64,000 bases of DNA, from assembly GCA_019358945.1 (NCBI GenBank), contig JAHHIE010000001.1, positions 186,001-250,000 of the forward strand, written 5' to 3'. Under the pieces are notes generated by a model, which had not been told where the DNA came from, ran no database searches, and was given only the letters and a program-made list of their open reading frames with translations. Source of the DNA: Stenomitos rutilans HA7619-LM2. Lineage in GTDB: Bacteria > Cyanobacteriota > Cyanobacteriia > Leptolyngbyales > Leptolyngbyaceae. The translations under genes were made by a program, and so were the position numbers. This document shows positions 1 to 64,000 of the stretch, one piece after another (positions within the stretch are counted from its first letter, which is position 1; each line of letters starts with the position of its first letter).

Positions 1-342
1 GATTTCACCGGGTTGTCGCACCGACCAGGCCAGCATCATGCGTGGCAGCATTACTTCTGTGTAAGCCGCAGTCTGCAAGGCGATTTTGAGTAGATCTGAT
101 CGCGGATCACCCTGTCCAATGTCAGCTTCGAGTGCGTTTGTCCAAAGACGATCGCGGCTCGTGTCTGACATTGACGCAAAGAACAGCGCTTCTTTAGTGG
201 GGAAGTGCTTAAAAATACTGGCACTGGAAATACCCGCACGCTTTGCCACATCTACCGTTGTCGCGTTGAAGCCTTGTTCTAAAAAGACGGCGCGAGCGGC
301 CTCCAGAATCTGAGCCTGGGTAATGGTTGGAGTTCTAGCCAT
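1..342 (-). CDS. TetR/AcrR family transcriptional regulator (3' end outside window)
   Basis: Only the first 114 codons are present; the frame is still open at base 1, so the C-terminal ligand-binding part lies outside the window. The start is the ATG at 342 (protein begins MARTPTITQAQILEAARAVF). Residues 8-55 form the typical TetR helix-turn-helix: a helix with AARAVFLEQGF, then NATTVDVAKRAGIS and SASIFKHFPTKEALF, the last being the family's recognition helix and its YxHFxxKxxL-like signature. Members are usually one-component repressors that sense a small ligand and often control an adjacent gene. The ligand and target cannot be judged here. The family is certain; the specific role is unknown. 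Confidence 0.9.
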   Translation of the reverse strand, partial: MARTPTITQAQILEAARAVFLEQGFNATTVDVAKRAGISSASIFKHFPTKEALFFASMSDTSRDRLWTNALEADIGQGDPRSDLLKIALQTAAYTEVMLPRMMLAWSVRQPGEI

Positions 343-396
343 GAACAAATAGTAACTGATGAGTTATTTATTCGTCAAGGCGATGACATTCAGGTT

Positions 397-498
397 ATAC
401 CGATTTAAAGAATGATGACTACAGATCCATTGCTGGGTAGGGTCAAGGCAATGCCTTGACCCTACAGGGTGTGCCGCATTTTCAATTTAATTTGGTAT
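397..498. repeat. 102-bp palindromic element, copy A (diverged)
   Basis: One of four copies in the window of an element that starts ATACCGATTTAAAGAATGA, ends AATTTGGTAT and carries a central near-perfect palindrome (GTAGGGTCAAGGCAATGCC and its complement). The ends are short inverted repeats (ATACC...GGTAT). This copy differs from the other three at several positions, so it is probably older. It encodes nothing and lies between the divergent regulator at 342 and the gene ending at 608. Confidence 0.9.
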
Positions 499-607
499 TA
501 TCTGCATCAGCAGCACGTTCTGTTGACTGGGCTTGACCAATATCAACTTGTCCAGTTGTATTAAACCGCCACTAAAGCTGGAATTGATCAGCGAAAAATC
601 TCAAAAC

Positions 608-1411
608 TTAGCGCCCAATGCAGTCTTGTAGTTGAATGGTATTCACGTTGCGGTCAAACCTTTGAAACCGCCCCACTAAAGTTGCACGCTGATTGGTCTG
701 CAACGCGGCGACTGCAGCATCCTGGTTTTTAGCCATCGTACACAAAACCGTCGTTCGATTCGTCTTGTCTGTGGAGACCTTACTTGGTGCGGTTTGGCTG
801 CTGTCAAACGATACTGTATAAGAGCCAGCACTCTCTGCAATGTCGAGCACTTTGCCGTTTACCCGAAACGTTTTGCCAGTAAAATTCAAGCGCAGACGGG
901 CAGGGTTGTCTGCCGATTCTTTGACTTGTTTCGCGAGAGTTGCGGCATCGACTTCAATCGCCGTAGCATCATCCTTCACTGGCACAGCCGACACTGTATC
1001 GTCTTTGGGCAGCAATTGGTTAAGCGCACTACATAGGTGATCTCTAACGGTCTCTCGACGAGCGCCCACCCCACTCGGAAGGGTAAAGACCATTTCGACG
1101 TTGAGCAGAGTGCCGTCCACAGTGGCATAGACATCGATCGGCAAGGCACGCTGAAAGGCTGTAGCGGGATTTTCGGCTTTCATCACGCCCATGCTGGTAT
1201 CAGTGCTGATCGTCTTGATGCCATCGCGGGCCAGAATGGGACGCAACTGGGAAAACGTTTTCTCGACAGTGCCTCCCTCAATCTGAACTCGTGCAGCAAA
1301 GGCGCTGCCGTTGAAAAAATCACCTTTTTTCTGAAAGCTTTCTTCGCATGTAGCGGACAGAGCAGGACTGGCTATACCCACAAGTACTAGAGTCAAAATA
1401 ATGGATCGCAT
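608..1411 (-). CDS. Exported protein of unknown function, possible OB-fold C-terminus
   Basis: A 267-residue protein with a clear signal peptide (MRSIILTLVLVGIASPALSA, cleavage near residue 20), so it is probably periplasmic or secreted. The mature part begins with TCEESFQKKGDFF. The C-terminal 100 residues have the pattern of a small OB-fold of the tRNA_anti-like kind: a strand with FRVNGKVLDI, a strand with YTVSF, then VLCTMA, a RATLVGRF segment and a final LQDCIGR. This assignment is by pattern only. The three cysteines of the mature protein could form disulfides. No partner gene is evident; the neighbour upstream is divergent. I do not recognise a named family for the N-terminal half. Confidence 0.75.
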   Translation of the reverse strand: MRSIILTLVLVGIASPALSATCEESFQKKGDFFNGSAFAARVQIEGGTVEKTFSQLRPILARDGIKTISTDTSMGVMKAENPATAFQRALPIDVYATVDGTLLNVEMVFTLPSGVGARRETVRDHLCSALNQLLPKDDTVSAVPVKDDATAIEVDAATLAKQVKESADNPARLRLNFTGKTFRVNGKVLDIAESAGSYTVSFDSSQTAPSKVSTDKTNRTTVLCTMAKNQDAAVAALQTNQRATLVGRFQRFDRNVNTIQLQDCIGR

Positions 1412-1634
1412 ATTTGCTACGTCAGGAGAATGAACGGGTCATCTAGCCCAGCATGAACCAGCAAACTGTGGACGGCAAGAGATTTCAGGATGGACTTGAT
1501 TGAAACTTTAAATTGCTCTAGCGACAAAGAGCTCTCGCGATCGCACTCCAGATCTTGAGCAATCTGCCTTGGGGAGGTGTATTTGACCCGACTCAGCTTT
1601 AACAATCAAGCGTAGGCAATGGGGATCGCCTGTT

Positions 1635-2297
1635 ATGGCACGATCGCTGACACTCTGGTTGATTTGGCTTGGTTTCATTCTTTATGTGCTGTTTTTGGCT
1701 CCGCCCTTACAGCCTGATACGTTTCAACCCCTGCAAGCGCTATTAACAGGACACCTTCCGTCGATTAATCCAGTGATTCTGTCGCTGTTTAGCCTGGTGG
1801 GTATTTGGCTCTTGATCTACAGTTGCCTCATTTTTGCCGATGGCAGAATGCAGTCCTTATCGGCGTGGATGTTTATGCTGGCCTCGATCGTCACTGGCGT
1901 GATTGCGCTCATTCCCTACCTGGCGTTGCGTCAGCCCAATCAATCCTTTGCGGGTGAAAAAGATCCCTGGCTGGCTGTACTAGATTCGCAAAAGACTGGC
2001 ATCGTTTTAACGATCAGCACGATGCTGCTGCTGCTTTTTGCCCTTGTGTGTGGCGATTGGGCTGCTTTTGCGCAGGAGTTTGTGACCAATCGGTTTGTGT
2101 ATGGCATGAGTCTTGCCTTTTGTCTGTTCTGTGTGCTGTTCCCCTACCCCACGCTGTTACAAGATGATATGGCGCGACGTGGGTTGGCAAACGATTCTCG
2201 CCTCTTTCAAGTGGCTGTATGGGTTCCCTTGCTAGGGCCTCTCGCCTACTTGTGTCTGCGTCCTTCGCTGCTGGCCTTTCGGTTTGGTAATGCTTAA
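1635..2297 (+). CDS. Multi-pass membrane protein of unknown function
   Basis: A 220-residue hydrophobic protein with about six membrane segments, at roughly residues 5-23, 45-66, 76-95, 123-143, 155-172 and 190-212. Between segments it has QPNQSFAGEKDPWLAVLDSQ, FPYPTLLQDDMARRG and PLLGPLAYLCLRPSL. It resembles uncharacterised integral membrane proteins shared by cyanobacteria and plastids, but I cannot name a function. The ATG at 1635 is used; a short purine stretch (GGGGATCG) precedes it. It stands alone, divergent from the exported protein upstream. Confidence 0.75.
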   Translation: MARSLTLWLIWLGFILYVLFLAPPLQPDTFQPLQALLTGHLPSINPVILSLFSLVGIWLLIYSCLIFADGRMQSLSAWMFMLASIVTGVIALIPYLALRQPNQSFAGEKDPWLAVLDSQKTGIVLTISTMLLLLFALVCGDWAAFAQEFVTNRFVYGMSLAFCLFCVLFPYPTLLQDDMARRGLANDSRLFQVAVWVPLLGPLAYLCLRPSLLAFRFGNA

Positions 2298-2399
2298 GCG
2301 CACCGTTGCTTTGAAGCGTTAGTGGGTGTAACGGAGCGTTTCTACTGTTCGGAACTGAACGGATCTTTGCTTTCGCAACTATTACTGTGGATCATTAAG

Positions 2400-2801
2400 T
2401 AGGACTTACGCATTTGGCCCCCAAACTCCTAATTCTGGGTATTGGCTTGGTTCCCCTTTCTTGAATGACTAAAGCAGGGTGGTTTCATACAAGGAAATCA
2501 AATGAGCAACGGATGGCAAACCGCTGAAATGGATGGGTTATACCGATTTAAAGAATGACGGCTACAGATCAATCGGTGGGTAGGGGCAAGGCATTGCCTT
2601 GCCCCTACAGGATGTGTCGCATTTTCAATTCAAATTGGTATTAGGTGGCTTTTTGTTTGGGTTATCTGTTTCATCCGCTCCACAATCTGTTGCCAACCTT
2701 TTTTCTTCTGATACATGAAACCACCCTGCTTTCTTGAATGACTAAAGGGCTATGAATTGGGAGCTAGAGGGCGAAAGATGACCGCTTTTGCGTAAGTCCT
2801 A
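2400..2801. mobile_element. Nested MITE-like element with TAGGACTTACGCA ends
   Basis: The outer element begins TAGGACTTACGCA at 2400 and ends TGCGTAAGTCCTA at 2801, a perfect 13-bp terminal inverted repeat, and has no coding capacity. Inside it sits a second element with 14-bp inverted ends CAGGGTGGTTTCAT, flanked on both sides by the 19-bp direct repeat CTTTCTTGAATGACTAAAG. Inside that sits a copy of the 102-bp palindromic element (2540-2641). The outer right end stops 22 bp before the crp-type gene at 2824, so the element makes up that gene's whole upstream region. No transposase is present; mobilisation in trans is inference. Confidence 0.85.
2540..2641. repeat. 102-bp palindromic element, copy B
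   Basis: Almost identical to the copies at 34564 and 47305. It has terminal ATACC/GGTAT inverted repeats and the central palindrome GTAGGGGCAAGGCATTGCC with its complement. It is the innermost layer of the nested element at 2400-2801. Confidence 0.95.
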
Positions 2802-2823
2802 CCACCCTGTTTTTGAGGCTTCT

Positions 2824-3522
2824 ATGACCGCTGAAAATCAAATACTGGCCGCGCTCCCGGCGGATGTACACGATCGATTGACGCCTCACCTTGATCAAGT
2901 CACTTTATCTCAAGGTACGATCATTCACCATCCTGGCGAACCCTTGACCCAAGTCTATTTCCCGCTTAACTGTCTCCTCTCAATCACGCTTGCCATGCAA
3001 GATGGGATGACAGCAGAGGTTGGGATGGTCGGCAGTCGGGAAGTGTTAGGTCTTAATGCTGTGATGGGCATACGTGAAAGCACACAGACGACCTACATCG
3101 CCCAAGTTGGAGGCGACGCGATGAAAATTGAGGCTCAGATCTTGCGTCAAGAGTTCGAGCGTCATGCTGAACTATATGAGTTGCTCTTACGCTATACGCA
3201 GGCATTTTTGGCGCAGGTTTCGCAAACGGCGGCTTGCAACGCACTTCATACGCTCGATCAACGCCTGCCGCGCTGGTTGCTTGAAACGCAAACGCGCATT
3301 CAGTCCAATTACCTGCCTCTAACGCAGGAGTTTATTGCTGAGATGCTGGGCGTGCGGCGATCGGGGGTGACGCAGGCGGCGCAACGGCTGCAAGAGCGCA
3401 AACTGATTCAATATCGGCGGGGTAAGGTTCAAATCTTCAACCAGACGGCGCTAGAAGCCTCTGCTTGTGAATGCTTTAAAGCCACTCAAGCGGAGTATGC
3501 GCGCCTGTTGAGGGAATCATAA
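2824..3522 (+). CDS. Crp/Fnr family transcriptional regulator
   Basis: A 232-residue one-component regulator. Residues 10-120 form a cyclic-nucleotide-binding-type beta-roll (PLTQVYFPLNCLLSIT, then MVGSREVLGLNAVMG). The roll lacks the classical cAMP-contact motif, so the ligand is unknown. Residues 150-215 carry the winged helix: DQRLPRWLLETQTRI, then LTQEFIAEMLGVRRSGVTQA as the helix-turn-helix and LIQYRRGKVQIF as the wing. I chose the ATG at 2824, preceded by GAGG; an upstream TTG frame runs into the MITE end and is not believable. It is followed after about 40 bp by a receiver-like gene on the same strand, so the two may be co-transcribed. Confidence 0.9.
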   Translation: MTAENQILAALPADVHDRLTPHLDQVTLSQGTIIHHPGEPLTQVYFPLNCLLSITLAMQDGMTAEVGMVGSREVLGLNAVMGIRESTQTTYIAQVGGDAMKIEAQILRQEFERHAELYELLLRYTQAFLAQVSQTAACNALHTLDQRLPRWLLETQTRIQSNYLPLTQEFIAEMLGVRRSGVTQAAQRLQERKLIQYRRGKVQIFNQTALEASACECFKATQAEYARLLRES

Positions 3523-3565
3523 TAAGTCAAACGCAGCTTGCCTTTTGTCCTTCCTCTTACGAACA

Positions 3566-3967
3566 ATGAACCAGCGACACACTCTATCACCTCGCCTTTT
3601 TGTCGTTGAACCCGATAACGATGTCCGGCCCAGTTTGAAGACTAATCTGCAAAATTGGGGGTATGACGTCATTATGGCGCTGGACGAAGCCGATGCGATA
3701 CAGCGATCGCAGGGAGTCCATCAACAGTTTGGCCTCATCCTACTCAATCAATACAAGCAACCAATTGAGGCGACGCTGGCGATCGGGCAAAGAATTCGTG
3801 AAAACACAAAACCTGCTCGTGATGTACCGATTCTCATCCTGGCGGAGCAGTACGGGGACGATCTGGAAGGACAAAACGTCCCGATCGGCGACCATGAGTA
3901 TGTGTTGTATCTAGAAGATGCAGAACAGTTGAAGGTCATGCTCCAGCGTTTATGTCCGGTGGCTTGA
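3566..3967 (+). CDS. Degenerate response-regulator receiver protein (no phospho-acceptor Asp)
   Basis: A 133-residue stand-alone CheY-like fold. The acidic pocket survives as E15 and D17 (LFVVEPDNDV). The position that normally holds the phosphorylated aspartate reads LILLNQYKQP, with N61 in place of Asp. The helix-strand pattern continues through VPILILAEQYG, with no usual Thr/Lys pair clearly visible. It would therefore act, if functional, as a phosphorylation-independent (pseudo-receiver) protein. The ATG at 3566 was preferred to a TTG 21 bp upstream. It follows the Crp-type regulator on the same strand, which suggests a regulatory pair, but that is inference. Confidence 0.8.
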   Translation: MNQRHTLSPRLFVVEPDNDVRPSLKTNLQNWGYDVIMALDEADAIQRSQGVHQQFGLILLNQYKQPIEATLAIGQRIRENTKPARDVPILILAEQYGDDLEGQNVPIGDHEYVLYLEDAEQLKVMLQRLCPVA

Positions 3968-4260
3968 AGCATTGGTGTGACCTTGCTGGCAGACCGTCAG
4001 CCGCGCGCTTTCGGATCATCTAACAGATTGTTAGCTTTAGTGAATGGGGCAATGGGTGGCTGAGTGCCTGTACTGAACGACTCGTTGACGCCTCCACCCA
4101 TCCATGCGCTGCTCAACAGGGCGATGGCACTTTACCTCTTGCCTTGATAAAATCCTGAAGGCGTTTGGCTGTGAATGTCTAAAAGCCCTGGTGCTGTCAT
4201 GGCTCTAGCCTCAAGCAACGTTGGAAAAGTGCTTTAGTGCGACACGCGATCGAAAAGCTC

Positions 4261-4842
4261 ATGTTTAAACGCTTTAGTTTTTTAATGTCAGGCATTTCGG
4301 CTGTCCTCATGACCATGCCTGCTGGCGCGATCGCCCCCGGCGCAGACAAAATCGGTGCCTGTGGTAGCTTTACGGCGAGTAAATATCGCGTTTCGGGTAA
4401 TCAACTCATTGTCAAAATCAGCCAACGTACGGCCTATGGTTATTTGCTGGACTGGAGCGTTAAGCCGTATGGTGCGGCGGGCTACTGCTTTGTGACTAAC
4501 GCCAACCAAACGACGCAATGGGTGGTGCGACGCGGCCCCCGTCCCGAAACCATTGCGCTTGGCCCCAATGAAAAACTCTTCTCAAATCTCCCCGGTTACG
4601 GCGACGTTGTTGTGAACCGAGGGCAGAGCGCGACTGGCGACAAGCAATATTTTTTGGTGCGCCCTATCAGCACAGCGAGAAGCCTGACCTGGTATGCCCG
4701 ATGTGGCAACAATCGCGATCAGGTTTACGATGCCAGCGGTCAATACGTCGGCTACGATGCCCGCATGAGCGTCATGTTTCCCTACGTTTGCGAGTTTAGT
4801 CCTCTCAAGCCCAACCCGCCGCTTCGCCCTCAGCCAAAATAG
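4261..4842 (+). CDS. Exported protein of unknown function
   Basis: A 193-residue protein with a signal peptide ([20 protein letters not shown], cleaved near AGAIA). The mature region has six or so cysteines (GACGSF, GYCFVT, YARCGNN, YVCEF) that could pair as disulfides in the periplasm, and a proline-rich end ([12 protein letters not shown]). The ATG at 4261 gives a normal signal peptide; a GTG 24 bp upstream only adds residues before it. It is followed after 32 bp by an rRNA-modifying enzyme gene, but no functional link is apparent. The family is not recognised. Confidence 0.75.
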
Positions 4843-4874
4843 ACGAACCCTTCGTTGATATTGCTTCTAAGCCT

Positions 4875-5462
4875 GTGCCCTACCGCTACCTGCTGTTCTA
4901 TAAACCCTATGATGTGCTGTGCCAGTTTACGGATGACGGCTCAAATGGGGTGCGGCGCACGCTCAAAGACTACGTTCCGGTGACGGGCGTGTATCCAGTG
5001 GGGCGGCTCGATCGTGACAGTGAAGGACTGCTCCTGCTGACCAATCACGGCTCCTTGCAGCATCGCTTGAGTGACCCCAAGTTTCAGCATCCGCGTACTT
5101 ATTGGGTGCAGGTCGAGCGAGTGCCCGATGCGGCGGCGCTGCAACAGCTACGGCAGGGGGTAATCATTCAGGGCACTAAAACACGTCCAGCGACGGTCAC
5201 GCTATTGGCAGAAGAACCAGCGTTGCCGCCACGCGATCCGCCCATTCGGTTTCGTAAAACGGTGCCGACAGCATGGTTAGAACTAACGCTGACAGAAGGG
5301 CGTAATCGACAGGTGCGTCGGATGACAGCTACAGTCAATTTTCCCACGTTGCGACTGGTGCGGACGGCGATCGGGCACCTTCAACTCACCGGACTCGCCC
5401 CCGGTCAATGGCGCGATCTAACTCCCGCAGAACTCCGCCCGTTGCAAGCCCTTTGTCAGTAG
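4875..5462 (+). CDS. rluE: 23S rRNA pseudouridine synthase, RluE-type
   Basis: A 195-residue RsuA/RluB-E family enzyme that isomerises a uridine in 23S rRNA to pseudouridine (U2457 in E. coli, if it is a true RluE). The catalytic motif [15 protein letters not shown], with its Asp, is at residues 42-56. Downstream [14 protein letters not shown] is the family's second signature. There is no N-terminal S4 domain, which fits RluE and not RsuA or RluB. The start is a GTG at 4875 giving [15 protein letters not shown], the normal RluE N-terminus. It ends 11 bp before map, so the two are probably co-transcribed. Confidence 0.88.
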
Positions 5463-5473
5463 AATAGTGGTCT

Positions 5474-6259
5474 ATGGAACGCGAAGTCATTACTCTCCTG
5501 TCCCCAAGGGAAATCGACAAAATGCGTCAGGCGGGACACCTGGCAGCAGAACTGTTGCATCACCTTTCTTCCCTGGTGCAGCCCGGTGTGAGCACCCTCG
5601 CACTCAACGACGAAGCCGAACGATGGACTCAAGCGCATGGGGCGAAGAGTGCCCCGTTGGGCTATAAAGGGTTCCCCAAATCCATTTGCACCAGTGTGAA
5701 TGAGGTGGTTTGTCACGGCATTCCAAACGCTAAGCAAATTCTGAAAGATGGCGACATCATCAACATTGATGTCACGGTCATTTTGGACGGCTATCACGGC
5801 GATACGTCCAGGATGTTTTTTGTTGGCGAGCCGTCTTCGATCGCCCGTAAACTCGTCGAAGTCACCGATGAATGCCGTCGTCGAGGCATTGCTGCGGTGA
5901 AGCCCGGTGCCAAGATTGGCGACATTGGTGCAGCCATTCAGGAGTATGCAGAATCGCAAGGGTTCTCAGTGGTGCAAGATTTTGTGGGACACGGCATCAG
6001 CAAAATCTTTCATACTGCGCCTCAAATTCCCCACTACGGCAAAGCCGGTACGGGCAAAAAACTGCGCTCAGGCATGGTGTTCACCATCGAGCCGATGATC
6101 AACGAAGGCACCTGGGAAGTGAAAGTCCTCGCCGATAAGTGGACGGCAGTGACGCGCGATCGCAAACTTTCTGCTCAGTGCGAACACACGATCGCCGTTA
6201 CCGATACAGGCGTCGAAATTCTCACCCCCTATCCTGGCGAGGATACGCTCAACACGTAA
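5474..6259 (+). CDS. map: Type I methionine aminopeptidase
   Basis: A 261-residue cytosolic metalloprotease that removes the initiator methionine from nascent proteins. All five metal ligands are present: D99 and D110 (NIDVTVILDGYHGDTSR), H173 (VGHGI), E206 (FTIEPM) and E237 (QCEHT); the substrate-contact H81 (VCHGIP) is also kept. Length and pita-bread fold order are normal for the cyanobacterial short form without a zinc-finger N-terminus. It is 11 bp downstream of rluE. Confidence 0.96.
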   Translation: MEREVITLLSPREIDKMRQAGHLAAELLHHLSSLVQPGVSTLALNDEAERWTQAHGAKSAPLGYKGFPKSICTSVNEVVCHGIPNAKQILKDGDIINIDVTVILDGYHGDTSRMFFVGEPSSIARKLVEVTDECRRRGIAAVKPGAKIGDIGAAIQEYAESQGFSVVQDFVGHGISKIFHTAPQIPHYGKAGTGKKLRSGMVFTIEPMINEGTWEVKVLADKWTAVTRDRKLSAQCEHTIAVTDTGVEILTPYPGEDTLNT

Positions 6260-6356
6260 GGCTATCTTGGCAATGAGTGCCCCCCATCTATATGAGCCTG
6301 TTACATGAGCCTGTGCAATCACTGCCTACCTGAATCAGTTTTATGCCATTGAGCGA

Positions 6357-6524
6357 TCAATCGTCCCCTTCAGAAAACGAATCGCCGCATCGACCAGGCG
6401 AATCAACTCGTCGAGAACGCGCATTAATTCGTTGAATCGGTAAATTGCTTCATCAAGTAAGCGAATCAATCCATCAGTAGAACGCATTGACCTGTTGATC
6501 GATCGAATTGCCCCATCAAGATGA
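6357..6524. repeat. 21-bp tandem repeat array 1 (8 units)
   Basis: Eight adjacent 21-bp units with consensus close to CGAATCAACCCATCAAGAAG plus one base. The spacing is exact from 6357 to 6524, but the units are diverged. It fills most of the 297-bp gap between map and the Rpn-type gene. Compare the arrays at 11936 and 58902, which have the same period. Confidence 0.85.
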
Positions 6525-6541
6525 AGGAATGGTAAAGGCTA

Positions 6542-6554
6542 TGTCACAATGACA
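6542..6554. promoter_or_regulatory. Small inverted repeat before the Rpn-type gene
   Basis: TGTCA-CAA-TGACA ends two bases before the ATG at 6557. Its position over the start region could allow repressor binding or a short RNA hairpin; there is no direct support for either. Confidence 0.3.
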
Positions 6555-6556
6555 CG

Positions 6557-7405
6557 ATGTTCGACAACATCTGCAAATTTTTGGTGGAAGCCTTTCCCAC
6601 CGATTTCGCCACCTGGCTGCTTGGAGAACCCATCACGCTCACGGAGCTAAGTCCATCGGAACTCTCGTTAGAGCCAATCCGCGCTGATGCTTTGATCTTG
6701 CTGCAAGCCGAGACAGTGGTGTTGCATCTAGAGTTCCAAACACAGCCCAAGCCAGACATTCCCTTTCGCATGGTTGATTACCGCTTGCGGGTCTATCGCC
6801 GCTTTCCTCACAAACGGATGCGACAGGTGGTGCTTTACTTACAGCCAACGACTTCCGATCGAGCACGGCAAACGACATTTGAGCTGGAAAGCACTCGTCA
6901 CGAGTTTACAGTCATCCGTTTGTGGGAACAACCGACTCATGCGTTCCTCCAGTCTCCTGGCTTGTTACCCTTTGCTGTCTTAAGTCAAACAGCCGATCGC
7001 CTTGGCACGCTTCAGCAAGTCGCGCAAAAAATTGATCAGATTGCGGATGCCCGCACCCAGAGCAATGTGGCAGCCTCAACGTTCATTCTAGCTGGGCTAC
7101 TATTGGAGCAGGCAGCGATTCAACAAGTCTTGCGGAGGGATGTGATGCAAGAGTCAGTCACCTATCAAGCTATCAAAGCTGAAGGACGACAAGAAGGACG
7201 ACAAGAAGGGCGACAAGAAGGACGACAAGAAGGAGAACGATCGCTCGTCCTCCGCTTGCTGACGCGCCAAGTTGGAGATGTTCCAGCGACACTTCGCTCA
7301 CGCATCGAAACTCTGTCGTTGGAGCAGCTAGAGACTCTAGGTGAAGCGCTCTTGTCGTTCAACGTGATCGCGGATTTGGAGCGGTGGTTTGACGACTTGG
7401 AGTAG
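6557..7405 (+). CDS. Rpn family recombination-promoting nuclease-like protein (DUF4351 C-terminus)
   Basis: A 282-residue protein of the PD-(D/E)XK Rpn/putative transposase group common in cyanobacteria. The N-terminal nuclease-like domain includes RADALILLQAETVVLHLEFQ (the E-x-Q strand) and PDIPFRMVDYRLRVYRRF. Residues 214-230 are a Gly-Arg-Gln-Glu repeat (four GRQE units encoded by a 12-bp DNA repeat, 7183-7230). The end (LRLLTRQVG...LETLGEALLSFNVIADLERWF) is the DUF4351 helical tail. Rpn proteins in E. coli are DNA endonucleases that promote RecA-independent recombination; activity here is inferred. Confidence 0.85.
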   Translation: MFDNICKFLVEAFPTDFATWLLGEPITLTELSPSELSLEPIRADALILLQAETVVLHLEFQTQPKPDIPFRMVDYRLRVYRRFPHKRMRQVVLYLQPTTSDRARQTTFELESTRHEFTVIRLWEQPTHAFLQSPGLLPFAVLSQTADRLGTLQQVAQKIDQIADARTQSNVAASTFILAGLLLEQAAIQQVLRRDVMQESVTYQAIKAEGRQEGRQEGRQEGRQEGERSLVLRLLTRQVGDVPATLRSRIETLSLEQLETLGEALLSFNVIADLERWFDDLE

Positions 7406-7538
7406 CGCGGCCACCACACCCTTCCATCGTCTTTTCCACCAGATCAATCACGCCTATGTTCGCTATTCAGCAGTTTTATAGGCAACACCAGCCGTCTTAC
7501 TCATTGTCGCTATTGGGCAGTCCTTAAAGGAGATTTGC

Positions 7539-8177
7539 ATGCCGTCCGCTCGACTCGCACAGCAGATTCAGTTTGTGATTGAAGTTGATAAGCTCAAGCA
7601 AGTGCTGCGACAAACCTTACTCACGAATGGCTCCCGTCGCGAAAATAGCGCTGAGCATTCCTGGCACATTGCGCTGATGGCGATCGTCCTGGCCGAATAT
7701 GCACCAGCCTCGATCGATGTCCTGCATGTGATCAAACTGCTGCTGCTGCACGATCTGGTGGAAATCGATGCAGGCGACACATTTTGCTACGACGAGCAGG
7801 GCAACCAGAGCAAAGCCGATCGCGAAACTCAGGCCGCCGATCGCCTCTTTGGTTTGTTGCCACCCGATCAGGCTGTAGCTTTTCGTGCCTTGTGGGATGA
7901 GTTTGAAGCCCAGGAAACGCCTGCTGCCCAATTTGCAGCCGCGCTCGATCGCCTTCAGCCCCTCCTCAACAACCAGCAAACGGGCGGACATACCTGGAAA
8001 CTGCACCAGGTCACCAGCGATAAAGTGCTTCAGCGGATGGCTCCCATTCAGGTTGGCGCGCCAGCATTGTGGACCGTTGTGCAACAGGTCATTGATGACT
8101 GCATCGCAGCGGGTCATCTAAAAGAACCCACGACGGAAGAAACTGGGGTCGGTAATTTGGATGCGGCCATACCCTAA
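7539..8177 (+). CDS. HD-domain phosphohydrolase (YfbR/HDDC2-like)
   Basis: A 212-residue protein with an HD metal-binding domain: H40 (SAEHSWH), H71-D72 (LLLHDLVEIDAGD) and a downstream Asp near residue 137 (ALDRLQPLLNN). This matches the HDDC2/YfbR group, many of which are 5'-deoxynucleotidases acting on nucleoside monophosphates. The substrate here is inferred. AGGAG at about 7528 precedes the ATG. The last 60 bp overlap tail-to-tail with the DUF2808 gene on the other strand, so the C-terminal 20 residues share DNA with that gene. Confidence 0.88.
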   Translation: MPSARLAQQIQFVIEVDKLKQVLRQTLLTNGSRRENSAEHSWHIALMAIVLAEYAPASIDVLHVIKLLLLHDLVEIDAGDTFCYDEQGNQSKADRETQAADRLFGLLPPDQAVAFRALWDEFEAQETPAAQFAAALDRLQPLLNNQQTGGHTWKLHQVTSDKVLQRMAPIQVGAPALWTVVQQVIDDCIAAGHLKEPTTEETGVGNLDAAIP

Positions 8178-8684
8178 GAATTGACCGTAGGGCTGTTCTC
8201 CTGTGGGATAGGCTGTCACGCCATACAGGTATACGCCACCCACATCTGGGTTGCGAACAGCGTAGAGCCCAATTCTGACTACACTGCCCGGTGCTACAGG
8301 TTCGTTAAACGTGACCATGATCTCACGGGTTTTCGGATCTTGAATGACCTCCCTGAGTGGTACTCTCACTTCACGATCGCCTGTTTTCGCCCCCACTTCT
8401 GTTTGGCTGACATCAAACCGGGCACGATCGGGGCCATCTTCTGGCGCAATCATGACCTTTTGCAACGACTCACCAGCGTTCTTTGGTATCGATAGCGTGA
8501 AATAGTAAGTCGATCCCCAGAAATATGCCGTTTTCTGTGTTGCCGTTGCCCCTTCAAACCGGGGTGGCTGCACGAAGTAAGTTCTGCCGTCTGCTAACTG
8601 CACAGCCTGCGCTGGTAAGCCAAGACACAAACCACTTGCCGATAGCGCTAGCACGGCACTTACGCACCATTTGCTGATGTTCAT
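8118..8684 (-). CDS. DUF2808 exported protein, copy 1
   Basis: A 188-residue protein with a signal peptide (cleavage near LPAQA at residue 27), followed by the DUF2808 pattern: VQLADGRTYFVQPPRFEGATA, an STYYFTLSIP strand, ESLQKVMIAPEDGPD and a C-terminal YLYGVTAYPTGEQPYGQFLGYGRIQ. DUF2808 proteins are periplasmic or envelope proteins of cyanobacteria with no assigned activity. It lies in tandem with a paralogue at 8771-9349 on the same strand. Its 3' end overlaps the HD-domain gene by 60 bp. Confidence 0.9.
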   Translation of the reverse strand: MNISKWCVSAVLALSASGLCLGLPAQAVQLADGRTYFVQPPRFEGATATQKTAYFWGSTYYFTLSIPKNAGESLQKVMIAPEDGPDRARFDVSQTEVGAKTGDREVRVPLREVIQDPKTREIMVTFNEPVAPGSVVRIGLYAVRNPDVGGVYLYGVTAYPTGEQPYGQFLGYGRIQITDPSFFRRGFF

Positions 8685-8770
8685 GTTGCCTTTTTCCTCG
8701 ATACTCGGTGGTAATGTTCAAAGCGAAGCCCTGATCTCAACACCTGCACCCCCTTTAGAGACATTCAGCT

Positions 8771-9349
8771 TTAGCGGCGAAAGGAAGAGTTTTGGCCGTT
8801 ATCGTAAATCTGGATACGGCCATAGCCTAAGAACTGCCCATAGGCTTGCTCTCCAGGTGGAAAGGCGGTGACACCATACAGGTAGGTACCGCCTATATCT
8901 GGATTACGGTCAGCGCGCAGCCCAATGGTCAGTGTCTTACCAGCCGCCACCGCAGGATCAAACATGACGGTAATCGCCTGTGTTTTTGCATCTTGAGTGA
9001 CCGTCTGTAGCGGTATCTTGGTCCCTTCTCGTTCGGCAGTGCCTTCAAATGCTTCGGTCTGGTTGACATCAAAGTACACGCGATCGGGTGCTTCTTGGGG
9101 GGAGATGACCACTTTTTGCAGCGGTTCTCCCGCCGTTGCAGGCAGTGTCAGCGTGAAATAGTACGTTGATCCTAAAAAGCGAGCGGTTTTTTGCGTGGCG
9201 ATCGCGCCGTCTAAACGGGGTGGCTGCACAAAAGCGGTCGTGCCATTGGCTAATTTCACCGCTTGCGCTGAAACACCCACAAACCCAACTGCCCCCAGAG
9301 AAAGTGCGATTACCGCTGCCAAGCGCGATCGCCAGTTCATAGCTTGCAT
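8771..9349 (-). CDS. DUF2808 exported protein, copy 2
   Basis: A 192-residue paralogue of the gene at 8118-8684, with the same order of motifs (KLANGTTAFVQPPRLDGAIATQ, STYYFTLTLP, YLYGVTAFPPGEQAYGQFLGYGRIQ) and a signal peptide cleaved near VSAQA. The two evidently arose by tandem duplication and have since diverged over most of their length. The ATG at 9349 is used; a second ATG 9 bp later is possible. It is 86 bp upstream of copy 1, so a shared transcript is likely. Confidence 0.9.
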   Translation of the reverse strand: MQAMNWRSRLAAVIALSLGAVGFVGVSAQAVKLANGTTAFVQPPRLDGAIATQKTARFLGSTYYFTLTLPATAGEPLQKVVISPQEAPDRVYFDVNQTEAFEGTAEREGTKIPLQTVTQDAKTQAITVMFDPAVAAGKTLTIGLRADRNPDIGGTYLYGVTAFPPGEQAYGQFLGYGRIQIYDNGQNSSFRR

Positions 9350-9454
9350 CCGATTGCGTACACCTCTGTTCTAGCAGGTTCAGCCGCAAATTGCTGTCAT
9401 GCTTTGGATGAAGGCGATCGTGGTTGGCGATCGTGTTCAGCAGCACTAAAAGAA

Positions 9455-9483
9455 GTAGGGACATAGCACTGCCATGTCCCTAC
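9455..9483. repeat. Palindrome downstream of ndhH
   Basis: GTAGGGACATAGCACTGCC reads into its near-perfect complement, giving a 29-bp hairpin 27 bp beyond the ndhH stop. It has no clear T-run. Its GTAGGG/CCCTAC ends resemble the core of the 102-bp element, so it may be a repeat, a processing hairpin or both. Confidence 0.6.
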
Positions 9484-9510
9484 CTGCCGTGTCCCTAACG
9501 GGATTATCGG

Positions 9511-10695
9511 TTAACGATCAACTGATCCCATCACCACGTCAACGCTGCCCAGAATGGCAAAAATATCAGCAACCTTGTTGCCTCTCACCAAACTGGGAAG
9601 CACCTGGAGGTTATTGAAATCACCCGGACGGATTTTCCAGCGCCAGGGGAAAACATTATCGTTCCCAACGATGAAGATCCCCATTTCGCCACGACCCGCT
9701 TCCAGTCGGACGTAATGTTCGCCTTTGGGAATCTTGAACGTAGGTGCAATCTTTTTGCCAATGTACTGGTAGTCAAACTCGTTCCATTCTGACTTCGGTC
9801 CCGACTCGATGCGCTTAGCCTCCAGATTCTCGAAAGGCCCGCCCGGTAGCCCCGCGATCGCCTGCTGAATGATCTTGATCGACTCGCGCATTTCTGCCAT
9901 CCGTACCACGTAGCGTGCGAGGCAGTCACCCTCCGTTGCCCAGGCAACCTTCCAGTCAAAGTCGTCGTAACATTCGTAGTGATCCACTTTACGTAAATCC
10001 CACTGCACGCCAGAAGCCCGGAGCATCGGCCCAGAACAACCCCAGTTAATCGCTTCTTCGCGGCTCAGCACGCCAACCCCTTCCAGCCGACGCCGAAAGA
10101 TGGGGTTGTTGGTAATCAGCCGCTCGTACTCATCCACGACTGGCATCATATACGTGCAGAAGTCGGAGCACTTATCAATCCAGCCGTAGGGCACATCCGC
10201 CGCCACGCCACCAATACGGAAATAGTTGTGATTGACCATCCGGTAGCCCGTCGCCGCTTCGTACAGGTCGAGAATCATCTCGCGATCGCGCAGGGTGTAA
10301 AAGAATGGCGTTTGGGCACCGAGGTCAGCCACAAAAGGGCCAAGCCACAACAAATGGTTGACCAAGCGTCCCAGTTCCAGCATGATGACGCGAATGTAGC
10401 TAGCGCGTTTGGGTACGGGGACGTTGGCTAATTTTTCGACTGCATTGACGGTAATAGCCTCATTAAACATCCCGCCATAGTAGTCCCACCGACTGGTGTA
10501 AGGGACGTACATGATGTTGGTACGGTTTTCAGCAATCTTCTCCATGCCTCGATGCAGGTAGCCCAACACAGGCTCACAGTCGATCACATTTTCACCATCC
10601 AGCGTCACAACCAGGCGAAAACAGCCGTGCGTCGAGGGATGGTGAGGACCCATGTTGATCACCATAGGTTCTGTCTTCGTCTCGATCATTGTCAT
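9511..10695 (-). CDS. ndhH: NAD(P)H-quinone oxidoreductase subunit H
   Basis: A 394-residue NuoD/49-kDa-type subunit of the thylakoid NDH-1 complex, which carries electrons from ferredoxin to plastoquinone in cyclic flow, respiration and CO2 uptake. It has the family's start region [20 protein letters not shown], the quinone-pocket stretch, [20 protein letters not shown], and the C-terminus [23 protein letters not shown]. Length is normal for cyanobacteria. It is transcribed alone, divergent from rsmH. MTMIETK is the predicted N-terminus; the ATG two codons later is also possible. Confidence 0.97.
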
Positions 10696-10947
10696 AGCTG
10701 GACAATCTCCCGTGTGAGCAGTTGGTTCGTTTTTAGTTGCTGGCTGTTAGCGAAGAGCATATCTAACACCTAACCACTAAAAACCAAGAACTTATGCGTG
10801 TTCTCTTAGATTATACGGACTGTTCGCCCAGAGAAGGTGTCTAAGCTGACGACAACGCATCAAGCTTTGAGCGGAAAACGATAGAGTAGGGTCGAACGCT
10901 CTTGTCTTTCCTGACTCTTGACTCCTGATTCCTCACCTACCCCTTGC

Positions 10948-11874
10948 ATGGCATCTCTACAAGATTCACCCCACGAGGCGACTGATTTACCTGATCCGTC
11001 GCTAGCTGCCGCTTTTGTGCATATTCCCGTCCTGAGTCGTGAGGTGCTAGACGGGTTGGGTGTGCGATCGGGCGGGCATTACCTGGATGCAACGGTGGGT
11101 GGAGGTGGACACAGCGCGTTGATTCTGGCAGCGGCTCCAGAGGTACAGGTGACGGCGATCGATCAAGATGAGCAAGCGATCGCAGCCGCCCAGACCAAAT
11201 TGTCAGCCTTTAACGGGCGCGTTCAGTTTCAACACACCAATTTTGCGCATTTTCAGCCAGGAGAGCAGCAGTTCGATGGCATCTTGGCAGATTTAGGCGT
11301 GAGTTCTGCGCAGTTTGACATTCCCGATCGCGGCTTCAGTTTTCGCCACACGGCCCCGTTGGATATGCGGATGAATCAGCAGCAAGACCTGACTGCTGCC
11401 GCGATAATTAACCACTGGGATGAAGCGAAGCTGGCAGACATCTTCTACACCTACGGTGAAGAACGGCTTTCACGCCGCATTGCCCACCGCATTGTCGAAC
11501 GCCGACCGTTTGAAACGACGACAGAACTGGCAGAGGCGATCGCCTACTCGGTGCCCAAAGCCTATCGCTACGGGCGCATTCATCCCGCCACCCGTGTTTT
11601 TCAGGCGTTGAGAATTGCCGTCAACCAAGAATTAAGCGTGTTGGAAACCTTCATCGATCGCGCCCCTCACTGGCTCAAACCGGGTGGCAAACTCGCTATC
11701 ATCAGCTTCCACAGCCTCGAAGACCGCATTGTCAAACATCGCTTCCGTGAGTCGGAGCGACTAAACGTGCTGACTAAAAAGCCCATTCTGCCGCAGGAGG
11801 ATGAAGTGGCGGAAAATGTGAGAGCGCGATCGGCTAAGTTGAGGATTGCAGAAAAGGTGAGGGGGGAGGCGTAA
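10948..11874 (+). CDS. rsmH: 16S rRNA (cytosine(1402)-N(4))-methyltransferase
   Basis: A 308-residue SAM-dependent methyltransferase (MraW) that N4-methylates C1402 in the ribosomal P site. It has [13 protein letters not shown], the SAM motif [54 protein letters not shown] and the end motif [18 protein letters not shown] start it at the ATG at 10948 ([10 protein letters not shown]); a TTG 30 bp upstream lies in a short-repeat tract (gactcttgactcctgattcc) and is unlikely. It is not next to mur/fts genes, as is usual in cyanobacteria. Confidence 0.96.
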
Positions 11875-11935
11875 GGGGAGAGGAGTCAGGAGTCAGGAGT
11901 GAAGTGCAGAATAGGAGGTTTTCAGCCTAAATTTT

Positions 11936-12229
11936 GACTTTCCGAGTTCACGCCTCGACACTCCGGCCTCAAAGCTCGACGTTCCGAGTTCCAAGCTCCA
12001 TCGTTCGAGTTCCAAGCTCGACGTTCCGAGTTCCAAGCTCCATCGTTCGAGTTCCAAGCTCGACGTTTCGAGTTCTAAGCTTGGTACACCAGCCTCCAAG
12101 CCCCACCTTTCCCCCTCCAAGCTCGACACTTCGAGTTCAGCACTTCACCTTCCGAGTTCAAACCTCGACCTTCCGATCTCCAGGCTCGATACACCAAGTT
12201 CAAAGCTTGCCCACTCAAACTCCAAGCCC
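11936..12229. repeat. 21-bp tandem repeat array 2 (14 units)
   Basis: Fourteen 21-bp units, typified by GACGTTCCGAGTTCCAAGCT plus C, fill the space between rsmH and the O-methyltransferase gene. Some neighbouring units alternate exactly (GACGTTCC... / CATCGTTC...), as expected from duplication of a pair. The 21-bp period leaves reading frames open on both strands, which produces a spurious 110-codon extension of the downstream gene and an antisense frame rich in LELE/SSLE. Just before it (11882-11901) are GTCAGGA heptamers. Confidence 0.93.
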
Positions 12230-12263
12230 TTGCCTTTTATCCTTTACCTTCTCTCCTCTCCCC

Positions 12264-12926
12264 ATGTCCAGCCAATCAATCAACCTCGACGATCGACTTT
12301 ACAATTACTTCCATTCGGTTTCCTTGCGGGAACCGGAGATTCTCACCCAGCTACGGCAAGAAACTGCCCAGCATTCTATGAGCCGCATGCAGATTTCGCC
12401 AGAGCAAGGACAGTTCATGGCGCTGCTGGTGCAACTGATGGGCGCGAAGAAAACGCTGGAAGTTGGCGTGTTTACTGGCTACAGTTCTCTGGTAGTGGCG
12501 CTGGCCTTGCCAACTGATGGCAAAGTGGTGGCCTGTGATGTGAGCGAAGAGTATACGGCGATCGCCCGCCGCTACTGGCAGCAAGCTGGAGTTGCCGACA
12601 AAATTGACCTCCACATTGCCCCCGCGCTAGAAACGTTGGATGCATTGCTGGCAGCAGAACAGGCAGGCACGTTTGATTTTGCGTTTATTGATGCGGATAA
12701 GGGTAATTACGAGGGTTATTACGAGCGATCGCTGCAACTGGTGCGATCGGGCGGACTGGTGGCGATCGATAATGTGCTCTGGTATGGGCAAGTCGCTGAT
12801 CCCACAGTGCAAGACAACAGCACAAACAGCATTCGTGCCTTTAACCAGAAGTTGCATCAAGATGAACGAGTGAGCCTCAGCATGGTGCCGATCGGCGATG
12901 GATTGACGTTAGCCAGGAAGCATTGA
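12264..12926 (+). CDS. Class I SAM-dependent O-methyltransferase (CCoAOMT-like)
   Basis: A 220-residue methyltransferase of the caffeoyl-CoA/catechol O-methyltransferase family. Motifs seen: LLVQLMGAKKTLEVGVFTGY (SAM loop), VVACDVSEEYTAIARRYW, FDFAFIDADKGNYEGYYE (metal-binding Asp pair region) and GGLVAIDNVLWYGQV. The family transfers methyl to a catechol-type hydroxyl with a divalent cation; the substrate is unknown. The start is the ATG at 12264 (MSSQSINLDDRLYNYF). The frame is open further upstream only because of the 21-bp repeat array, and that extension is not homologous to the family. Confidence 0.93.
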   Translation: MSSQSINLDDRLYNYFHSVSLREPEILTQLRQETAQHSMSRMQISPEQGQFMALLVQLMGAKKTLEVGVFTGYSSLVVALALPTDGKVVACDVSEEYTAIARRYWQQAGVADKIDLHIAPALETLDALLAAEQAGTFDFAFIDADKGNYEGYYERSLQLVRSGGLVAIDNVLWYGQVADPTVQDNSTNSIRAFNQKLHQDERVSLSMVPIGDGLTLARKH

Positions 12927-13015
12927 AGTGCAGAGAGTCATCCGTAGACTTGAAACGTCACTGAAGGTATTCTGAGCGTCGCTGTTGAGATTCATAGTGC
13001 GATCGGTTGAACGAC

Positions 13016-13057
13016 GCTGGCTGATCGAACCCTCGGAGTGTTGAGCGATCGGCCAGC
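13016..13057. terminator. Possible hairpin between convergent genes
   Basis: GCTGGCTGATCG at 13016-13027 pairs with CGATCGGCCAGC at 13046-13057 with one G-T wobble, over an 18-base loop. It lies between the O-methyltransferase stop and the stop of the POTRA-CHAT gene on the other strand. There is no T-run, so a terminator role is only suggested by position. Confidence 0.4.
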
Positions 13058-13115
13058 CAATGCCAAATCCCTGGTTTAAAACTTCAAGGTTCGCGAAAGC
13101 CCAGCCTCAGTTGCA

Positions 13116-16100
13116 CTATTCCCATTCGCCATAGAGGTTAAACGCAGCCCAATTATAGGGCGTTTGCCAGCGCTCATCTTGCCATAGGGACAGTTGGGCT
13201 GATCGAAGCGCTTGAGCGGGAGAAAGCTTGTTTTTGTACATGTTTCGGTAGAACAAGGTCATCAACTTTTCAGTTGCCTCGTCATTGACGCTCCATAAGC
13301 TGACAACCACTCGCTCTGCTCCAGCCGCCATTAAGCCACCTGTTAGCCCAGTCAAGCCTTCCCGAATCAGGTCTCCACTTAGCCCTGTACGACATCCACT
13401 CAACACAACCAGATCGGCTGCGGACAAATCCATCTTGAGAGTAGCGGCGGGTGTGATCGAGCCTTGCTGTAGTTCGCCATTTTTACGAATGGCTGATAGC
13501 ACAATGCCCGATTGTTCTGGAGCTTTGATGTTAAAGAATCCATGTGTGGCAAAGTGGATGCGGCGATACTGTTTTAACGTGTCACTAATCGCGGTTTCAT
13601 AATTGGCATCAAAGCCCAAGAACTGCGATCGCTGCTCTGGAGCCACAAACTGAGAAATTTGCTCCACTTCTTGTTTCGTCCCAGGCAATGCATTGTAAAT
13701 CGGCTCCCCTGGTTGGGACAGAATCGTGTGAGTCTGGCGTTTGGATCGTGCCAGAGCCGTTTGATTGACCCGTTTATCTTCGTAGTTGAATACTGGGTCA
13801 GCAAAGACTGCCAGTTCTTTCGTTGGCGCTGGACGGCTGCTTTTATTCTGGCGAAGTTCGACCATTGCTGAGGCAGAGAGCAAGTTAACAACCTCATGAT
13901 TGACTAGCAGGGGTTGCATAGAAGGAGCAAACTCACCCTTGAGTGCATCAGGGTTGGAGTCAGATGTTGCAGCAGGATCAGGCAACGTGCTGAAGGGAAT
14001 GTATTGCAGAATGCCATCACCCACAACAAGCAACCGTTTCTGTCCCAGTTGGTCAGCGATCTGCCCCAAAATCATGGCGCTGAGTTCTTTCCCGACTTTG
14101 GCAGTGGTTTGAGGACGAACCCTGCCTGTTGGAGCCGTGAGCAGATCGTAAAATTCTCGTCCTTTAGCTTCAATGGTTGCGCGTCCACGCAAAGAGTAGG
14201 TCTTGAGGGAATCTTTAGACACTACCCATACATAGCTTTCCTTGTCTCCCAAAAAATATTCCAGGAGCAGAGTCTTGTCATCCAGAAGTGCCTGAATTTC
14301 GGGCAAATGGGCTGGACGAGTCCGCCCTGGCTGACGATTTGAGTTGGTCGGCTTGCCGTTGGGTGGGTTCTCAGACGTTTGATTGGCTGGAACCGTATCA
14401 CTGGCTCGGAACACATCAGTTGTCACAGTACGGGCACGCTCACTTGCCTCAAAAGCTCCAGTGTCGTCGGGCTGCTGTTGTTTGAGCAGCAAGTTGATGT
14501 AGAACTCAAAATAGTTCTGCTTGCAGGCGAAGTACGTTGAGATGGTACTGCACGGATTAGCCGGATCGGGTTTGTCTGAAGTGGCTGTGTAGGGATCTAA
14601 GGTTGCACTGGAGAGAACAAAGCTAGCCGCGATCGAACCCCTATTACCTCCTCCCTCAGCCTTCAGCCCATATCCGTATTTCATTTCGGCAGAGGCGAAT
14701 CCAGGTCCATAGCTTTTTCCAGTCAGAGTAGTAGGAGGCCGTTCGCTATTGGCGATCGCTGTCTCAATCCCAGCCTTTGCTTTAGCAGCACTACCAAGCA
14801 GCAGTTCCGCTTTAGCAATCCCATAATTGGCTTCAGCACTTCCTAGCGTACTTCTAGAGGTAGGAGGGAGTTTTAGGAATTGATCGTAGGATGCACGAGC
14901 GTTTTCAGGTTCGTTGAGGGCTTCATAGGTTTTACCAACGGCTAGCAGTCTGGAAGCGCTTTGGGCAGATTGGAAGAACGGCAACAGCGAAGCAAAGTCT
15001 GATGATACAGAAACACTGACACTTGGAGTGGCAGAATTTTTGCTAGGAGTTGTCTGAGCGGCTGGATTTTGCCTGGAGCCAGATGCTTCTGCGGCTTGAC
15101 GGTAGGCTACTAGTGCCTCTCGGTAGCGACGTAATCTAAAATAAGCGGCTCCTTGCTGGTCGAACATGAGCGACTTGATCCAGGGAACGCTAGAGTTTAG
15201 CCAGTCGGGCTGCTTACCTGAACCGTTTTGAGAAGCATCTAACAGCTTCAGGACTTGATCTGAAATGAGCAACGATTGTTCATCATTATCTAACTTACCC
15301 AAACTACTTAAAAGTAATGAAACGTAAGGTCGAACCGCAGGGATTAGTGATTGCAAGCTTTTATCGTCTGTCTCACTCATTAATGCGCTCAATGATTCGC
15401 CAAGTCGTTGTGCCTGGGCCGCTACTTCTTGATCATTCTTCTTTTCTTCAAGCAAGAAACTTATGAAGTCTAAAGCCAGCTTAATAGACTGAGTAACTTT
15501 ATCGGTGTCCTTTTCATTAATCGAGTGCTTCCAGATATCCAATAACGCTTGAGTTTTCTTTTGCGCTTGTTCCGTATAAATTCTTCCTTCTACCGGATCG
15601 CCGACGCTGGAGTAAAGAAGATTGTACGGCAGTAAGATGAGAATTTCAGAGAGACGAGAGAACGTTTGGTTAATTTCATTTTCAAATTTTTCATAAAACG
15701 TTTTGTATTGCTCATGAAGTAACTGAGAAAGTTCCTCGTTCAATTTGGTGAGAGAATTTGTCAGGGCAGGATAGGCGTTATCGAGAACATAAAACGCTTG
15801 CTGATAGCTACCGATCGCTGCATAGGTAGTAGCTAGATCAAAAAGTAAAGCGGGCTTTTGCAAATAACTAACCAATCGATACGGCCCTAGCTCCTCCTTG
15901 TCGGTCAGGAAATAATACTTCTTGGGAAGTGAGCCAAACAGAACGAATGATTCAGAGGTTTCCTTAAGTGAAGACTGAATTTGAAATGCTCGCTGGTATG
16001 CATCTAATGCCTTATCAGGTTCTCCTAGCTGACGATAAACTTCTCCTAAACTAATATAAATAATGAGTTCCATCAAACGAGCATTAAAGCCTTGAAAGAT

Positions 16101-17225
16101 TTCTAATGCCTGATGGTAGGAATCTTTTGCCTGCCGATAGTTCTTGTTTTCTTTGTAGATATGGGCAATATTTTCCAAAGTGAACGCTTCATCTGCTTTA
16201 GAATGATTACTTCTTGCCAACTCAAGCACTTTTTTGTACTGATTAACCGCGCTAATGCTATTATCCTGACCTTGCAAATCGAGCGCTGCGGCGGCTGCCC
16301 GTTGTAAGGCAGTGTATTCATTAATCATTTTAAGGACAATCACCACCTTGCGCGGGTCTTGTCCCGGTTCTAAAGCAAGCCTCACGTCTTCAACTAGATT
16401 AAGACCAAGTATTCGTTTAATCTCAGCTTCAACTTTTGTACGATCGAAAACTTCTCCTACTTTAACGGTGGACTTAGCTAAAATTTCTTTGACAGACGTT
16501 CTTCCTCGCGCTGGAAACTCTCTAGCATCTTTTCGATCGCTATCTTTCTTCAAAAATTGAATCTGTATGCGCTCAATGATGCCTTCAGCTACAGCGAGTG
16601 TGACAATGCCATCTGGAGTTACTTTTGGTGCATCTATAACTTGCGACAAGACATAACCCTTATCCTGATACCACTTATTAACTTTCTTGATCCCCACCTG
16701 CAACTGCACCAGGTTTAGTACGCTGCCATACTGCTTGCTAAATGCCTCTGCAACCACAGCCTCTGGTAAAACGGTTGTTCCTTCTACCTGCACCTTTTGA
16801 AAGATTGGATTGAGTTCGACTTCAAACGTCACTCGGACTCCTAACGGAGTATCCTCTGGAATTGCTTTGACGTTACTAAAGTAACCTGTAGCAAAAATGG
16901 CATTGATGTCTTCCTGGAGTCGCGCCTTGTTTATTTTGTTTCCTGGTTTGGTTTGAGTGACTCGATAGACTTCATCGATAAACTTGACTGGTAGTTTCTC
17001 CTTGCCACTGCGAACCACAACCTCTGCAATGAGAACCCGAGGTTCGGGCTTGTTTCCATTGAAAGGCTTCAGTTGGGGTTGAGGTGAGCGGGAGCGATCT
17101 TGTGCCACTACTCCAACGATCGGGGTCACCAACGTCAAAAAGCTCGTCAGGACTGCGAGAAAACAGCAGAACAGTCTGAAGCTCCAACGTTGCCAAACCA
17201 AAAGCCGCCTGCGTCGCTCTACCAT
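13116..17225 (-). CDS. POTRA-TPR-CHAT fusion, putative periplasmic caspase-like protease
   Basis: Counting from the ATG at 17225 the protein has 1369 residues. The N-terminus (MVERRRRLLVWQRWSFRLF, then a hydrophobic stretch to about residue 42) is a signal peptide or anchor. Residues 63-139, 141-215 and 218-302 are three POTRA domains very like those of cyanobacterial Omp85 (LQEDINAIFATGYFSNVKAI, GVRVTFEVELNP, LVEDVRLALEPGQDPRKVVI). In place of the beta-barrel come TPR repeats (about 315-430 and 690-860) and a C-terminal CHAT domain. The CHAT dyad is H1228 (FATHGF) and C1278 (VLSGCRTG), so catalysis looks possible. Earlier ATG (17249) and GTG (17300) starts exist. It is divergent from the trypco2/CHAT-CHASE2 operon. 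The substrate is unknown. Confidence 0.9.
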   Translation of the reverse strand: MVERRRRLLVWQRWSFRLFCCFLAVLTSFLTLVTPIVGVVAQDRSRSPQPQLKPFNGNKPEPRVLIAEVVVRSGKEKLPVKFIDEVYRVTQTKPGNKINKARLQEDINAIFATGYFSNVKAIPEDTPLGVRVTFEVELNPIFQKVQVEGTTVLPEAVVAEAFSKQYGSVLNLVQLQVGIKKVNKWYQDKGYVLSQVIDAPKVTPDGIVTLAVAEGIIERIQIQFLKKDSDRKDAREFPARGRTSVKEILAKSTVKVGEVFDRTKVEAEIKRILGLNLVEDVRLALEPGQDPRKVVIVLKMINEYTALQRAAAAALDLQGQDNSISAVNQYKKVLELARSNHSKADEAFTLENIAHIYKENKNYRQAKDSYHQALEIFQGFNARLMELIIYISLGEVYRQLGEPDKALDAYQRAFQIQSSLKETSESFVLFGSLPKKYYFLTDKEELGPYRLVSYLQKPALLFDLATTYAAIGSYQQAFYVLDNAYPALTNSLTKLNEELSQLLHEQYKTFYEKFENEINQTFSRLSEILILLPYNLLYSSVGDPVEGRIYTEQAQKKTQALLDIWKHSINEKDTDKVTQSIKLALDFISFLLEEKKNDQEVAAQAQRLGESLSALMSETDDKSLQSLIPAVRPYVSLLLSSLGKLDNDEQSLLISDQVLKLLDASQNGSGKQPDWLNSSVPWIKSLMFDQQGAAYFRLRRYREALVAYRQAAEASGSRQNPAAQTTPSKNSATPSVSVSVSSDFASLLPFFQSAQSASRLLAVGKTYEALNEPENARASYDQFLKLPPTSRSTLGSAEANYGIAKAELLLGSAAKAKAGIETAIANSERPPTTLTGKSYGPGFASAEMKYGYGLKAEGGGNRGSIAASFVLSSATLDPYTATSDKPDPANPCSTISTYFACKQNYFEFYINLLLKQQQPDDTGAFEASERARTVTTDVFRASDTVPANQTSENPPNGKPTNSNRQPGRTRPAHLPEIQALLDDKTLLLEYFLGDKESYVWVVSKDSLKTYSLRGRATIEAKGREFYDLLTAPTGRVRPQTTAKVGKELSAMILGQIADQLGQKRLLVVGDGILQYIPFSTLPDPAATSDSNPDALKGEFAPSMQPLLVNHEVVNLLSASAMVELRQNKSSRPAPTKELAVFADPVFNYEDKRVNQTALARSKRQTHTILSQPGEPIYNALPGTKQEVEQISQFVAPEQRSQFLGFDANYETAISDTLKQYRRIHFATHGFFNIKAPEQSGIVLSAIRKNGELQQGSITPAATLKMDLSAADLVVLSGCRTGLSGDLIREGLTGLTGGLMAAGAERVVVSLWSVNDEATEKLMTLFYRNMYKNKLSPAQALRSAQLSLWQDERWQTPYNWAAFNLYGEWE

Positions 17226-17326
17226 TGCTGCTGCTCCACACCAGAACATCGCAGTGATTTTTCCAGAACCAGTAAAAATCACTACGTAAGGTTCTAACAC
17301 CTTAATTGATGGTTAGATAATATCGT

Positions 17327-17576
17327 AAGGACTTACGCAAAAGCGGTCATCTTTCGCCCCCTAGGGCGTGTTTTAAAACCCTTGAAAGCCCCCCACCCCC
17401 AATTCTGGGGGCTTTCAAACAGGCTTCAAAGTCCCCAATCTTGGGGGATTTGGGGGGCAGAAGCTTCAGCAACGAAGCGATTAGGAGTTTTAAAACACAG
17501 CCTAGCCCCCACTTTTGGGGGAACCGAGCCAATGAAGGCCCCCAGCGTTGGGGTTGGGGCAAATGCGTAAGTCCTA
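17327..17576. mobile_element. MITE-like element in the divergent CHAT promoter region
   Basis: It begins AAGGACTTACGCA at 17327 and ends TGCGTAAGTCCTA at 17576, the same termini as the elements at 2400 and 49314. The body is made of blocks rich in CCCCC/GGGGG (for example ATTCTGGGGGCTTT) and codes for nothing. It occupies most of the 414 bp between the two divergent CHAT genes, so any native promoters must lie at its edges or inside it. Confidence 0.85.
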
Positions 17577-17639
17577 ATCGTGTATGGTGAGGCTGAGAAT
17601 GATGATATTCACTCAAGATTCACCGTTTGGAGGTTCGAG

Positions 17640-18020
17640 ATGGCAGATGAGAACCCGGCTGGAATTGGGCTGGCAGAACTGATTCAACAAGTGAAACAGG
17701 AGTTGTTGACACCTGCCGAGAGTGAAGGTGTAGATTTTCCCCTCCTGGCAGTAGACTCAGTAGAACTGGAATTGCAGGTAACGGTGAAGAAGGAAGGCAA
17801 AGGTGGAGTCAAAATCTACGTCCTGGAAGTTGGGGGCGGCGGTAGCCGGGATGATGTTCAGAAAGTGAAAGTCACTCTCTCGCCACTGTTAACTAAAGAA
17901 ATGCTGTTAGATTTGTACCGCAAACGACATCCCGAACAGTTAAAAGAGTTCGTTGCTCAAAATCTGGAAGGCTTGATGAAGACCGTTGAGGATGGCAGTC
18001 GGCTTGGCGACCAATTCTAG
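17640..18020 (+). CDS. Trypco2 (trypsin-co-occurring domain 2) protein
   Basis: A 126-residue single-domain protein. GIGLAELIQQVKQELL, then DSVELELQVTVKKEGKGGVK and IYVLEVGGGGSRDD with KVKVTLSPLL match the trypco2 domain, described as an effector-associated domain found beside trypsin-like and other proteases in bacterial conflict and signalling systems. The C-terminal 40 residues are helical. No signal peptide, so cytosolic. GGAGG lies about 10 bases before the ATG at 17640; a GTG at 17580 abutting the MITE is less likely. It is 21 bp upstream of the CHAT-CHASE2 gene and would be co-expressed with it. Confidence 0.85.
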   Translation: MADENPAGIGLAELIQQVKQELLTPAESEGVDFPLLAVDSVELELQVTVKKEGKGGVKIYVLEVGGGGSRDDVQKVKVTLSPLLTKEMLLDLYRKRHPEQLKEFVAQNLEGLMKTVEDGSRLGDQF

Positions 18021-18041
18021 CGACTGTACTGAGGTAAGTGG

Positions 18042-20654
18042 ATGGAACTGTTCGAGCTATATCTTGCTCCTGGTGAAGCCGCCAACCAATTCAAAGTAAC
18101 GGTGAGCCAGTCTTCTGTGGGGGAAGGCTCGGTTGAGTCACTACTACCATTTTTTGAGGGGGAGCATGACTGGCGGACAACCCTACTCAAAACGATGGAG
18201 TCCACCGCCTTCGATCCTGACAACTTTCAAATCCCAAATGAGCAAGCCTGGATGGTTCATGCAGGTCTTCTTTCCAACGATCGCCAGACCCTGCATCCCA
18301 CCCGATTGAAAACGATTGGGCGATCGCTCTATCAGGCGTTGTTTCCCCAAGACAGTGTGGTCAAGCAACGGTTGCAGTCTGCTCTAAGCTTTGCCGAGAG
18401 CAAGGATATACGCTTGCATATCCGCCTAAAATTTGATGCCAATTCTACTCCGCGATCGCGCTTGGCAGACTATCCCTGGGAACTGATCCACGATGGTCAA
18501 CGGTTTCTCGCGCAACATCAGGTGACGTTCTCCCGCTACATCGCGCATGACACGGTTCCGCCAAACCTACCAGCAACCAAGCAAATCACGGTTTTGCTGG
18601 TCTCGTCCTCTGCATCCGATGTGGCTCAAGGGTTGAAGCCAATCTCCACAACCGAGCAACAGGCCATTCAGCAGGGATTGGAAAAAGCAACGCAAACAGG
18701 AGACATCCGCTTAGTGCAACTGGAGCGCTCAACGCTCAGGCATTTGAGGGCATATCTGACAGAACAGACTGGAGATGCCTACCCTCAGGTACTGCACTTT
18801 GATGGGCACGGCTTGTTTGGTAAGCGCTGTGTCAATGAGCAGTGCCGCGCTATCCATAAGGGAATCAAAGTTGAGCGTTGTCGAATTTGCGGGACAGCAT
18901 TGCCAGATGCTCAGGGCTATCTGGTCTTTGAGCAAGAAGACGGGAAGCCAGACTATGTTAGTGCAGCGGCATTAGGGGCATTGCTCCAACAAACGAGTTT
19001 TGCTGATGGCACTCGCTCATCCAACAGAATTGCCTTGACAGTGCTGAGTGCGTGTCAATCTGGGATGTCTGTTGTAGGCGATTCTCTCTTTAATGGTATG
19101 GCCCAAAACTTGATCAGCCATCGGGTTCCTGCGGTCGTGGCGATGCAATATTCCGTCAGTGTGCAATCAGCAGCCCAGTTCGCAGAACAGTTTTATCGGT
19201 CATTAGGACAAAAAAATGCGCTGGCGATCGCGGTAAGCCAGGGTAGAGAAGCAATGGGTGCAGAAGGAAACCAATGGTATCGTCCGGTGCTTTATTTGCG
19301 CTGGCGAGACAATGGCGGGGGGCAGTTGTTTGCAATCACCCACCCGTCTGATGTTTTCTCACCAACAACCAAAGCTTCTAAACCAATTGAGCAAGCTGTT
19401 GGCTGGCTTGGACGCTCCTGGTATCGCTGCGTTTCGATCGTAAGTTTGGGGGTAACGAGCATTGTCTTTGGATTACGCCTTCAAGGAAATTTGCAACCTT
19501 ATGAGCTAGCGGCGTTTGACAGGTTACTCAACATACGAATCAATGACCAACCGGATGATCGGTTGTTGATTGTTGAGATCAATAAGAATGACGTGAAGCG
19601 ATGGGGAGGAGGACAGACAAAGGAGCGAGCCACTTTGTCAGATGACGTCATTACTAAACTATTGCAAACGCTTGACCGTTACGAACCGAAGGCGATCGGG
19701 CTAGATGTCTATCGCCCCTTTGCTGCTGAACCCAATAGCGAACTAGAGCGGCGTTTGAGAACAGATCAAAAAATTGTTTCTGTCTGCAAAGCTTCTGATC
19801 AGTCAGATTACGAAGCTGATGCCTATGCTCCTCCTCCTGAGCTGCCATTAGAGCGTCAGGGTTTTAGTGATTTTATTTACCTGGAAGATGGTGGAGCTAA
19901 TGGTGGAGTTATCCGGCGCTATCTGTTTGCAATGAAACCAGATGCGACATCTCCTTGTAAGGCTGGGTTTGCCTTTAGCTTTCAGTTAGCGATGAAATAC
20001 TTGAGCGTTGAGCCAGAATTAACTGATGAAGGATACAAACTTGGTGATACTCTTTTTACTCCCATGAATTACCCAGCAGGGGGGTATTGGAACTTCGACG
20101 ATCGGGGGCATCAAGTATTGCTTGATTATCGGGCACCAGAAGGTTCAGTCAGAAAGATTGCTACGACCAAAACGCTGACTGAGATTCTTGAAGAAAAAGG
20201 TATTAATGAGGACTTAAAGAGACGGATTATCATGGTTGCGGTCACCGATCCAGAGTTTCGGGACTATTGGCATACACCTCTCAGTGATAACCCAGTACCG
20301 GGAATTATCATCCATGCACAAATGGTTGGTCAGATCCTGAGAGTTGTTGAGGATAAGCAGCGTATGATCTGGTACTTGCCTTCAGCAGCAGAATTACTTT
20401 GGGTTGTGGGTTGGACAGTCGGCAGTAGTTTACTTGTTTGGAAAAGCTACCGTTTTCTACTATTTGCTTTATCCCTGGCAACGGTATCGAGTATTTTGGT
20501 AGCAAGTTGTACTCTTGCATTTGTTCTTCTCCGACTCTGGCTGCCACTGATCCCTACATTATTTGTCTTAATTCCTACAGGTAGTTTTGTTTTTCTAGTC
20601 AAGTTTTACGCCGACAAAAGCTTCACAGAATCTGATACTGAGGGACGTGTATGA
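18042..20654 (+). CDS. CHAT-CHASE2 membrane protein (caspase-like protease with periplasmic sensor)
   Basis: An 870-residue protein. Residues 125-430 form a CHAT domain with the dyad H256 (LHFDGHGLFG) and C338 (LSACQSGMS). Between the two lies a four-cysteine insert (C263, C268, C280, C283) that looks like a zinc ribbon. A membrane helix spans about 461-479. Residues 485-775 form a CHASE2 domain (AFDRLLNIR, DDRLLIVEINKNDVKRWG, PKAIGLDVYRP, PVPGIIIHAQMVGQIL). Three more membrane helices follow (about 783-850). CHASE2 is an extracytoplasmic sensor, so the layout is cytosolic protease plus periplasmic sensor. No kinase or cyclase is attached. The stop overlaps the DUF928 start (ATGA). Confidence 0.92.
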   Translation: MELFELYLAPGEAANQFKVTVSQSSVGEGSVESLLPFFEGEHDWRTTLLKTMESTAFDPDNFQIPNEQAWMVHAGLLSNDRQTLHPTRLKTIGRSLYQALFPQDSVVKQRLQSALSFAESKDIRLHIRLKFDANSTPRSRLADYPWELIHDGQRFLAQHQVTFSRYIAHDTVPPNLPATKQITVLLVSSSASDVAQGLKPISTTEQQAIQQGLEKATQTGDIRLVQLERSTLRHLRAYLTEQTGDAYPQVLHFDGHGLFGKRCVNEQCRAIHKGIKVERCRICGTALPDAQGYLVFEQEDGKPDYVSAAALGALLQQTSFADGTRSSNRIALTVLSACQSGMSVVGDSLFNGMAQNLISHRVPAVVAMQYSVSVQSAAQFAEQFYRSLGQKNALAIAVSQGREAMGAEGNQWYRPVLYLRWRDNGGGQLFAITHPSDVFSPTTKASKPIEQAVGWLGRSWYRCVSIVSLGVTSIVFGLRLQGNLQPYELAAFDRLLNIRINDQPDDRLLIVEINKNDVKRWGGGQTKERATLSDDVITKLLQTLDRYEPKAIGLDVYRPFAAEPNSELERRLRTDQKIVSVCKASDQSDYEADAYAPPPELPLERQGFSDFIYLEDGGANGGVIRRYLFAMKPDATSPCKAGFAFSFQLAMKYLSVEPELTDEGYKLGDTLFTPMNYPAGGYWNFDDRGHQVLLDYRAPEGSVRKIATTKTLTEILEEKGINEDLKRRIIMVAVTDPEFRDYWHTPLSDNPVPGIIIHAQMVGQILRVVEDKQRMIWYLPSAAELLWVVGWTVGSSLLVWKSYRFLLFALSLATVSSILVASCTLAFVLLRLWLPLIPTLFVLIPTGSFVFLVKFYADKSFTESDTEGRV

Positions 20655-21493
20655 ACCCCTGGCTTAAGCAAGTCAAATTTGTCCATGCTTTGGCAATTGC
20701 TATTGTCATATCTACAATTTATGTTCCTGAAGCATTAGCTAAGCCAGCTCGATCGCCAAATCTTCTAGTGCAAATTCTTCGCTTTTTTACTCCACGCGAT
20801 AATCGTAATCGGGAGTCGCCCGCTGGACGACAAAAAGGTGGGGCCACTCGCGATCGCTGTCCCACGATCCAACCACCCCAACCACCCCTAACGGCACTCG
20901 TGCCTGCAACACCTGATGGAACTCCATTTGTCGAAAAGACGATTCAAGACCGTCCCATCTTCTGGTTTTATGTTCCCTTCGTGCCAACCTCAAGCCGCAA
21001 TGCTGAATTTGCGATCTTTGATGAAAGCGAAAAGGATGTCTATGCTGCAAAATTTCTCCTCACTCAGCAACCAGGCATTGTGCGTCTGCAACTACCCAAC
21101 ACGATGCCAGCTTTGCAGGAAGGCAAACGGTATCGCTGGGTTTTTTCCGTTATTTGTAATGCAGCCAACCGCTCTGGGGACGCAACCGTTAATGGTTGGG
21201 TACAACGAGTGTCATTAACCCCAGAACTCAACCGTCAGTTGCAACAGAAGAATGAGTTAACAGTGATTTCAGCTTATGCCAATGCAGCATTATGGCACGA
21301 GATGTTGACCGCTATGGCAGAGTTTCAACGGCAAAAGCCTCAAAATTCTCAAGCTAAAGCAACCTGGATGTCTACATTACATCTGCTTGGGCTGACCAAA
21401 CCCGTCTCAGATCATTGGAACACCTATCGACTGCCGCTAACCTCTCCACTTCCGCAAACCTCGGGGGGTTTCACCAAGAATCAAGCAATGTGA
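20651..21493 (+). CDS. DUF928 exported protein
   Basis: A 280-residue protein with a signal peptide (hydrophobic to about residue 30, ALAKPA) and the DUF928 pattern: PLTALVPATPDGTPFVEKTI, RPIFWFYVPF, AEFAIFDESEKDVYAAKF, GKRYRWVFSVICN and a helical part with ANAALWHEMLTAMAEF. DUF928 genes are repeatedly found next to CHASE2 and CHAT genes in cyanobacteria, to my knowledge, without a known activity. It overlaps the upstream gene by 4 bp, so it is translationally coupled. The last dozen residues (QTSGGFTKNQAM) are encoded by a repeat-like sequence, suggesting the original stop was lost or moved. Confidence 0.9.
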   Translation: MNPWLKQVKFVHALAIAIVISTIYVPEALAKPARSPNLLVQILRFFTPRDNRNRESPAGRQKGGATRDRCPTIQPPQPPLTALVPATPDGTPFVEKTIQDRPIFWFYVPFVPTSSRNAEFAIFDESEKDVYAAKFLLTQQPGIVRLQLPNTMPALQEGKRYRWVFSVICNAANRSGDATVNGWVQRVSLTPELNRQLQQKNELTVISAYANAALWHEMLTAMAEFQRQKPQNSQAKATWMSTLHLLGLTKPVSDHWNTYRLPLTSPLPQTSGGFTKNQAM

Positions 21494-21508
21494 CCAACAG
21501 ACTGGCTT

Positions 21509-21524
21509 AAACCTCCGAGGTTTT
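21509..21524. terminator. Short palindrome between convergent genes
   Basis: AAACCTCCGAGGTTTT lies between the stops of the DUF928 gene and the Uma2 gene. A related sequence occurs at 21458-21480 and again at 58867. It may act as a weak bidirectional terminator or be a repeat. Confidence 0.35.
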
Positions 21525-21536
21525 GGTAAAGTGCGG

Positions 21537-22151
21537 CTATTTCTGCGATCGCGCCTTCAGTGCCTCACGAAACGCCATCACTGCATCAAACTGCTCCTCT
21601 GGTTTCACATACCTCGCTAACAGCTCAACATTACAATCTGGTAGCAACTCACTCACTGCAACTAATTCATATACCTCAGCCCGCAAATGATAGATTGCAA
21701 AGCGTCCATTTTCCCACACCCATACCTCCGTAACCTCCAGCCCTCGGTAAATCTCAAGCTTATCCACCATGCCGCTACTCAGTACAACCTCAATTGCCAA
21801 ATCAGGAAACTCCTTTTTCTGCCCCAGGCAATAGCACTCATCCGGCTCCAATCCCCGCTGTTTAGCAACCTTGCGAAACGTTGCCGAACCAATAGCATGA
21901 AAGCGAGTGCGGGTTTCCTGAAAGTATGCCTCCATCAACATCCCAATCATTTTCTTGAGTTCTTCGTGCAGAGGCGATGTGGTCATAATTTCTAACGCGC
22001 CTTCCAGATAGCTCAACCGCAAAGCAGGGAAATCATCACCCAGGGTAGCTAGCAAAATCTCATACTGCTGCCAACTTACACCCTGAAGCACCACGCGCTG
22101 TTCTGGCAAAGATTGTTCGTCAATCGATGAAGACAGAAGTTGAGGAGCCAT
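21537..22151 (-). CDS. Uma2 family (DUF820) PD-(D/E)XK nuclease-like protein
   Basis: A 204-residue member of the Uma2 family, which is greatly expanded in cyanobacteria. It shows the restriction-endonuclease-like core: YLEGALEIMTTSPLHE, then EFPDLAIEVVLSSGMVDKLEIYRGLEVTEVWVWE with the D-E-K triad. The biological role of the family is unsettled. The ATG at 22151 is preferred over a GTG three codons upstream. It is convergent with the DUF928 gene, and the gap is only 43 bp. Confidence 0.92.
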   Translation of the reverse strand: MAPQLLSSSIDEQSLPEQRVVLQGVSWQQYEILLATLGDDFPALRLSYLEGALEIMTTSPLHEELKKMIGMLMEAYFQETRTRFHAIGSATFRKVAKQRGLEPDECYCLGQKKEFPDLAIEVVLSSGMVDKLEIYRGLEVTEVWVWENGRFAIYHLRAEVYELVAVSELLPDCNVELLARYVKPEEQFDAVMAFREALKARSQK

Positions 22152-22257
22152 AGGATTCACGTCAAATTCGTCCTTTCATACTAGGCGATTAGCGCGTCCT
22201 CTATGTAGTACGATCGCCCCTGATTGTAGATTGAGTAGAACAAGGTTGCCACTATGC

Positions 22258-22851
22258 ATGATTGTGAGTATGCATGAACCTTTGGAAACGTTTGTTCGAC
22301 AGATTGCGCCCCAGTTCACCATTGACTGGAATCGGGTAGAGCCGCTTCTCATGTCAAAGAAACTGCGAAAGGGAGAGTTTCTGTTTCAGGAGGGCGATCG
22401 GTGTGAGTTTGTCGGCCTCACGCTGAAGGGTTGCTTACGGATGTTTTTTCTCAAAGACGGTAAAGAACTCACGCTGTTTTTCCAGCCTGAAAAGCATGTC
22501 TTTGGCGACTACCAGAGCTTCCGGCAACAGCAGCCAGCTTGCTTTTCCTGCCAAGCGATCGAAGCATCCGAAGTACTGCTGATCAATCAACAGGTCATGC
22601 AAACCTTGGAAGCCGCACCCGATGGTCAACGCTTACTGCGGCTGCTTGTTGAACATCTGGCCTTTCGGTTGCGCGATCGGTTGCTGTCCCTGTACCGCGA
22701 TACACCAGAGCAACGATATTTGTGTTTATTGGAAACAGAGCCACAGCTTTTGCAGCGGCTGCCCCAGCATTATCTCGCCTCTCATTTGGGTATTGAAGCA
22801 GAATCGCTCAGTCGGTTAAAGCGAAGAATTTATCAGCGCAGGCTTTCTTAA
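22258..22851 (+). CDS. Crp/Fnr family transcriptional regulator
   Basis: About 197 residues. The cyclic-nucleotide-type sensor spans LRKGEFLFQEGDRCEFVGLTLKG to FGDYQSF. A short helix-turn-helix sits at the C-terminus (YLASHLGIEAESLSRLKRRI), as in the sub-group lacking a classical cAMP motif. AAGG precedes the ATG at 22258; an ATG four codons later (MHEPLETF) is equally possible. It is followed after about 60 bp by an SRPBCC-fold gene on the same strand, so a joint transcript is likely. Confidence 0.88.
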   Translation: MIVSMHEPLETFVRQIAPQFTIDWNRVEPLLMSKKLRKGEFLFQEGDRCEFVGLTLKGCLRMFFLKDGKELTLFFQPEKHVFGDYQSFRQQQPACFSCQAIEASEVLLINQQVMQTLEAAPDGQRLLRLLVEHLAFRLRDRLLSLYRDTPEQRYLCLLETEPQLLQRLPQHYLASHLGIEAESLSRLKRRIYQRRLS

Positions 22852-22912
22852 CCCATGTCAATGCAATGGGCTGTGGAGGGCGGATAGCATAATCTTGCTG
22901 CAATTGAGAACA

Positions 22913-23350
22913 ATGATGGAAATTAATGCAAATGCACCTGCGATCGCGCGTCACGAACTGTTCATTCACGCATCCAGTGAGAAAATCTGGCAACTCCTTG
23001 CCGACATCAACCATTGGCCTACCTGGCATCCAGCCATTGCAGAAGCCAAGCTAGAAGGCTTACTCCAATCCGGTTCGACCTTTCGTTGGAAGTCTGGTGG
23101 CACTGCGATTCAATCGACGCTGCAAGAGGTACAGCCTCAGCACCGCTTGAGTTGGACAGGCAAAGCACTTGGCACACGCGCCATTCATGTCTGGATTCTA
23201 GAACCGCAACCCAATGGAGTGCTGGTTAAAACCGAAGAATCCTTTGATGGTTGGCTGGTCGGTTTGCTGAAGGGCATGATGCAAAAAACGCTGGATACCT
23301 CGCTAAAAAGCTGGCTGGAGCGTTTAAAGCAAGTTGCTGAAACAGCTTAA
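22913..23350 (+). CDS. SRPBCC family (polyketide cyclase/START-like) protein
   Basis: A 145-residue helix-grip protein. HELFIHASSEKIWQLLADINHWPTWHPAI is the standard SRPBCC opening, followed by a FRWKSGGTAIQSTL strand pair, LSWTGKALGTRAIHVW and a C-terminal long helix (LKSWLERLKQVA). The fold binds small hydrophobic ligands in its cavity; no catalytic residues can be assigned. The ATG at 22913 fits the family start. Being next to a Crp-type regulator, it may belong to that regulator's response, which is inference. Confidence 0.9.
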   Translation: MMEINANAPAIARHELFIHASSEKIWQLLADINHWPTWHPAIAEAKLEGLLQSGSTFRWKSGGTAIQSTLQEVQPQHRLSWTGKALGTRAIHVWILEPQPNGVLVKTEESFDGWLVGLLKGMMQKTLDTSLKSWLERLKQVAETA

Positions 23351-23370
23351 CAGGACTCAAAATTTGAGTT

Positions 23371-23649
23371 CTATACTGCTGATCGTCCACCGTTGCTGTC
23401 TACGTAACCGCGTAGAACCGAATTGATTAAGGCTTGATAATCTTTATCTTCGGCTTGAAACCATCTCAGAATATCTGAATCAATCTAAACCAGTCGCTGT
23501 GCTTGAGAGGCGGGAATTCTTACAGTAGCCTTTTCAAAAAACGCTTCCGTCAAGGGTGGAATATCAGAATAGTCAATGCCTTCGTCATCCATTGCTTCGA
23601 GTGCTGCCCAATTAGTACGAGAGGTATTGCTCAAGTCTTTGCCGTTCAT
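23371..23649 (-). pseudogene. BrnA-type antitoxin, interrupted by one in-frame stop
   Basis: Reading from the ATG at 23649, the frame gives a BrnA-like antitoxin (TNWAALEAMDDEGIDYSDIP, then EAFFEKATVRIPASQAQRLV) but meets TAG at 23485-23487. The frame continues after it with IDSDILRWFQAEDKDYQALI and NSVLRGYVDSNGG, the ribbon-helix-helix half of the family, up to a stop at 23371. A single CAG-to-TAG type change explains it. BrnA normally represses and neutralises the ribonuclease toxin BrnT encoded just upstream; no brnT is visible, only the end of trhO 28 bp away. It is therefore probably a dead solitary antitoxin. Confidence 0.82.
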
Positions 23650-23677
23650 AACGATTTGCCCTTCGTGCTGAAAAGTT

Positions 23678-24547
23678 TCATCTTGCTTGCTGTCGTCGTG
23701 CTTCTTGACGAGTGCGTTTGGCTTCTGTGAGTTGATCAACACAATGGGGACAGGCAACCCCATCTTCGTAGTCTGGAGAAGCTTTGTCTTCCTCAGAGAT
23801 AGGATGTCCACAGGCGCGACACATCTCATGGGTGCCAGGTTCTAGCCCATGCTGCACGGCAATCCGTTGATCGAAGACAAAACATTCGCCCTCCCATAAG
23901 CTTTCATCGGCAGGCACCTCTTCCAGATACTTGAGGATGCCGCCCTTGAGGTGATAGACCGCCTCGAAGCCCTGCGTCAGCATAAACGCAGACGCTTTTT
24001 CACAGCGGATGCCACCTGTGCAGAAGAGCGCGACTTTTTTGTGTTCTACAGGATCGAGGTGGGTGCGGACATATTCTGGAAACTGACGGAACGATCGCGT
24101 CTGAGGATTTTCTGCTCCCTGAAAGCTGCCAATGCTCACTTCATAGTCGTTGCGTGTGTCAATCACAGTGACATCAGGATCGGCGATCAGTGCATTCCAA
24201 TCGTTTGGATCGACATAGATGCCAACTTGAGTATTCGGATTGGCTTCAGGTACGCCGATCGTCACAATTTCCGCTTTCAGTCGTACCTTCATGCGATCGA
24301 ACGGCTGTGACTGAGCAAACGATTCCTTATGTTCTAAATCTGTCAAACGAGGATCGGCGCGCAGAAAGGATAATACCGCATCGATCGCGTCACGTGAGCC
24401 TGCGATCGTGCCATTGATCCCTTCCTCTGCTAGCAAAATCGTCCCCTTCACGCCTTCTAACTGGCACTGTGCTAGCAAGGACGACTGCTTCTCGGCAGCA
24501 TCCGGGAGGCTGATAAATTTGTAAAGTGTCGCAACAACTACCGTCAT
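23678..24547 (-). CDS. trhO: tRNA uridine(34) hydroxylase (rhodanese-like)
   Basis: A 289-residue protein of the YceA/TrhO family, which hydroxylates wobble uridine 34 of certain tRNAs using oxygen (first step of mo5U/cmo5U). It has the N-terminal acylphosphatase-like part ([17 protein letters not shown]), a rhodanese domain with the active cysteine loop [13 protein letters not shown], and a C-terminal zinc-binding pair (CRACGHP and CPHCVDQ). The ATG at 24547 is used rather than a GTG 30 bp upstream. It is monocistronic apart from the downstream brnA remnant. Confidence 0.95.
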
Positions 24548-24911
24548 GGGTTTATCAATCGCTTTGGCGTTCACCACCGGGCCGCGAATCCCAACTCTGC
24601 CGTTGTCTCAGCTTGCCAGCCTTCAAAAATTACTCGCTGCAAAGAAATGAGAGATTAAGCAACGTAGAGATCTAGCCTACGGCAGGGAATCTTTAGACCA
24701 GTTTAGATATTCTAGTGAAGACGATCGTACCGTGTAGCCACTAGAACTTAGCGTCGTGGTGCGATCGCAGTATGTATGATCTGGATCGAACATCTTTAGC
24801 AAGTGCGTCTCTGGTGCCGTCAGCGATAGTTGCGGCTAAAAATCTAGCAGCAGCACTTACAGCACCACCATTGACGCTTATAACTAAATCAGGGCATGAG
24901 GAGATGATGAG
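24548..24911. other. Intergenic region upstream of trhO and the 24912 gene
   Basis: Holds divergent promoters for trhO and the membrane gene. A HIP1-like gcgatcgc occurs at 24762. I see no repeat, RNA gene or coding frame that I would support; an antisense frame rich in isoleucine (24741-24929) is noise. Confidence 0.5.
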
Positions 24912-25403
24912 ATGAATAATCAAGTGCAATCACAAGCAGCAAAAGTTTGGGGCATTATCAAAGACCCCGCCACTGGCGCAACCTACACTCAAACGGTTTC
25001 CACAACCTGGTTGATTCTCAAGGAAACAGGCTACCTGCTGTGGTTGGTTATCTGTTTGACGCTGGTGTTTGGCGACTGGATCTGGCGAACGGGCTACCGC
25101 ACAGGCTGGAGCACCCGCGAATGGATCAACAATTTTGAGAAGCCGAATCCCGATCGCGTAGCTCAAGATGCGGGCCAGGGGCTACTCGAAGCCAGTAAGT
25201 CAGCGCTTGCCAGCACACTTGCTACAGCCAGAAATCAGCTTGGCATTGAAGCTAAGCCTGAGCCGCTGCCAACCCGTGCGCCCATTGCGGCTACACCCAC
25301 GCCCACCCCCACGCCGACACCCCCGCCACGCCCAACCCCCGCGCCCACCTTCACGCCTTCAACACCCCCAACGCCTAAAACCGAAGAGCTAGACTCTGAA
25401 TAA
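24912..25403 (+). CDS. Single-pass membrane protein with proline-rich tail
   Basis: A 163-residue protein with one membrane segment (GYLLWLVICLTLVFGDWIW, residues 39-58), an amphipathic stretch, and a C-terminal 60-residue Pro/Thr tail built on PTPTP units and ending TPKTEELDSE. No known domain. GAGGAGATGATGAG precedes the ATG and gives a good ribosome binding site. It is upstream of speA on the same strand, 84 bp away, so it might share a transcript, but no functional link is evident. Conserved-looking rather than known. Confidence 0.7.
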   Translation: MNNQVQSQAAKVWGIIKDPATGATYTQTVSTTWLILKETGYLLWLVICLTLVFGDWIWRTGYRTGWSTREWINNFEKPNPDRVAQDAGQGLLEASKSALASTLATARNQLGIEAKPEPLPTRAPIAATPTPTPTPTPPPRPTPAPTFTPSTPPTPKTEELDSE

Positions 25404-25487
25404 GTGTTGGGTGCCCTACCTTACCTACGACATCAGAAGGGATGCGGTAGACTAGCACTTCAGAGATGATTGCGAGGGCAAGGAACA

Positions 25488-27587
25488 ATGGGGGCACGGT
25501 CAACTGCTGCGAAGGCGGGGTCAGAAACGGGCGCGATCGAGGCAAGCGATCGTTCAACCGTAAATGTTGTTAAACAGACAAGCAACGGCACCGTTGAAAC
25601 CAGTGGTAGCCGTACTTCAGCCACTTGGTCGATCGAAAAAAGTGAGGAACTCTACCGCATCACAGGCTGGGGCGAACCGTATTTTTCGATCAACGCTGCC
25701 GGACATGTGACCGTTTCTCCCGAAGGCGATCGTGGGGGCTCACTCGACCTGTTTGAACTGGTCAATGCCCTCAAGCAACGGAATCTTGGTCTGCCTTTGC
25801 TGATTCGGTTCTCGGATATTCTCGAAGACCGCATCGAACGCTTGAATGCCGCGTTTGCAAAGGCGATCGCGCGGTACAACTATCCCGGCGTGTATCGGGG
25901 GGTGTATCCTGTTAAATGCAATCAGCAGCGGCATCTCGTCGAAGCCCTCGTCAAATTTGGCAAACCTCACCAGTTTGGCTTAGAAGCGGGCTCCAAGCCC
26001 GAACTCATGATCGCGCTGGCAACGCTGAAAACGCCTGGTGCCTTGCTGATTTGCAACGGCTACAAAGACCGGGAATACATTGAAATGGCAATTCTGGCAC
26101 AGCAGTTGGGACAAACCCCGATCATTGTGCTGGAGCAAATTGAAGAAGTGCCGCTGGTGATTGAAGCGGGTCGCAAGCTGGGTATTCGTCCTATTCTCGG
26201 TGTCCGTGCCAAACTCAGCAGCAAAGATGTGGGGCACTGGGGAACTTCAGCAGGCGATCGCGCCAAGTTTGGCTTGACCATCCCTGAAATTCTCAGCACG
26301 GTGGAGCAACTCAGCGCGGCGAACATGCTGGACTCGCTGCAACTGCTGCACTACCACATTGGTTCCCAGATCGCGTCGATCGCCGTTGTCAAAACTGCTA
26401 TTCAAGAAGCCAGCCAAATTTATGTGGAACTGGCTAAACTGGGCGCAGACATGAAATATCTGGATGTCGGTGGCGGCTTGGGCGTGGATTATGACGGCTC
26501 CAAAACCAACTTCTACGCTTCCAAAAACTACAATATGCAGAATTACGCGAATGACGTGATTGCTGAAGTCAAGGAAGCCTGCGACGAGCGCAAGTTACCC
26601 GTACCAACCTTGATTAGCGAAAGCGGACGGGCGATTACCTCGCATCAATCTGTCCTCGTGTTCGACGTGCTCAGCACCAGCGAAGTCCCCTCTGGCGTAC
26701 CGGAACCTGTGCAAGAAACCGAACACCTGATCATTCGCAATCTTTACGAAACCTACGAGTCTATCACTGTCGAGAACTATCAAGAGGCGTACCACGACGC
26801 AACTCAGTTTAAAGCAGAAGCACTCAGCCTGTTCAACTTTGGCTACGTCAGCCTGCCTGAACGCGCCAGAGCCGAACGCCTCTATTGGGTCTGCTGCGAA
26901 AAGATCCTGGCGATCGCTCGTCAGCAAGAATACGTCCCCGATGACCTGGAAGATCTCGAAAAGATCATGGCATCGATCTACTACATCAATCTGTCTGTCT
27001 TTCAATCGGCACCAGATACCTGGGCGATCGACCAGCTTTTTCCGATTATGCCCATTCACCGCCTCGACGAGGAGCCTACTAAACGTGCCACTCTCGCCGA
27101 TCTCACCTGCGACAGCGACGGCAAAATCGATCAATTCATCGACCTGAAAGATGTGAAGCCTGTACTGGAATTGCATTCACTGAAGTCAGAAGTCAGAAGT
27201 CAGGAGTCAGAAGGCGCTCATTCACTAATAACTAACAACCAACAACTAACAACTGCCCCTCACTCCCACGAACCTTACTACTTGGGCATGTTCCTCGTCG
27301 GCACTTACCAGGAAATTATGGGCAATCTACACAACCTGTTTGGTGATACGAATGCGGTACACATTCATCTCACACCTAAAGGTTACGAGATTGAACATGT
27401 GGTCAAAGGCGACACGATGACGGAAGTGTTGGGTTATGTACAGTACGACTCCGAAGATCTGATCGAAAGCATTCGTCAGCAAACCGAACTGGCACTACGA
27501 GAAAAGCGCATTACCCTCCAGGACTCTCAACTGCTGCTACAAAACTACGAGCGTAGCCTGAGCCGCTATACTTATCTGTCTGCATAG
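25488..27587 (+). CDS. speA: Biosynthetic arginine decarboxylase with in-frame repeat insert
   Basis: A 699-residue PLP enzyme of fold III that converts arginine to agmatine, the first step of agmatine-based polyamine synthesis. The PLP lysine is in GVYPVKCNQQRHLVEAL (about residue 143); HYHIGSQI, DVGGGLGVDYDGSK and the C-terminal VKGDTMTEVLGYVQYDSEDL are typical. Between LELHSLK and EPYYLGMFLVG there are 28 extra residues (about 567-594: SEVRSQESEGAHSLITNNQQ and LTTAPHSH) encoded by GTCAGAA-type heptamers and aacaactaac repeats at 27187-27270, which elsewhere occur between genes. The frame is kept, so the enzyme may still work. AAGGAAC precedes the ATG at 25488. Confidence 0.95.
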   Translation: MGARSTAAKAGSETGAIEASDRSTVNVVKQTSNGTVETSGSRTSATWSIEKSEELYRITGWGEPYFSINAAGHVTVSPEGDRGGSLDLFELVNALKQRNLGLPLLIRFSDILEDRIERLNAAFAKAIARYNYPGVYRGVYPVKCNQQRHLVEALVKFGKPHQFGLEAGSKPELMIALATLKTPGALLICNGYKDREYIEMAILAQQLGQTPIIVLEQIEEVPLVIEAGRKLGIRPILGVRAKLSSKDVGHWGTSAGDRAKFGLTIPEILSTVEQLSAANMLDSLQLLHYHIGSQIASIAVVKTAIQEASQIYVELAKLGADMKYLDVGGGLGVDYDGSKTNFYASKNYNMQNYANDVIAEVKEACDERKLPVPTLISESGRAITSHQSVLVFDVLSTSEVPSGVPEPVQETEHLIIRNLYETYESITVENYQEAYHDATQFKAEALSLFNFGYVSLPERARAERLYWVCCEKILAIARQQEYVPDDLEDLEKIMASIYYINLSVFQSAPDTWAIDQLFPIMPIHRLDEEPTKRATLADLTCDSDGKIDQFIDLKDVKPVLELHSLKSEVRSQESEGAHSLITNNQQLTTAPHSHEPYYLGMFLVGTYQEIMGNLHNLFGDTNAVHIHLTPKGYEIEHVVKGDTMTEVLGYVQYDSEDLIESIRQQTELALREKRITLQDSQLLLQNYERSLSRYTYLSA
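27187..27270. repeat. Short-repeat insertion inside speA
   Basis: Heptamer-type repeats (gtcagaagtcaggagtcag) followed by an aactaacaac tract, 84 bp in all and thus a multiple of three. Similar sequence is found between genes at 11882, 32790-32830, 56260-56310 and 63985. Confidence 0.85.
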
Positions 27588-27645
27588 GATTTGCGATGTA
27601 GGGCTTGCCATCATGAGAAATGTTTCAAACACGTTGTTTTCGTTT

Positions 27646-27673
27646 GTGGGGACGTTACATGTAACATTCCTAC
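27646..27673. repeat. Palindromic element downstream of speA
   Basis: GTGGGGACGTTACATGTAAC continues into its imperfect complement ending CCTAC. It is 58 bp past the speA stop, resembles the GTAGGG...CCCTAC palindromes at 9455 and in the 102-bp family, and may serve as a 3'-end hairpin for speA. Confidence 0.55.
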
Positions 27674-27779
27674 AGAGGGTTAAACCACAGATGAGAACAT
27701 TACGAGAGAAAAGCATGAGCTGTATAGACTCTTAAAATGCGATCGTATAATGCCCTCCTGTACGCCTCTGGTCAACGCG

Positions 27780-28088
27780 ATGACTGATCACGGAAGCCCT
27801 GACACCCCAGATAAAATCGACATTCTGATTGACCAGGTTGGACACTTCACCGAGGGTTTAACAGAACTCAAGCTCTTAGTGCAGGCGCAGGCAGAAATTG
27901 CCCAAAAACAACTGGAAGCGATCGACAAGCAAGGCGAACGTATCGATCAATTGGCGAAGACCGTACAACAGCAAAGCCACAGCATTGATCGGCTTGCCAC
28001 CGCGATGGAGGCAACCAACCATAGTCAATCGGAAGCCATTAATCGCTTGGCAGGCATTATCGATCGCCTACTGCCACCCCAGCCTTAA
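27780..28088 (+). CDS. Small coiled-coil protein of unknown function
   Basis: A 102-residue acidic-basic helical protein. From residue 12 to the end there are heptads: IDILIDQVGHFTEGLTELKL, then QKQLEAIDKQGERIDQLAKT and similar segments ending GIIDRLLPPQP. No signal peptide or membrane segment. It resembles small cyanobacterial coiled-coil proteins that I cannot assign. An ATG 30 bp upstream (27750) is also possible. It is convergent with the ankyrin gene. Confidence 0.65.
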   Translation: MTDHGSPDTPDKIDILIDQVGHFTEGLTELKLLVQAQAEIAQKQLEAIDKQGERIDQLAKTVQQQSHSIDRLATAMEATNHSQSEAINRLAGIIDRLLPPQP

Positions 28089-28204
28089 TTGAGAATGCTG
28101 GCTGCATGGGCGATCGCATCTTTCCGAATCGCTCTGCAAGATCACAACATAAAGAACGCAACTGTTGCTCATCGCGCCTTGTGATAGTGACCGCTCGATC
28201 GTCC

Positions 28205-30110
28205 TTACCCACGCGGTTGACGGCTCAGAAGCTCAATAATTGCCGCGTGGTCTTTGCCTGGATGGTGTCCTTCAGCTTGTCCAAGTCGAGCGTAGTCCAA
28301 GGCATCATGAAACTCATCATCATGGGTACGCTGAAAGGGATCTGCCCCTGCTGCTAGTAGTCGTTCAACCACATCCAGATAACCTTGATACGCGGCATCT
28401 GCGATCGGAGTAGACCCAGTTTCCCAGCCTAAATTGACATCGGCTCCGGCTTGAATCAGGCGATCGACCATCGCTACGTTCCCTTTGCCCGCCGCTGCCA
28501 CCAGGGCGTTGCCGTCTTTGTAATTCAACCTCAGCTCGATTAGAAGCAAAGAAACTGCTGGCAATGTACATCAACGCCGTTGTGCCTTCTTCAAACTCTT
28601 CGTCGCTACCAAGGTTGGGATCGGCTCCAGCATCCAGGAGGGCTGCGATCGCGCCTGTGTGACCATACATCGCCGCCATCATCAGCGGACTTTTGCCACA
28701 TTCGGTAAGGGCATTGGGGTCTGCACCGTCTGCCAGCAGTTGCTGCACTTTGGTTGATTTGCCAAACAGGGCAGCATCCCCCAGTTTTTCTGCCAGTTTG
28801 TTGGCTTCACGGGCTTTGCTTTTAATCCCTTGAGCAATTTTCTTTTGTCCATGCTTGTCAGCATGGCGACGGGTTTCTTCATCCACAAGAGGATAGAGAT
28901 AGTCGTATATAGCCTGGTGAGCGCCGCAAGCCGCACTCATAATCGCTGTCTCACCCTGACTCCAGGCGCTAACATCAGCACCGTGAGCCACCAAATGTTG
29001 CAACATTTCTAAGCGACCCCGTAATGCCGCCAGCATAATCACTCGATAGTCATCTTCCATGCCTGCATTTGGATCTGCGCCTGCTTCTAACAGCATTTGC
29101 AAGAGGGGCAGATTATTTTGCTCGATCGCAATTGCCAATCCGGTTTCCTCAAGATTGCCTCCTTCTGGGGAAGCGCCAGCATCAAGTAGTAACTTGACCA
29201 GATCGGGGCGATTTTGCTGGATCGCCATCCCGATCGGGCGAACATTGATGGAAAAGTCGAGTTTATCCAGGTTTGCTCCGGCGGCAATTAACTTTTGAAT
29301 CATCACCGGATCGCCCCGATAAACGGCTGCGACAAGGGGAACTTCGTCCTCCCAACTACTGGGATTGAGTTCTGCACCGGCTGCTAGCAACCCTTCAACC
29401 TGAGCAAACTCATTTTGAAGAATGGCTCGAATCAGCGGTGATGCGTTGTCTTCATCGTATGCAATGCGATCGTCGTCAAGTTCTTTATCGTCGTCCTCGT
29501 CCTCATCATTTTCATCGCCCCCTGCCGCATCATCGCCCATCATGCAACTCACACTTGCCTGGGCAAAGCCACCCGCGAATTGTAACCAACCATGCCCCAC
29601 ATTGGCTTGCTGACGGGTCGTGTATTCATCCACCATTTGCGCGATCGCTAACAAATCGGCAAAGAGCGCCTGTGCTGCTCCATACCGCTGCTCAAACTCT
29701 TGTACAAACGTCAAATGCTGCTCCAACAGTTCTACAGCGTTCAAGCCAGGGAAGGAAAGGCGAAAGAGCTTTTGTTCGTCGTAGGCGTTGTGCAGGACTT
29801 GCACGGTGGTGGTGGTGAGAAAACTCTCGTCCAGAAACTTAGAAACGCAATCAATGCCACCTAACCCCGCTTCTGTTGCCATGACTGAGACCGCGATACG
29901 GCGATCGGGCGTGGCATAGGCGTACACTTCGACCTGAGAAAATTGGGAGCTGGTGAGTTTGCCTAAATACGCTAACCCTTGGCTCAAGAGCAGTTGCCCA
30001 ACGGCGTGAATGCTGGGATGCACCTCAGCAGGTAAGCCTTCATATTCGGTGCCGAAGTAGGTTCCGGCTTGACCGCTATACAGTAAAGGAATGGGTTGCG
30101 CTGCACTCAT
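28205..30110 (-). pseudogene. Ankyrin-repeat protein with a frameshift near the 3' end
   Basis: The ATG at 30110 opens a frame of 581 codons, but homology to ankyrin repeats changes frame near 28540. Up to ASNRAEV the first frame is right; then NYKDGNALVAAAGKGNVAMV and two further ankyrin repeats continue in the next frame to a stop at 28205. Removing two bases at about 28539-28542 restores a single frame of roughly 635 codons. The N-terminal 150 residues are not repeats, an acidic stretch follows (GGDENDEDEDDDKELDDD), then ten or so ankyrin repeats (GADPNAGMEDDYRVIMLAAL). It could be a true mutation or a sequencing error. Confidence 0.8.
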
Positions 30111-30426
30111 AGAAGACCTCTGCCATCAGGCTTGAACCAAATGTCTCCTTAGAATGCCCTGATTTTTCTATGCTTTTACAAGAGTCAAATCAACGCCCTG
30201 TGTTCCAGCCAAACGGCAGTGCTACGCTATGTGTACGGTTAGCCTCAAAGCATCACCATCAGACGACGATCAATAATATCTGTTGATCAATTTGCTCACC
30301 AAGTCGCTCAGCCAGCCACCAGAAAGTAGTCAGAAGGTGAAATAATAGCAGACGGATACCCAACGTTCGGGTGCGATTGATCGCAACCAGTTAAAACTAA
30401 GTTAGCCATTCAGCCTTCATAAGACC
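30111..30426. other. Intergenic region between the ankyrin gene and ccmP
   Basis: 316 bp with divergent promoters expected at its ends. A short inverted pair GATCAA...TTGATC occurs at about 30268-30288. I see nothing else worth naming. Confidence 0.4.
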
Positions 30427-31068
30427 TTGGGTATAGACCTTCGCAGCTACGTATATATCGATCGCCTGCAAGCCCAACACGCGGCTTACATGGGAACTGT
30501 TTCCATCGGGTTTCTACCACTTCCAGGCGATGCCTCTCTCTGGATCGAAATTTCTCCCGGTATCGAGATTAACCGCATTACGGATGTTGCTCTCAAATCA
30601 GCAGTCGTGCGTCCCGGTGTTTTGGTCGTTGAGCGCTTATATGGCTTGCTGGAAGTGCATTCCAGCAATCAAGGTGAAATTCAAGCAGCGGGTAGAGCTA
30701 TCTTGGATACGCTAGGCGTGCGGCGACAAGACTGCCTCAGGCCCCGTGTGCTCTCCAGTCAGATCATTCGCAACATTGATCCACACCATACACAGCTCAT
30801 TAACCGCAACCGTCGCGGACAGATGATTATGGCAGGGCAAACGCTCTACGTGATGGAAGTTGAGCCAGCTGCCTATGCGGCACTTGCCGCCAATGAAGCC
30901 GAAAAAGCAGCCATGATCAATATCCTCCAAATTTCAGCCGTAGGTAGCTTTGGTCGGCTCTACCTGGGTGGCGAAGAGCGCGACATCATCGCTGCTGCCG
31001 GAGCTGTGGTGGAGGCAATGGAAAATGTCTCTGGACGGAGCCATCCTGACGATCGTCGTGCAGAGTAG
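30427..31068 (+). CDS. ccmP: Carboxysome shell protein CcmP (tandem BMC domain)
   Basis: A 213-residue protein made of two fused BMC domains (about residues 5-100 and 105-205), a BMC-T type subunit that forms pseudohexameric trimers in the beta-carboxysome shell; CcmP trimers stack into a double layer with a gated central pore. Visible signatures: [56 protein letters not shown] and [20 protein letters not shown]. The start is TTG at 30427, giving [12 protein letters not shown], the family N-terminus; no ATG upstream fits. As in other cyanobacteria it is apart from the main ccm operon. Confidence 0.95.
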
Positions 31069-31183
31069 GTTGAATGGGAATCAAAGGTGGGTGCGGGGTT
31101 TAGGCAAAGAGAGGGGAAGGTTGTTGCTGCCTCTGTTTCGAAGCCCTCGTTTTAAGTCATTTGATGATGTATAGGACGCAAGT

Positions 31184-32095
31184 ATGGCAAATCCAGAGCA
31201 TCTTGCACAGCTAGACCACGGTGTTGCTCAGTGGAATGAATGGCGACAGCGATCGCCCCAAACATTGCCCGATCTCAGCTACGCCAAGCTCAGTGGCAAG
31301 CAGTTTGAAGGCATCAACCTGAGCGGTACGAACCTCAACGGCGCGATCTTTTACAACACCAATTTGAATGGTGCGCAATGCGATGGTGCAACTTTCAACG
31401 ATGCCAACCTGACGCGAGTTAGCCTTGTCAATGCCACTTTGAGACAGGCAACGTTCATCAACGCTATCCTCAGCGCTGCTAGGCTCAACGGTGCCACGCT
31501 TTGTAAGGCGGTCTTCATCGGTGCCGATTTGAGAGTGGCTCTACTGCGACGTACCGACTTGAGCAATGCCGATCTGAGTGCGGCAGATCTGCGTGGAGCT
31601 AATCTACGAAACGCTGATCTGGATGCAGCAGATCTCAGCCGCGCCAACCTGAGTGAGGCTATGCTCATTGGTGCTAATCTCAGTAGGGCAACGCTCACCC
31701 GTGCGAATTGCGATCGCGCTGAATGTGGACAGGCCGTTCTTTACCGCGCGAATCTTCATACCGCGAATTTAACCGAAGCCCGGTTCGTCGGCACCTATCT
31801 CTACGGTGCCGATTTAAGCCAAACAGTCCTGTCAAGCGCTGACTTTTCCTGGTCAAACCTGAGTCGAGTGAATCTGTCTGGCGCGATCGCACACCAAACG
31901 AATTTGCGTGGCGTAAACCTCAGACGAGGCAATCTGCGCGATGCCAATTTCACCCAGGCAAATTTACGGGGAGCTAACCTGAGTGAAGCCATGCTCGAAG
32001 GCGCAATTCTAATTGAGGCTGATTTGAGTGAGGTGAGGCGCGATCGTACCCAATTTAACGGCGTAACGATGCCCGACGGAAGCTTTCATCGGTAG
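31184..32095 (+). CDS. Pentapeptide-repeat protein
   Basis: A 303-residue protein. After a 25-residue lead (LDHGVAQWNEWRQRSPQTLP) almost the whole chain is A(D/N)LXX pentapeptides (for example NLSGTNLNGAIF, DLSNADLSAADLRGANLRNA), which fold as a right-handed quadrilateral beta-helix. About 50 pentapeptides are present, without a break. The opening WNxWR segment is common in cyanobacterial members. No signal peptide, so cytosolic or lumenal by another route. Role unknown. It follows ccmP by 115 bp on the same strand; no link to carboxysomes is implied. Confidence 0.93.
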   Translation: MANPEHLAQLDHGVAQWNEWRQRSPQTLPDLSYAKLSGKQFEGINLSGTNLNGAIFYNTNLNGAQCDGATFNDANLTRVSLVNATLRQATFINAILSAARLNGATLCKAVFIGADLRVALLRRTDLSNADLSAADLRGANLRNADLDAADLSRANLSEAMLIGANLSRATLTRANCDRAECGQAVLYRANLHTANLTEARFVGTYLYGADLSQTVLSSADFSWSNLSRVNLSGAIAHQTNLRGVNLRRGNLRDANFTQANLRGANLSEAMLEGAILIEADLSEVRRDRTQFNGVTMPDGSFHR

Positions 32096-32363
32096 TAGAG
32101 TGACAATGCTGCCTGCTACAAGAAATGAGTGAGTGCATTCCGTGTAAGGTATGGGCACCCTAAAAGTTCAGGTGAGGATTCTACGGTCGCAGCGCTTGCC
32201 CCTGGTCTCTAGACTGAGATCACCGCAAGAACGCCATACCTTGATCCACGCTCTATTGCGGCAGTAATTTGTAGCGACTATAAAAACTATTGTGAGAGCA
32301 GTTGTTATGCCTAGCCTTGTAGAGCCACGGCTACCCAATCCGTTATCTTCCAATCATTTATCC

Positions 32364-32705
32364 ATGTCCTATCCCGATTATGTTGTAGGAGCAGCCGTTT
32401 TTGACTTGAATGGCCTGCCCAAGGAGTACTTTACAACTCCTGAAGACAACAACATGAGTTGGGTGCAAACCATCTTTCAAGCCTTGGGGCTGCGATCGCT
32501 CCTCATGTCGTCGCTCCAACTGGAGGGGTTTCACCATGCCACAATTCTTGGTACCGATTATTCAGCCATTGTGGTAAAGCAAAAAGCCCATTACGTTGCG
32601 CTGCTAATTCAGCCGAAGGCCCTGATCGATACGGCGTTTATTGAATGGGTACAGGCGTTTGAACCCAGTGAACTCAAGCATAATCCTCGCTTTCATAGTG
32701 CTTGA
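32364..32705 (+). CDS. Roadblock/LC7-like small protein
   Basis: A 113-residue protein starting MSYPDYVVGAAVFDLNGLPK, then EYFTTPEDNNMSWVQTIFQALGLRSLL and a beta-alpha pattern with SAIVVKQKAHYVALLIQPKA. The order of strands and helices fits the Roadblock/LC7 fold, used by MglB-like regulators of small GTPases. This is by pattern only. The ATG at 32364 is chosen because the sequence from there is conserved-looking; an upstream ATG at 32292 adds a proline-rich stretch. No GTPase gene lies next to it. Confidence 0.7.
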   Translation: MSYPDYVVGAAVFDLNGLPKEYFTTPEDNNMSWVQTIFQALGLRSLLMSSLQLEGFHHATILGTDYSAIVVKQKAHYVALLIQPKALIDTAFIEWVQAFEPSELKHNPRFHSA

Positions 32706-32738
32706 TTGCCTTGTAAAGCCATATCGCACGGCTAGCTG

Positions 32739-32775
32739 ATACCAATTTGATTTTCAAAGGCGACACACGGCATGT
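32739..32775. repeat. Degenerate end of the 102-bp element
   Basis: ATACCAATTTGATTTTCAAA followed by GGCGACACAC matches the right end of the 102-bp element in reverse orientation with several changes. It is followed at 32790-32830 by GTCAGGAGT / CTTCTGACTCC heptamer-type repeats. Confidence 0.5.
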
Positions 32776-32913
32776 TTGGGCAGTCAGGAGTTGGAATACA
32801 TACGACTTCTGACTCCTGGCTTCTGACTCCATATTTTAGGACACCTGTCACAAATACTTATTCAAGCGGTATGAGAAGTACCATAAGGGTGTAGCGTATT
32901 GGCTTTGGCACTC

Positions 32914-33648
32914 ATGACGACGCTTTTACCACAAGTTCCTGCGATCGTATATCCCAGTTCCGATGGTGAGCTGTTGGCAGAAACCTCCGTCCATGTTGAT
33001 GCAATCATTGATGCTGTGGTGGTGCTAAGGCAGCATCTCAATGACCAGCCCGCTATCGTGTTGGCTGACCAATTCCTCTATTACACTCAGGGCTACCCTA
33101 GACTACGGGTTGCGCCCGATATTATGGTGGTTTTGAGCGTGACACCTGGGCCACGCGACAACTACAAGCTGTGGGAAGAGGGTCAGATTCCCGTTGTCAT
33201 TTTTGAGATCACTTCCGAAGTCATCAAAAGCCAGGATCAGGGCTTTAAAAAAACGCTGTATGAGCAGCTTGAAGTGCAGGAATACTGGCAGTTTGATCCT
33301 AAAGGCGAGTGGATCGAGGAACAGCTAAGAGGGTTTCGGCTGCGGGGCGATCGCTACGAACCAATTACCGATCGCCGGATTGAACCGCTACAGCTACAGC
33401 TTGAGGTGGATGGTCAGCGAATTGCCTTCTACCGGGAAGATACGGGCGAAAAACTGTTAGCTTCTAGCGAATTGGCACAGGCTCTCCGAGAAGAGGTGCA
33501 ATCTCGCCTGGAAGCGGAAGAACGGGCAGAACAAGAACGCCAACGAGCAAACCAGGAACGCCAACGGGCAGACCAGGCTGAAGCGCAGGTTGCTCAACTG
33601 AAGGAACGGCTGCGATCAATGGGTATTGATCCAGAGACAACCCCGTAA
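32914..33648 (+). CDS. Uma2 family (DUF820) nuclease-like protein with coiled-coil tail
   Basis: A 244-residue Uma2 protein. The nuclease-like core has RVAPDIMVVLSVTPGPRDNY, IPVVIFEITSEVIKSQDQGFKK and LYEQLEVQEYWQFDP, giving the D-E-K arrangement. Residues 190-235 are a charged coiled coil (EERAEQERQRANQERQRADQ), and the final segment LKERLRSMGIDPETTP is shared by many cyanobacterial members. The ATG at 32914 is preferred to a TTG 15 bp upstream. It stands alone, with repeats on its 5' side and a terminator for the opposite gene on its 3' side. Confidence 0.93.
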   Translation: MTTLLPQVPAIVYPSSDGELLAETSVHVDAIIDAVVVLRQHLNDQPAIVLADQFLYYTQGYPRLRVAPDIMVVLSVTPGPRDNYKLWEEGQIPVVIFEITSEVIKSQDQGFKKTLYEQLEVQEYWQFDPKGEWIEEQLRGFRLRGDRYEPITDRRIEPLQLQLEVDGQRIAFYREDTGEKLLASSELAQALREEVQSRLEAEERAEQERQRANQERQRADQAEAQVAQLKERLRSMGIDPETTP

Positions 33649-33742
33649 ATTGGCAGCATCATGCGCTCAAAATCGCCATGACTTCTCCTTCGTGGACAGG
33701 TAGTATTTCTACACCACCTGTTGAGTTTCAACTGATTGTGCC

Positions 33743-33778
33743 AAAAAAGACACGATCGCCCTATGTTGGACGATCGTG
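33743..33778 (-). terminator. Rho-independent terminator of the peroxiredoxin gene
   Basis: On the minus strand CACGATCG (33778-33771) pairs with CGATCGTG (33758-33751) over a 12-base loop and is followed by TCTTTTTT. It is 33 bp past the peroxiredoxin stop. Confidence 0.85.
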
Positions 33779-33810
33779 ACTCATCAACAATTTAGCTCGT
33801 GCCGATCAAT

Positions 33811-34446
33811 CTACTTATCGGGCTGAGGTGTTAGACGCAGGTAAGGCTTCACTTCAGTCAGCCCCTTCGGAAACTTCTTCTTCGCGTCTTCGGTGGAAAT
33901 GGAGGGCACAACGACCACATCATCGCCATCTTTCCAGTTGACGGGAGTTGCTACACCGTAGTTGTCGGTCAATTGCAGAGAATCAATGACCCGCAAGATT
34001 TCGTCAAAGTTGCGTCCGGTGCTGGGGGGATAGGTCAGCGTCAGGCGCAGCTTTTTCTGGGGATCGATGACAAAAACCGTGCGAACCGTGATCTTCGCAT
34101 TGGCGTTGGGGTGCACCATGCCGTACAGGTCAGACACTTTGCGATCGGCATCTGCCAGCAGCGGATAGTTAACGGTCGTTTTTTGCGTTTCATTGATATC
34201 GTCGATCCAACCCTTGTGGGAATCATTCGGATCGACGCTAAGCGCCAGCACTTTCACATTGCGCTTGTCGAATTCGGGCTTCAATCTTGCGACTTCGCCA
34301 AGTTCGGTGGTGCAAACGGGCGTATAGTCAGCGGGATGGGAGAAGAGAACAACCCAGCTATCCCCTGCCCAGTTGTAGAAATCAATCGGCCCCTCGCTGG
34401 ACTCTTGAGTAAAGTTGGGGGCGGTATCGCCTAGTTGAAGCGTCAT
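33811..34446 (-). CDS. 1-Cys peroxiredoxin (Prx6 type)
   Basis: A 211-residue thiol peroxidase that reduces hydrogen peroxide and alkyl hydroperoxides. The peroxidatic cysteine is C45 in FSHPADYTPVCTTELGE. The long C-terminal domain (NYGVATPVNWKDGDDVVVVP to KPYLRLTPQPDK) marks the Prx6 subfamily, and there is no resolving cysteine at the usual 2-Cys place. The ATG at 34446 gives MTLQLGDTAPNF, the normal N-terminus; an upstream start (34500) adds 18 unlikely residues. Single gene with its own terminator. Confidence 0.95.
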   Translation of the reverse strand: MTLQLGDTAPNFTQESSEGPIDFYNWAGDSWVVLFSHPADYTPVCTTELGEVARLKPEFDKRNVKVLALSVDPNDSHKGWIDDINETQKTTVNYPLLADADRKVSDLYGMVHPNANAKITVRTVFVIDPQKKLRLTLTYPPSTGRNFDEILRVIDSLQLTDNYGVATPVNWKDGDDVVVVPSISTEDAKKKFPKGLTEVKPYLRLTPQPDK

Positions 34447-34563
34447 AAGCGTCTTTCCTGCTTGAGTTGCGTTAGCTACATTTCGACAGTTTACCATCAT
34501 GCCACGATACTCTGGTTTCCCGATCGGAGTTTAGATCTACTTAAGCTCCTAGCCTGGATACTT

Positions 34564-34665
34564 ATACCGATTTAAAGAATGACGGCTACAGATCAATCGG
34601 TGGGTAGGGGCAAGGCATTGCCTTGCCCCTACAGGGTGTGTCGCATTTTCAATTCAAATTGGTCT
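34564..34665. repeat. 102-bp palindromic element, copy C
   Basis: Nearly identical to copies B and D; only a few bases differ (for example it ends GGTCT rather than GGTAT). It lies about 118 bp upstream of the peroxiredoxin start. Confidence 0.95.
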
Positions 34666-35227
34666 TAAAGGTCACGTAAAGCAGAAGGGGGAATTTAAAT
34701 ACTACTATGTGGATGCAGTAAAGATGGGAGTAGAACTGTCTACGCCCAGCAAGTTTATTAACCTGTTAGCCCGAAATGAGTTGAATGGGCTAGCTCCGGC
34801 TGAAGCTGAATGCCCTCTCCGCTATGAATGCGATCCAAAATCAATATGGATTGAGCGATCGGCCCAGGTTTTGCGTCTGCTGTAGAATTCAGCCTGCTTT
34901 GAGATTGAGAAGGAATGCAAAACTTAAATGAACGATCAACAAAGCGCAGATTGCTTTGGTCGGTCATCGTGACAGGGAATGATGAGCGACGTTACGATTC
35001 TTAGCGTCTGAGTAATCTTGCGGTTTAACGGTCTTAGATCTCAGAGGAGAGGTCGGTGCGGTACGTTTTGATGGTTTCTTCCCGTCGTTGAGTCTGGGGA
35101 AAACACTGAGAAGCTTTGAAGTAGAACTGTGGAATTTTCGTAAAAACTTGCACGAGATTTCGGTATTGCTACGGCATATTCGGGCAAGATAACAACAGAT
35201 TCTAGATCTTACAGACCTGATTATTTC
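34666..35227. other. Upstream region of the type I secretion operon with a possible gene remnant
   Basis: From about 34669 to 34882 one forward frame without a start reads GHVKQKGEFKYYYVDAVKMG and so on to QVLRLL then a stop. The KQKGEFKYYYV piece resembles the wing of winged-helix domains seen in some cyanobacterial proteins, so this may be a decayed fragment truncated by the 102-bp element. From 34883 to 35227 I see only promoter-like AT-rich sequence. Confidence 0.35.
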
Positions 35228-36004
35228 ATGGAAGCTAAAGTAGCAGACTCAAAAGCCTTGTTAGTTGTTGACGAGAAGCCCCTCTCCCTAAGGCAATGTT
35301 TGCGGTATTTACAGGCGGCGGGTAAGCTGCAAGGTTTTGTTGGGGATATCTTGCGCCAATATGTACTGGAGCAAGCGCTAGAGACTAGACAAGACATTGA
35401 AATTAGCCCTGCGATCGTCGAGCAGTCGGTAATCGATTTCCGGTTGCAGCAGCAACTTACCGATAGTAAGGTTTTTCAGGAGTGGCTGAACCGCAATGGC
35501 TTAACCTACGAGCAGTTTCATAGTCAAATTGTTGGCAGTTTTAAACTCGAAAAGTTGAAAGTACTTGTCACGCAAGAGCGTGTGCAAGAACACTTTATTG
35601 AGCGTAAAGTGTTTTTCGATCGCGTCGTGCTATCGCGGATTGTGGTGGCTAGCAAAGAGCTAGCAGAAGAACTGTACAGTCAAATTACGGAAGGCGCGCC
35701 TTTTGAGCAACTGGCGCGGGAATACTCAACAGCGGATGAACGCGTGGCAAACGGCATGATGGGCCCCGTGAGTCGAGGTACCCTGCCTGATGCGTTGAGA
35801 GCCGCGATCGATTCGTCTAGCCCAGGCGAACTGGTGGGGCCGATCGAAGCGGAAAAGTTTTGGGCAATCTTTCGAGTAGAACAGTTCTTACCCGCCACCT
35901 TAGAAGATACCCAGTTGCAACAGGCTTTACAAAACGAACTGTTTGAGCGCTGGCTGTCAGAGAAAATTCAGACCATGACCGTTAAGCTACAGGTGAACGA
36001 ATGA
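35228..36004 (+). CDS. Parvulin-type peptidyl-prolyl isomerase
   Basis: A 258-residue protein. Residues 1-120 form a SurA-like helical part (QLTDSKVFQEWLNRNGLTYE, QFHSQIVGSFKLEKLKVLV). Residues 125-220 are the parvulin domain (VVLSRIVVASKELAEELYSQ, GAPFEQLAREYSTADERVAN, GPVSRGTLPDAL, GELVGPIEAEKFWAIFRV). There is no signal peptide, so it would act in the cytosol. Its stop overlaps the ABC exporter start by 4 bp (ATGA), and a huge exported protein follows. It is therefore likely a chaperone-isomerase handling the exporter's proline-rich cargo before or during export, which is inference. Confidence 0.9.
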   Translation: MEAKVADSKALLVVDEKPLSLRQCLRYLQAAGKLQGFVGDILRQYVLEQALETRQDIEISPAIVEQSVIDFRLQQQLTDSKVFQEWLNRNGLTYEQFHSQIVGSFKLEKLKVLVTQERVQEHFIERKVFFDRVVLSRIVVASKELAEELYSQITEGAPFEQLAREYSTADERVANGMMGPVSRGTLPDALRAAIDSSSPGELVGPIEAEKFWAIFRVEQFLPATLEDTQLQQALQNELFERWLSEKIQTMTVKLQVNE

Positions 36005-38595
36005 TTGCGAACGAACTAGCCACCAATTTACCGTGGGATGTACCGCCACTCTCGTTACTTGCGCCTGACCAACAAGTGCAATTCAAGCAAGACGCGACCA
36101 TCCGTCGGTTTAGCCTGGGTGACATGCTGTGGTCTACGGATAGTCCCGGTAGCCAACTGCTGGTCATCAGTGGCAAGGTTCGTCTGGTGCCTGAAGACGG
36201 CCAATCCATCATGCTGAAGACGGGCGATTGGTTGGGCGATCGCTTAGATTTGCCTGGTTTCTGGAAAGCGAGAGCCGCCGATAAAGATGTAGTGGTGGCT
36301 CAGTGGCATGTTGCGTTGTGGGATCAGGTTTTTTCAGCCGAACTGGAGCGCTTCTGGGCACAGCAACGCAATCGCTATCTGCCCACAACTGTAGAAACGC
36401 CTCAGCCGATCTCTGGGTTTCCCTTTGTGGCGAGCGTCAACACAGCCGCCGCTTGCTTGACAATGGCCGCCAGCCACCTGCAAATTCCAGCTCAACTAGA
36501 GTGGGTGCAGCGGCAAGTGCGGGGGCAGCGATCGGCAGACGTGATAGAAGCTGCCGAAAAGCTAGGGCTACAACTGCGACGGATTGATACAGCCTGGAAT
36601 AATCTTCGCCAGCTTGGGCTACCAGCTTTGATGCAATGGCGAGATGACGGCAGTAGCACGGCAACCGCGTCAGCCTTAATCTTGCCGCCTTCTGTAAAAA
36701 CTGTAGAGGCTGCGACGACGCGCTGGGTGATTGCCTACGCCGTTAAGGGCGATCGACTCATTGTGGCCGATCCCCTCAATCCCAGTCGTACCTGCGAAAG
36801 TGTACCGCGTGCCCTGGTCGAAAGCGTCTGGGATGGGCAACTCTGGCAAATTGAACCAATTCAGAAGCAAGAGACGTTTAGCCTTGCCTGGTTTCTGCCA
36901 GCCATTTGGAACTATCGGGTGCTATTGAGTGAGGTGCTGCTGGCCTCCTTCACGCTGCAACTGTTGGGTTTGGCAACTCCCGTCATCACTCAGGTCATCA
37001 TTGATCGCGTGATGGTGCAGGGCAGCCTCTCGACGCTGGATGTGATGGCGCTTGCCTTGGTCGCCGTGGCGTTTTTTGAGGCAGGGTTAGGCTTCTTACG
37101 CCTGTTCATTTTCACCCATACCGCACGCCGCCTTGATCTGAGCCTTTCGGCCCAGTTATTTCGCCATCTCATGCGCCTGCCGCTGTCTTACTTTGAGGCG
37201 CGTCGGGTAGGTGACACGGTGGCTCGCGTACAAGAACTCGAAAATATTCGTCAATTTCTGACGGGTACCGCACTCACAGTCATTCTTGATGCGGTATTTG
37301 CGGTGGTTTACTTGGCAATTATGATTGCCTACAGCATTCCGCTGACCCTTGTGTCTCTGGGAATGATACCGTTCTTTGCGCTGCTGACGTTAACGGTCAC
37401 CCCATTTTTGCGACGGTGGCTGAATGAAACGTTCAATCGCAGTGCTGATAGCCAGTCGTTTTTAGTCGAAACCATTACAGGCATTCAAGCCGTCAAAGCG
37501 CATACGGCTGAACGAGTGGCGCGTGATCGCTGGGAAGGGCTGTTTGCCCGCTTTATTCGCACGGGCTTCAAAGCGTCCACTATTTCTAACAGCAGCAACA
37601 ACATTGCCGATTTTCTCACCAACCTGTCATCCCTCCTCATCCTGTGGTTTGGTGCCAAGCTAGTGATCGAGCAGAAGCTCACGATCGGTCAACTGGTTGC
37701 CTTTCAGATGCTCTCTGGCCGCATGACTGGCCCGTTGCTGCGTCTGGTGCAGCTTTGGCAGAATCTCCAGCAGGTGTTGCTCTCGGTCGATCGCATCGGT
37801 GATATCCTCAACACAGCTCCCGAAGCCGAAGCGGGATCTGGCCTAGTACTACCGCCGCTTCAGGGTCAGGTAACGTTTGATCAGGTCTTTTTTCGGTACT
37901 ACCCAACGCAAGAGCCTGTCTTACGGGGCATTTCGTTTAACGTACAGCCGGGAATGCTGGTGGGGGTTGTGGGGCGCAGTGGGTCTGGTAAGAGTACGCT
38001 TTCTAAGCTAATTCAGCGCCTGTATCCTGTCGAATCCGGCCGCATTTTAATTGATGGATTTGACATTAAGAGTGCGGATCTCGCCTCCCTCCGCCAGCAA
38101 GTGGCTGTGGTTTTACAGGAAGACTTTCTCTTTAACGGGTCTGTGTTGGAAAATATCAGCCTTGGAAACCCAGACATCAGTGCCGAACAGGTGGTTGAAG
38201 CTGCGCGGCTGGCAGTGGCTCATGACTTTATTAGTGAGTTACAGCATGGCTATGAAACTAGCGTCGGTGAGCGGGGAACGGCGCTATCGGGTGGTCAGCG
38301 TCAACGCATCGCACTCGCTCGACTGTTCTTGTCTAAAGCACCTCTTTTAGTGCTGGATGAGGCTACAAGTGCATTAGATGCCGAAACCGAACAACAGGTT
38401 CTACAAAACATTCAAAAAGTGTCCCAAAATCGTACCGTTTTTCTCGTTGCTCACCGCTTTGCTCCCCTTAAACGCGCGGATCTAATTGTGGTGTTGGAGA
38501 AAGGTGTATTAGTTGAAAAAGGCACTCACGACGATTTGCTCCGGAGTAAAGGGTTGTACTGGTCTCTCTACCAGAGACAGCAAGCATCGATCTAA
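36001..38595 (+). CDS. Type I secretion ABC exporter with Crp-like and degenerate C39-like N-terminal domains
   Basis: An 864-residue HlyB-like protein. Residues 10-120 form a cyclic-nucleotide-binding-type beta-roll (FSLGDMLWSTDSPGSQLLVI). Residues 135-285 are a C39-like domain in which the expected DCG motif reads NTAAACLTMAASHL, so the catalytic cysteine is replaced and the domain should bind, not cut, substrate. Six membrane helices (about 300-590) precede the ATPase: Walker A GRSGSGKST (about 658), signature LSGGQ (761), Walker B LLVLDEAT (782), H-loop AHRF. It would export unfolded proteins in one step through an HlyD/TolC partner, neither of which is in the window. The likely cargo is the adhesin 365 bp downstream. 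Confidence 0.93.
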   Translation: MIANELATNLPWDVPPLSLLAPDQQVQFKQDATIRRFSLGDMLWSTDSPGSQLLVISGKVRLVPEDGQSIMLKTGDWLGDRLDLPGFWKARAADKDVVVAQWHVALWDQVFSAELERFWAQQRNRYLPTTVETPQPISGFPFVASVNTAAACLTMAASHLQIPAQLEWVQRQVRGQRSADVIEAAEKLGLQLRRIDTAWNNLRQLGLPALMQWRDDGSSTATASALILPPSVKTVEAATTRWVIAYAVKGDRLIVADPLNPSRTCESVPRALVESVWDGQLWQIEPIQKQETFSLAWFLPAIWNYRVLLSEVLLASFTLQLLGLATPVITQVIIDRVMVQGSLSTLDVMALALVAVAFFEAGLGFLRLFIFTHTARRLDLSLSAQLFRHLMRLPLSYFEARRVGDTVARVQELENIRQFLTGTALTVILDAVFAVVYLAIMIAYSIPLTLVSLGMIPFFALLTLTVTPFLRRWLNETFNRSADSQSFLVETITGIQAVKAHTAERVARDRWEGLFARFIRTGFKASTISNSSNNIADFLTNLSSLLILWFGAKLVIEQKLTIGQLVAFQMLSGRMTGPLLRLVQLWQNLQQVLLSVDRIGDILNTAPEAEAGSGLVLPPLQGQVTFDQVFFRYYPTQEPVLRGISFNVQPGMLVGVVGRSGSGKSTLSKLIQRLYPVESGRILIDGFDIKSADLASLRQQVAVVLQEDFLFNGSVLENISLGNPDISAEQVVEAARLAVAHDFISELQHGYETSVGERGTALSGGQRQRIALARLFLSKAPLLVLDEATSALDAETEQQVLQNIQKVSQNRTVFLVAHRFAPLKRADLIVVLEKGVLVEKGTHDDLLRSKGLYWSLYQRQQASI

Positions 38596-38793
38596 TGGGC
38601 AGTTTTGTGTGCTGTTGGTTTGAAGTCGATCGTGTTGGATTGTGCTTCAACAGATGGCGAGTTTACTGTTGAGAATCAAACTGCTTAAACACTCTGGTGT
38701 AGTGACTTAAGCTTGTTGTAAATTGCGCGATCGAGTGAGCTGCGATCGCTATTTTCGATCGTGTTTAACCTTTTATTTGGTATTAGGTTAACT

Positions 38794-38841
38794 ATTTGAA
38801 GCTTCTACGTAGAAACAATTTGAAGCTTCTACGTAGAAACA
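38794..38841. promoter_or_regulatory. Tandem palindromic boxes upstream of the adhesin gene
   Basis: Two exact 24-bp copies in direct tandem, each containing TTGAAGCTTCTACGTAGAAA. Each copy holds the 12-bp perfect palindrome TTCTACGTAGAA (38803-38814 and 38827-38838) and an overlapping GAAGCTTC palindrome. They lie 120-167 bp upstream of the adhesin ATG. Two dyad sites spaced 24 bp apart look like a tandem operator for a dimeric regulator. No known regulator is assigned. Confidence 0.6.
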
Positions 38842-38960
38842 CCAGGTTTTCAGTGCATTCAACAGAATCTTCGTAAAGATATACGAAAATAACCATTGGC
38901 TTTGTTATCAAACGTGGAGGGGATGGGCACTATAGCAGAGCCATGTAGGTGTAGACAGCA

Positions 38961-41900
38961 ATGCCCGCAGATTCTATCGGTAATACCTTAGCAACCGCTA
39001 AGCAAATCTTTCCAATCATTAGTACGCAGACACAGAGCGAATTCGTCGGGATTGACGCTGGTGCTCTTGATGCGAACGATTACTACAGTTTTAAGCTTTC
39101 CCGGACCAGCAGCTTTAGGCTGTCCCTCACCGGGCTAAGTGCAAATGCTGATGTTCAGGTACTGACCAGTTCTGGATCTCTTGCTACAGGTACAGATGGG
39201 GCTGTGCTGACTTCGACCAATACAGGCACATTAGCAGAGTCGATCAATAACATTCTTGATCCTGGCACCTACTACATTCGCGTCTCGCCAGGGCCAGCGA
39301 CCGACCCGCTAAACCCGCTGACTACGACCCCTAGCACCAACTACAACCTTAACGTTTCGGCGGATAGCAACACCAAAACAGATATTCTCTGGCGAAATTA
39401 CAAAACAGGCGAGAACCTGACCTGGGTGATGGACGGCACGACGCTAGTGTCTGCTACAAACCTTCTAGCCGTCGGAGATATCAATTGGACGATCCAGGCG
39501 ACCGGAGACTTTAATAACGACGGAAATACTGACATTGCCTGGCGTAACTATGCAACAGGGCAAGATGTAATCTGGCAGATGAATGGGACAACGTTGGTGT
39601 CCGGTTCATCCATTCTTGCGGTGACGGATCTGAACTGGAGGATTCAGGGCGCGGGTGACTTTAACGGCGATGGCACCAGCGATCTCTTTTGGCGGAATAG
39701 TTCAACCGGGCAAAACGCGGTCTGGTTCCTTAAAAATCTGACACTAGCCTCCAGCGTTTTGATCGAGTCGTTGGCGGGTACCAATTACAACGTTCAGGCG
39801 GTTGCTGATCTCAACAATGACGGTAGCGCGGATCTGGTCTGGCGCGATAATACGCCTAATGCAAGCAACTTCGTTTGGTTGATGAATGGTGTCACAAGAG
39901 CTGGCTTTGTCAACTTGCCTGGTGCAGACCCCAATTGGCGAATGCAGGGCACCGTTGATCTCAATAGCGACGGTAATTCAGATCTCCTCTGGCGCAACTA
40001 CGCTACAGGACAGGATGCTGTGTGGTTCCTCAAAGGCACAACTTTTGCGTCGTCAGCTTTCTTGCCTACCGTCACCGATACGAACTGGCGGGCAGTGGCA
40101 CCGTTTGCTCGGACGCTGCCTGCGGTGCGAGCCGATGCGGCGGGCAATACTACAACGTCTGCGTTCTCGATCGGCCCCATTAATGGCAGTGGCATCTACC
40201 GCGATGTGGTTGGTGGTACAGATACTAATGATTACTACCAGTTTTCGCTGGGCAGTACGACCCAACTCGCGCTGGCATTGAATGGTCCAGGGGGAGGGGC
40301 ACTGAATGGCGATCTAGATCTGCGGGTTTATGATGCGTTTGGCAATGTGGTAGCCAGTTCCGCCAATGGTGGCAATGCGTCAGAGTCGATCGCCAGCAGT
40401 TTGATTGCAGGCACTTATTACATTCAGATTGCCGCTGCGTCTGGCAGCAGCGCCTATGAGCTGAACATTAATGCAAACAACCTGCCTGTGTTGCTCAGCA
40501 ATAATGCGCTGACGATCAGTGAAGGGGCGGCACTCACGATCGGCAATACGTTGCTACAAGTCACGGATGAGAACAATACAGCGGCGCAACTGGCCTATAC
40601 GCTGGTCAACCCTCCCGATCCGACCAAGGGAAATCTCAGCCTCAATGGCGCTGCGATCGCTCAAAACAGCATTTTCACCCAGGCGGATATTAACGCGGGT
40701 AAGCTCACCTATCAGCAGAATGGTAGCGAGACGCTCAGCGATAGCTTTGTCTTTAGCGTGTCCGATGGGGTAGGTGGCACTATTGCCGCTACAACATTCA
40801 CTATCAATACGATTCCTGTCAACGACGCGCCTGTCTTGGCAACAAAGCAAGCCTTAACGCTGAGTGAAGGCACTGCCGCCAACCTTTCTGCGCTCAACCT
40901 GCTGGTAACGGATGTAGAGCAAACGGCAGCGCAGTTGATTTATAGCCTCAATAGTGTGCCAGGCAATGGCAACCTGTTGTTAAACGGTACGGCGATCGCG
41001 GCGGGAAGTACCTTTACCCAAGCTGACATCAGTACAGGCACCAGGCTAAGCTACAGCCACAACGGCACTGAAACCACCAGTGACAGCTTTACGTTTACTG
41101 TCACCGATGGTGCAGGCGGTACCGTGCCCCTATCGCCGCAAACCTTTAGCCTCGCCATTACACCTGTCAACGATGCACCTGTCCTAGTCTCCAACTTTGG
41201 CTTGACGGTCACTGAAGGGGCGTCTCCCATCATCACATCAGCGCTACTGCTCACAAGTGATGCTGAATTGACAGGGCCAGCCATCTCGCCGCAGCTTCCT
41301 GACCAAATCATTTACACGGTCGGCACCTTACCCATCAACGGCACGATCTTTGTTGGCACCAATGCCCTGGCTGTGAACGGCACATTTACCCAGGCAGACG
41401 TTAACAACAACCGTATTCTCTACAACCACAATGGGAGTAAGACCAATAGCGACAGCTTCGTCTTCCGTGTCTCTGACGGCAATACAGTAACGACCGACTC
41501 CACCTTCAACATCATTATTTCGCCCATCAACTCGCCGCCTGTATTGAACACAAACGCAGGCTTAACCCTCAGCGAAGGGACAACAGCGAGTATTAATGCC
41601 ACACTGCTGCAAGTCACTGACCCAGACAACCCACCGCCCCAGGTAAAATACACGCTGGGTCAAAAACCTCTCAACGGTACCCTGAAGCTGAATGGAACGG
41701 CTTTAACGACTGGGCAAACCTTTACGCAGCAGGACATCAACACGCTCAATCGCCTAACCTATCAGCACAACGGCAGCGAAACAACCAGCGACAGCTTTAG
41801 CTTTACGGCCTCTGATCCGTTTGGCGCGGCAATTCCCAGTACCACCTTTAGCATTGCCGTGACTCCGGTTAATGATGCCCCGACACTGCTATCTAACGCT

Positions 41901-44900
41901 GGTCTAACGCTTTCTGAAGGAGCCGCTAGCAGCATTACAACGGCGCTGTTGAGTGCAACCGATGTCGATAATCTGGACGCGCAGATTACTTACACCGTCT
42001 CAACTCCAGCCCACGGTAATTTGGTTCTAGGCGCAACGACCGTAACAAGCTTCACCCAGGCGGATCTGGCGGGTGGTCAACTCAAATATGTGCATGACGG
42101 TAGTGAATCGACGGCGGATAGCTTTACCTTCACCCTTGGCGATGGTGCGGCAACAACGGCAGCGAGAACGTTCAATGTTGGGGTGATTCCGGTTAACGAT
42201 CCACCCGGCATTTCCAACAATTTAGGGCTGACGCTGGCAGAAGGGGGCACCAGCACGATCGCCAGTGCAGCTCTAGCAATCACCGATAACGATGGCCCTG
42301 GCCCTCTGACCTACACCGTAGGCACAGCGACCGCCAAAGGCACATTGAAGTTAGGCACAGCGACCCTTACGGCAGGACAAACCTTTACCCAGGCGGATAT
42401 TCTCGGTAATCGGCTCTCGTATACCCACGATGGGTCAGAAACGCTAGCGGATAGTTTCACCTTTACGGCCTCTGATGGTTCGACAGGCACGCTGCCGCTT
42501 ACGACCTTTAGTATTGCTGTGACCCCGGTTAACGATGTACCTGTTCTGGTTTCTAATAGCGGTGTCACGCTTGCTGAAGGTGCGTTGACGACGCTGAGCA
42601 GCAGCGTGCTACAGGTCAGCGATGGTGATGGCCCACCCGCGACCAGTCTGGTCTATAGCGTAACCAATGCACCTACGAACGGCACGTTGCGCTTGGGTGG
42701 CAATGCGGTGACTAGCTTTACGCAGGCAAATCTGAACAGTGGACAACTGGTTTATCAGCACAATGGGGGTGAGTCGCTGTCGGATAGCTTCGCGTTTACG
42801 GTAACGGATGGTGTGGTGACAACGCCTGTGGGGCCAAGTACCTTCAATATCACGATCACGCCTGTTAACGACGCACCCGGTCTTTCCAACAACCTGGGGC
42901 TGGTGCTAGCAGAAGGCGCAACCAGCACGATCGCCAACACCGCACTGGCGATTACCGATAACGATGGCCCCGGCCCCTTAACCTATACACTGAGCGCTGG
43001 CACGACGAAAGGTAGCTTAAAACTGGGTACAGCAACCCTGTCAGCGAATCAAACCTTTACACAAGCAGACATCGACAGTAACCGACTCTCGTATACGCAC
43101 GATGGGTCAGAAACAACCGCCGATAGCTTCAGCTTTACCGCCTCGGATAACTCGACTGGAACGATCGCCCTCACCACGTTCAATATCAACGTCACGCCTG
43201 TCAACGATGCGCCCGTGCTGACCGTACCTGGCTTCCAGGCAGTGGATGAAGATCTTCCCCTTGCGTTTACAGGCTCCAAGCTTGTCAGCGTCAGCGATGC
43301 CGATATTGGTGGCAATCCGCTGGTCGTGACTCTCTCGGCATCGGGCGGCACGCTCAGTCTCAACCCTGGCAGCCTGACGGTGAGCAACAATAGCACCAGT
43401 CAAGTCACACTCACTGGACAGCTCACTGCCGTTAATAATGCGCTCAGCAGCTTGACCTATAGAGGCTTGGCGAATTTCAATGGGCCTGATACAGTCACCA
43501 TTGGCGTAACCGATCAGGGCAGCACAGGAGCAGGCGGCCCGAAGACCGATGCGAAGACGATCGATCTGATTGTGAACCCCATCAACGACGCTCCGACCTT
43601 AACCGTTCCAGGAGCGCAGACGGTTCTCGAAGATACGGCCCTCTCTCTGGCGAATCTCATTGACACCACCGATGTCGATTCGGGTACCAATCCCGTCAAG
43701 GTGAACGTTGGCACGTTGAATGGGAAGCTTACGCTAGGGACAACAGGCGGACTCACCTTTGCCGATAGCACCAACAATGGGGATGGGACGCTCAGCTTTA
43801 CAGGCACGATCGACAGCGTGCGAGCCGCGTTGGCAACCCTCAGCTACCAGGGCAATGCTGACTACTTTGGCGCTGACACGATCACCATCAAGGTAGATGA
43901 TCAGGGTTTTGTGGGTGCCTCCAGTGCGTTGAGCATCCAGAAAACGATCGGCGTGACGGTTGTGCCCGTGAACGATGTGCCGACCTTTACCGCTGGCACC
44001 AATCTCGTGGTGAATGAAGATGCCGCACCGCAGACCGTGAACTGGGCTACTGGCATTGCGACAGGCCCCGCGAACGAGTCGAGCCAAACGCTTAATTTCA
44101 TCACCTCCAGCACTAACCCTGGTTTGTTTACCGTGGCACCGACGATCGACCCCACAGGCAAGCTCACCTATACGCTGGCACCCAATGCGAATGGTACAGC
44201 CACCGTGACGACGCGCCTGAAGGATAATGGCGGCACTGCGAACGGTGGTGTGGATACGTCACCCGACAGCATCTTTACCATTACGGTGAACCCCGTCAAC
44301 GATGCGCCGTCCTTTACCAAAGGTGCCAACCAGACGATCGCAGAGGATGCAGGCCCACAAACGATAACGGGTTGGGCAACAGCCACTTCCGCAGGCCCAG
44401 CCGATGAAGCGGCTCAAACCCTCAACTTTGTGGTCAATACCGACAATGCCTCGCTGTTCTCCGCTGCTCCCACGATCGACCCAGCGACAGGCACCCTGAC
44501 CTACACCGCAGCGCCCAATGCCAACGGCACCGCGATCGTCACCGTGCAGCTTAAAGACAACGGTGGCACCGATCTGGGTGGGGTAGATAGCTCCGCACTC
44601 CAGACCTTTACCATTAACGTCACGGCAGTGAATGATGCTCCGATCTTCACCCTGCCCAATCCACCAACCGTTGCCGAAGATACCACGTTGGCGATCGCAG
44701 GCCTCAGCCTCACCGATGTGGATGCAGGCAGCAGTCCACTGGTCGTCACGCTCTCGGTGACAAACGGCACGCTCAAGCTAGGCAATACCGCTGGACTCAC
44801 CATCACCGCTGGCGCTGATAACACCAGTAGCGTTGCCGTTAGAGGCACTCTCAGCGATATCAACGCAGCGCTGGCAGGACTCAGCTACCGTGGCAACCTC

Positions 44901-47165
44901 AACTTCAACGGAGCAGACACTCTGGTGTTGAACGTGAGCGATCAAGGTGCAACGGGTTCTGGGCCAATCGGCACCGATAACCGAACGCTGGGCATCACCG
45001 TTACGCCCGTCAACGATGCTCCTGTCATTACCGTTCCTGGTAGCCAGACCGTTGATGAAGATACTAACTTAACGCTGTCTGGCGTGAGTGTTGCGGATGT
45101 CGATGCCAACAGCACTCCCATTACTGTGACGCTCACAGCCACGAATGGCACCTTAACGCTTGACCCAGTGGTTGCGGGCAGCAGTACACTGACCATCACT
45201 GATACGGTCACGAACATCAACACGGCGATCGCCAACCTCACCTACCGAGGCAAGCTCAACTACAACGGGGCCGACACAATCACGATTACGGCAAATGATC
45301 AGGGCAATACAGGCTTTGGTGGTGCCTTGTCTGACACCAAGACCATTAGCGTTAACGTGAATGCTGTCAACGATCCACCCGTGCTAACCGTCCCAGCAGC
45401 ACAGACGGTCAACGAAGACACCAATCTGGTCTTCAACGGGGGGAGAGCCATTACCCTAACCGATGTAGACTCCGGCACCAGTCCCATTCAAGTGAACTTC
45501 ACCGTCAGCAACGGTACTTTGACGTTGGGTGCCGTTGGCAGCGGCGGCACACTCACGGGTAATGGCACGGGCGCTGTCACCTACATTGGCACCCTGGCAG
45601 CGCTGTCACCTATCCTCAACACCCTGACCTATCGCGGTAAGCAGGATTACTTCGGTGCCGACACGCTGAATGTCACCGTCAATGACCAGGGCAATACAGG
45701 CTCCGGTTCACCGGGCATTGCGACTGGCTCTGTTGACATCAGCGTCGCTTCAATCAACGACGCGCCTGTCTTGCTGACAAACCGTGCATTGACACTGAGT
45801 GAAGGGACTTCTGGTGTGATCACCAACTCTCAACTCCGCACAACGGATGTAGACAATACAGCAGGGCAACTGGTCTACACCCTGTTTAGCGCACCGAATC
45901 CACTGACCAGTGGCAGCTTGCGGTTGTCCAATGGGGGTGGCACTACGGCAACGCTGGCGGCTGGTGGCACCTTTACCCAGGCCGATATCAACAGTGGCTA
46001 CCTCTCCTACCTCCAAAATGGCAGTGAGACCACAAGTGATAGCTTTACCTTCAGAGTCTTTGACAATACACCTGGTAGTATCACCGTTCCTGGTAGCGGC
46101 AACGCCACCTTCAACATCGTGATTAATCCGGTGAATGATGCACCGACGATCGTCAACAACGCCAGACTCAACCTGACCGAAGGCGCAACGAGTACCATCT
46201 CTAACACCTTGCTGAGTGTCAGCGATGCCGACAACACAACGGTGCAATTAAAGTACACCTTGAGCAGTGCCCCTAATAACGGGAATCTGCGCTTGAATGG
46301 TGCGGCTCTCAGCCTCAACCAGACCTTTACTCAGGATGATATCAACAGCAACCGGATCTCCTATCGCCACAACGGTAGCGAAACCACCAGCGACAGCTTC
46401 ATCTTTACGGTGAACGATGGTGCAGGCGGCACGACGGGCAGCAGAACGTTTAATGTTGGTATTACCAACGTGAATGATGCACCGACGATCGTCTCTGCGG
46501 GGCCTGCAACGGTGAACGAAGGCGCAACGCTCAACGTCACCAACACGCTACTGCGCACGTCTGACCCAGATAACCTTACCTCAGAGTTGCTCTACACCAT
46601 CTCAACAGTGCCGATCTCAGGCACCCTCTTCTTGAATGGGACGGCCCTGGCGAATGGTGCAACCCTGACGCAACAGCAAATTGATCAGGGTGCGCTGACC
46701 TACGTTCACAACGGTAGTGAGCCAAGCGGCAACGACATCTTCGTCTTCCAGGTGTCGGATGGCACGACGACTTTGAGCAGTCGCGTCTTCAATATCAACG
46801 TCAACCCGGTTAACGATCCACCTGTACTGGTCAACAATACAGGATTGTTGTTGGCTGGTAATACGCCCTCATTAACGGTGATTGGTAGCGATCTGCTTCA
46901 GGTGTCAGATGTGGACAACACAACGGCTCAACTGACCTACACGCTCACCTCTGTTCCCAATCCAACGGTAGGTATTCTGCGGCTTAATGGCACCCAGATC
47001 AATGCCGGAGGCACGTTCACTCAAGCCGACATTGATTCGGGTAACCTCAGTTTCGATTACCTCGGTAACGGCAGTGGTGAAACCTTCCAGTTCACAGTCT
47101 CAGATGGTGGTGCTGGAGGCACGCTCTCTAATGCGTTCTTCTACATCAACTTCAACTATTCGTAA
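38961..47165 (+). CDS. Giant exported adhesin (2734 residues, FG-GAP and cadherin-like repeats)
   Basis: In order: a pre-peptidase C-terminal (PPC)-type domain (about 5-130, DANDYYSFKLSRTSSFRLSL), five FG-GAP/VCBS-type repeats (DILWRNYKTGENLTWVMDGT and similar, about 140-390), a second PPC-like domain (about 400-510), then about 19 repeats of roughly 110 residues joined by VNDAPV linkers. Eight are CSPG/cadherin_3-type (LTLSEGA...HNGSETTSDSF), seven are of a second type (VDEDT...YRGxxNFNGADT), and the last four return to the first type. There is no signal peptide and no RTX nonapeptide block; the end is NAFFYINFNYS. It is probably a surface adhesin exported by the adjacent ABC transporter. 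The ATG at 38961 is used. Confidence 0.9.
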   Translation: MPADSIGNTLATAKQIFPIISTQTQSEFVGIDAGALDANDYYSFKLSRTSSFRLSLTGLSANADVQVLTSSGSLATGTDGAVLTSTNTGTLAESINNILDPGTYYIRVSPGPATDPLNPLTTTPSTNYNLNVSADSNTKTDILWRNYKTGENLTWVMDGTTLVSATNLLAVGDINWTIQATGDFNNDGNTDIAWRNYATGQDVIWQMNGTTLVSGSSILAVTDLNWRIQGAGDFNGDGTSDLFWRNSSTGQNAVWFLKNLTLASSVLIESLAGTNYNVQAVADLNNDGSADLVWRDNTPNASNFVWLMNGVTRAGFVNLPGADPNWRMQGTVDLNSDGNSDLLWRNYATGQDAVWFLKGTTFASSAFLPTVTDTNWRAVAPFARTLPAVRADAAGNTTTSAFSIGPINGSGIYRDVVGGTDTNDYYQFSLGSTTQLALALNGPGGGALNGDLDLRVYDAFGNVVASSANGGNASESIASSLIAGTYYIQIAAASGSSAYELNINANNLPVLLSNNALTISEGAALTIGNTLLQVTDENNTAAQLAYTLVNPPDPTKGNLSLNGAAIAQNSIFTQADINAGKLTYQQNGSETLSDSFVFSVSDGVGGTIAATTFTINTIPVNDAPVLATKQALTLSEGTAANLSALNLLVTDVEQTAAQLIYSLNSVPGNGNLLLNGTAIAAGSTFTQADISTGTRLSYSHNGTETTSDSFTFTVTDGAGGTVPLSPQTFSLAITPVNDAPVLVSNFGLTVTEGASPIITSALLLTSDAELTGPAISPQLPDQIIYTVGTLPINGTIFVGTNALAVNGTFTQADVNNNRILYNHNGSKTNSDSFVFRVSDGNTVTTDSTFNIIISPINSPPVLNTNAGLTLSEGTTASINATLLQVTDPDNPPPQVKYTLGQKPLNGTLKLNGTALTTGQTFTQQDINTLNRLTYQHNGSETTSDSFSFTASDPFGAAIPSTTFSIAVTPVNDAPTLLSNAGLTLSEGAASSITTALLSATDVDNLDAQITYTVSTPAHGNLVLGATTVTSFTQADLAGGQLKYVHDGSESTADSFTFTLGDGAATTAARTFNVGVIPVNDPPGISNNLGLTLAEGGTSTIASAALAITDNDGPGPLTYTVGTATAKGTLKLGTATLTAGQTFTQADILGNRLSYTHDGSETLADSFTFTASDGSTGTLPLTTFSIAVTPVNDVPVLVSNSGVTLAEGALTTLSSSVLQVSDGDGPPATSLVYSVTNAPTNGTLRLGGNAVTSFTQANLNSGQLVYQHNGGESLSDSFAFTVTDGVVTTPVGPSTFNITITPVNDAPGLSNNLGLVLAEGATSTIANTALAITDNDGPGPLTYTLSAGTTKGSLKLGTATLSANQTFTQADIDSNRLSYTHDGSETTADSFSFTASDNSTGTIALTTFNINVTPVNDAPVLTVPGFQAVDEDLPLAFTGSKLVSVSDADIGGNPLVVTLSASGGTLSLNPGSLTVSNNSTSQVTLTGQLTAVNNALSSLTYRGLANFNGPDTVTIGVTDQGSTGAGGPKTDAKTIDLIVNPINDAPTLTVPGAQTVLEDTALSLANLIDTTDVDSGTNPVKVNVGTLNGKLTLGTTGGLTFADSTNNGDGTLSFTGTIDSVRAALATLSYQGNADYFGADTITIKVDDQGFVGASSALSIQKTIGVTVVPVNDVPTFTAGTNLVVNEDAAPQTVNWATGIATGPANESSQTLNFITSSTNPGLFTVAPTIDPTGKLTYTLAPNANGTATVTTRLKDNGGTANGGVDTSPDSIFTITVNPVNDAPSFTKGANQTIAEDAGPQTITGWATATSAGPADEAAQTLNFVVNTDNASLFSAAPTIDPATGTLTYTAAPNANGTAIVTVQLKDNGGTDLGGVDSSALQTFTINVTAVNDAPIFTLPNPPTVAEDTTLAIAGLSLTDVDAGSSPLVVTLSVTNGTLKLGNTAGLTITAGADNTSSVAVRGTLSDINAALAGLSYRGNLNFNGADTLVLNVSDQGATGSGPIGTDNRTLGITVTPVNDAPVITVPGSQTVDEDTNLTLSGVSVADVDANSTPITVTLTATNGTLTLDPVVAGSSTLTITDTVTNINTAIANLTYRGKLNYNGADTITITANDQGNTGFGGALSDTKTISVNVNAVNDPPVLTVPAAQTVNEDTNLVFNGGRAITLTDVDSGTSPIQVNFTVSNGTLTLGAVGSGGTLTGNGTGAVTYIGTLAALSPILNTLTYRGKQDYFGADTLNVTVNDQGNTGSGSPGIATGSVDISVASINDAPVLLTNRALTLSEGTSGVITNSQLRTTDVDNTAGQLVYTLFSAPNPLTSGSLRLSNGGGTTATLAAGGTFTQADINSGYLSYLQNGSETTSDSFTFRVFDNTPGSITVPGSGNATFNIVINPVNDAPTIVNNARLNLTEGATSTISNTLLSVSDADNTTVQLKYTLSSAPNNGNLRLNGAALSLNQTFTQDDINSNRISYRHNGSETTSDSFIFTVNDGAGGTTGSRTFNVGITNVNDAPTIVSAGPATVNEGATLNVTNTLLRTSDPDNLTSELLYTISTVPISGTLFLNGTALANGATLTQQQIDQGALTYVHNGSEPSGNDIFVFQVSDGTTTLSSRVFNINVNPVNDPPVLVNNTGLLLAGNTPSLTVIGSDLLQVSDVDNTTAQLTYTLTSVPNPTVGILRLNGTQINAGGTFTQADIDSGNLSFDYLGNGSGETFQFTVSDGGAGGTLSNAFFYINFNYS

Positions 47166-47197
47166 GCTGAATCGCCAATGACGTAACGTGATGTTGA

Positions 47198-47234
47198 TGG
47201 GTGCTGTGCCATGATGGTGCAGCACCCATTTTTG
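47198..47234 (+). terminator. Rho-independent terminator of the adhesin gene
   Basis: TGGGTGCTG (47198-47206) pairs with CAGCACCCA (47220-47228), the stem extending partly inward, and is followed by TTTTTG. It is 33 bp past the stop codon. Confidence 0.88.
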
Positions 47235-47304
47235 ATGGCATGGCGATCGTAGGGGCACCGTGAGCCGCATATTCAGTTTTGAGTTTTGAGTTTCAGGAGA
47301 GGTG

Positions 47305-47406
47305 ATACCGATTTAAAGAATGACGGCTACAGATCAATCGGTGGGTAGGGGCAAGGCATTGCCTTGCCCCTACAGGATGTGTCGCATTTTCAATTCAAAT
47401 TGGTAT
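47305..47406. repeat. 102-bp palindromic element, copy D
   Basis: Practically identical to copy B, including the GTAGGGGCAAGGCATTGCC palindrome. It lies in the 458-bp gap between the adhesin terminator and cysteine synthase; the rest of the gap (47430-47540) is a C-rich low-complexity tract made of ctcccctgc-type units. Confidence 0.95.
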
Positions 47407-47623
47407 GAGAAGTGTAAGAATTTTGAGTTAAATTTCCGTCTTCTCCTGCTCCCCTAGCTCCCTCCGCATCCCAACTCCCAACTCCCTCTCTCATGCCCCC
47501 TGCCCTTCTGCCTCCCCTGCTCCCCCTGCCCCCTTAACTGATCGCTCTGCACCAAAAAGGAGATCGTCAATCCATCCGCTATACGCCAAAATCTTTATAG
47601 GGAACTAGTAGGTAGTTTGCAGC

Positions 47624-48601
47624 ATGGATATCAAGCATGGCTTCGTTAGCGCGATCGGCAACACACCCCTGATTCGGCTGAACAGCTTCAGCGATGAAAC
47701 AGGTTGCGAAATTTTGGGCAAAGCCGAATTTCTCAATCCGGGTGGCTCGGTCAAAGATCGGGCAGCGCTCTTCATCATTCAAGATGCCGAAGCAAAAGGG
47801 CTACTTAAATCCGGTGGCACTGTTGTTGAGGGTACCGCAGGTAACACAGGGATTGGGCTAGCACACATCTGCAACGCCAAAGGCTACAAGTGCCTGATTG
47901 TCATTCCTGAAACTCAGTCGCAGGAAAAAATTGACTTGTTACGAACGCTGGGTGCCGAAGTGCGTACCGTTCCCGCTGTGCCCTACAAAGACCCCAACAA
48001 TTACGTCAAGCTCTCTGGCAGACTCGCCGCCGAGATGGAAAACGCGATCTGGGCAAACCAGTTTGACAACCTGGCAAATCGTCACGCCCACTACGCCACG
48101 ACAGGCCCCGAAATTTGGGCACAAACGGATGGAAAGGTCGATGCCTGGGTAGCAGCAACGGGCACAGGCGGCACGTATGCTGGAGTTTCTCTTTTTCTAA
48201 AGGAGAAAGATCCTAGCATTCAATGTGTTCTTGCAGACCCAATGGGCAGCGGCCTCTATAGCTATGTCAAAACAGGTGAACCAAAGATGGAAGGCAATTC
48301 GATCACTGAAGGCATTGGTAACAGCCGTGTGACTGCCAATATGCAAGGGGCACCCGCAGATGATGCCATTCAAATTGATGATACTGAAGCTGTGCGCGTG
48401 GTGTATCAACTGCTAGAAAAGGACGGGCTGTTTATGGGTGGCTCTGTGGGTATTAACGTAGGAGCCGCGATCGCCTTGGCAAAGCACCTGGGGCCGGGAC
48501 ACACGATCGTGACGGTGCTTTGTGACAGTGGCAGTCGCTATCAATCCAAGCTCTTCAATCGGGAGTGGCTAGCGACAAAAGGACTGTTGCCAGCAGCATG
48601 A
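47624..48601 (+). CDS. cysK: Cysteine synthase (O-acetylserine sulfhydrylase)
   Basis: A 325-residue PLP enzyme of fold II that makes cysteine from O-acetylserine and sulfide. The PLP lysine is K44 in NPGGSVKDRAA. The TAGNTGIG loop (EGTAGNTGIGLA) binds the substrate carboxylate, and ATGTGGTYAG binds the PLP phosphate. The sequence has features of the cyanobacterial and fungal long form (IPETQSQEKIDLLRTLGAEV, DSGSRYQSKLFNREWL). The family also contains cystathionine-related synthases, so the substrate is very probable but not proven. Confidence 0.92.
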   Translation: MDIKHGFVSAIGNTPLIRLNSFSDETGCEILGKAEFLNPGGSVKDRAALFIIQDAEAKGLLKSGGTVVEGTAGNTGIGLAHICNAKGYKCLIVIPETQSQEKIDLLRTLGAEVRTVPAVPYKDPNNYVKLSGRLAAEMENAIWANQFDNLANRHAHYATTGPEIWAQTDGKVDAWVAATGTGGTYAGVSLFLKEKDPSIQCVLADPMGSGLYSYVKTGEPKMEGNSITEGIGNSRVTANMQGAPADDAIQIDDTEAVRVVYQLLEKDGLFMGGSVGINVGAAIALAKHLGPGHTIVTVLCDSGSRYQSKLFNREWLATKGLLPAA

Positions 48602-48709
48602 GGCAGGTGTGATGAACGATGCATACACCCTACGGGCCGCTCTTTCGCCAGATAGATTTATCGTGAAACAGTATAAAGTTTCGCTAAACTGCCGATTTCG
48701 TCAAATTCG

Positions 48710-48723
48710 GTAGCTTATAATAC
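48710..48723 (+). promoter_or_regulatory. NtcA-type box overlapping the -10 element
   Basis: GTA-GCTTATAA-TAC is an exact GTA-N8-TAC NtcA consensus. It contains TATAAT (48716-48721), a good -10 hexamer, so NtcA bound here would block rather than activate transcription. The start site would be near 48728, just before the riboswitch. Confidence 0.65.
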
Positions 48724-48738
48724 AGATATAAATCAAAT

Positions 48739-48818
48739 CGTTCATCTAGCCGATACTCATCTAGTCAATCTTAGTTTCGGTAGACGGAAGTAGGGAGAAG
48801 TCCCGAAGGAACGCGCCT
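48739..48818 (+). promoter_or_regulatory. Glutamine riboswitch (glnA / Downstream-peptide type)
   Basis: CGTTC at 48739 pairs with GGAACG at 48808-48813. A second stem is capped by the 48750-48780 loop. The highly conserved aptamer string AGACGGAAGTAGG (48782-48794), the hairpin GGGAGAAGTCCC and CCGAAGGAACGCGCC match the glutamine-binding RNA class of cyanobacteria. It ends about 37 bases before the DUF4278 start codon, so control of translation or transcription of that gene by free glutamine is expected. Confidence 0.88.
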
Positions 48819-48854
48819 CAACTCACAACACGCATTAACCAAGAGGCGAAGACC

Positions 48855-49280
48855 ATGCAACTGACTTACCGGGGCGTTAACTACGACTATCATCCTCGCA
48901 GCGCTGAAGCCGCCCGCGAAACAACCGTTTATCGCACGATTCGCCCCATTTATAACCTGCATTATCGTGGCGTTGTTTATGCAGTTGACCCGAACGCAGA
49001 GCCTGTTTTGCCCTCCGTTCGGTCATCGGCACAGCTAACCTATCGTGGCGTTGCTTACGCCTTGAATGGTGGTGAGCACCCTATTGCTGTACAAAACAGA
49101 GCGAGTGCTGTCTCCAGCAAGCCGCACTTTCAGAGGAAAGCCTCTAATAATGCAGAGTTTGTTACGACACATCGCAGTAATCTCCGCACCAATGTACAGC
49201 GTCGCCTGCAAATTGCACGCGAACAAGGTGATCAAAACCTGGTTTCGTTGCTTGAGCGTGAGCTACAGCAAATCGTTTAA
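48855..49280 (+). CDS. DUF4278 protein with three domain copies (PirA-like family)
   Basis: A 141-residue protein with three copies of the DUF4278 core: LTYRGVNYDY (residue 3), LHYRGVVYAV (36) and LTYRGVAYAL (62). The C-terminal half is basic and helical (HRSNLRTNVQRRLQIAREQG). In Synechocystis the single-domain DUF4278 protein PirA binds PII and adjusts arginine synthesis (recalled from the literature). A glutamine riboswitch and NtcA box upstream place this gene in nitrogen-status control, which fits that role, although three domains is unlike PirA. GAGGCGAAG precedes the ATG. Confidence 0.85.
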   Translation: MQLTYRGVNYDYHPRSAEAARETTVYRTIRPIYNLHYRGVVYAVDPNAEPVLPSVRSSAQLTYRGVAYALNGGEHPIAVQNRASAVSSKPHFQRKASNNAEFVTTHRSNLRTNVQRRLQIAREQGDQNLVSLLERELQQIV

Positions 49281-49313
49281 GGCTGCTTGCAAACTCTGAC
49301 TTGCTAAATGATT

Positions 49314-49426
49314 TAGGACTTACGCATTTGGCCTCCAAACCTCCAATTCTGGGGGCTTTAACTGGCTCAGTTCTCTCAAAAATGGGGGCTAGGGGGCGAA
49401 AGATGACTGCTCTTGCATAAATCCTA
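49314..49426. mobile_element. MITE-like element, short copy
   Basis: It begins TAGGACTTACGCA and ends TGCATAAATCCTA, so the right end has two changes. The 113-bp body repeats the ATTCTGGGGGCTTT and GGGGGCGAAAGATGAC blocks of the copies at 2400 and 17327. It sits between the DUF4278 stop and its likely terminator. Confidence 0.85.
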
Positions 49427-49436
49427 ATGATTAATG

Positions 49437-49473
49437 AATCCTGGGCTACAGTATCTGTTGCTCAGGATTTTTT
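49437..49473 (+). terminator. Rho-independent terminator downstream of the DUF4278 gene
   Basis: ATCCTGGGC pairs with GCTCAGGAT over a 13-base loop, followed by TTTTT. It is 157 bp past the DUF4278 stop, the distance being mostly the inserted element at 49314-49426. Confidence 0.8.
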
Positions 49474-49495
49474 AGTAAGAGGGCGATCGTGCAGC

Positions 49496-49684
49496 CTAGC
49501 CTTCATATTCGCTATCAATCTCAATCTCTAGCGTTTCTTCGTCAATGCGCACATAGAGAATGTTCGGTCGGCAGCAAACCTGGCAATCTTCTACATACGA
49601 CTGCTGACTACCGCCGCTAATATCGACAAACGTTGTATTTTCCTCGCCACAGTAGGCACAGTAGTATTCCGCTGTATTCTGCAT
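49496..49684 (-). CDS. CPXCG-type cysteine-rich small protein
   Basis: A 62-residue protein starting MQNTAEYYCAYCGEENTTF, then DISGGSQQSYVEDCQVCCRPN and ILYVRIDEETLEIEIDSEYEG. Two CxxC pairs (CAYC and CQVC) should bind one zinc. This is the CPXCG-motif cysteine-rich family, although the first proline is Ala here. Role unknown. The ATG at 49684 gives the family N-terminus. It lies 43 bp upstream of, not downstream of, the radical SAM gene's stop on the same strand, so the two may be co-transcribed with the radical SAM gene first. Confidence 0.85.
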   Translation of the reverse strand: MQNTAEYYCAYCGEENTTFVDISGGSQQSYVEDCQVCCRPNILYVRIDEETLEIEIDSEYEG

Positions 49685-49727
49685 CCCTCTCCCCCTCAAC
49701 CCTGTCCCCTATACCCTACACCCAACC

Positions 49728-51368
49728 CTACGGTGAACCAGATAGCGCGGCCATTGGTTGCTGAAACGATGCCTCTGCGGTTGCCAAATGCTTCAGCAGC
49801 GTTGCTTGCGGTAGTGGCCCCTGCAAATGGCTCCAGGGAAGCACTTGCTCGTGGTTCCAGTTGGTGTGAACGTAGAAATCCAATCCAGGCAGTTTGCCGC
49901 GCAGTGCTTTAAACGCACGACGGTAGCTGCCGAGCGAATCGCCATAGTGACGGGTTAATTCGAGGAGGTGAGACAGGCGACGATCGCCCCTGGAAAGCAA
50001 CGCCTGGATGATTGACCAGTTGTAGCTTTCAGGACGAAACTCAATGCCTTGCGATCGCAGTTGTTTCTGTAGCGATTGCAACCGCTTTTCGGCTTTTGTA
50101 TTGACGCCAAACCACTGAAAGGGCGTGTGGGCTTTAGGGACAAAGGTGCTGCATCCAAAAGTTAGCCGCAAGCCGGGCACCGTTTTTTTGATGTCGCGCA
50201 GCATTGCCACCGTTTGATCCAGGTCTTCTGGTTCTTCATCTGGTATGCCAACCATGCCGTAGAGCTTGAGATTACTCAACCCACCTGCTTTGGCATTGAT
50301 GGCTGCCTGAATAATCTCGTCATTGGTTAGCTTTTTATTGATAATCTGACGTAAGCGATCGCTTCCACTCTCCACCGCGATCGTAATCGAGCGGGTGTCA
50401 TGTTTGGTCAGCGTTTCTGCCAGCTTAGGCGTGACAGTGTTTGTTCTCACTGAAGCAAGACTGAGCCGTACTTGATCGTATTCAGGACGATTGAGATAAT
50501 CGAGCAGCGTTTCAAATTCGGGATGTTGAGTGACAGACGCGCCCAGCAAGCCAAGGCGATCGGTCACGGTCAACCCCTGCGCGATCGCGGGTATTAGCGA
50601 CTCGTCTACGCTCGCTGTCCGAAACGGGAGCGTGAGATAGCTGGCAAGGCAGAAGCGACACATTTCTGGGCAGCTCCGCACCACTTCAATCATGTAGATG
50701 TTTTCCCACGCCGCTTTCTCCGTCACAACAGTGGAGGCTGAGAGTGTATTGCCTCGATAGGTTTGCTTTTCGATCCGCGCTGGAATGCTGGTATCAACGG
50801 GTGCGATCGACTCCAGCGCACCATCTAGACTGCGATACGTCATGGTGTAGAGACTGGGGACATAAATTCCTGGCACTTGCGCGAGATGGCGGAGTTGGGT
50901 CGCGCGATCGGCATGACGGATCGATCGATACGCTTCGATAAATTCACCCAGCAGCCGTTCGCCATCGCCCAGCAAAATCACGTCAAAAAAGTCTGCAAAC
51001 GGTTCTGGATTTGCTGTTAGCACTGGGCCACCACCAAATACAAGCGGATGCTCATCTGAGCGCGCGATCGCCCGAATGGGAACCTCCAACTGTTCCAGCA
51101 AGCTCAGAATGTTTACATAGTCCAACTCCCAGGACAGAGAAAAGCCCAGTAACTCTGGTCTGGCGGGTAGCGGCTCCTGAGCATCAGTAAACAGGCGGCT
51201 CACCTGCACATCCGTCCGCGTTGCCAACGTTGCCCACACCACTTGATAACCCAGGCTTGTAATCCCCACGCTGTACTCATTGGGAAACGCAAAGATCGTC
51301 GGCACAGCATCAGACCCTGGCGTTGCTGGGGTAAATAGTAGACGTTCGGCTGCAAAAGGAGAAGTCAT
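49728..51368 (-). CDS. B12-binding-domain radical SAM protein
   Basis: A 546-residue protein of the TIGR03960-like group. The N-terminal half is a cobalamin-binding-like domain (YSVGITSLGYQVVWATLATR, ELLGFSLSWELDYVNIL, HPLVFGGGPVLTANPEPFAD). The radical SAM core has CPEMCRFC, the C-x3-C-x2-C cluster that binds the 4Fe-4S and SAM, then SLASVRTNTV and ITIAVESGSDRLRQIINKKL. The C-terminal part contains FGCSTFVPKAHTPFQW. The reaction is unknown; relatives are often fused or linked to ribosome- or tRNA-associated proteins. The start ATG is at 51368. Confidence 0.93.
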   Translation of the reverse strand: MTSPFAAERLLFTPATPGSDAVPTIFAFPNEYSVGITSLGYQVVWATLATRTDVQVSRLFTDAQEPLPARPELLGFSLSWELDYVNILSLLEQLEVPIRAIARSDEHPLVFGGGPVLTANPEPFADFFDVILLGDGERLLGEFIEAYRSIRHADRATQLRHLAQVPGIYVPSLYTMTYRSLDGALESIAPVDTSIPARIEKQTYRGNTLSASTVVTEKAAWENIYMIEVVRSCPEMCRFCLASYLTLPFRTASVDESLIPAIAQGLTVTDRLGLLGASVTQHPEFETLLDYLNRPEYDQVRLSLASVRTNTVTPKLAETLTKHDTRSITIAVESGSDRLRQIINKKLTNDEIIQAAINAKAGGLSNLKLYGMVGIPDEEPEDLDQTVAMLRDIKKTVPGLRLTFGCSTFVPKAHTPFQWFGVNTKAEKRLQSLQKQLRSQGIEFRPESYNWSIIQALLSRGDRRLSHLLELTRHYGDSLGSYRRAFKALRGKLPGLDFYVHTNWNHEQVLPWSHLQGPLPQATLLKHLATAEASFQQPMAALSGSP

Positions 51369-52324
51369 GAAAGCAACAAGAAGGGAACCACAGATCAGAG
51401 GTATTACAGCAGCAATGAAGCCCTTGCAACCCTCTCTTTGTTGTAGCCTTTCTTGCCCACATCAGTCCTAAATCATTTGTGAAAAGCATACTGGGTTTGG
51501 CTCAATTAGTAATCAGCGGTTAGTAATCAGCGGTCAGCCGTCAGTTTCCTTCTTGGTCGCCCCCTTTTCTTGTATGCCCAAAGGGCTTTAAGCTCCCAAT
51601 TCTGGGGGACTTTGAGTTCTTGCTCCCCAAGTTGGGGGCTGAGGGGCTGGTTTTAGAGAATTTGCGTAAGTCCTGCTTCTAAAAACCAACCACTTTTCTG
51701 GTATGCCCAAAGGGCTTTACAACCAACAACTTCATTTAGCTCTCAGCGGTCAGCCTGAAATTTTAAGCTGGTAGCTGAATCAAAAGCAAAGCAGAGAAGC
51801 TTAACACAAAGGCGGAAACGCCTGAAGCAAGGCAAAAGGTTTTAATGTTAAGACAAAAAAATTCAGCATGAAGTCGAAGAAACTCACACGCTCTTTATAG
51901 AAATTACCCTGATTACTTTCTGATTGCTGGAATACAGGAGTCAGTTACCTCAGTAATTTACGCAGGGTTGGTATGAGCGCACCTTGATTGCGCCCCACAT
52001 TAAGTCCTCGCTGGAAGCACTGAAGGGAATCGTTCTAAGACTCATTTACGGCAGACATCATGCCATCCGTGACCCACCGTTGGCTAGACTCCCCCTGTTG
52101 ATGGCACTGATGCCTCAATCGATTTCGTTCTGCTAGCACTTATTTTCTGTTTGTTGCTAAGCCAACTGCTGCACACAGCCCACCTTCTCAGGCTTGTGAC
52201 GGGTGCGATCGCCCGATCGTCCGTTGCAGCACTGAGCCGTATGGGATGGCCCTCCCCAACCAGGATGATGACTTTGAAGACATACCCGACCCAGCATCCG
52301 CCGAGGTTAACGCGACCAAAACGC
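51369..52324. other. Long intergenic region with repeat debris upstream of the cellulose operon
   Basis: 51510-51545 holds ggtcagc/gtaatcagc short repeats. At 51568-51592 and 51697-51721 there are two copies of TGTATGCCCAAAGGGCTTT (second with one change). A solitary MITE right end TGCGTAAGTCCT occurs at 51663-51674, with ATTCTGGGGG blocks before it. From 51800 to 52324 there is no clear repeat; the operon promoter should be here. Confidence 0.7.
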
Positions 52325-53745
52325 ATGCGGCTCCATCCCTTTTTACACCTTGGATTAACAATGGCTATCCTGCTGACGGCTGGAGCCGCAGAGACGCTCA
52401 GCCACTGTTCCACAGCCCTTGCAGAATCAACAGGCCTTGCAGAATCAGCGCCAGAAACGGATGATCGCCCAGTGCTGCCATCGGCTGTGGCGTTAACCCT
52501 TGCTTCGACGTCAAACTCGACAGCCAGCCAGACCTTTGCCTATAGTGCGCACACCACAATAATTGACGCACTGAAGGGTGAAATGGTGCCCCCGGCGCAA
52601 CTAAATGGATCGCTCACTGCCGATCGTGACTTTGCTCTCTACGTAGACGCGTCTCAAACTCAGATTCAACAGTTAACGCCACACGTCAGGCGATCGTCTC
52701 TACTCTTAGCCGATTCAGGCGTGCCAGCTCCGTCAGATAAAGTGCTGAAGCAAGGCAGTTCAGTACTGGGTGTGCCGTCGATTCAATTACAGGGCGTATT
52801 TAAGCAGGAAGGCAGCGACACCTCGGCACGGGCACGAGTCACCACCTTCTACCCCGTCACTCCCAACGCAGGCTTTGGCGCAGAAGTGGATTTGACGACA
52901 GGTAGGGGGTTTGCTGATTCGCAAGAAACCGGGCTGAACTTGAACGAACTGTATTTTGCTGGATCGCTGCCGTCCCTGCCGACCTTGCGGTTTGTGGTGG
53001 GGTTGATGGATCTCACATCCTACTTTGATCGCAACAGCTTTGCCAAAGATGGCGCGACGCATTTCTTCAATTCGGTGTTTCAAACGAACCCAGCGCTGGC
53101 CGCCGCAGGTATTGCCTCCCGGCCGGGCTTGCTGGTGAACTGGAGCATAACGGACGATATTGACCTCAAAGCAACGACGTTTTCCTCAACACGCAACCTG
53201 GGTGACTTTCATCTGGATGGGTTTGCGGGTGAAGTGGGGGTACGCTTTGGCACTGCCATCATTCGTGGCACCTACGTGTCCTCTCGTGATGCCAGACAGC
53301 GCAGTGGCTTTCGAGAAATTTTTGATATTCCTCGATCAGGCCGATTAGGGCCTCAACCGGGCGATCGTGAAGAAGCCTATGGCATCAACGGTGAAGTCTA
53401 CATTCCCAACCTCAAATTGGGACTCTTTGGGCGCTATGGACGCTACACCAATCTCGCTCTGGATGCCAGCGGCACAACCTACAGTGCCGGGTTGAACTTC
53501 TTAGATATCTTTTTGCCGAGCGATCGTCTGGGACTTGGCTACGGGCGGCAACTGTCGAATGATGACCTGCGGCGCGATCGGGGCGACAACAACCCCGATG
53601 TGCTGGAACTGTTCTACGACTTCCGCATCACACCCAATTTACGAGCAGCCGTGATGCTTCAAGAGCGCAATAGCTTCTCAGACACCGTTTTAGGTGTACG
53701 TGTCCGGACAGATTTTGACATTTCGTCAGTATTCAGGAGGTCGAG

Positions 53746-53749
<4 letters not shown>
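52325..53749 (+). CDS. OprB-like outer-membrane porin of the cellulose-type operon
   Basis: About 474 residues. After a signal peptide (MRLHPFLHLGLTMAILLTAG, cleaved near STALAE) and a linker comes a beta-barrel pattern of the carbohydrate-selective porin type: LNELYFAGSLPSLPTLRFVV, GLMDLTSYFDRNSFAKDG, YIPNLKLGLFGRYGRYTNLA, GLNFLDIFLPSDRLGLGYGR, PDVLELFYDFRITPNLRAAV and a terminal RVRTDFDI strand. It would be the outer-membrane exit for the polysaccharide, replacing the barrel of BcsC. The start is uncertain, with ATGs at 52241 and 52268 also possible. Its stop overlaps the TPR gene start (ATGA). Confidence 0.82.
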
Positions 53750-56223
<2,474 letters not shown>

Positions 56224-56415
56224 AGGGTTTTTAGTTCTGAGTTTTGAGTTTTGAGTTAGAGAGCGGTCAGCGGTCAGCGGTCAGCTTGCTTCCAACAACT
56301 AACAACTCCTCTTCTACCTTCTACCTTTTGCCTTCTACCTTCTGCCCTCATCCCTCATTCCCCGTCCCTCTGCTCCCCCTTCTGCCTTTTACCTTTTGCT
56401 TTCTACCTTCTACCC
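56224..56415. repeat. Short-repeat gap between the TPR and bcsB genes
   Basis: tgagttt, ggtcagc, caactaa, ctaccttctacctt and tgctccccc heptamer-type runs fill the whole 192 bp. The same motif families occur inside the TPR gene, in speA and in other gaps. Confidence 0.8.
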
Positions 56416-58785
56416 ATGCACCCTACCCGCTTTTCCCCGCCCCGCCTTTTGCTATCGATCGCCCTCTTCCTCTTAACCCTCGCCTTGAGCCTGGGTTTGG
56501 GGTGGCAGACTGTCACCATTGCTCAGTCCAATCCGCCTGCTGAAGCGCCTGCGACATCGGGTATTGATAAAGTGCCAGCGCCACCGCAAGTCTCTGGTGA
56601 AGCAGCCGCGAAAGATCCGGATGTTTCGGATGCGGCGAAAAAAGGGACGATCGTGTCGCCATTGGCAGCGGGTCAGTATGTGCTGGAGTTTAACCGCAGC
56701 CCAGTGGTGGGCAATCGGTTGCGGCTGCGGAGCATTTATGACGAAACGCGGCTGCGCTTTACGCGTCCTCGTGCCTGGAAGCCCAAAACAGCGAAGCTCC
56801 AGGTTCGGTTTCGGCACTCGCCTGCGCTGTACGCCACTCGATCGAACCTGACCGCTTATATCAACGGTGCTAGCGTAGGCAGCCTGCCGCTAAACAAAAA
56901 GCAGGCGGAAATCGGTAGCGCCGTGTTTGACATTCCGCCAGACATTATTCAGGACTACAACGAAGTCGTCTTGGCCGCGCTGCAAAACAACTCGCCTACC
57001 TGCACGCAAGACCCGTTTGACCCATCGCTGTGGACGGAGATTTTACCCGATTCCAAGCTGGTATTTGACTTTCAGCCCCAACCGATCGCGCTCAACTTCA
57101 GCCGCTATCCCTATCCCATCTTTGATGATCTCAGCCTGGAACCCAACCAGCTTGCCTACCTGCTGCCCAACACGGTGGAAGAACCCTGGCTCACAGCGAC
57201 CACTCGCTTTCAAGCAAATATGGGGCGGTTTGCGCAATACCGTCCGCTCAATACGCGCCTGCTCACGACGATCGACCAGATGCAGCCCAATGAGCGGCTG
57301 GTTATCATTGGCACTCCCAAAATGCAGCCTGCGCTGGCGCAACTCTCCCTACCGCTGTCCGTAAAAGACGGGAAGGTACGGGACAAGGAAAAGAAGGTTT
57401 TGCCGAACGATGTGGGTGTGGTCATGCTCACAACAACGCCCGATAAGCTCCACCCCGTTCTGGTGATCACAGGCAACGCAGCCGAAGGCGTGGCAAAAGC
57501 GGCACAGTTTCTCATGCAGCCGCGCGATCGCCAGTTGGGTACCGGACAGGCGGTCGTGGTGCGGCAAGTCACCGATGTCCCGACACCATCGTCGCGCGAG
57601 TGGGCAGGCTATCTCCCCACTGGCAACCGCTTTCAGCTCAAAGATTTAACCACCTTTGACAGCAAGCCCTACGAAGATATGACCGTTCGGGGTGCCGATG
57701 CCCCGGTGATGGAGTTTGACTTCCGCGCTCTGCCCGACGACCAGTTTGCGACGGGCAACTTCATCAACCTCAACTACAGCTACAGTCCCCAGGTCAACCC
57801 ACTTACCTCTCTGGTAGAAGTGCAGCTAGACGGGTTGGCACTTGTCGGTAAAAAGCTCGATTCGGTCACGGGCGGATCACACGAAACGCTGAGAGTCGCC
57901 TTACCCGAAGACCGCATCAAGCCCAACTCCAAAATTCGCATTCGCTTTCAGCTTGACCCTCGTGAACGTCGTTCCTGCAACCGGGCGCTAGACCAACAGC
58001 TTTGGGGTACCGTGCATGCTGACACCAGCTTTGAGCTAAACCGTACCAACGTCGCGCAGGTACCCGACTTGAAACTGCTGCAATTTGGCTATCCCTTTGC
58101 GGCTCCCCAGGATCTGTCCAAAACCACGATCGTCCTCCCAGAGACACCCACTCAAACCGATCTGGCACTGCTCCTCGAAATCAGTGCCCGCTTAGGACGA
58201 CTCAGCAAAGCAGAAGCTGTCAAGCTAGAGGTGTTCCGTGCTGGGAAGTTGCCCACGACCGAACGGAGCGATCGCCATTTGATTGCCATTGGCACCCGTG
58301 AGCAATTTCCCCTTCCCGATGCTCTCCAGTCCGAAGGGTTCACCCTCCAGGAAGCCTTTCGCCGTCAACGCGGGCAAAGCCAGATCCAGACGCTCCCGGA
58401 TGCCGAAGGCATGGTCAAAGAAATTGTGTCGCCCTGGAACCGCGATCGCGTCCTCCTCCTACTCAGCGGACAGACCCGCACCGGGTTAGATCAAGTGCGC
58501 GACCTGCTGAACCGCGATTTCCTCTTCTTCCAACTGCGCGAAGATACCGTGCTCATTGGCGCTGGTGAACCAGACCCCAACCCGTACAACCCCAACGCCT
58601 ACACGCTGGAGTTTTTGCAACAGGCAAAGCAGAAACAGCAATTGAGCGAAACCAACCTCCTCGATCGCTTCCTGCAAACCCTCCGCGTGAGTTGGTTTAT
58701 TCTCGCCCCCGGTTTTGTAGTCGCGGCACTGCTGCTGTATGCGATCGCCCAGTCGTATTTGGGGCGGTTGGGGAAGAAGAGGTGA
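56416..58785 (+). CDS. bcsB: Cellulose synthase regulatory subunit BcsB
   Basis: A 789-residue periplasmic protein anchored by a C-terminal helix (VSWFILAPGFVVAALLLYAI). After a signal peptide it has the alternating carbohydrate-binding and flavodoxin-like domains of BcsB: VSPLAAGQYVLEFNRSPVVG and LRLRSIYDETRLRFTRPRAW, LTAYINGASVGSLPLNKKQA, LVIIGTPKMQPALAQLSLPL, VMEFDFRALPDDQFATGNFI, RIRFQLDPRERRSC. BcsB pairs with BcsA and takes over the glucan as it leaves the membrane. Length and order are normal. Confidence 0.93.
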   Translation: MHPTRFSPPRLLLSIALFLLTLALSLGLGWQTVTIAQSNPPAEAPATSGIDKVPAPPQVSGEAAAKDPDVSDAAKKGTIVSPLAAGQYVLEFNRSPVVGNRLRLRSIYDETRLRFTRPRAWKPKTAKLQVRFRHSPALYATRSNLTAYINGASVGSLPLNKKQAEIGSAVFDIPPDIIQDYNEVVLAALQNNSPTCTQDPFDPSLWTEILPDSKLVFDFQPQPIALNFSRYPYPIFDDLSLEPNQLAYLLPNTVEEPWLTATTRFQANMGRFAQYRPLNTRLLTTIDQMQPNERLVIIGTPKMQPALAQLSLPLSVKDGKVRDKEKKVLPNDVGVVMLTTTPDKLHPVLVITGNAAEGVAKAAQFLMQPRDRQLGTGQAVVVRQVTDVPTPSSREWAGYLPTGNRFQLKDLTTFDSKPYEDMTVRGADAPVMEFDFRALPDDQFATGNFINLNYSYSPQVNPLTSLVEVQLDGLALVGKKLDSVTGGSHETLRVALPEDRIKPNSKIRIRFQLDPRERRSCNRALDQQLWGTVHADTSFELNRTNVAQVPDLKLLQFGYPFAAPQDLSKTTIVLPETPTQTDLALLLEISARLGRLSKAEAVKLEVFRAGKLPTTERSDRHLIAIGTREQFPLPDALQSEGFTLQEAFRRQRGQSQIQTLPDAEGMVKEIVSPWNRDRVLLLLSGQTRTGLDQVRDLLNRDFLFFQLREDTVLIGAGEPDPNPYNPNAYTLEFLQQAKQKQQLSETNLLDRFLQTLRVSWFILAPGFVVAALLLYAIAQSYLGRLGKKR

Positions 58786-58847
58786 GAGGAGAGGGGGCAG
58801 GGGGCAGAGGGGATCGGGAGATGGGAGAAGGTAACAGGTAAAAAATC

Positions 58848-58894
58848 AGGACTTATGTACTTTGACCAAAACCTCTGAGGTTTGCGTAAACCCT
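58848..58894. mobile_element. Degenerate MITE relic
   Basis: AGGACTTATGTA and TGCGTAAACCCT bound a 47-bp piece containing CCAAAACCTCTGAGGTTTG. It looks like a much reduced relative of the TAGGACTTACGCA elements. Confidence 0.45.
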
Positions 58895-58901
58895 AAGAAT
58901 A

Positions 58902-59233
58902 AAGCTCGACTGATTAAGTTCTAAGCTCAACCGATCGCATTACAAGCTCGACTCAGCAAATTACAAGCTCAGCCTATCTAATCACAAGCTCAACCTATCT
59001 AATTACCAGCTCAACCTATTCAATTACAGGCTCGACTCAGCAAATCACAAGCTTGACCAATTCGATTTCAAGCTCAGCCTATCAAGTTACAAGCTCAGCC
59101 TATCAAGTTACAAGCTCAGCCTATCCAATTTCAAGCTCGACTCAGCAAATTACAAGCTCGACCTATCCAATCACAAGCTCAACCTACTCCACTCCACGCT
59201 CGGCCTATCACTAAGCTCGACTTACCCAATTTC
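58902..59233. repeat. 21-bp tandem repeat array 3 (16 units)
   Basis: Sixteen units close to AAGCTCAACCTATCCAATTA plus C; all are 21 bp except one of 17 bp (59196-59212). Two adjacent units (59070-59111) are identical, as after a recent duplication. The array fills most of the gap between bcsB and bcsA, and the following 59245-59300 is a C-rich tract (tcccctgcc units). It shares the CAAGCTCGAC core and the period with array 2. Confidence 0.93.
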
Positions 59234-59312
59234 AAACTCAAAACGCCCCTGCCTCCCCTGCCTCCCCTGCCTTCCCTGCCTCCCCTGTCTCCCCCCTTCC
59301 CCCTTTCCTCCC

Positions 59313-61934
59313 ATGCTCAAACTCCCCCTCCGGGTACATCAGCAACCAACCGAAGCCTCACCAGTCTGGCAGCAATGGCTTGCAACGTGGTTGGTCGATC
59401 GCGTGCCTGCCTGGTCTGAGCGCACGTTGCAGTGGCTGACTCGCTACCAACTCTTGCTCCTGTCAGGTGCATCTTTGTGGTTGTTTGTTCCCCTAGTGAC
59501 AGAACGCCCCCCTACCTGGCAGCAGGCAGTTCTTGCCGCAGTCTTGGTGGCGATCGGCTACACCATTGTGAGTCTGGAAGAGCAGCAGGATGAGACAGAG
59601 CGGAGTGAAAAGCTGCACCTCTTTCTCATTGCGTTGAGTGTGCTGACGACCCTGCGGTATCTCTACTACCGCACGGCGTACACCATGAACCTGGATAACT
59701 GGCTCAATGGGTTTTTCTGCCTGTTGCTGTATGTGGCAGAACTGTACGCGATCGGCACGTTGATGCTGGCTTATTTTCAAACGTTGAAGGTGCGCGATCG
59801 AACCCCTATTGACCTCGCTACCATTCCGCAAGACGACTGGCCTACGGTCGATATCTACATCCCCACTTACAACGAAGATGTGGAAATTGTCCGCAAAACG
59901 ACCCTGGCTGCACTGGCAACAGATTATCCTGCTGACAAAAAGCAGGTGTATGTGCTGGATGATGGTCGAGCCGAAAAGTACAAAGAGCGTCGGGAAGCCC
60001 TGCGTCAGATGTGCGAAGAACTCGGCTGCATCATGCTCACACGCGACAACAACGACCACGCCAAAGCGGGCAATATCAACACGGCCCTGACCAAAACGAC
60101 GGGTGACTTGGTGATGATCCTCGATTGCGACCACATTCCAGTGCGCCACTTTCTGCAACACACCGTCGGCTTCTTTCAAAACCCTAAAGTAGCCCTGGTT
60201 CAAACCCCACACTGGTTCTATAACCCCGACCCCTTCGAGCGCAACTTGCTCACTGGGGGACAGGTACCTGTGGGCAACGAGCTGTTTTACAAAGTGCTGC
60301 AAAAGGGTAACGACTTCTGGAATGCGGCCTTTTTCTGCGGCTCGGCGGCTGTCATTCGCCGGAGCTACATTCTCGAAATTGGTGGCATCGCAACGGAAAC
60401 CGTGACGGAAGACTGCCACACCTCGCTGCGGCTCCATTCCCTCGGTTACGAAACGGTCTACTACGACAAAATTATGGTGGCGGGGCTGGCACCCGAAAAG
60501 TTTTCGGCCTACGTGGGTCAGCAGGTGCGCTGGGCACGAGGCATGGCGCAAATTCTGCGGCTCGAAAACCCCCTCTTTAACCGCAAGCTCAAGCTGCGAC
60601 TGGCGCAACGGCTCTGCTATTTCAGCGCGACCTCCCACTTTTTCTTTGGCTTTCCCCGGTTGATGTATGTGATTGCCCCAGTGCTATATCTCTTGCTGGG
60701 CATCAATTCGGTGAAGGGGTTGGGCTTCGAGACGCTGTGCTACGCGCTGCCGCACATTCTGCTGTCGATGCAGACCAATCACATTCCTTACAAACACGTC
60801 CGGTTTTCGTTTTGGAATGAGATTTACGAATTTGCCTTGTCCTTTCAGGCGGGCATCGTCACCATGCTGGCGTTGGTGAATCCCAAATTGGGGACGTTTA
60901 ACGTCACGGATAAAGGGCTGACGGTCACGAAGCGCAGCTTTGATTTAGAGAGCGTGCGCTACCTGGTGTTTTTAGGTGCCATTACAGGGGCATCGCTCAT
61001 TGCCGTGCCCTTCTGGTTTGTGGTCAGTCCAGAAGATGGTCAAGCGGTGATCATCAATGCGCTCTGGTGTGTCTTTGATCTGATCCTGGTGCTGGCGGCC
61101 TGTTTGGTGGCGTTTGAGCAGCCTCAACTGCGGCAAGCGCATCGACTACCGCGTCAACTGCCCGTCGTCATTCACAGCGATCGCCAAACGTGGACAGGTA
61201 CTACCACCAACGTGAGCGAAACAGGCGCACGGATTTCACTGGATGTGTGGCCTAACATTCCAGATATCGTGCGGATTGAAGTCATTGGTGATTACGGGGC
61301 ACGGGTATTAGTTGATGCCCATGTGATTCGCGCGATCGCCACTGACAAATTGCAAACCGTCCTCTCCGTACAGTTCATCAACCTGAGCCGCATCCAGCAA
61401 GATGACCTGAGCGTGGTGATTTATTCTGATGTCAAAGAGTGGTATTCGCAAAAGCGCGCCACAGCGGATAATCCGCTAACGTCGCTTCAGTTTATTATGA
61501 GCAGCTTTGGGCGAGTGTTTCGTGAATTTCAACCCGAAACGGGCATTAAAATTCGTAAGCAAGTATGTGCGGTTGCTCAACTGTACTGGGACGGTTGGGA
61601 AGGGCAATCTTACTCAGCTACCGTAACTGAAATTGGCATTCGGGATCTTCGCTTAGAGCTGCATGAAGAAGCCGTGCCAAAGTTAGCGCAGCTTCAACAA
61701 GCAAAACCGCAAATTGGGCTGCTTATTGCGCGTGATTCTGATAGCTCCTTTGCACAAAGCCTGGTGGCTGAAGTGCAAAGCGTCGAAGGTTTCCTGCCTG
61801 CTTTAGATGCATCATCTCTGGTAGAAGATCATCTGACAACACCCGATCGCACGGTCATGGAGTTACGTTTTCCCACATCGCTAGATCGTCAACAACAAAG
61901 CAAAATTAAGCAGCTATTGCGATCGCTAGATTAG
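59313..61934 (+). CDS. bcsA: Cellulose synthase catalytic subunit BcsA (GT2, PilZ)
   Basis: An 873-residue membrane glycosyltransferase that polymerises UDP-glucose into beta-1,4-glucan. Two N-terminal helices precede the GT2 domain: VLDDGRAEKY (D216-D217), LDCDH (271-273), the base TED (365-367) and Q403xxR406W407 (GQQVRWARG). About four more helices follow (430-640). A PilZ domain comes next, with RxxxR (RQAHR) and NVSETG, so c-di-GMP activation is expected. A further C-terminal region (about 735-870; GQSYSATVTEIGIRDLRLEL) looks like a second, degenerate PilZ without the RxxxR motif. The 527-bp gap from bcsB is occupied by repeats. Confidence 0.94.
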   Translation: MLKLPLRVHQQPTEASPVWQQWLATWLVDRVPAWSERTLQWLTRYQLLLLSGASLWLFVPLVTERPPTWQQAVLAAVLVAIGYTIVSLEEQQDETERSEKLHLFLIALSVLTTLRYLYYRTAYTMNLDNWLNGFFCLLLYVAELYAIGTLMLAYFQTLKVRDRTPIDLATIPQDDWPTVDIYIPTYNEDVEIVRKTTLAALATDYPADKKQVYVLDDGRAEKYKERREALRQMCEELGCIMLTRDNNDHAKAGNINTALTKTTGDLVMILDCDHIPVRHFLQHTVGFFQNPKVALVQTPHWFYNPDPFERNLLTGGQVPVGNELFYKVLQKGNDFWNAAFFCGSAAVIRRSYILEIGGIATETVTEDCHTSLRLHSLGYETVYYDKIMVAGLAPEKFSAYVGQQVRWARGMAQILRLENPLFNRKLKLRLAQRLCYFSATSHFFFGFPRLMYVIAPVLYLLLGINSVKGLGFETLCYALPHILLSMQTNHIPYKHVRFSFWNEIYEFALSFQAGIVTMLALVNPKLGTFNVTDKGLTVTKRSFDLESVRYLVFLGAITGASLIAVPFWFVVSPEDGQAVIINALWCVFDLILVLAACLVAFEQPQLRQAHRLPRQLPVVIHSDRQTWTGTTTNVSETGARISLDVWPNIPDIVRIEVIGDYGARVLVDAHVIRAIATDKLQTVLSVQFINLSRIQQDDLSVVIYSDVKEWYSQKRATADNPLTSLQFIMSSFGRVFREFQPETGIKIRKQVCAVAQLYWDGWEGQSYSATVTEIGIRDLRLELHEEAVPKLAQLQQAKPQIGLLIARDSDSSFAQSLVAEVQSVEGFLPALDASSLVEDHLTTPDRTVMELRFPTSLDRQQQSKIKQLLRSLD

Positions 61935-62828
61935 CTCGATCGATTCTGAACAATAGCAGGTAACAATGATTAGTCTCCAGGCTACCTCGGTTTCATGATA
62001 TCTACTGAATCGTGTCACAAAATCAAACACTAAAAAAACAACCCGCGAAGCATCAAAGGCTGAAATTAACTATTGCTCAGAGGATGGAAAATGTGCCTTA
62101 GAAATTTTACTGTCCGTAAGTTTAAACTACTTTCAAAATTATTTATGCTTCATAGACTTCAGTCTGAGTTAAATGCTTCTTCATCATTTCTTTATAAGTT
62201 TTTCTTCTTTTTGGGATATGCTCATTAATAACTAGGAAACATCTAACTTTAAGTTGATTTCAATCAAGCATTACCAGTTTCAAGAGGCTGCATTTCTACC
62301 GCTTCACTGAGCTCAATTGCATTTACCTCTCAAACTGACCTCTGCTACCATCAATTTGATGACCGAACCTTTTCTAATTGAACAATAAGACTGCAACCAC
62401 GATCAAGTAATCAGTTTGATTGACCCTCAGCATCCATCTCTATAGGGTTGTAACCACTGATGTGAATTATAAAGGTTGCTGTCCCTATGTGAATGAATGG
62501 TTGCTCCTTTTGCGGTGCTTTTCGATAGGGGTTAACAGCTAAAAGTACTGAAGCAACGAGGCTTGTAGTTCTCAAAGTCTTCCTGCACAGCCGATTGACT
62601 TCTGTTCAGCCGCATTACTTGAAGCAGAAAGTTTATTTTTTCCATCTTTGCACTGAGTATGCATCTAGTCTGCAGATATTTTAGTTGAAAACATTTAGCA
62701 AACGTATTTGCCCTTTTAAGCGCTTAATTGCCATTGATTGTCCTGAAGCCGTCTATCAGGCTGTGCTGTATTAACGATGAAATTTTATTCTTCCACTGAT
62801 CTTTTTGAACGCATCAGAGCCGATTATC
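61935..62828. other. Long AT-rich gap upstream of the PATAN-receiver gene
   Basis: About 890 bp with no frame, tRNA, hairpin array or repeat that I can support. It is visibly more AT-rich than the genes around it. It could hold a long 5' leader or an unrecognised RNA. Confidence 0.5.
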
Positions 62829-63902
62829 ATGAACACCATGTCTATGGTTGACCATAAACCTTCTCAACGATTGCATCCTTTAAGCCTTTTAGCGCAAGCT
62901 AAAAGCCGTCAGGTTAGTGGCTGTTTGCGAGTTTCTAGCAATGCAGCACTATGGTCGATTTATCTTGATCAAGGCGAACTAATTTATGCATCCTATTCCG
63001 TCGATCGCTTTGAACGGTTGGATCGCCACCTGCGCCAAATCAGCCGACAAGCGCCAAGCCTGGTGAGCGCTGTGCGGGTACAGGTGCGCCTCTTGTTTGA
63101 AAGTGCTCCAGAGATGCGATCGAAAATCTGTACGGATTATCGTGCTCTTTGCTGGTTAGTAGAACAGCAGCATCTGACCTCTGAGCAGATGGCGAGTCTC
63201 ATTGAAGAGTTGGCTAAGGAAGTCATCGAATCGTTTCTTTCGGTGCAGGAGGGCAGTTATGAATTGATTGAGAAAGAGAAGTTCGATGAGTTTCCCATCT
63301 TTTATCGGCTTGACTTGCGCCCTCTAGTTGAGTTTTGTCAGGAGCGGGTACGACAACAGCGATCGGTGAAGCCATCGCTGCCATCACCCAATCAGCGTCC
63401 TAATTTTGTATCACAAACAAAAGTGCTTCAGCCCCCTGTAGCACCCGGCAATTTGACAGATCAAGCGCCTGTTTCTACTACGGCAGAAAGCTCTAGAAAT
63501 GGTGTTAAATCGCCTGAAAAGGAATCGCTTACCGCTCAGTATACGATCGTGTGTGTTGACGATAGCCCCACCGTTTTGCAAGCAATTAATAGCTTTCTGG
63601 ATGATACAAGCTTTGCCATTGTCATGGTGAATGATCCAGTACGAGCACTGATGCAAGTTGTTCGTAGTAAACCGGATTTGGTACTGATGGATGTGGAGAT
63701 GCCAAATCTGGATGGGTATGAACTATGTTCCCTCTTACGGCGACATCCAACCTTTAGAAATACCCCCATCATTATGGTGACTGGTAACACGGGCTTTATC
63801 GATCGAGCCAAGGCGAAACTTGTTGGTGCATCGGGCTACCTCACAAAACCATTTACACAATCAGAACTGCTCAAAATTGTATTCAAACACCTTAGTTGTT
63901 AG
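62829..63902 (+). CDS. PatA-like PATAN (DUF4388) and receiver response regulator
   Basis: A 357-residue protein. The N-terminal PATAN domain is seen in PLSLLAQAKSRQVSGCLRVS, WSIYLDQGELIYASYSVDRF and a helical part to about residue 185. A proline-rich linker (SLPSPNQRPNF) follows. The C-terminal receiver is complete: acidic pair in VCVDDSPTVL, phospho-acceptor D288 (LVLMDVEMPNLDGYE), Thr in IMVTGN and Lys in YLTKPF. PATAN-REC proteins act in cyanobacterial phototaxis and heterocyst patterning; the specific role here is unknown, and no chemotaxis genes follow within the window. The ATG at 62829 is used in place of a TTG at 62805. Confidence 0.92.
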   Translation: MNTMSMVDHKPSQRLHPLSLLAQAKSRQVSGCLRVSSNAALWSIYLDQGELIYASYSVDRFERLDRHLRQISRQAPSLVSAVRVQVRLLFESAPEMRSKICTDYRALCWLVEQQHLTSEQMASLIEELAKEVIESFLSVQEGSYELIEKEKFDEFPIFYRLDLRPLVEFCQERVRQQRSVKPSLPSPNQRPNFVSQTKVLQPPVAPGNLTDQAPVSTTAESSRNGVKSPEKESLTAQYTIVCVDDSPTVLQAINSFLDDTSFAIVMVNDPVRALMQVVRSKPDLVLMDVEMPNLDGYELCSLLRRHPTFRNTPIIMVTGNTGFIDRAKAKLVGASGYLTKPFTQSELLKIVFKHLSC

Positions 63903-64000
63903 TACCCGTTTTTAATTGTTAGTTTTTGGTGCTTAGAAGAGAAAGGACGCTGCATCATTCCAGGTCGCTAACGACTGGCTTACTAAAAACTAACAACTAA

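What the first reader, a model, noticed from the sequence alone, without database searches (positions are those of the whole stretch)
13116..17225. Omp85-type POTRA domains fused to TPR-CHAT instead of a beta-barrel
The first 300 residues follow the cyanobacterial Omp85/BamA POTRA pattern closely (for example INAIFATGYF and EPGQDPRKVV), but no barrel follows. A barrel-assembly receptor module has apparently been re-used to place a protease in the periplasm. The POTRAs could dock onto real Omp85 or onto its clients, which would link outer-membrane assembly state to proteolysis.
Basis: partly seen in the sequence, partly recalled or inferred. Interest (0 to 1): 0.75.

Follow-up and report, generated by a model that had tools for sequence, protein, structure and literature searches.

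The report
Omp85 docking domains on a protease
Some cyanobacteria and their plasmids encode a predicted secreted protease whose front end is borrowed from Omp85, the machine that builds the outer membrane, without the membrane pore; two lineages appear to have taken that front end afresh from their own omp85 gene.

Summary
Window 13116-17225 (-) is one frame: signal-peptide-like start, three Omp85-type POTRA domains (E 1e-66 to the Alr2269 structure), TPRs, CHAT protease domain with His and Cys in place, no barrel. It is no misassembly: 8 of 388 class genomes carry the fusion (7 in one frame, 1 split over two contigs), as do two Calothrix plasmids. All 11 fusion POTRAs in the tree lie within Alr2269-type Omp85, in three places: a clade of nine (window, both plasmids) and two proteins each sister to their own genome's Omp85, with apparent remnants of the first barrel strands. 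The CHAT parts form one clade, so the head was apparently recaptured from host omp85 twice. The clade of nine keeps 56 of 61 Omp85-invariant residues in POTRA1-2 but 11 of 26 in barrel-proximal POTRA3. CHASE2 and DUF928 genes sit beside 7 of 10 fusion loci; elsewhere in this genome that pair accompanies a TPS-CHAT protein and an FhaC. Best reading: a mobile envelope protease module with exchangeable address domains, POTRA1-2 here directing CHAT to the Omp85 route. Docking, substrate and activity are untested. The fusion was not found in the papers searched.

The parts
13116..17225 (-). POTRA-TPR-CHAT fusion gene (1369 aa from ATG at 17225; frame open to 17300)
17100..17225 (-). signal-peptide-like N-terminus (MVERRRR ... 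VVAQ)
   Evidence: hydropathy peak and A-x-A-like site; same picture in the 11 fusion proteins looked at; simple hydropathy only, no trained predictor
16812..17045 (-). POTRA1 (residues 86-163 of the 1394-aa frame)
   Evidence: 30 of 35 Omp85-invariant residues kept in the clade of nine
16578..16808 (-). POTRA2 (165-241)
   Evidence: 26 of 26 Omp85-invariant residues kept
16317..16577 (-). POTRA3 (242-328), diverged, 11 of 26 kept; Omp85 TRE motif at 274-276 lost
15963..16274 (-). TPR repeats (343-446)
   Evidence: Pfam TPR models; helical in the model
14097..15962 (-). middle region (447-1068) without a clear family, probably a helical solenoid
13125..14096 (-). CHAT protease domain (1069-1392)
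   Evidence: PF12770 E 1.8e-62
13542..13544 (-). predicted catalytic His1253 codon (IHFATHGFF)
   Evidence: His in 41 of 41 aligned CHAT rows; catalytic role from knowledge of CHAT/clan CD
13392..13394 (-). predicted catalytic Cys1303 codon (LVVLSGCRTG)
   Evidence: Cys in 40 of 41 aligned CHAT rows, the other (G237) ending before it at a contig end
17580..18020 (+). Trypco2-domain protein, divergent neighbour
   Evidence: PF19631 E 1e-18
18042..20654 (+). CHAT-CHASE2 membrane protein (CHAT before the first TM-like stretch, CHASE2 between it and the C-terminal TM-like stretches)
   Evidence: PF12770 and PF05226; hydropathy
20651..21493 (+). DUF928 protein with signal-peptide-like start
   Evidence: PF06051 E 1e-53; N-terminus by eye

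Best explanation
The gene encodes a secreted caspase-like (CHAT) protease of a mobile envelope module whose usual partners are a CHASE2 membrane protein and a DUF928 protein, often with a second CHAT (fused to CHASE2) or a CHAT-TIR protein. Its N-terminal head is an exchangeable address domain. In this lineage the head is the POTRA1-3 array of Omp85. After Sec export POTRA1-2 should bind what the same domains of Omp85 bind (a Tic22-type chaperone, unfolded outer-membrane clients, or Omp85 itself), holding the TPR-CHAT part at the outer-membrane assembly route, where CHAT cuts a client or partner when the module is triggered. Shown by sequence: architecture, origin of the POTRAs, loss of the barrel, heads sister to own omp85 in two lineages, retention of POTRA1-2 with release of POTRA3, dyad present, recurrent neighbours, plasmid carriage. 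Inferred: periplasmic location, docking, protease activity, target, trigger, the cytosolic place of the partner CHAT and TIR domains. I favour a stress or conflict device over housekeeping because it is rare, patchy, partly plasmid-borne and accompanied by defence-type domains.
For: POTRA origin. Recurrence: 8 of the 45 genomes with this CHAT type among 388 class genomes, plus 2 plasmid records. Heads recaptured: G036 and G134 fusion POTRAs sister to own Omp85 at 100/100 (84% and 72% identity); one clade of nine fusions rejected, p-AU 1e-55; main clade plus G134 1.8e-41, plus G036 5e-57; while the CHAT parts of all ten fusions in the tree, with two contig-cut rows, form one side of a branch (100/98) and G134 sits with G002 and the C. 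brevissima plasmid at 97/95. Apparent barrel remnants in those two. Selective retention: 56 of 61 against 11 of 26, Fisher p 2e-6. Dyad. Address exchange in the same genome: TPS-domain CHAT (1974 aa) beside ShlB/FhaC, DUF928 and CHAT-CHASE2 on C30; plain TPR-CHAT, DUF928 and CHASE2-histidine kinase on C118. Partners; CHAT-TIR with a ThsB match 4.8e-63. Omp85/Toc75 POTRAs bind Tic22 chaperones (PMC4811774 and PMC12895209, passages read); the genome has one Tic22 match.
Against: No direct evidence for docking, activity or substrate. Recapture could be neutral recombination between two homologous stretches in one genome, or three independent fusions. Conservation of POTRA1-2 could reflect fold more than binding. 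In 34 of 45 genomes with this CHAT type no POTRA was found on it, so POTRA is not essential to such proteins. CHASE2 and DUF928 were not both found near 3 of 10 fusion loci: G072 has a DUF928 of another branch and no CHASE2 match, G007 and G237 have neither in the short contig stretches held. A CHAT or CHAT-TIR partner was seen at 5 of the 7 loci that have the pair, not at G021 or C. brevissima. G014 has lost its CHAT. One clade for the DUF928s of the fusion loci and two contig-cut kin is rejected (p-AU 1.9e-5). Rows in the conservation count are related, so its p value is too small.
Confidence: 0.5

Rival explanations
1. Housekeeping quality control of outer-membrane assembly, like E. coli BepA (TPR plus metalloprotease acting on the BAM complex): POTRAs bring CHAT to stalled barrels, which it degrades.
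For: Same logic of TPR plus protease at the assembly machine (BepA: abstract of PMC8423444); POTRA1-2 retained.
Against: Found in 8 of 388 class genomes and in 2 of 7 genomes of the window's genus; on plasmids; beside CHASE2 and DUF928 at 7 of 10 loci; a general need should give a broad, chromosomal distribution.
Confidence: 0.2
2. The POTRAs are no longer a binding module; they are a neutral spacer or folding aid, kept by recombination with omp85.
For: Gene conversion with omp85 alone could renew the head in G036 and G134; branches of the main clade are long; POTRA3 has relaxed; G014 keeps POTRA-TPR without CHAT.
Against: 56 of 61 invariant residues of POTRA1-2 kept across nine diverged proteins, whose mean pairwise identity is 61% and 50% in POTRA1 and POTRA2 against 34% in POTRA3.
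Confidence: 0.15
3. The POTRA head works as an export signal: it lets the protein be passed to the cell surface through an Omp85/FhaC-type barrel, as the TPS head would in the sister locus.
For: The same module elsewhere in this genome uses a TPS-CHAT beside an FhaC.
Against: POTRAs are the receptor half, not the substrate half, of such systems (established knowledge); no TPS domain in the fusion; no FhaC barrel by tblastn in the window or in the 11 stretches around fusion genes, with the C30 locus as positive control.
Confidence: 0.08

Closest known systems
Cyanobacterial Omp85 (Alr2269 / Tlr1789 type)
   Same: POTRA1-3; the Alr2269-type Omp85 rows are 43-63% identical to the window's POTRAs (one contig-cut row, G237 C22, 38%)
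   Different: no barrel; POTRA3 diverged; TPR and CHAT follow
Secreted TPR-CHAT proteins of cyanobacteria in CHASE2-DUF928 loci
   Same: CHAT with His/Cys, TPRs, signal-peptide-like start, neighbours CHASE2 and DUF928 (G096, G082)
   Different: no POTRA head; the fusions and their nearest kin have SGCRTG (SGCTTA in two) where the others have SACxxG
TPS-domain CHAT with ShlB/FhaC (C30 locus of the same genome)
   Same: same module genes, CHAT at the C-terminus, N-terminal envelope address
   Different: address is a TPS domain, presumably served by the separate POTRA-barrel transporter
BepA (E. coli)
   Same: what it may work like: periplasmic TPR plus protease at the barrel-assembly machine (abstract)
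   Different: M48 metalloprotease, no POTRA; not a relative
Thoeris-like and CHAT conflict systems
   Same: a partner CHAT-TIR protein on the Calothrix 336/3 plasmid matches ThsB in its TIR
   Different: no ThsA annotated nearby, no known defence system matched by the four window proteins; link is by neighbourhood only

Membership tests
Omp85 superfamily | POTRA domains of Omp85 type | tested here: met
Omp85 superfamily | C-terminal membrane beta-barrel | tested here: not met
   no Omp85/ShlB barrel match in Pfam, helical after POTRA3 in a moderate model, blast ends about 30 residues after POTRA3
CHAT proteases (PF12770) | CHAT fold by profile | tested here: met
   E 1.8e-62, 211.8 bits against cut-off 24
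CHAT proteases (PF12770) | His and Cys dyad | tested here: met
   His1253, Cys1303 aligned
CHAT proteases (PF12770) | proteolytic activity | not testable with these tools
   needs protein
CHASE2-DUF928-CHAT envelope module (my name) | CHASE2 and DUF928 genes adjacent | tested here: met
   window; also G002, G021, G036, G134 and both plasmids, 7 of 10 loci; not found at G072 (CHASE2), G007, G237 in the stretches held
BepA-type outer-membrane quality control protease | M48 zinc protease | tested here: not met
   no M48 match
Two-partner secretion substrate | TPS secretion domain | tested here: not met
   no PF05860 match in the fusion; present in the C30 relative
Known anti-phage system (PADLOC) | match to a system's core genes | tested here: not met
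   of the four window proteins scanned only weak TPR and SAVED_CHAT matches; ThsB match only in the plasmid neighbour

The most novel reading that the evidence does not exclude
A mobile envelope immune or suicide module that mimics the host's own Omp85: its POTRA head is renewed by recombination with host omp85, so that it keeps matching the local outer-membrane assembly partners, intercepts proteins or invaders that engage that route, and answers by CHAT proteolysis in the periplasm together with CHAT or TIR effectors in the cytosol.
Probability: 0.2. Interest if true: 0.87.

Novelty: new variant of a known kind. Interest (0 to 1): 0.7.

Why it matters
POTRA domains are mostly discussed as the receptor end of an outer-membrane barrel. 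Here evolution has run a domain-transplant experiment, apparently more than once, moving the receptor onto a protease, which hints at which POTRAs carry barrel-independent value (1 and 2) and which serve the barrel (3). If docking is confirmed it gives a natural probe for what Omp85 POTRAs bind in cyanobacteria and links outer-membrane biogenesis to caspase-like proteases and mobile conflict modules.

Tried and rejected
Misassembly or chance: rejected. POTRAs from FhaC or from the second Omp85-type paralogue: not supported. A single origin of all fusion POTRAs: rejected by AU tests. Viral carriage: a scan of viral contigs by six short exact peptide patterns gave no relative. The same kind of scan of genome contigs gave 7 loci, all with Omp85 genes and none with a fusion, so that scan missed the fusions. 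A structure of the middle and CHAT part from the single sequence was useless (pLDDT 35.5) and was not searched.

Corrections made on the way: one row (G237 C22) was labelled fusion but is an Omp85 with barrel start cut by the contig end, and one (G007 C88) was labelled Omp85 but is the N-terminal half of a fusion; searches use the right labels. Rows left out: the 3 FhaC rows from all POTRA trees; several Omp85 found but not put in (G004, G013, G025, G032, G050, G153, all 18, among others); 2 aberrant G237 Omp85 rows and the 3 paralogue rows from the conservation count (39 Omp85 rows used, 'kept' meaning the Omp85 residue in at least 60% of the nine main-clade fusions); 18 unfused CHAT rows of the 41 at hand from the second CHAT tree (23 used). 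The script ended with an error after the trees were printed; the missing motif table was made.

Not done: complex modelling with host Omp85; a POTRA check of the further CHAT-bearing genomes of the phylum draw (49 of 386 genomes, about half of them already). One search scored at most 3 candidates per genome, so counts are lower bounds.
Full report
What is there. The 1369-aa product has a signal-peptide-like start, POTRA1-3, TPRs, a long middle part without family, and a CHAT domain with His1253 and Cys1303 (numbering of the 1394-aa frame). Among solved structures the POTRA stretch is closest to the Omp85 POTRAs of Anabaena (3mc8, E 1.1e-66) and Thermosynechococcus (2x8x, 4e-59). An AlphaFold model made with seven Omp85 relatives (mean pLDDT 62, pTM 0.38, so moderate) shows three POTRA units and then helices; Foldseek puts 3mc8, 2x8x and 3mc9 first.

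Host. The window lies in contig C39 (467,546 bases) of a 7.28-Mb genome. One genome of the same genus, G001, has a contig of the same length (150,950) as the Stenomitos frigidus ULC18 record found, so the genus is probably Stenomitos or near it. The genome has its own Omp85 (C1, 851-aa frame), a second Omp85-type paralogue (C39, 802 aa) and three further POTRA proteins of 592-620 aa, of which the one tested (C30) is ShlB/FhaC.

Recurrence. With the C-terminal part (644 aa) as query, 45 of 388 genomes drawn from the class have a CHAT of this type at E 1e-45. Of the 45, seven have POTRA and CHAT in one frame (G000, G002, G021, G036, G072, G134, G237; the G237 frame runs off its contig within CHAT); in G007 the two halves lie at the ends of two contigs that share 10 bases, so one gene there is likely, not certain; three are cut by contig ends (G053, G130, G274); in 34 no POTRA was found on this protein (G096; G051, G055, G347 by their locus alone; 12; 18). 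Within the genus 2 of 7 genomes carry it. G014 has a POTRA-TPR frame of 667 codons and no CHAT in the 12-kb contig, next to broken CHASE2 frames. Among 174 plasmid records with any match, two hold at least 80% of the query in one place: Calothrix sp. 336/3 (NZ_CP011383.1, WP_052754573.1, annotated only as CHAT domain-containing protein) and C. brevissima NIES-22 (AP018211.1, BAY67028.1, hypothetical protein); Pfam finds POTRA, TPR and CHAT in both. Both plasmids are typed mobilizable; in G036 a TrwC-type relaxase gene lies about 3.5 kb from the fusion.

Where the POTRAs come from. In the 55-row tree all 11 fusion POTRAs lie among Alr2269-type Omp85 and apart from the second paralogue (100/100). 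Nine form one clade (98/93), with the window protein sister to the Calothrix 336/3 plasmid protein (100/98), while the five Omp85 rows of family f32, which I take to be Nostocales, group elsewhere (100/100); this speaks for transfer between lineages. G036 and G134 fusion POTRAs are each sister to the Omp85 of their own genome at 100/100 (84% and 72% identity). Forcing either into the main clade is rejected (p-AU 5e-57 and 1.8e-41), as is one clade for the nine fusions of the first tree. In the second CHAT tree (23 of 41 rows) all ten fusion CHATs, with the contig-cut G130 and G274, form one side of a branch (100/98), and G134 sits with G002 and the C. brevissima plasmid (97/95), both of which have main-clade POTRAs; in the first CHAT tree (39 rows) unfused G096 and contig-cut G053 join them in a 12-row group (100/97). 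So head and body have different histories: the head was replaced from own omp85 in two lineages, or fused anew three times. Nucleotide identity of aligned codons in G036 is 0.82-0.98 over residues 185-364 (late POTRA1 to POTRA3) and falls on both sides. After POTRA3, G036 and G134 still resemble the first barrel strands of their own Omp85 over about 55 and 30 residues; this is weak (57 then 23% identity in successive blocks of 30 in G036, 47% in G134).

What is kept. Of residues invariant (90%) in 39 Omp85 rows, the main clade keeps 30 of 35 in POTRA1, 26 of 26 in POTRA2 and 11 of 26 in POTRA3 (kept means present in at least 60% of the nine rows; Fisher p 2e-6 for P1+P2 against P3; rows are related, so the p value is only a guide). 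The POTRA3 motif TRE, in 38 of 41 Omp85 rows, is absent from 9 of 9 main-clade fusions, kept in G036 and changed in G134. The domain next to the barrel has been released; the two distal ones much less.

Neighbours. The window has, divergently, Trypco2, CHAT-CHASE2 and DUF928. CHASE2 and DUF928 genes are also adjacent in G002 (same strand: CHASE2, DUF928, fusion), G021, G036, G134 (with Trypco2) and on both plasmids, that is at 7 of the 10 fusion loci. The exceptions: G072 has a DUF928 of another branch and no CHASE2 match in its 10.6-kb contig; G007 and G237 show neither in the short stretches held. A CHAT fused to CHASE2 was seen in the window, G002, G036 and G134, and a CHAT-TIR protein whose TIR matches ThsB on the Calothrix 336/3 plasmid; none was seen at G021 or C. 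brevissima. The unfused G096 and G082 and the contig-cut G053 and G130 have the same pair. DUF928 of 7 of 8 fusion loci falls in one 10-row group (91/89, not strongly supported) with G053, G096 and G130. Elsewhere in the window's genome the module occurs with other heads: C30 has DUF1822, CHAT-CHASE2, DUF928, a 1974-aa TPS-domain CHAT and an ShlB/FhaC; C118 has TPR-CHAT, DUF928 and a CHASE2-histidine kinase. No FhaC barrel was found in the window or in the 11 stretches around fusion genes.

How it most likely works. Sec export, a periplasmic CHAT protease, and an N-terminal head that decides where in the envelope it acts: TPS for the surface route, Omp85 POTRA for the assembly route, plain TPR otherwise. 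Toc75 POTRAs bind Tic22 chaperones and preproteins directly, and a cyanobacterial Tic22 has been crosslinked to Omp85 (PMC4811774 and PMC12895209, passages read; the primary paper was not held). The genome has one Tic22 match. Hence the most economical partners of POTRA1-2 are Tic22 and unfolded clients. This step, the activity and the trigger are inferred.

Literature. In the held open library no paper has both POTRA and CHAT domain, two-partner secretion and CHAT domain, or POTRA with caspase, fusion and cyanobacterial. POTRA with tetratricopeptide, cyanobacteria and protease gave 9 papers, CHAT domain with cyanobacteria and signal peptide 1, at least four of CHASE2, CHAT, TPR, cyanobacteria and conflict 69 (15 listed), Tic22 with Omp85 and cyanobacteria 21 (15 listed), BepA with TPR, protease and BAM complex 5: listings seen, only the papers named in this report opened. 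DUF928 occurs in one paper (listing only). Trypco2 is described as a conflict-system part in PMC7159879 and PMC10907252, CHAT in the latter (passages); a CHASE2 domain on a variable component is mentioned in PMC8195603 (passages); PMC8283722 on cyanobacterial orthocaspases has no POTRA (passages). None of the passages read mentions a POTRA-CHAT fusion. Papers outside the library were not searched.

Verdict. A real, recurrent and, in the papers searched, undescribed architecture: a new variant of the cyanobacterial secreted CHAT module with a head taken from Omp85.

Noticed in passing
L176 (own genome C30:1-18000), 7759-13683: A TPS secretion domain is fused to a CHAT protease (1974 aa) beside ShlB, DUF928, CHAT-CHASE2 and DUF1822: a CHAT protease presumably exported by two-partner secretion.
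   Followed up: partly
L162, 18105-19208: CHAT-TIR protein on a Calothrix plasmid next to CHASE2; its TIR matches the Thoeris ThsB model at 4.8e-63; no ThsA is annotated in the stretch read.
   Followed up: partly
window 13392-13394 and relatives: The fusion CHATs and their nearest kin have SGCRTG (SGCTTA in two) at the catalytic cysteine where the other TPR-CHATs have SACxxG, mostly SACETG or SACQTG; a charge change next to the nucleophile.
   Followed up: no
window 35228-47165: Rotamase, C39-type ABC transporter and a 2734-aa cadherin/FG-GAP repeat protein in a row, like a type I secretion set with its adhesin.
   Followed up: no
window 53746-63902: Cellulose locus: TPR protein, BcsB-like, CelA and a response-regulator protein.
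   Followed up: no
L088, 7939-10711: In G014 the fusion gene is truncated before CHAT and meets broken CHASE2 frames, a decayed copy of the module.
   Followed up: partly
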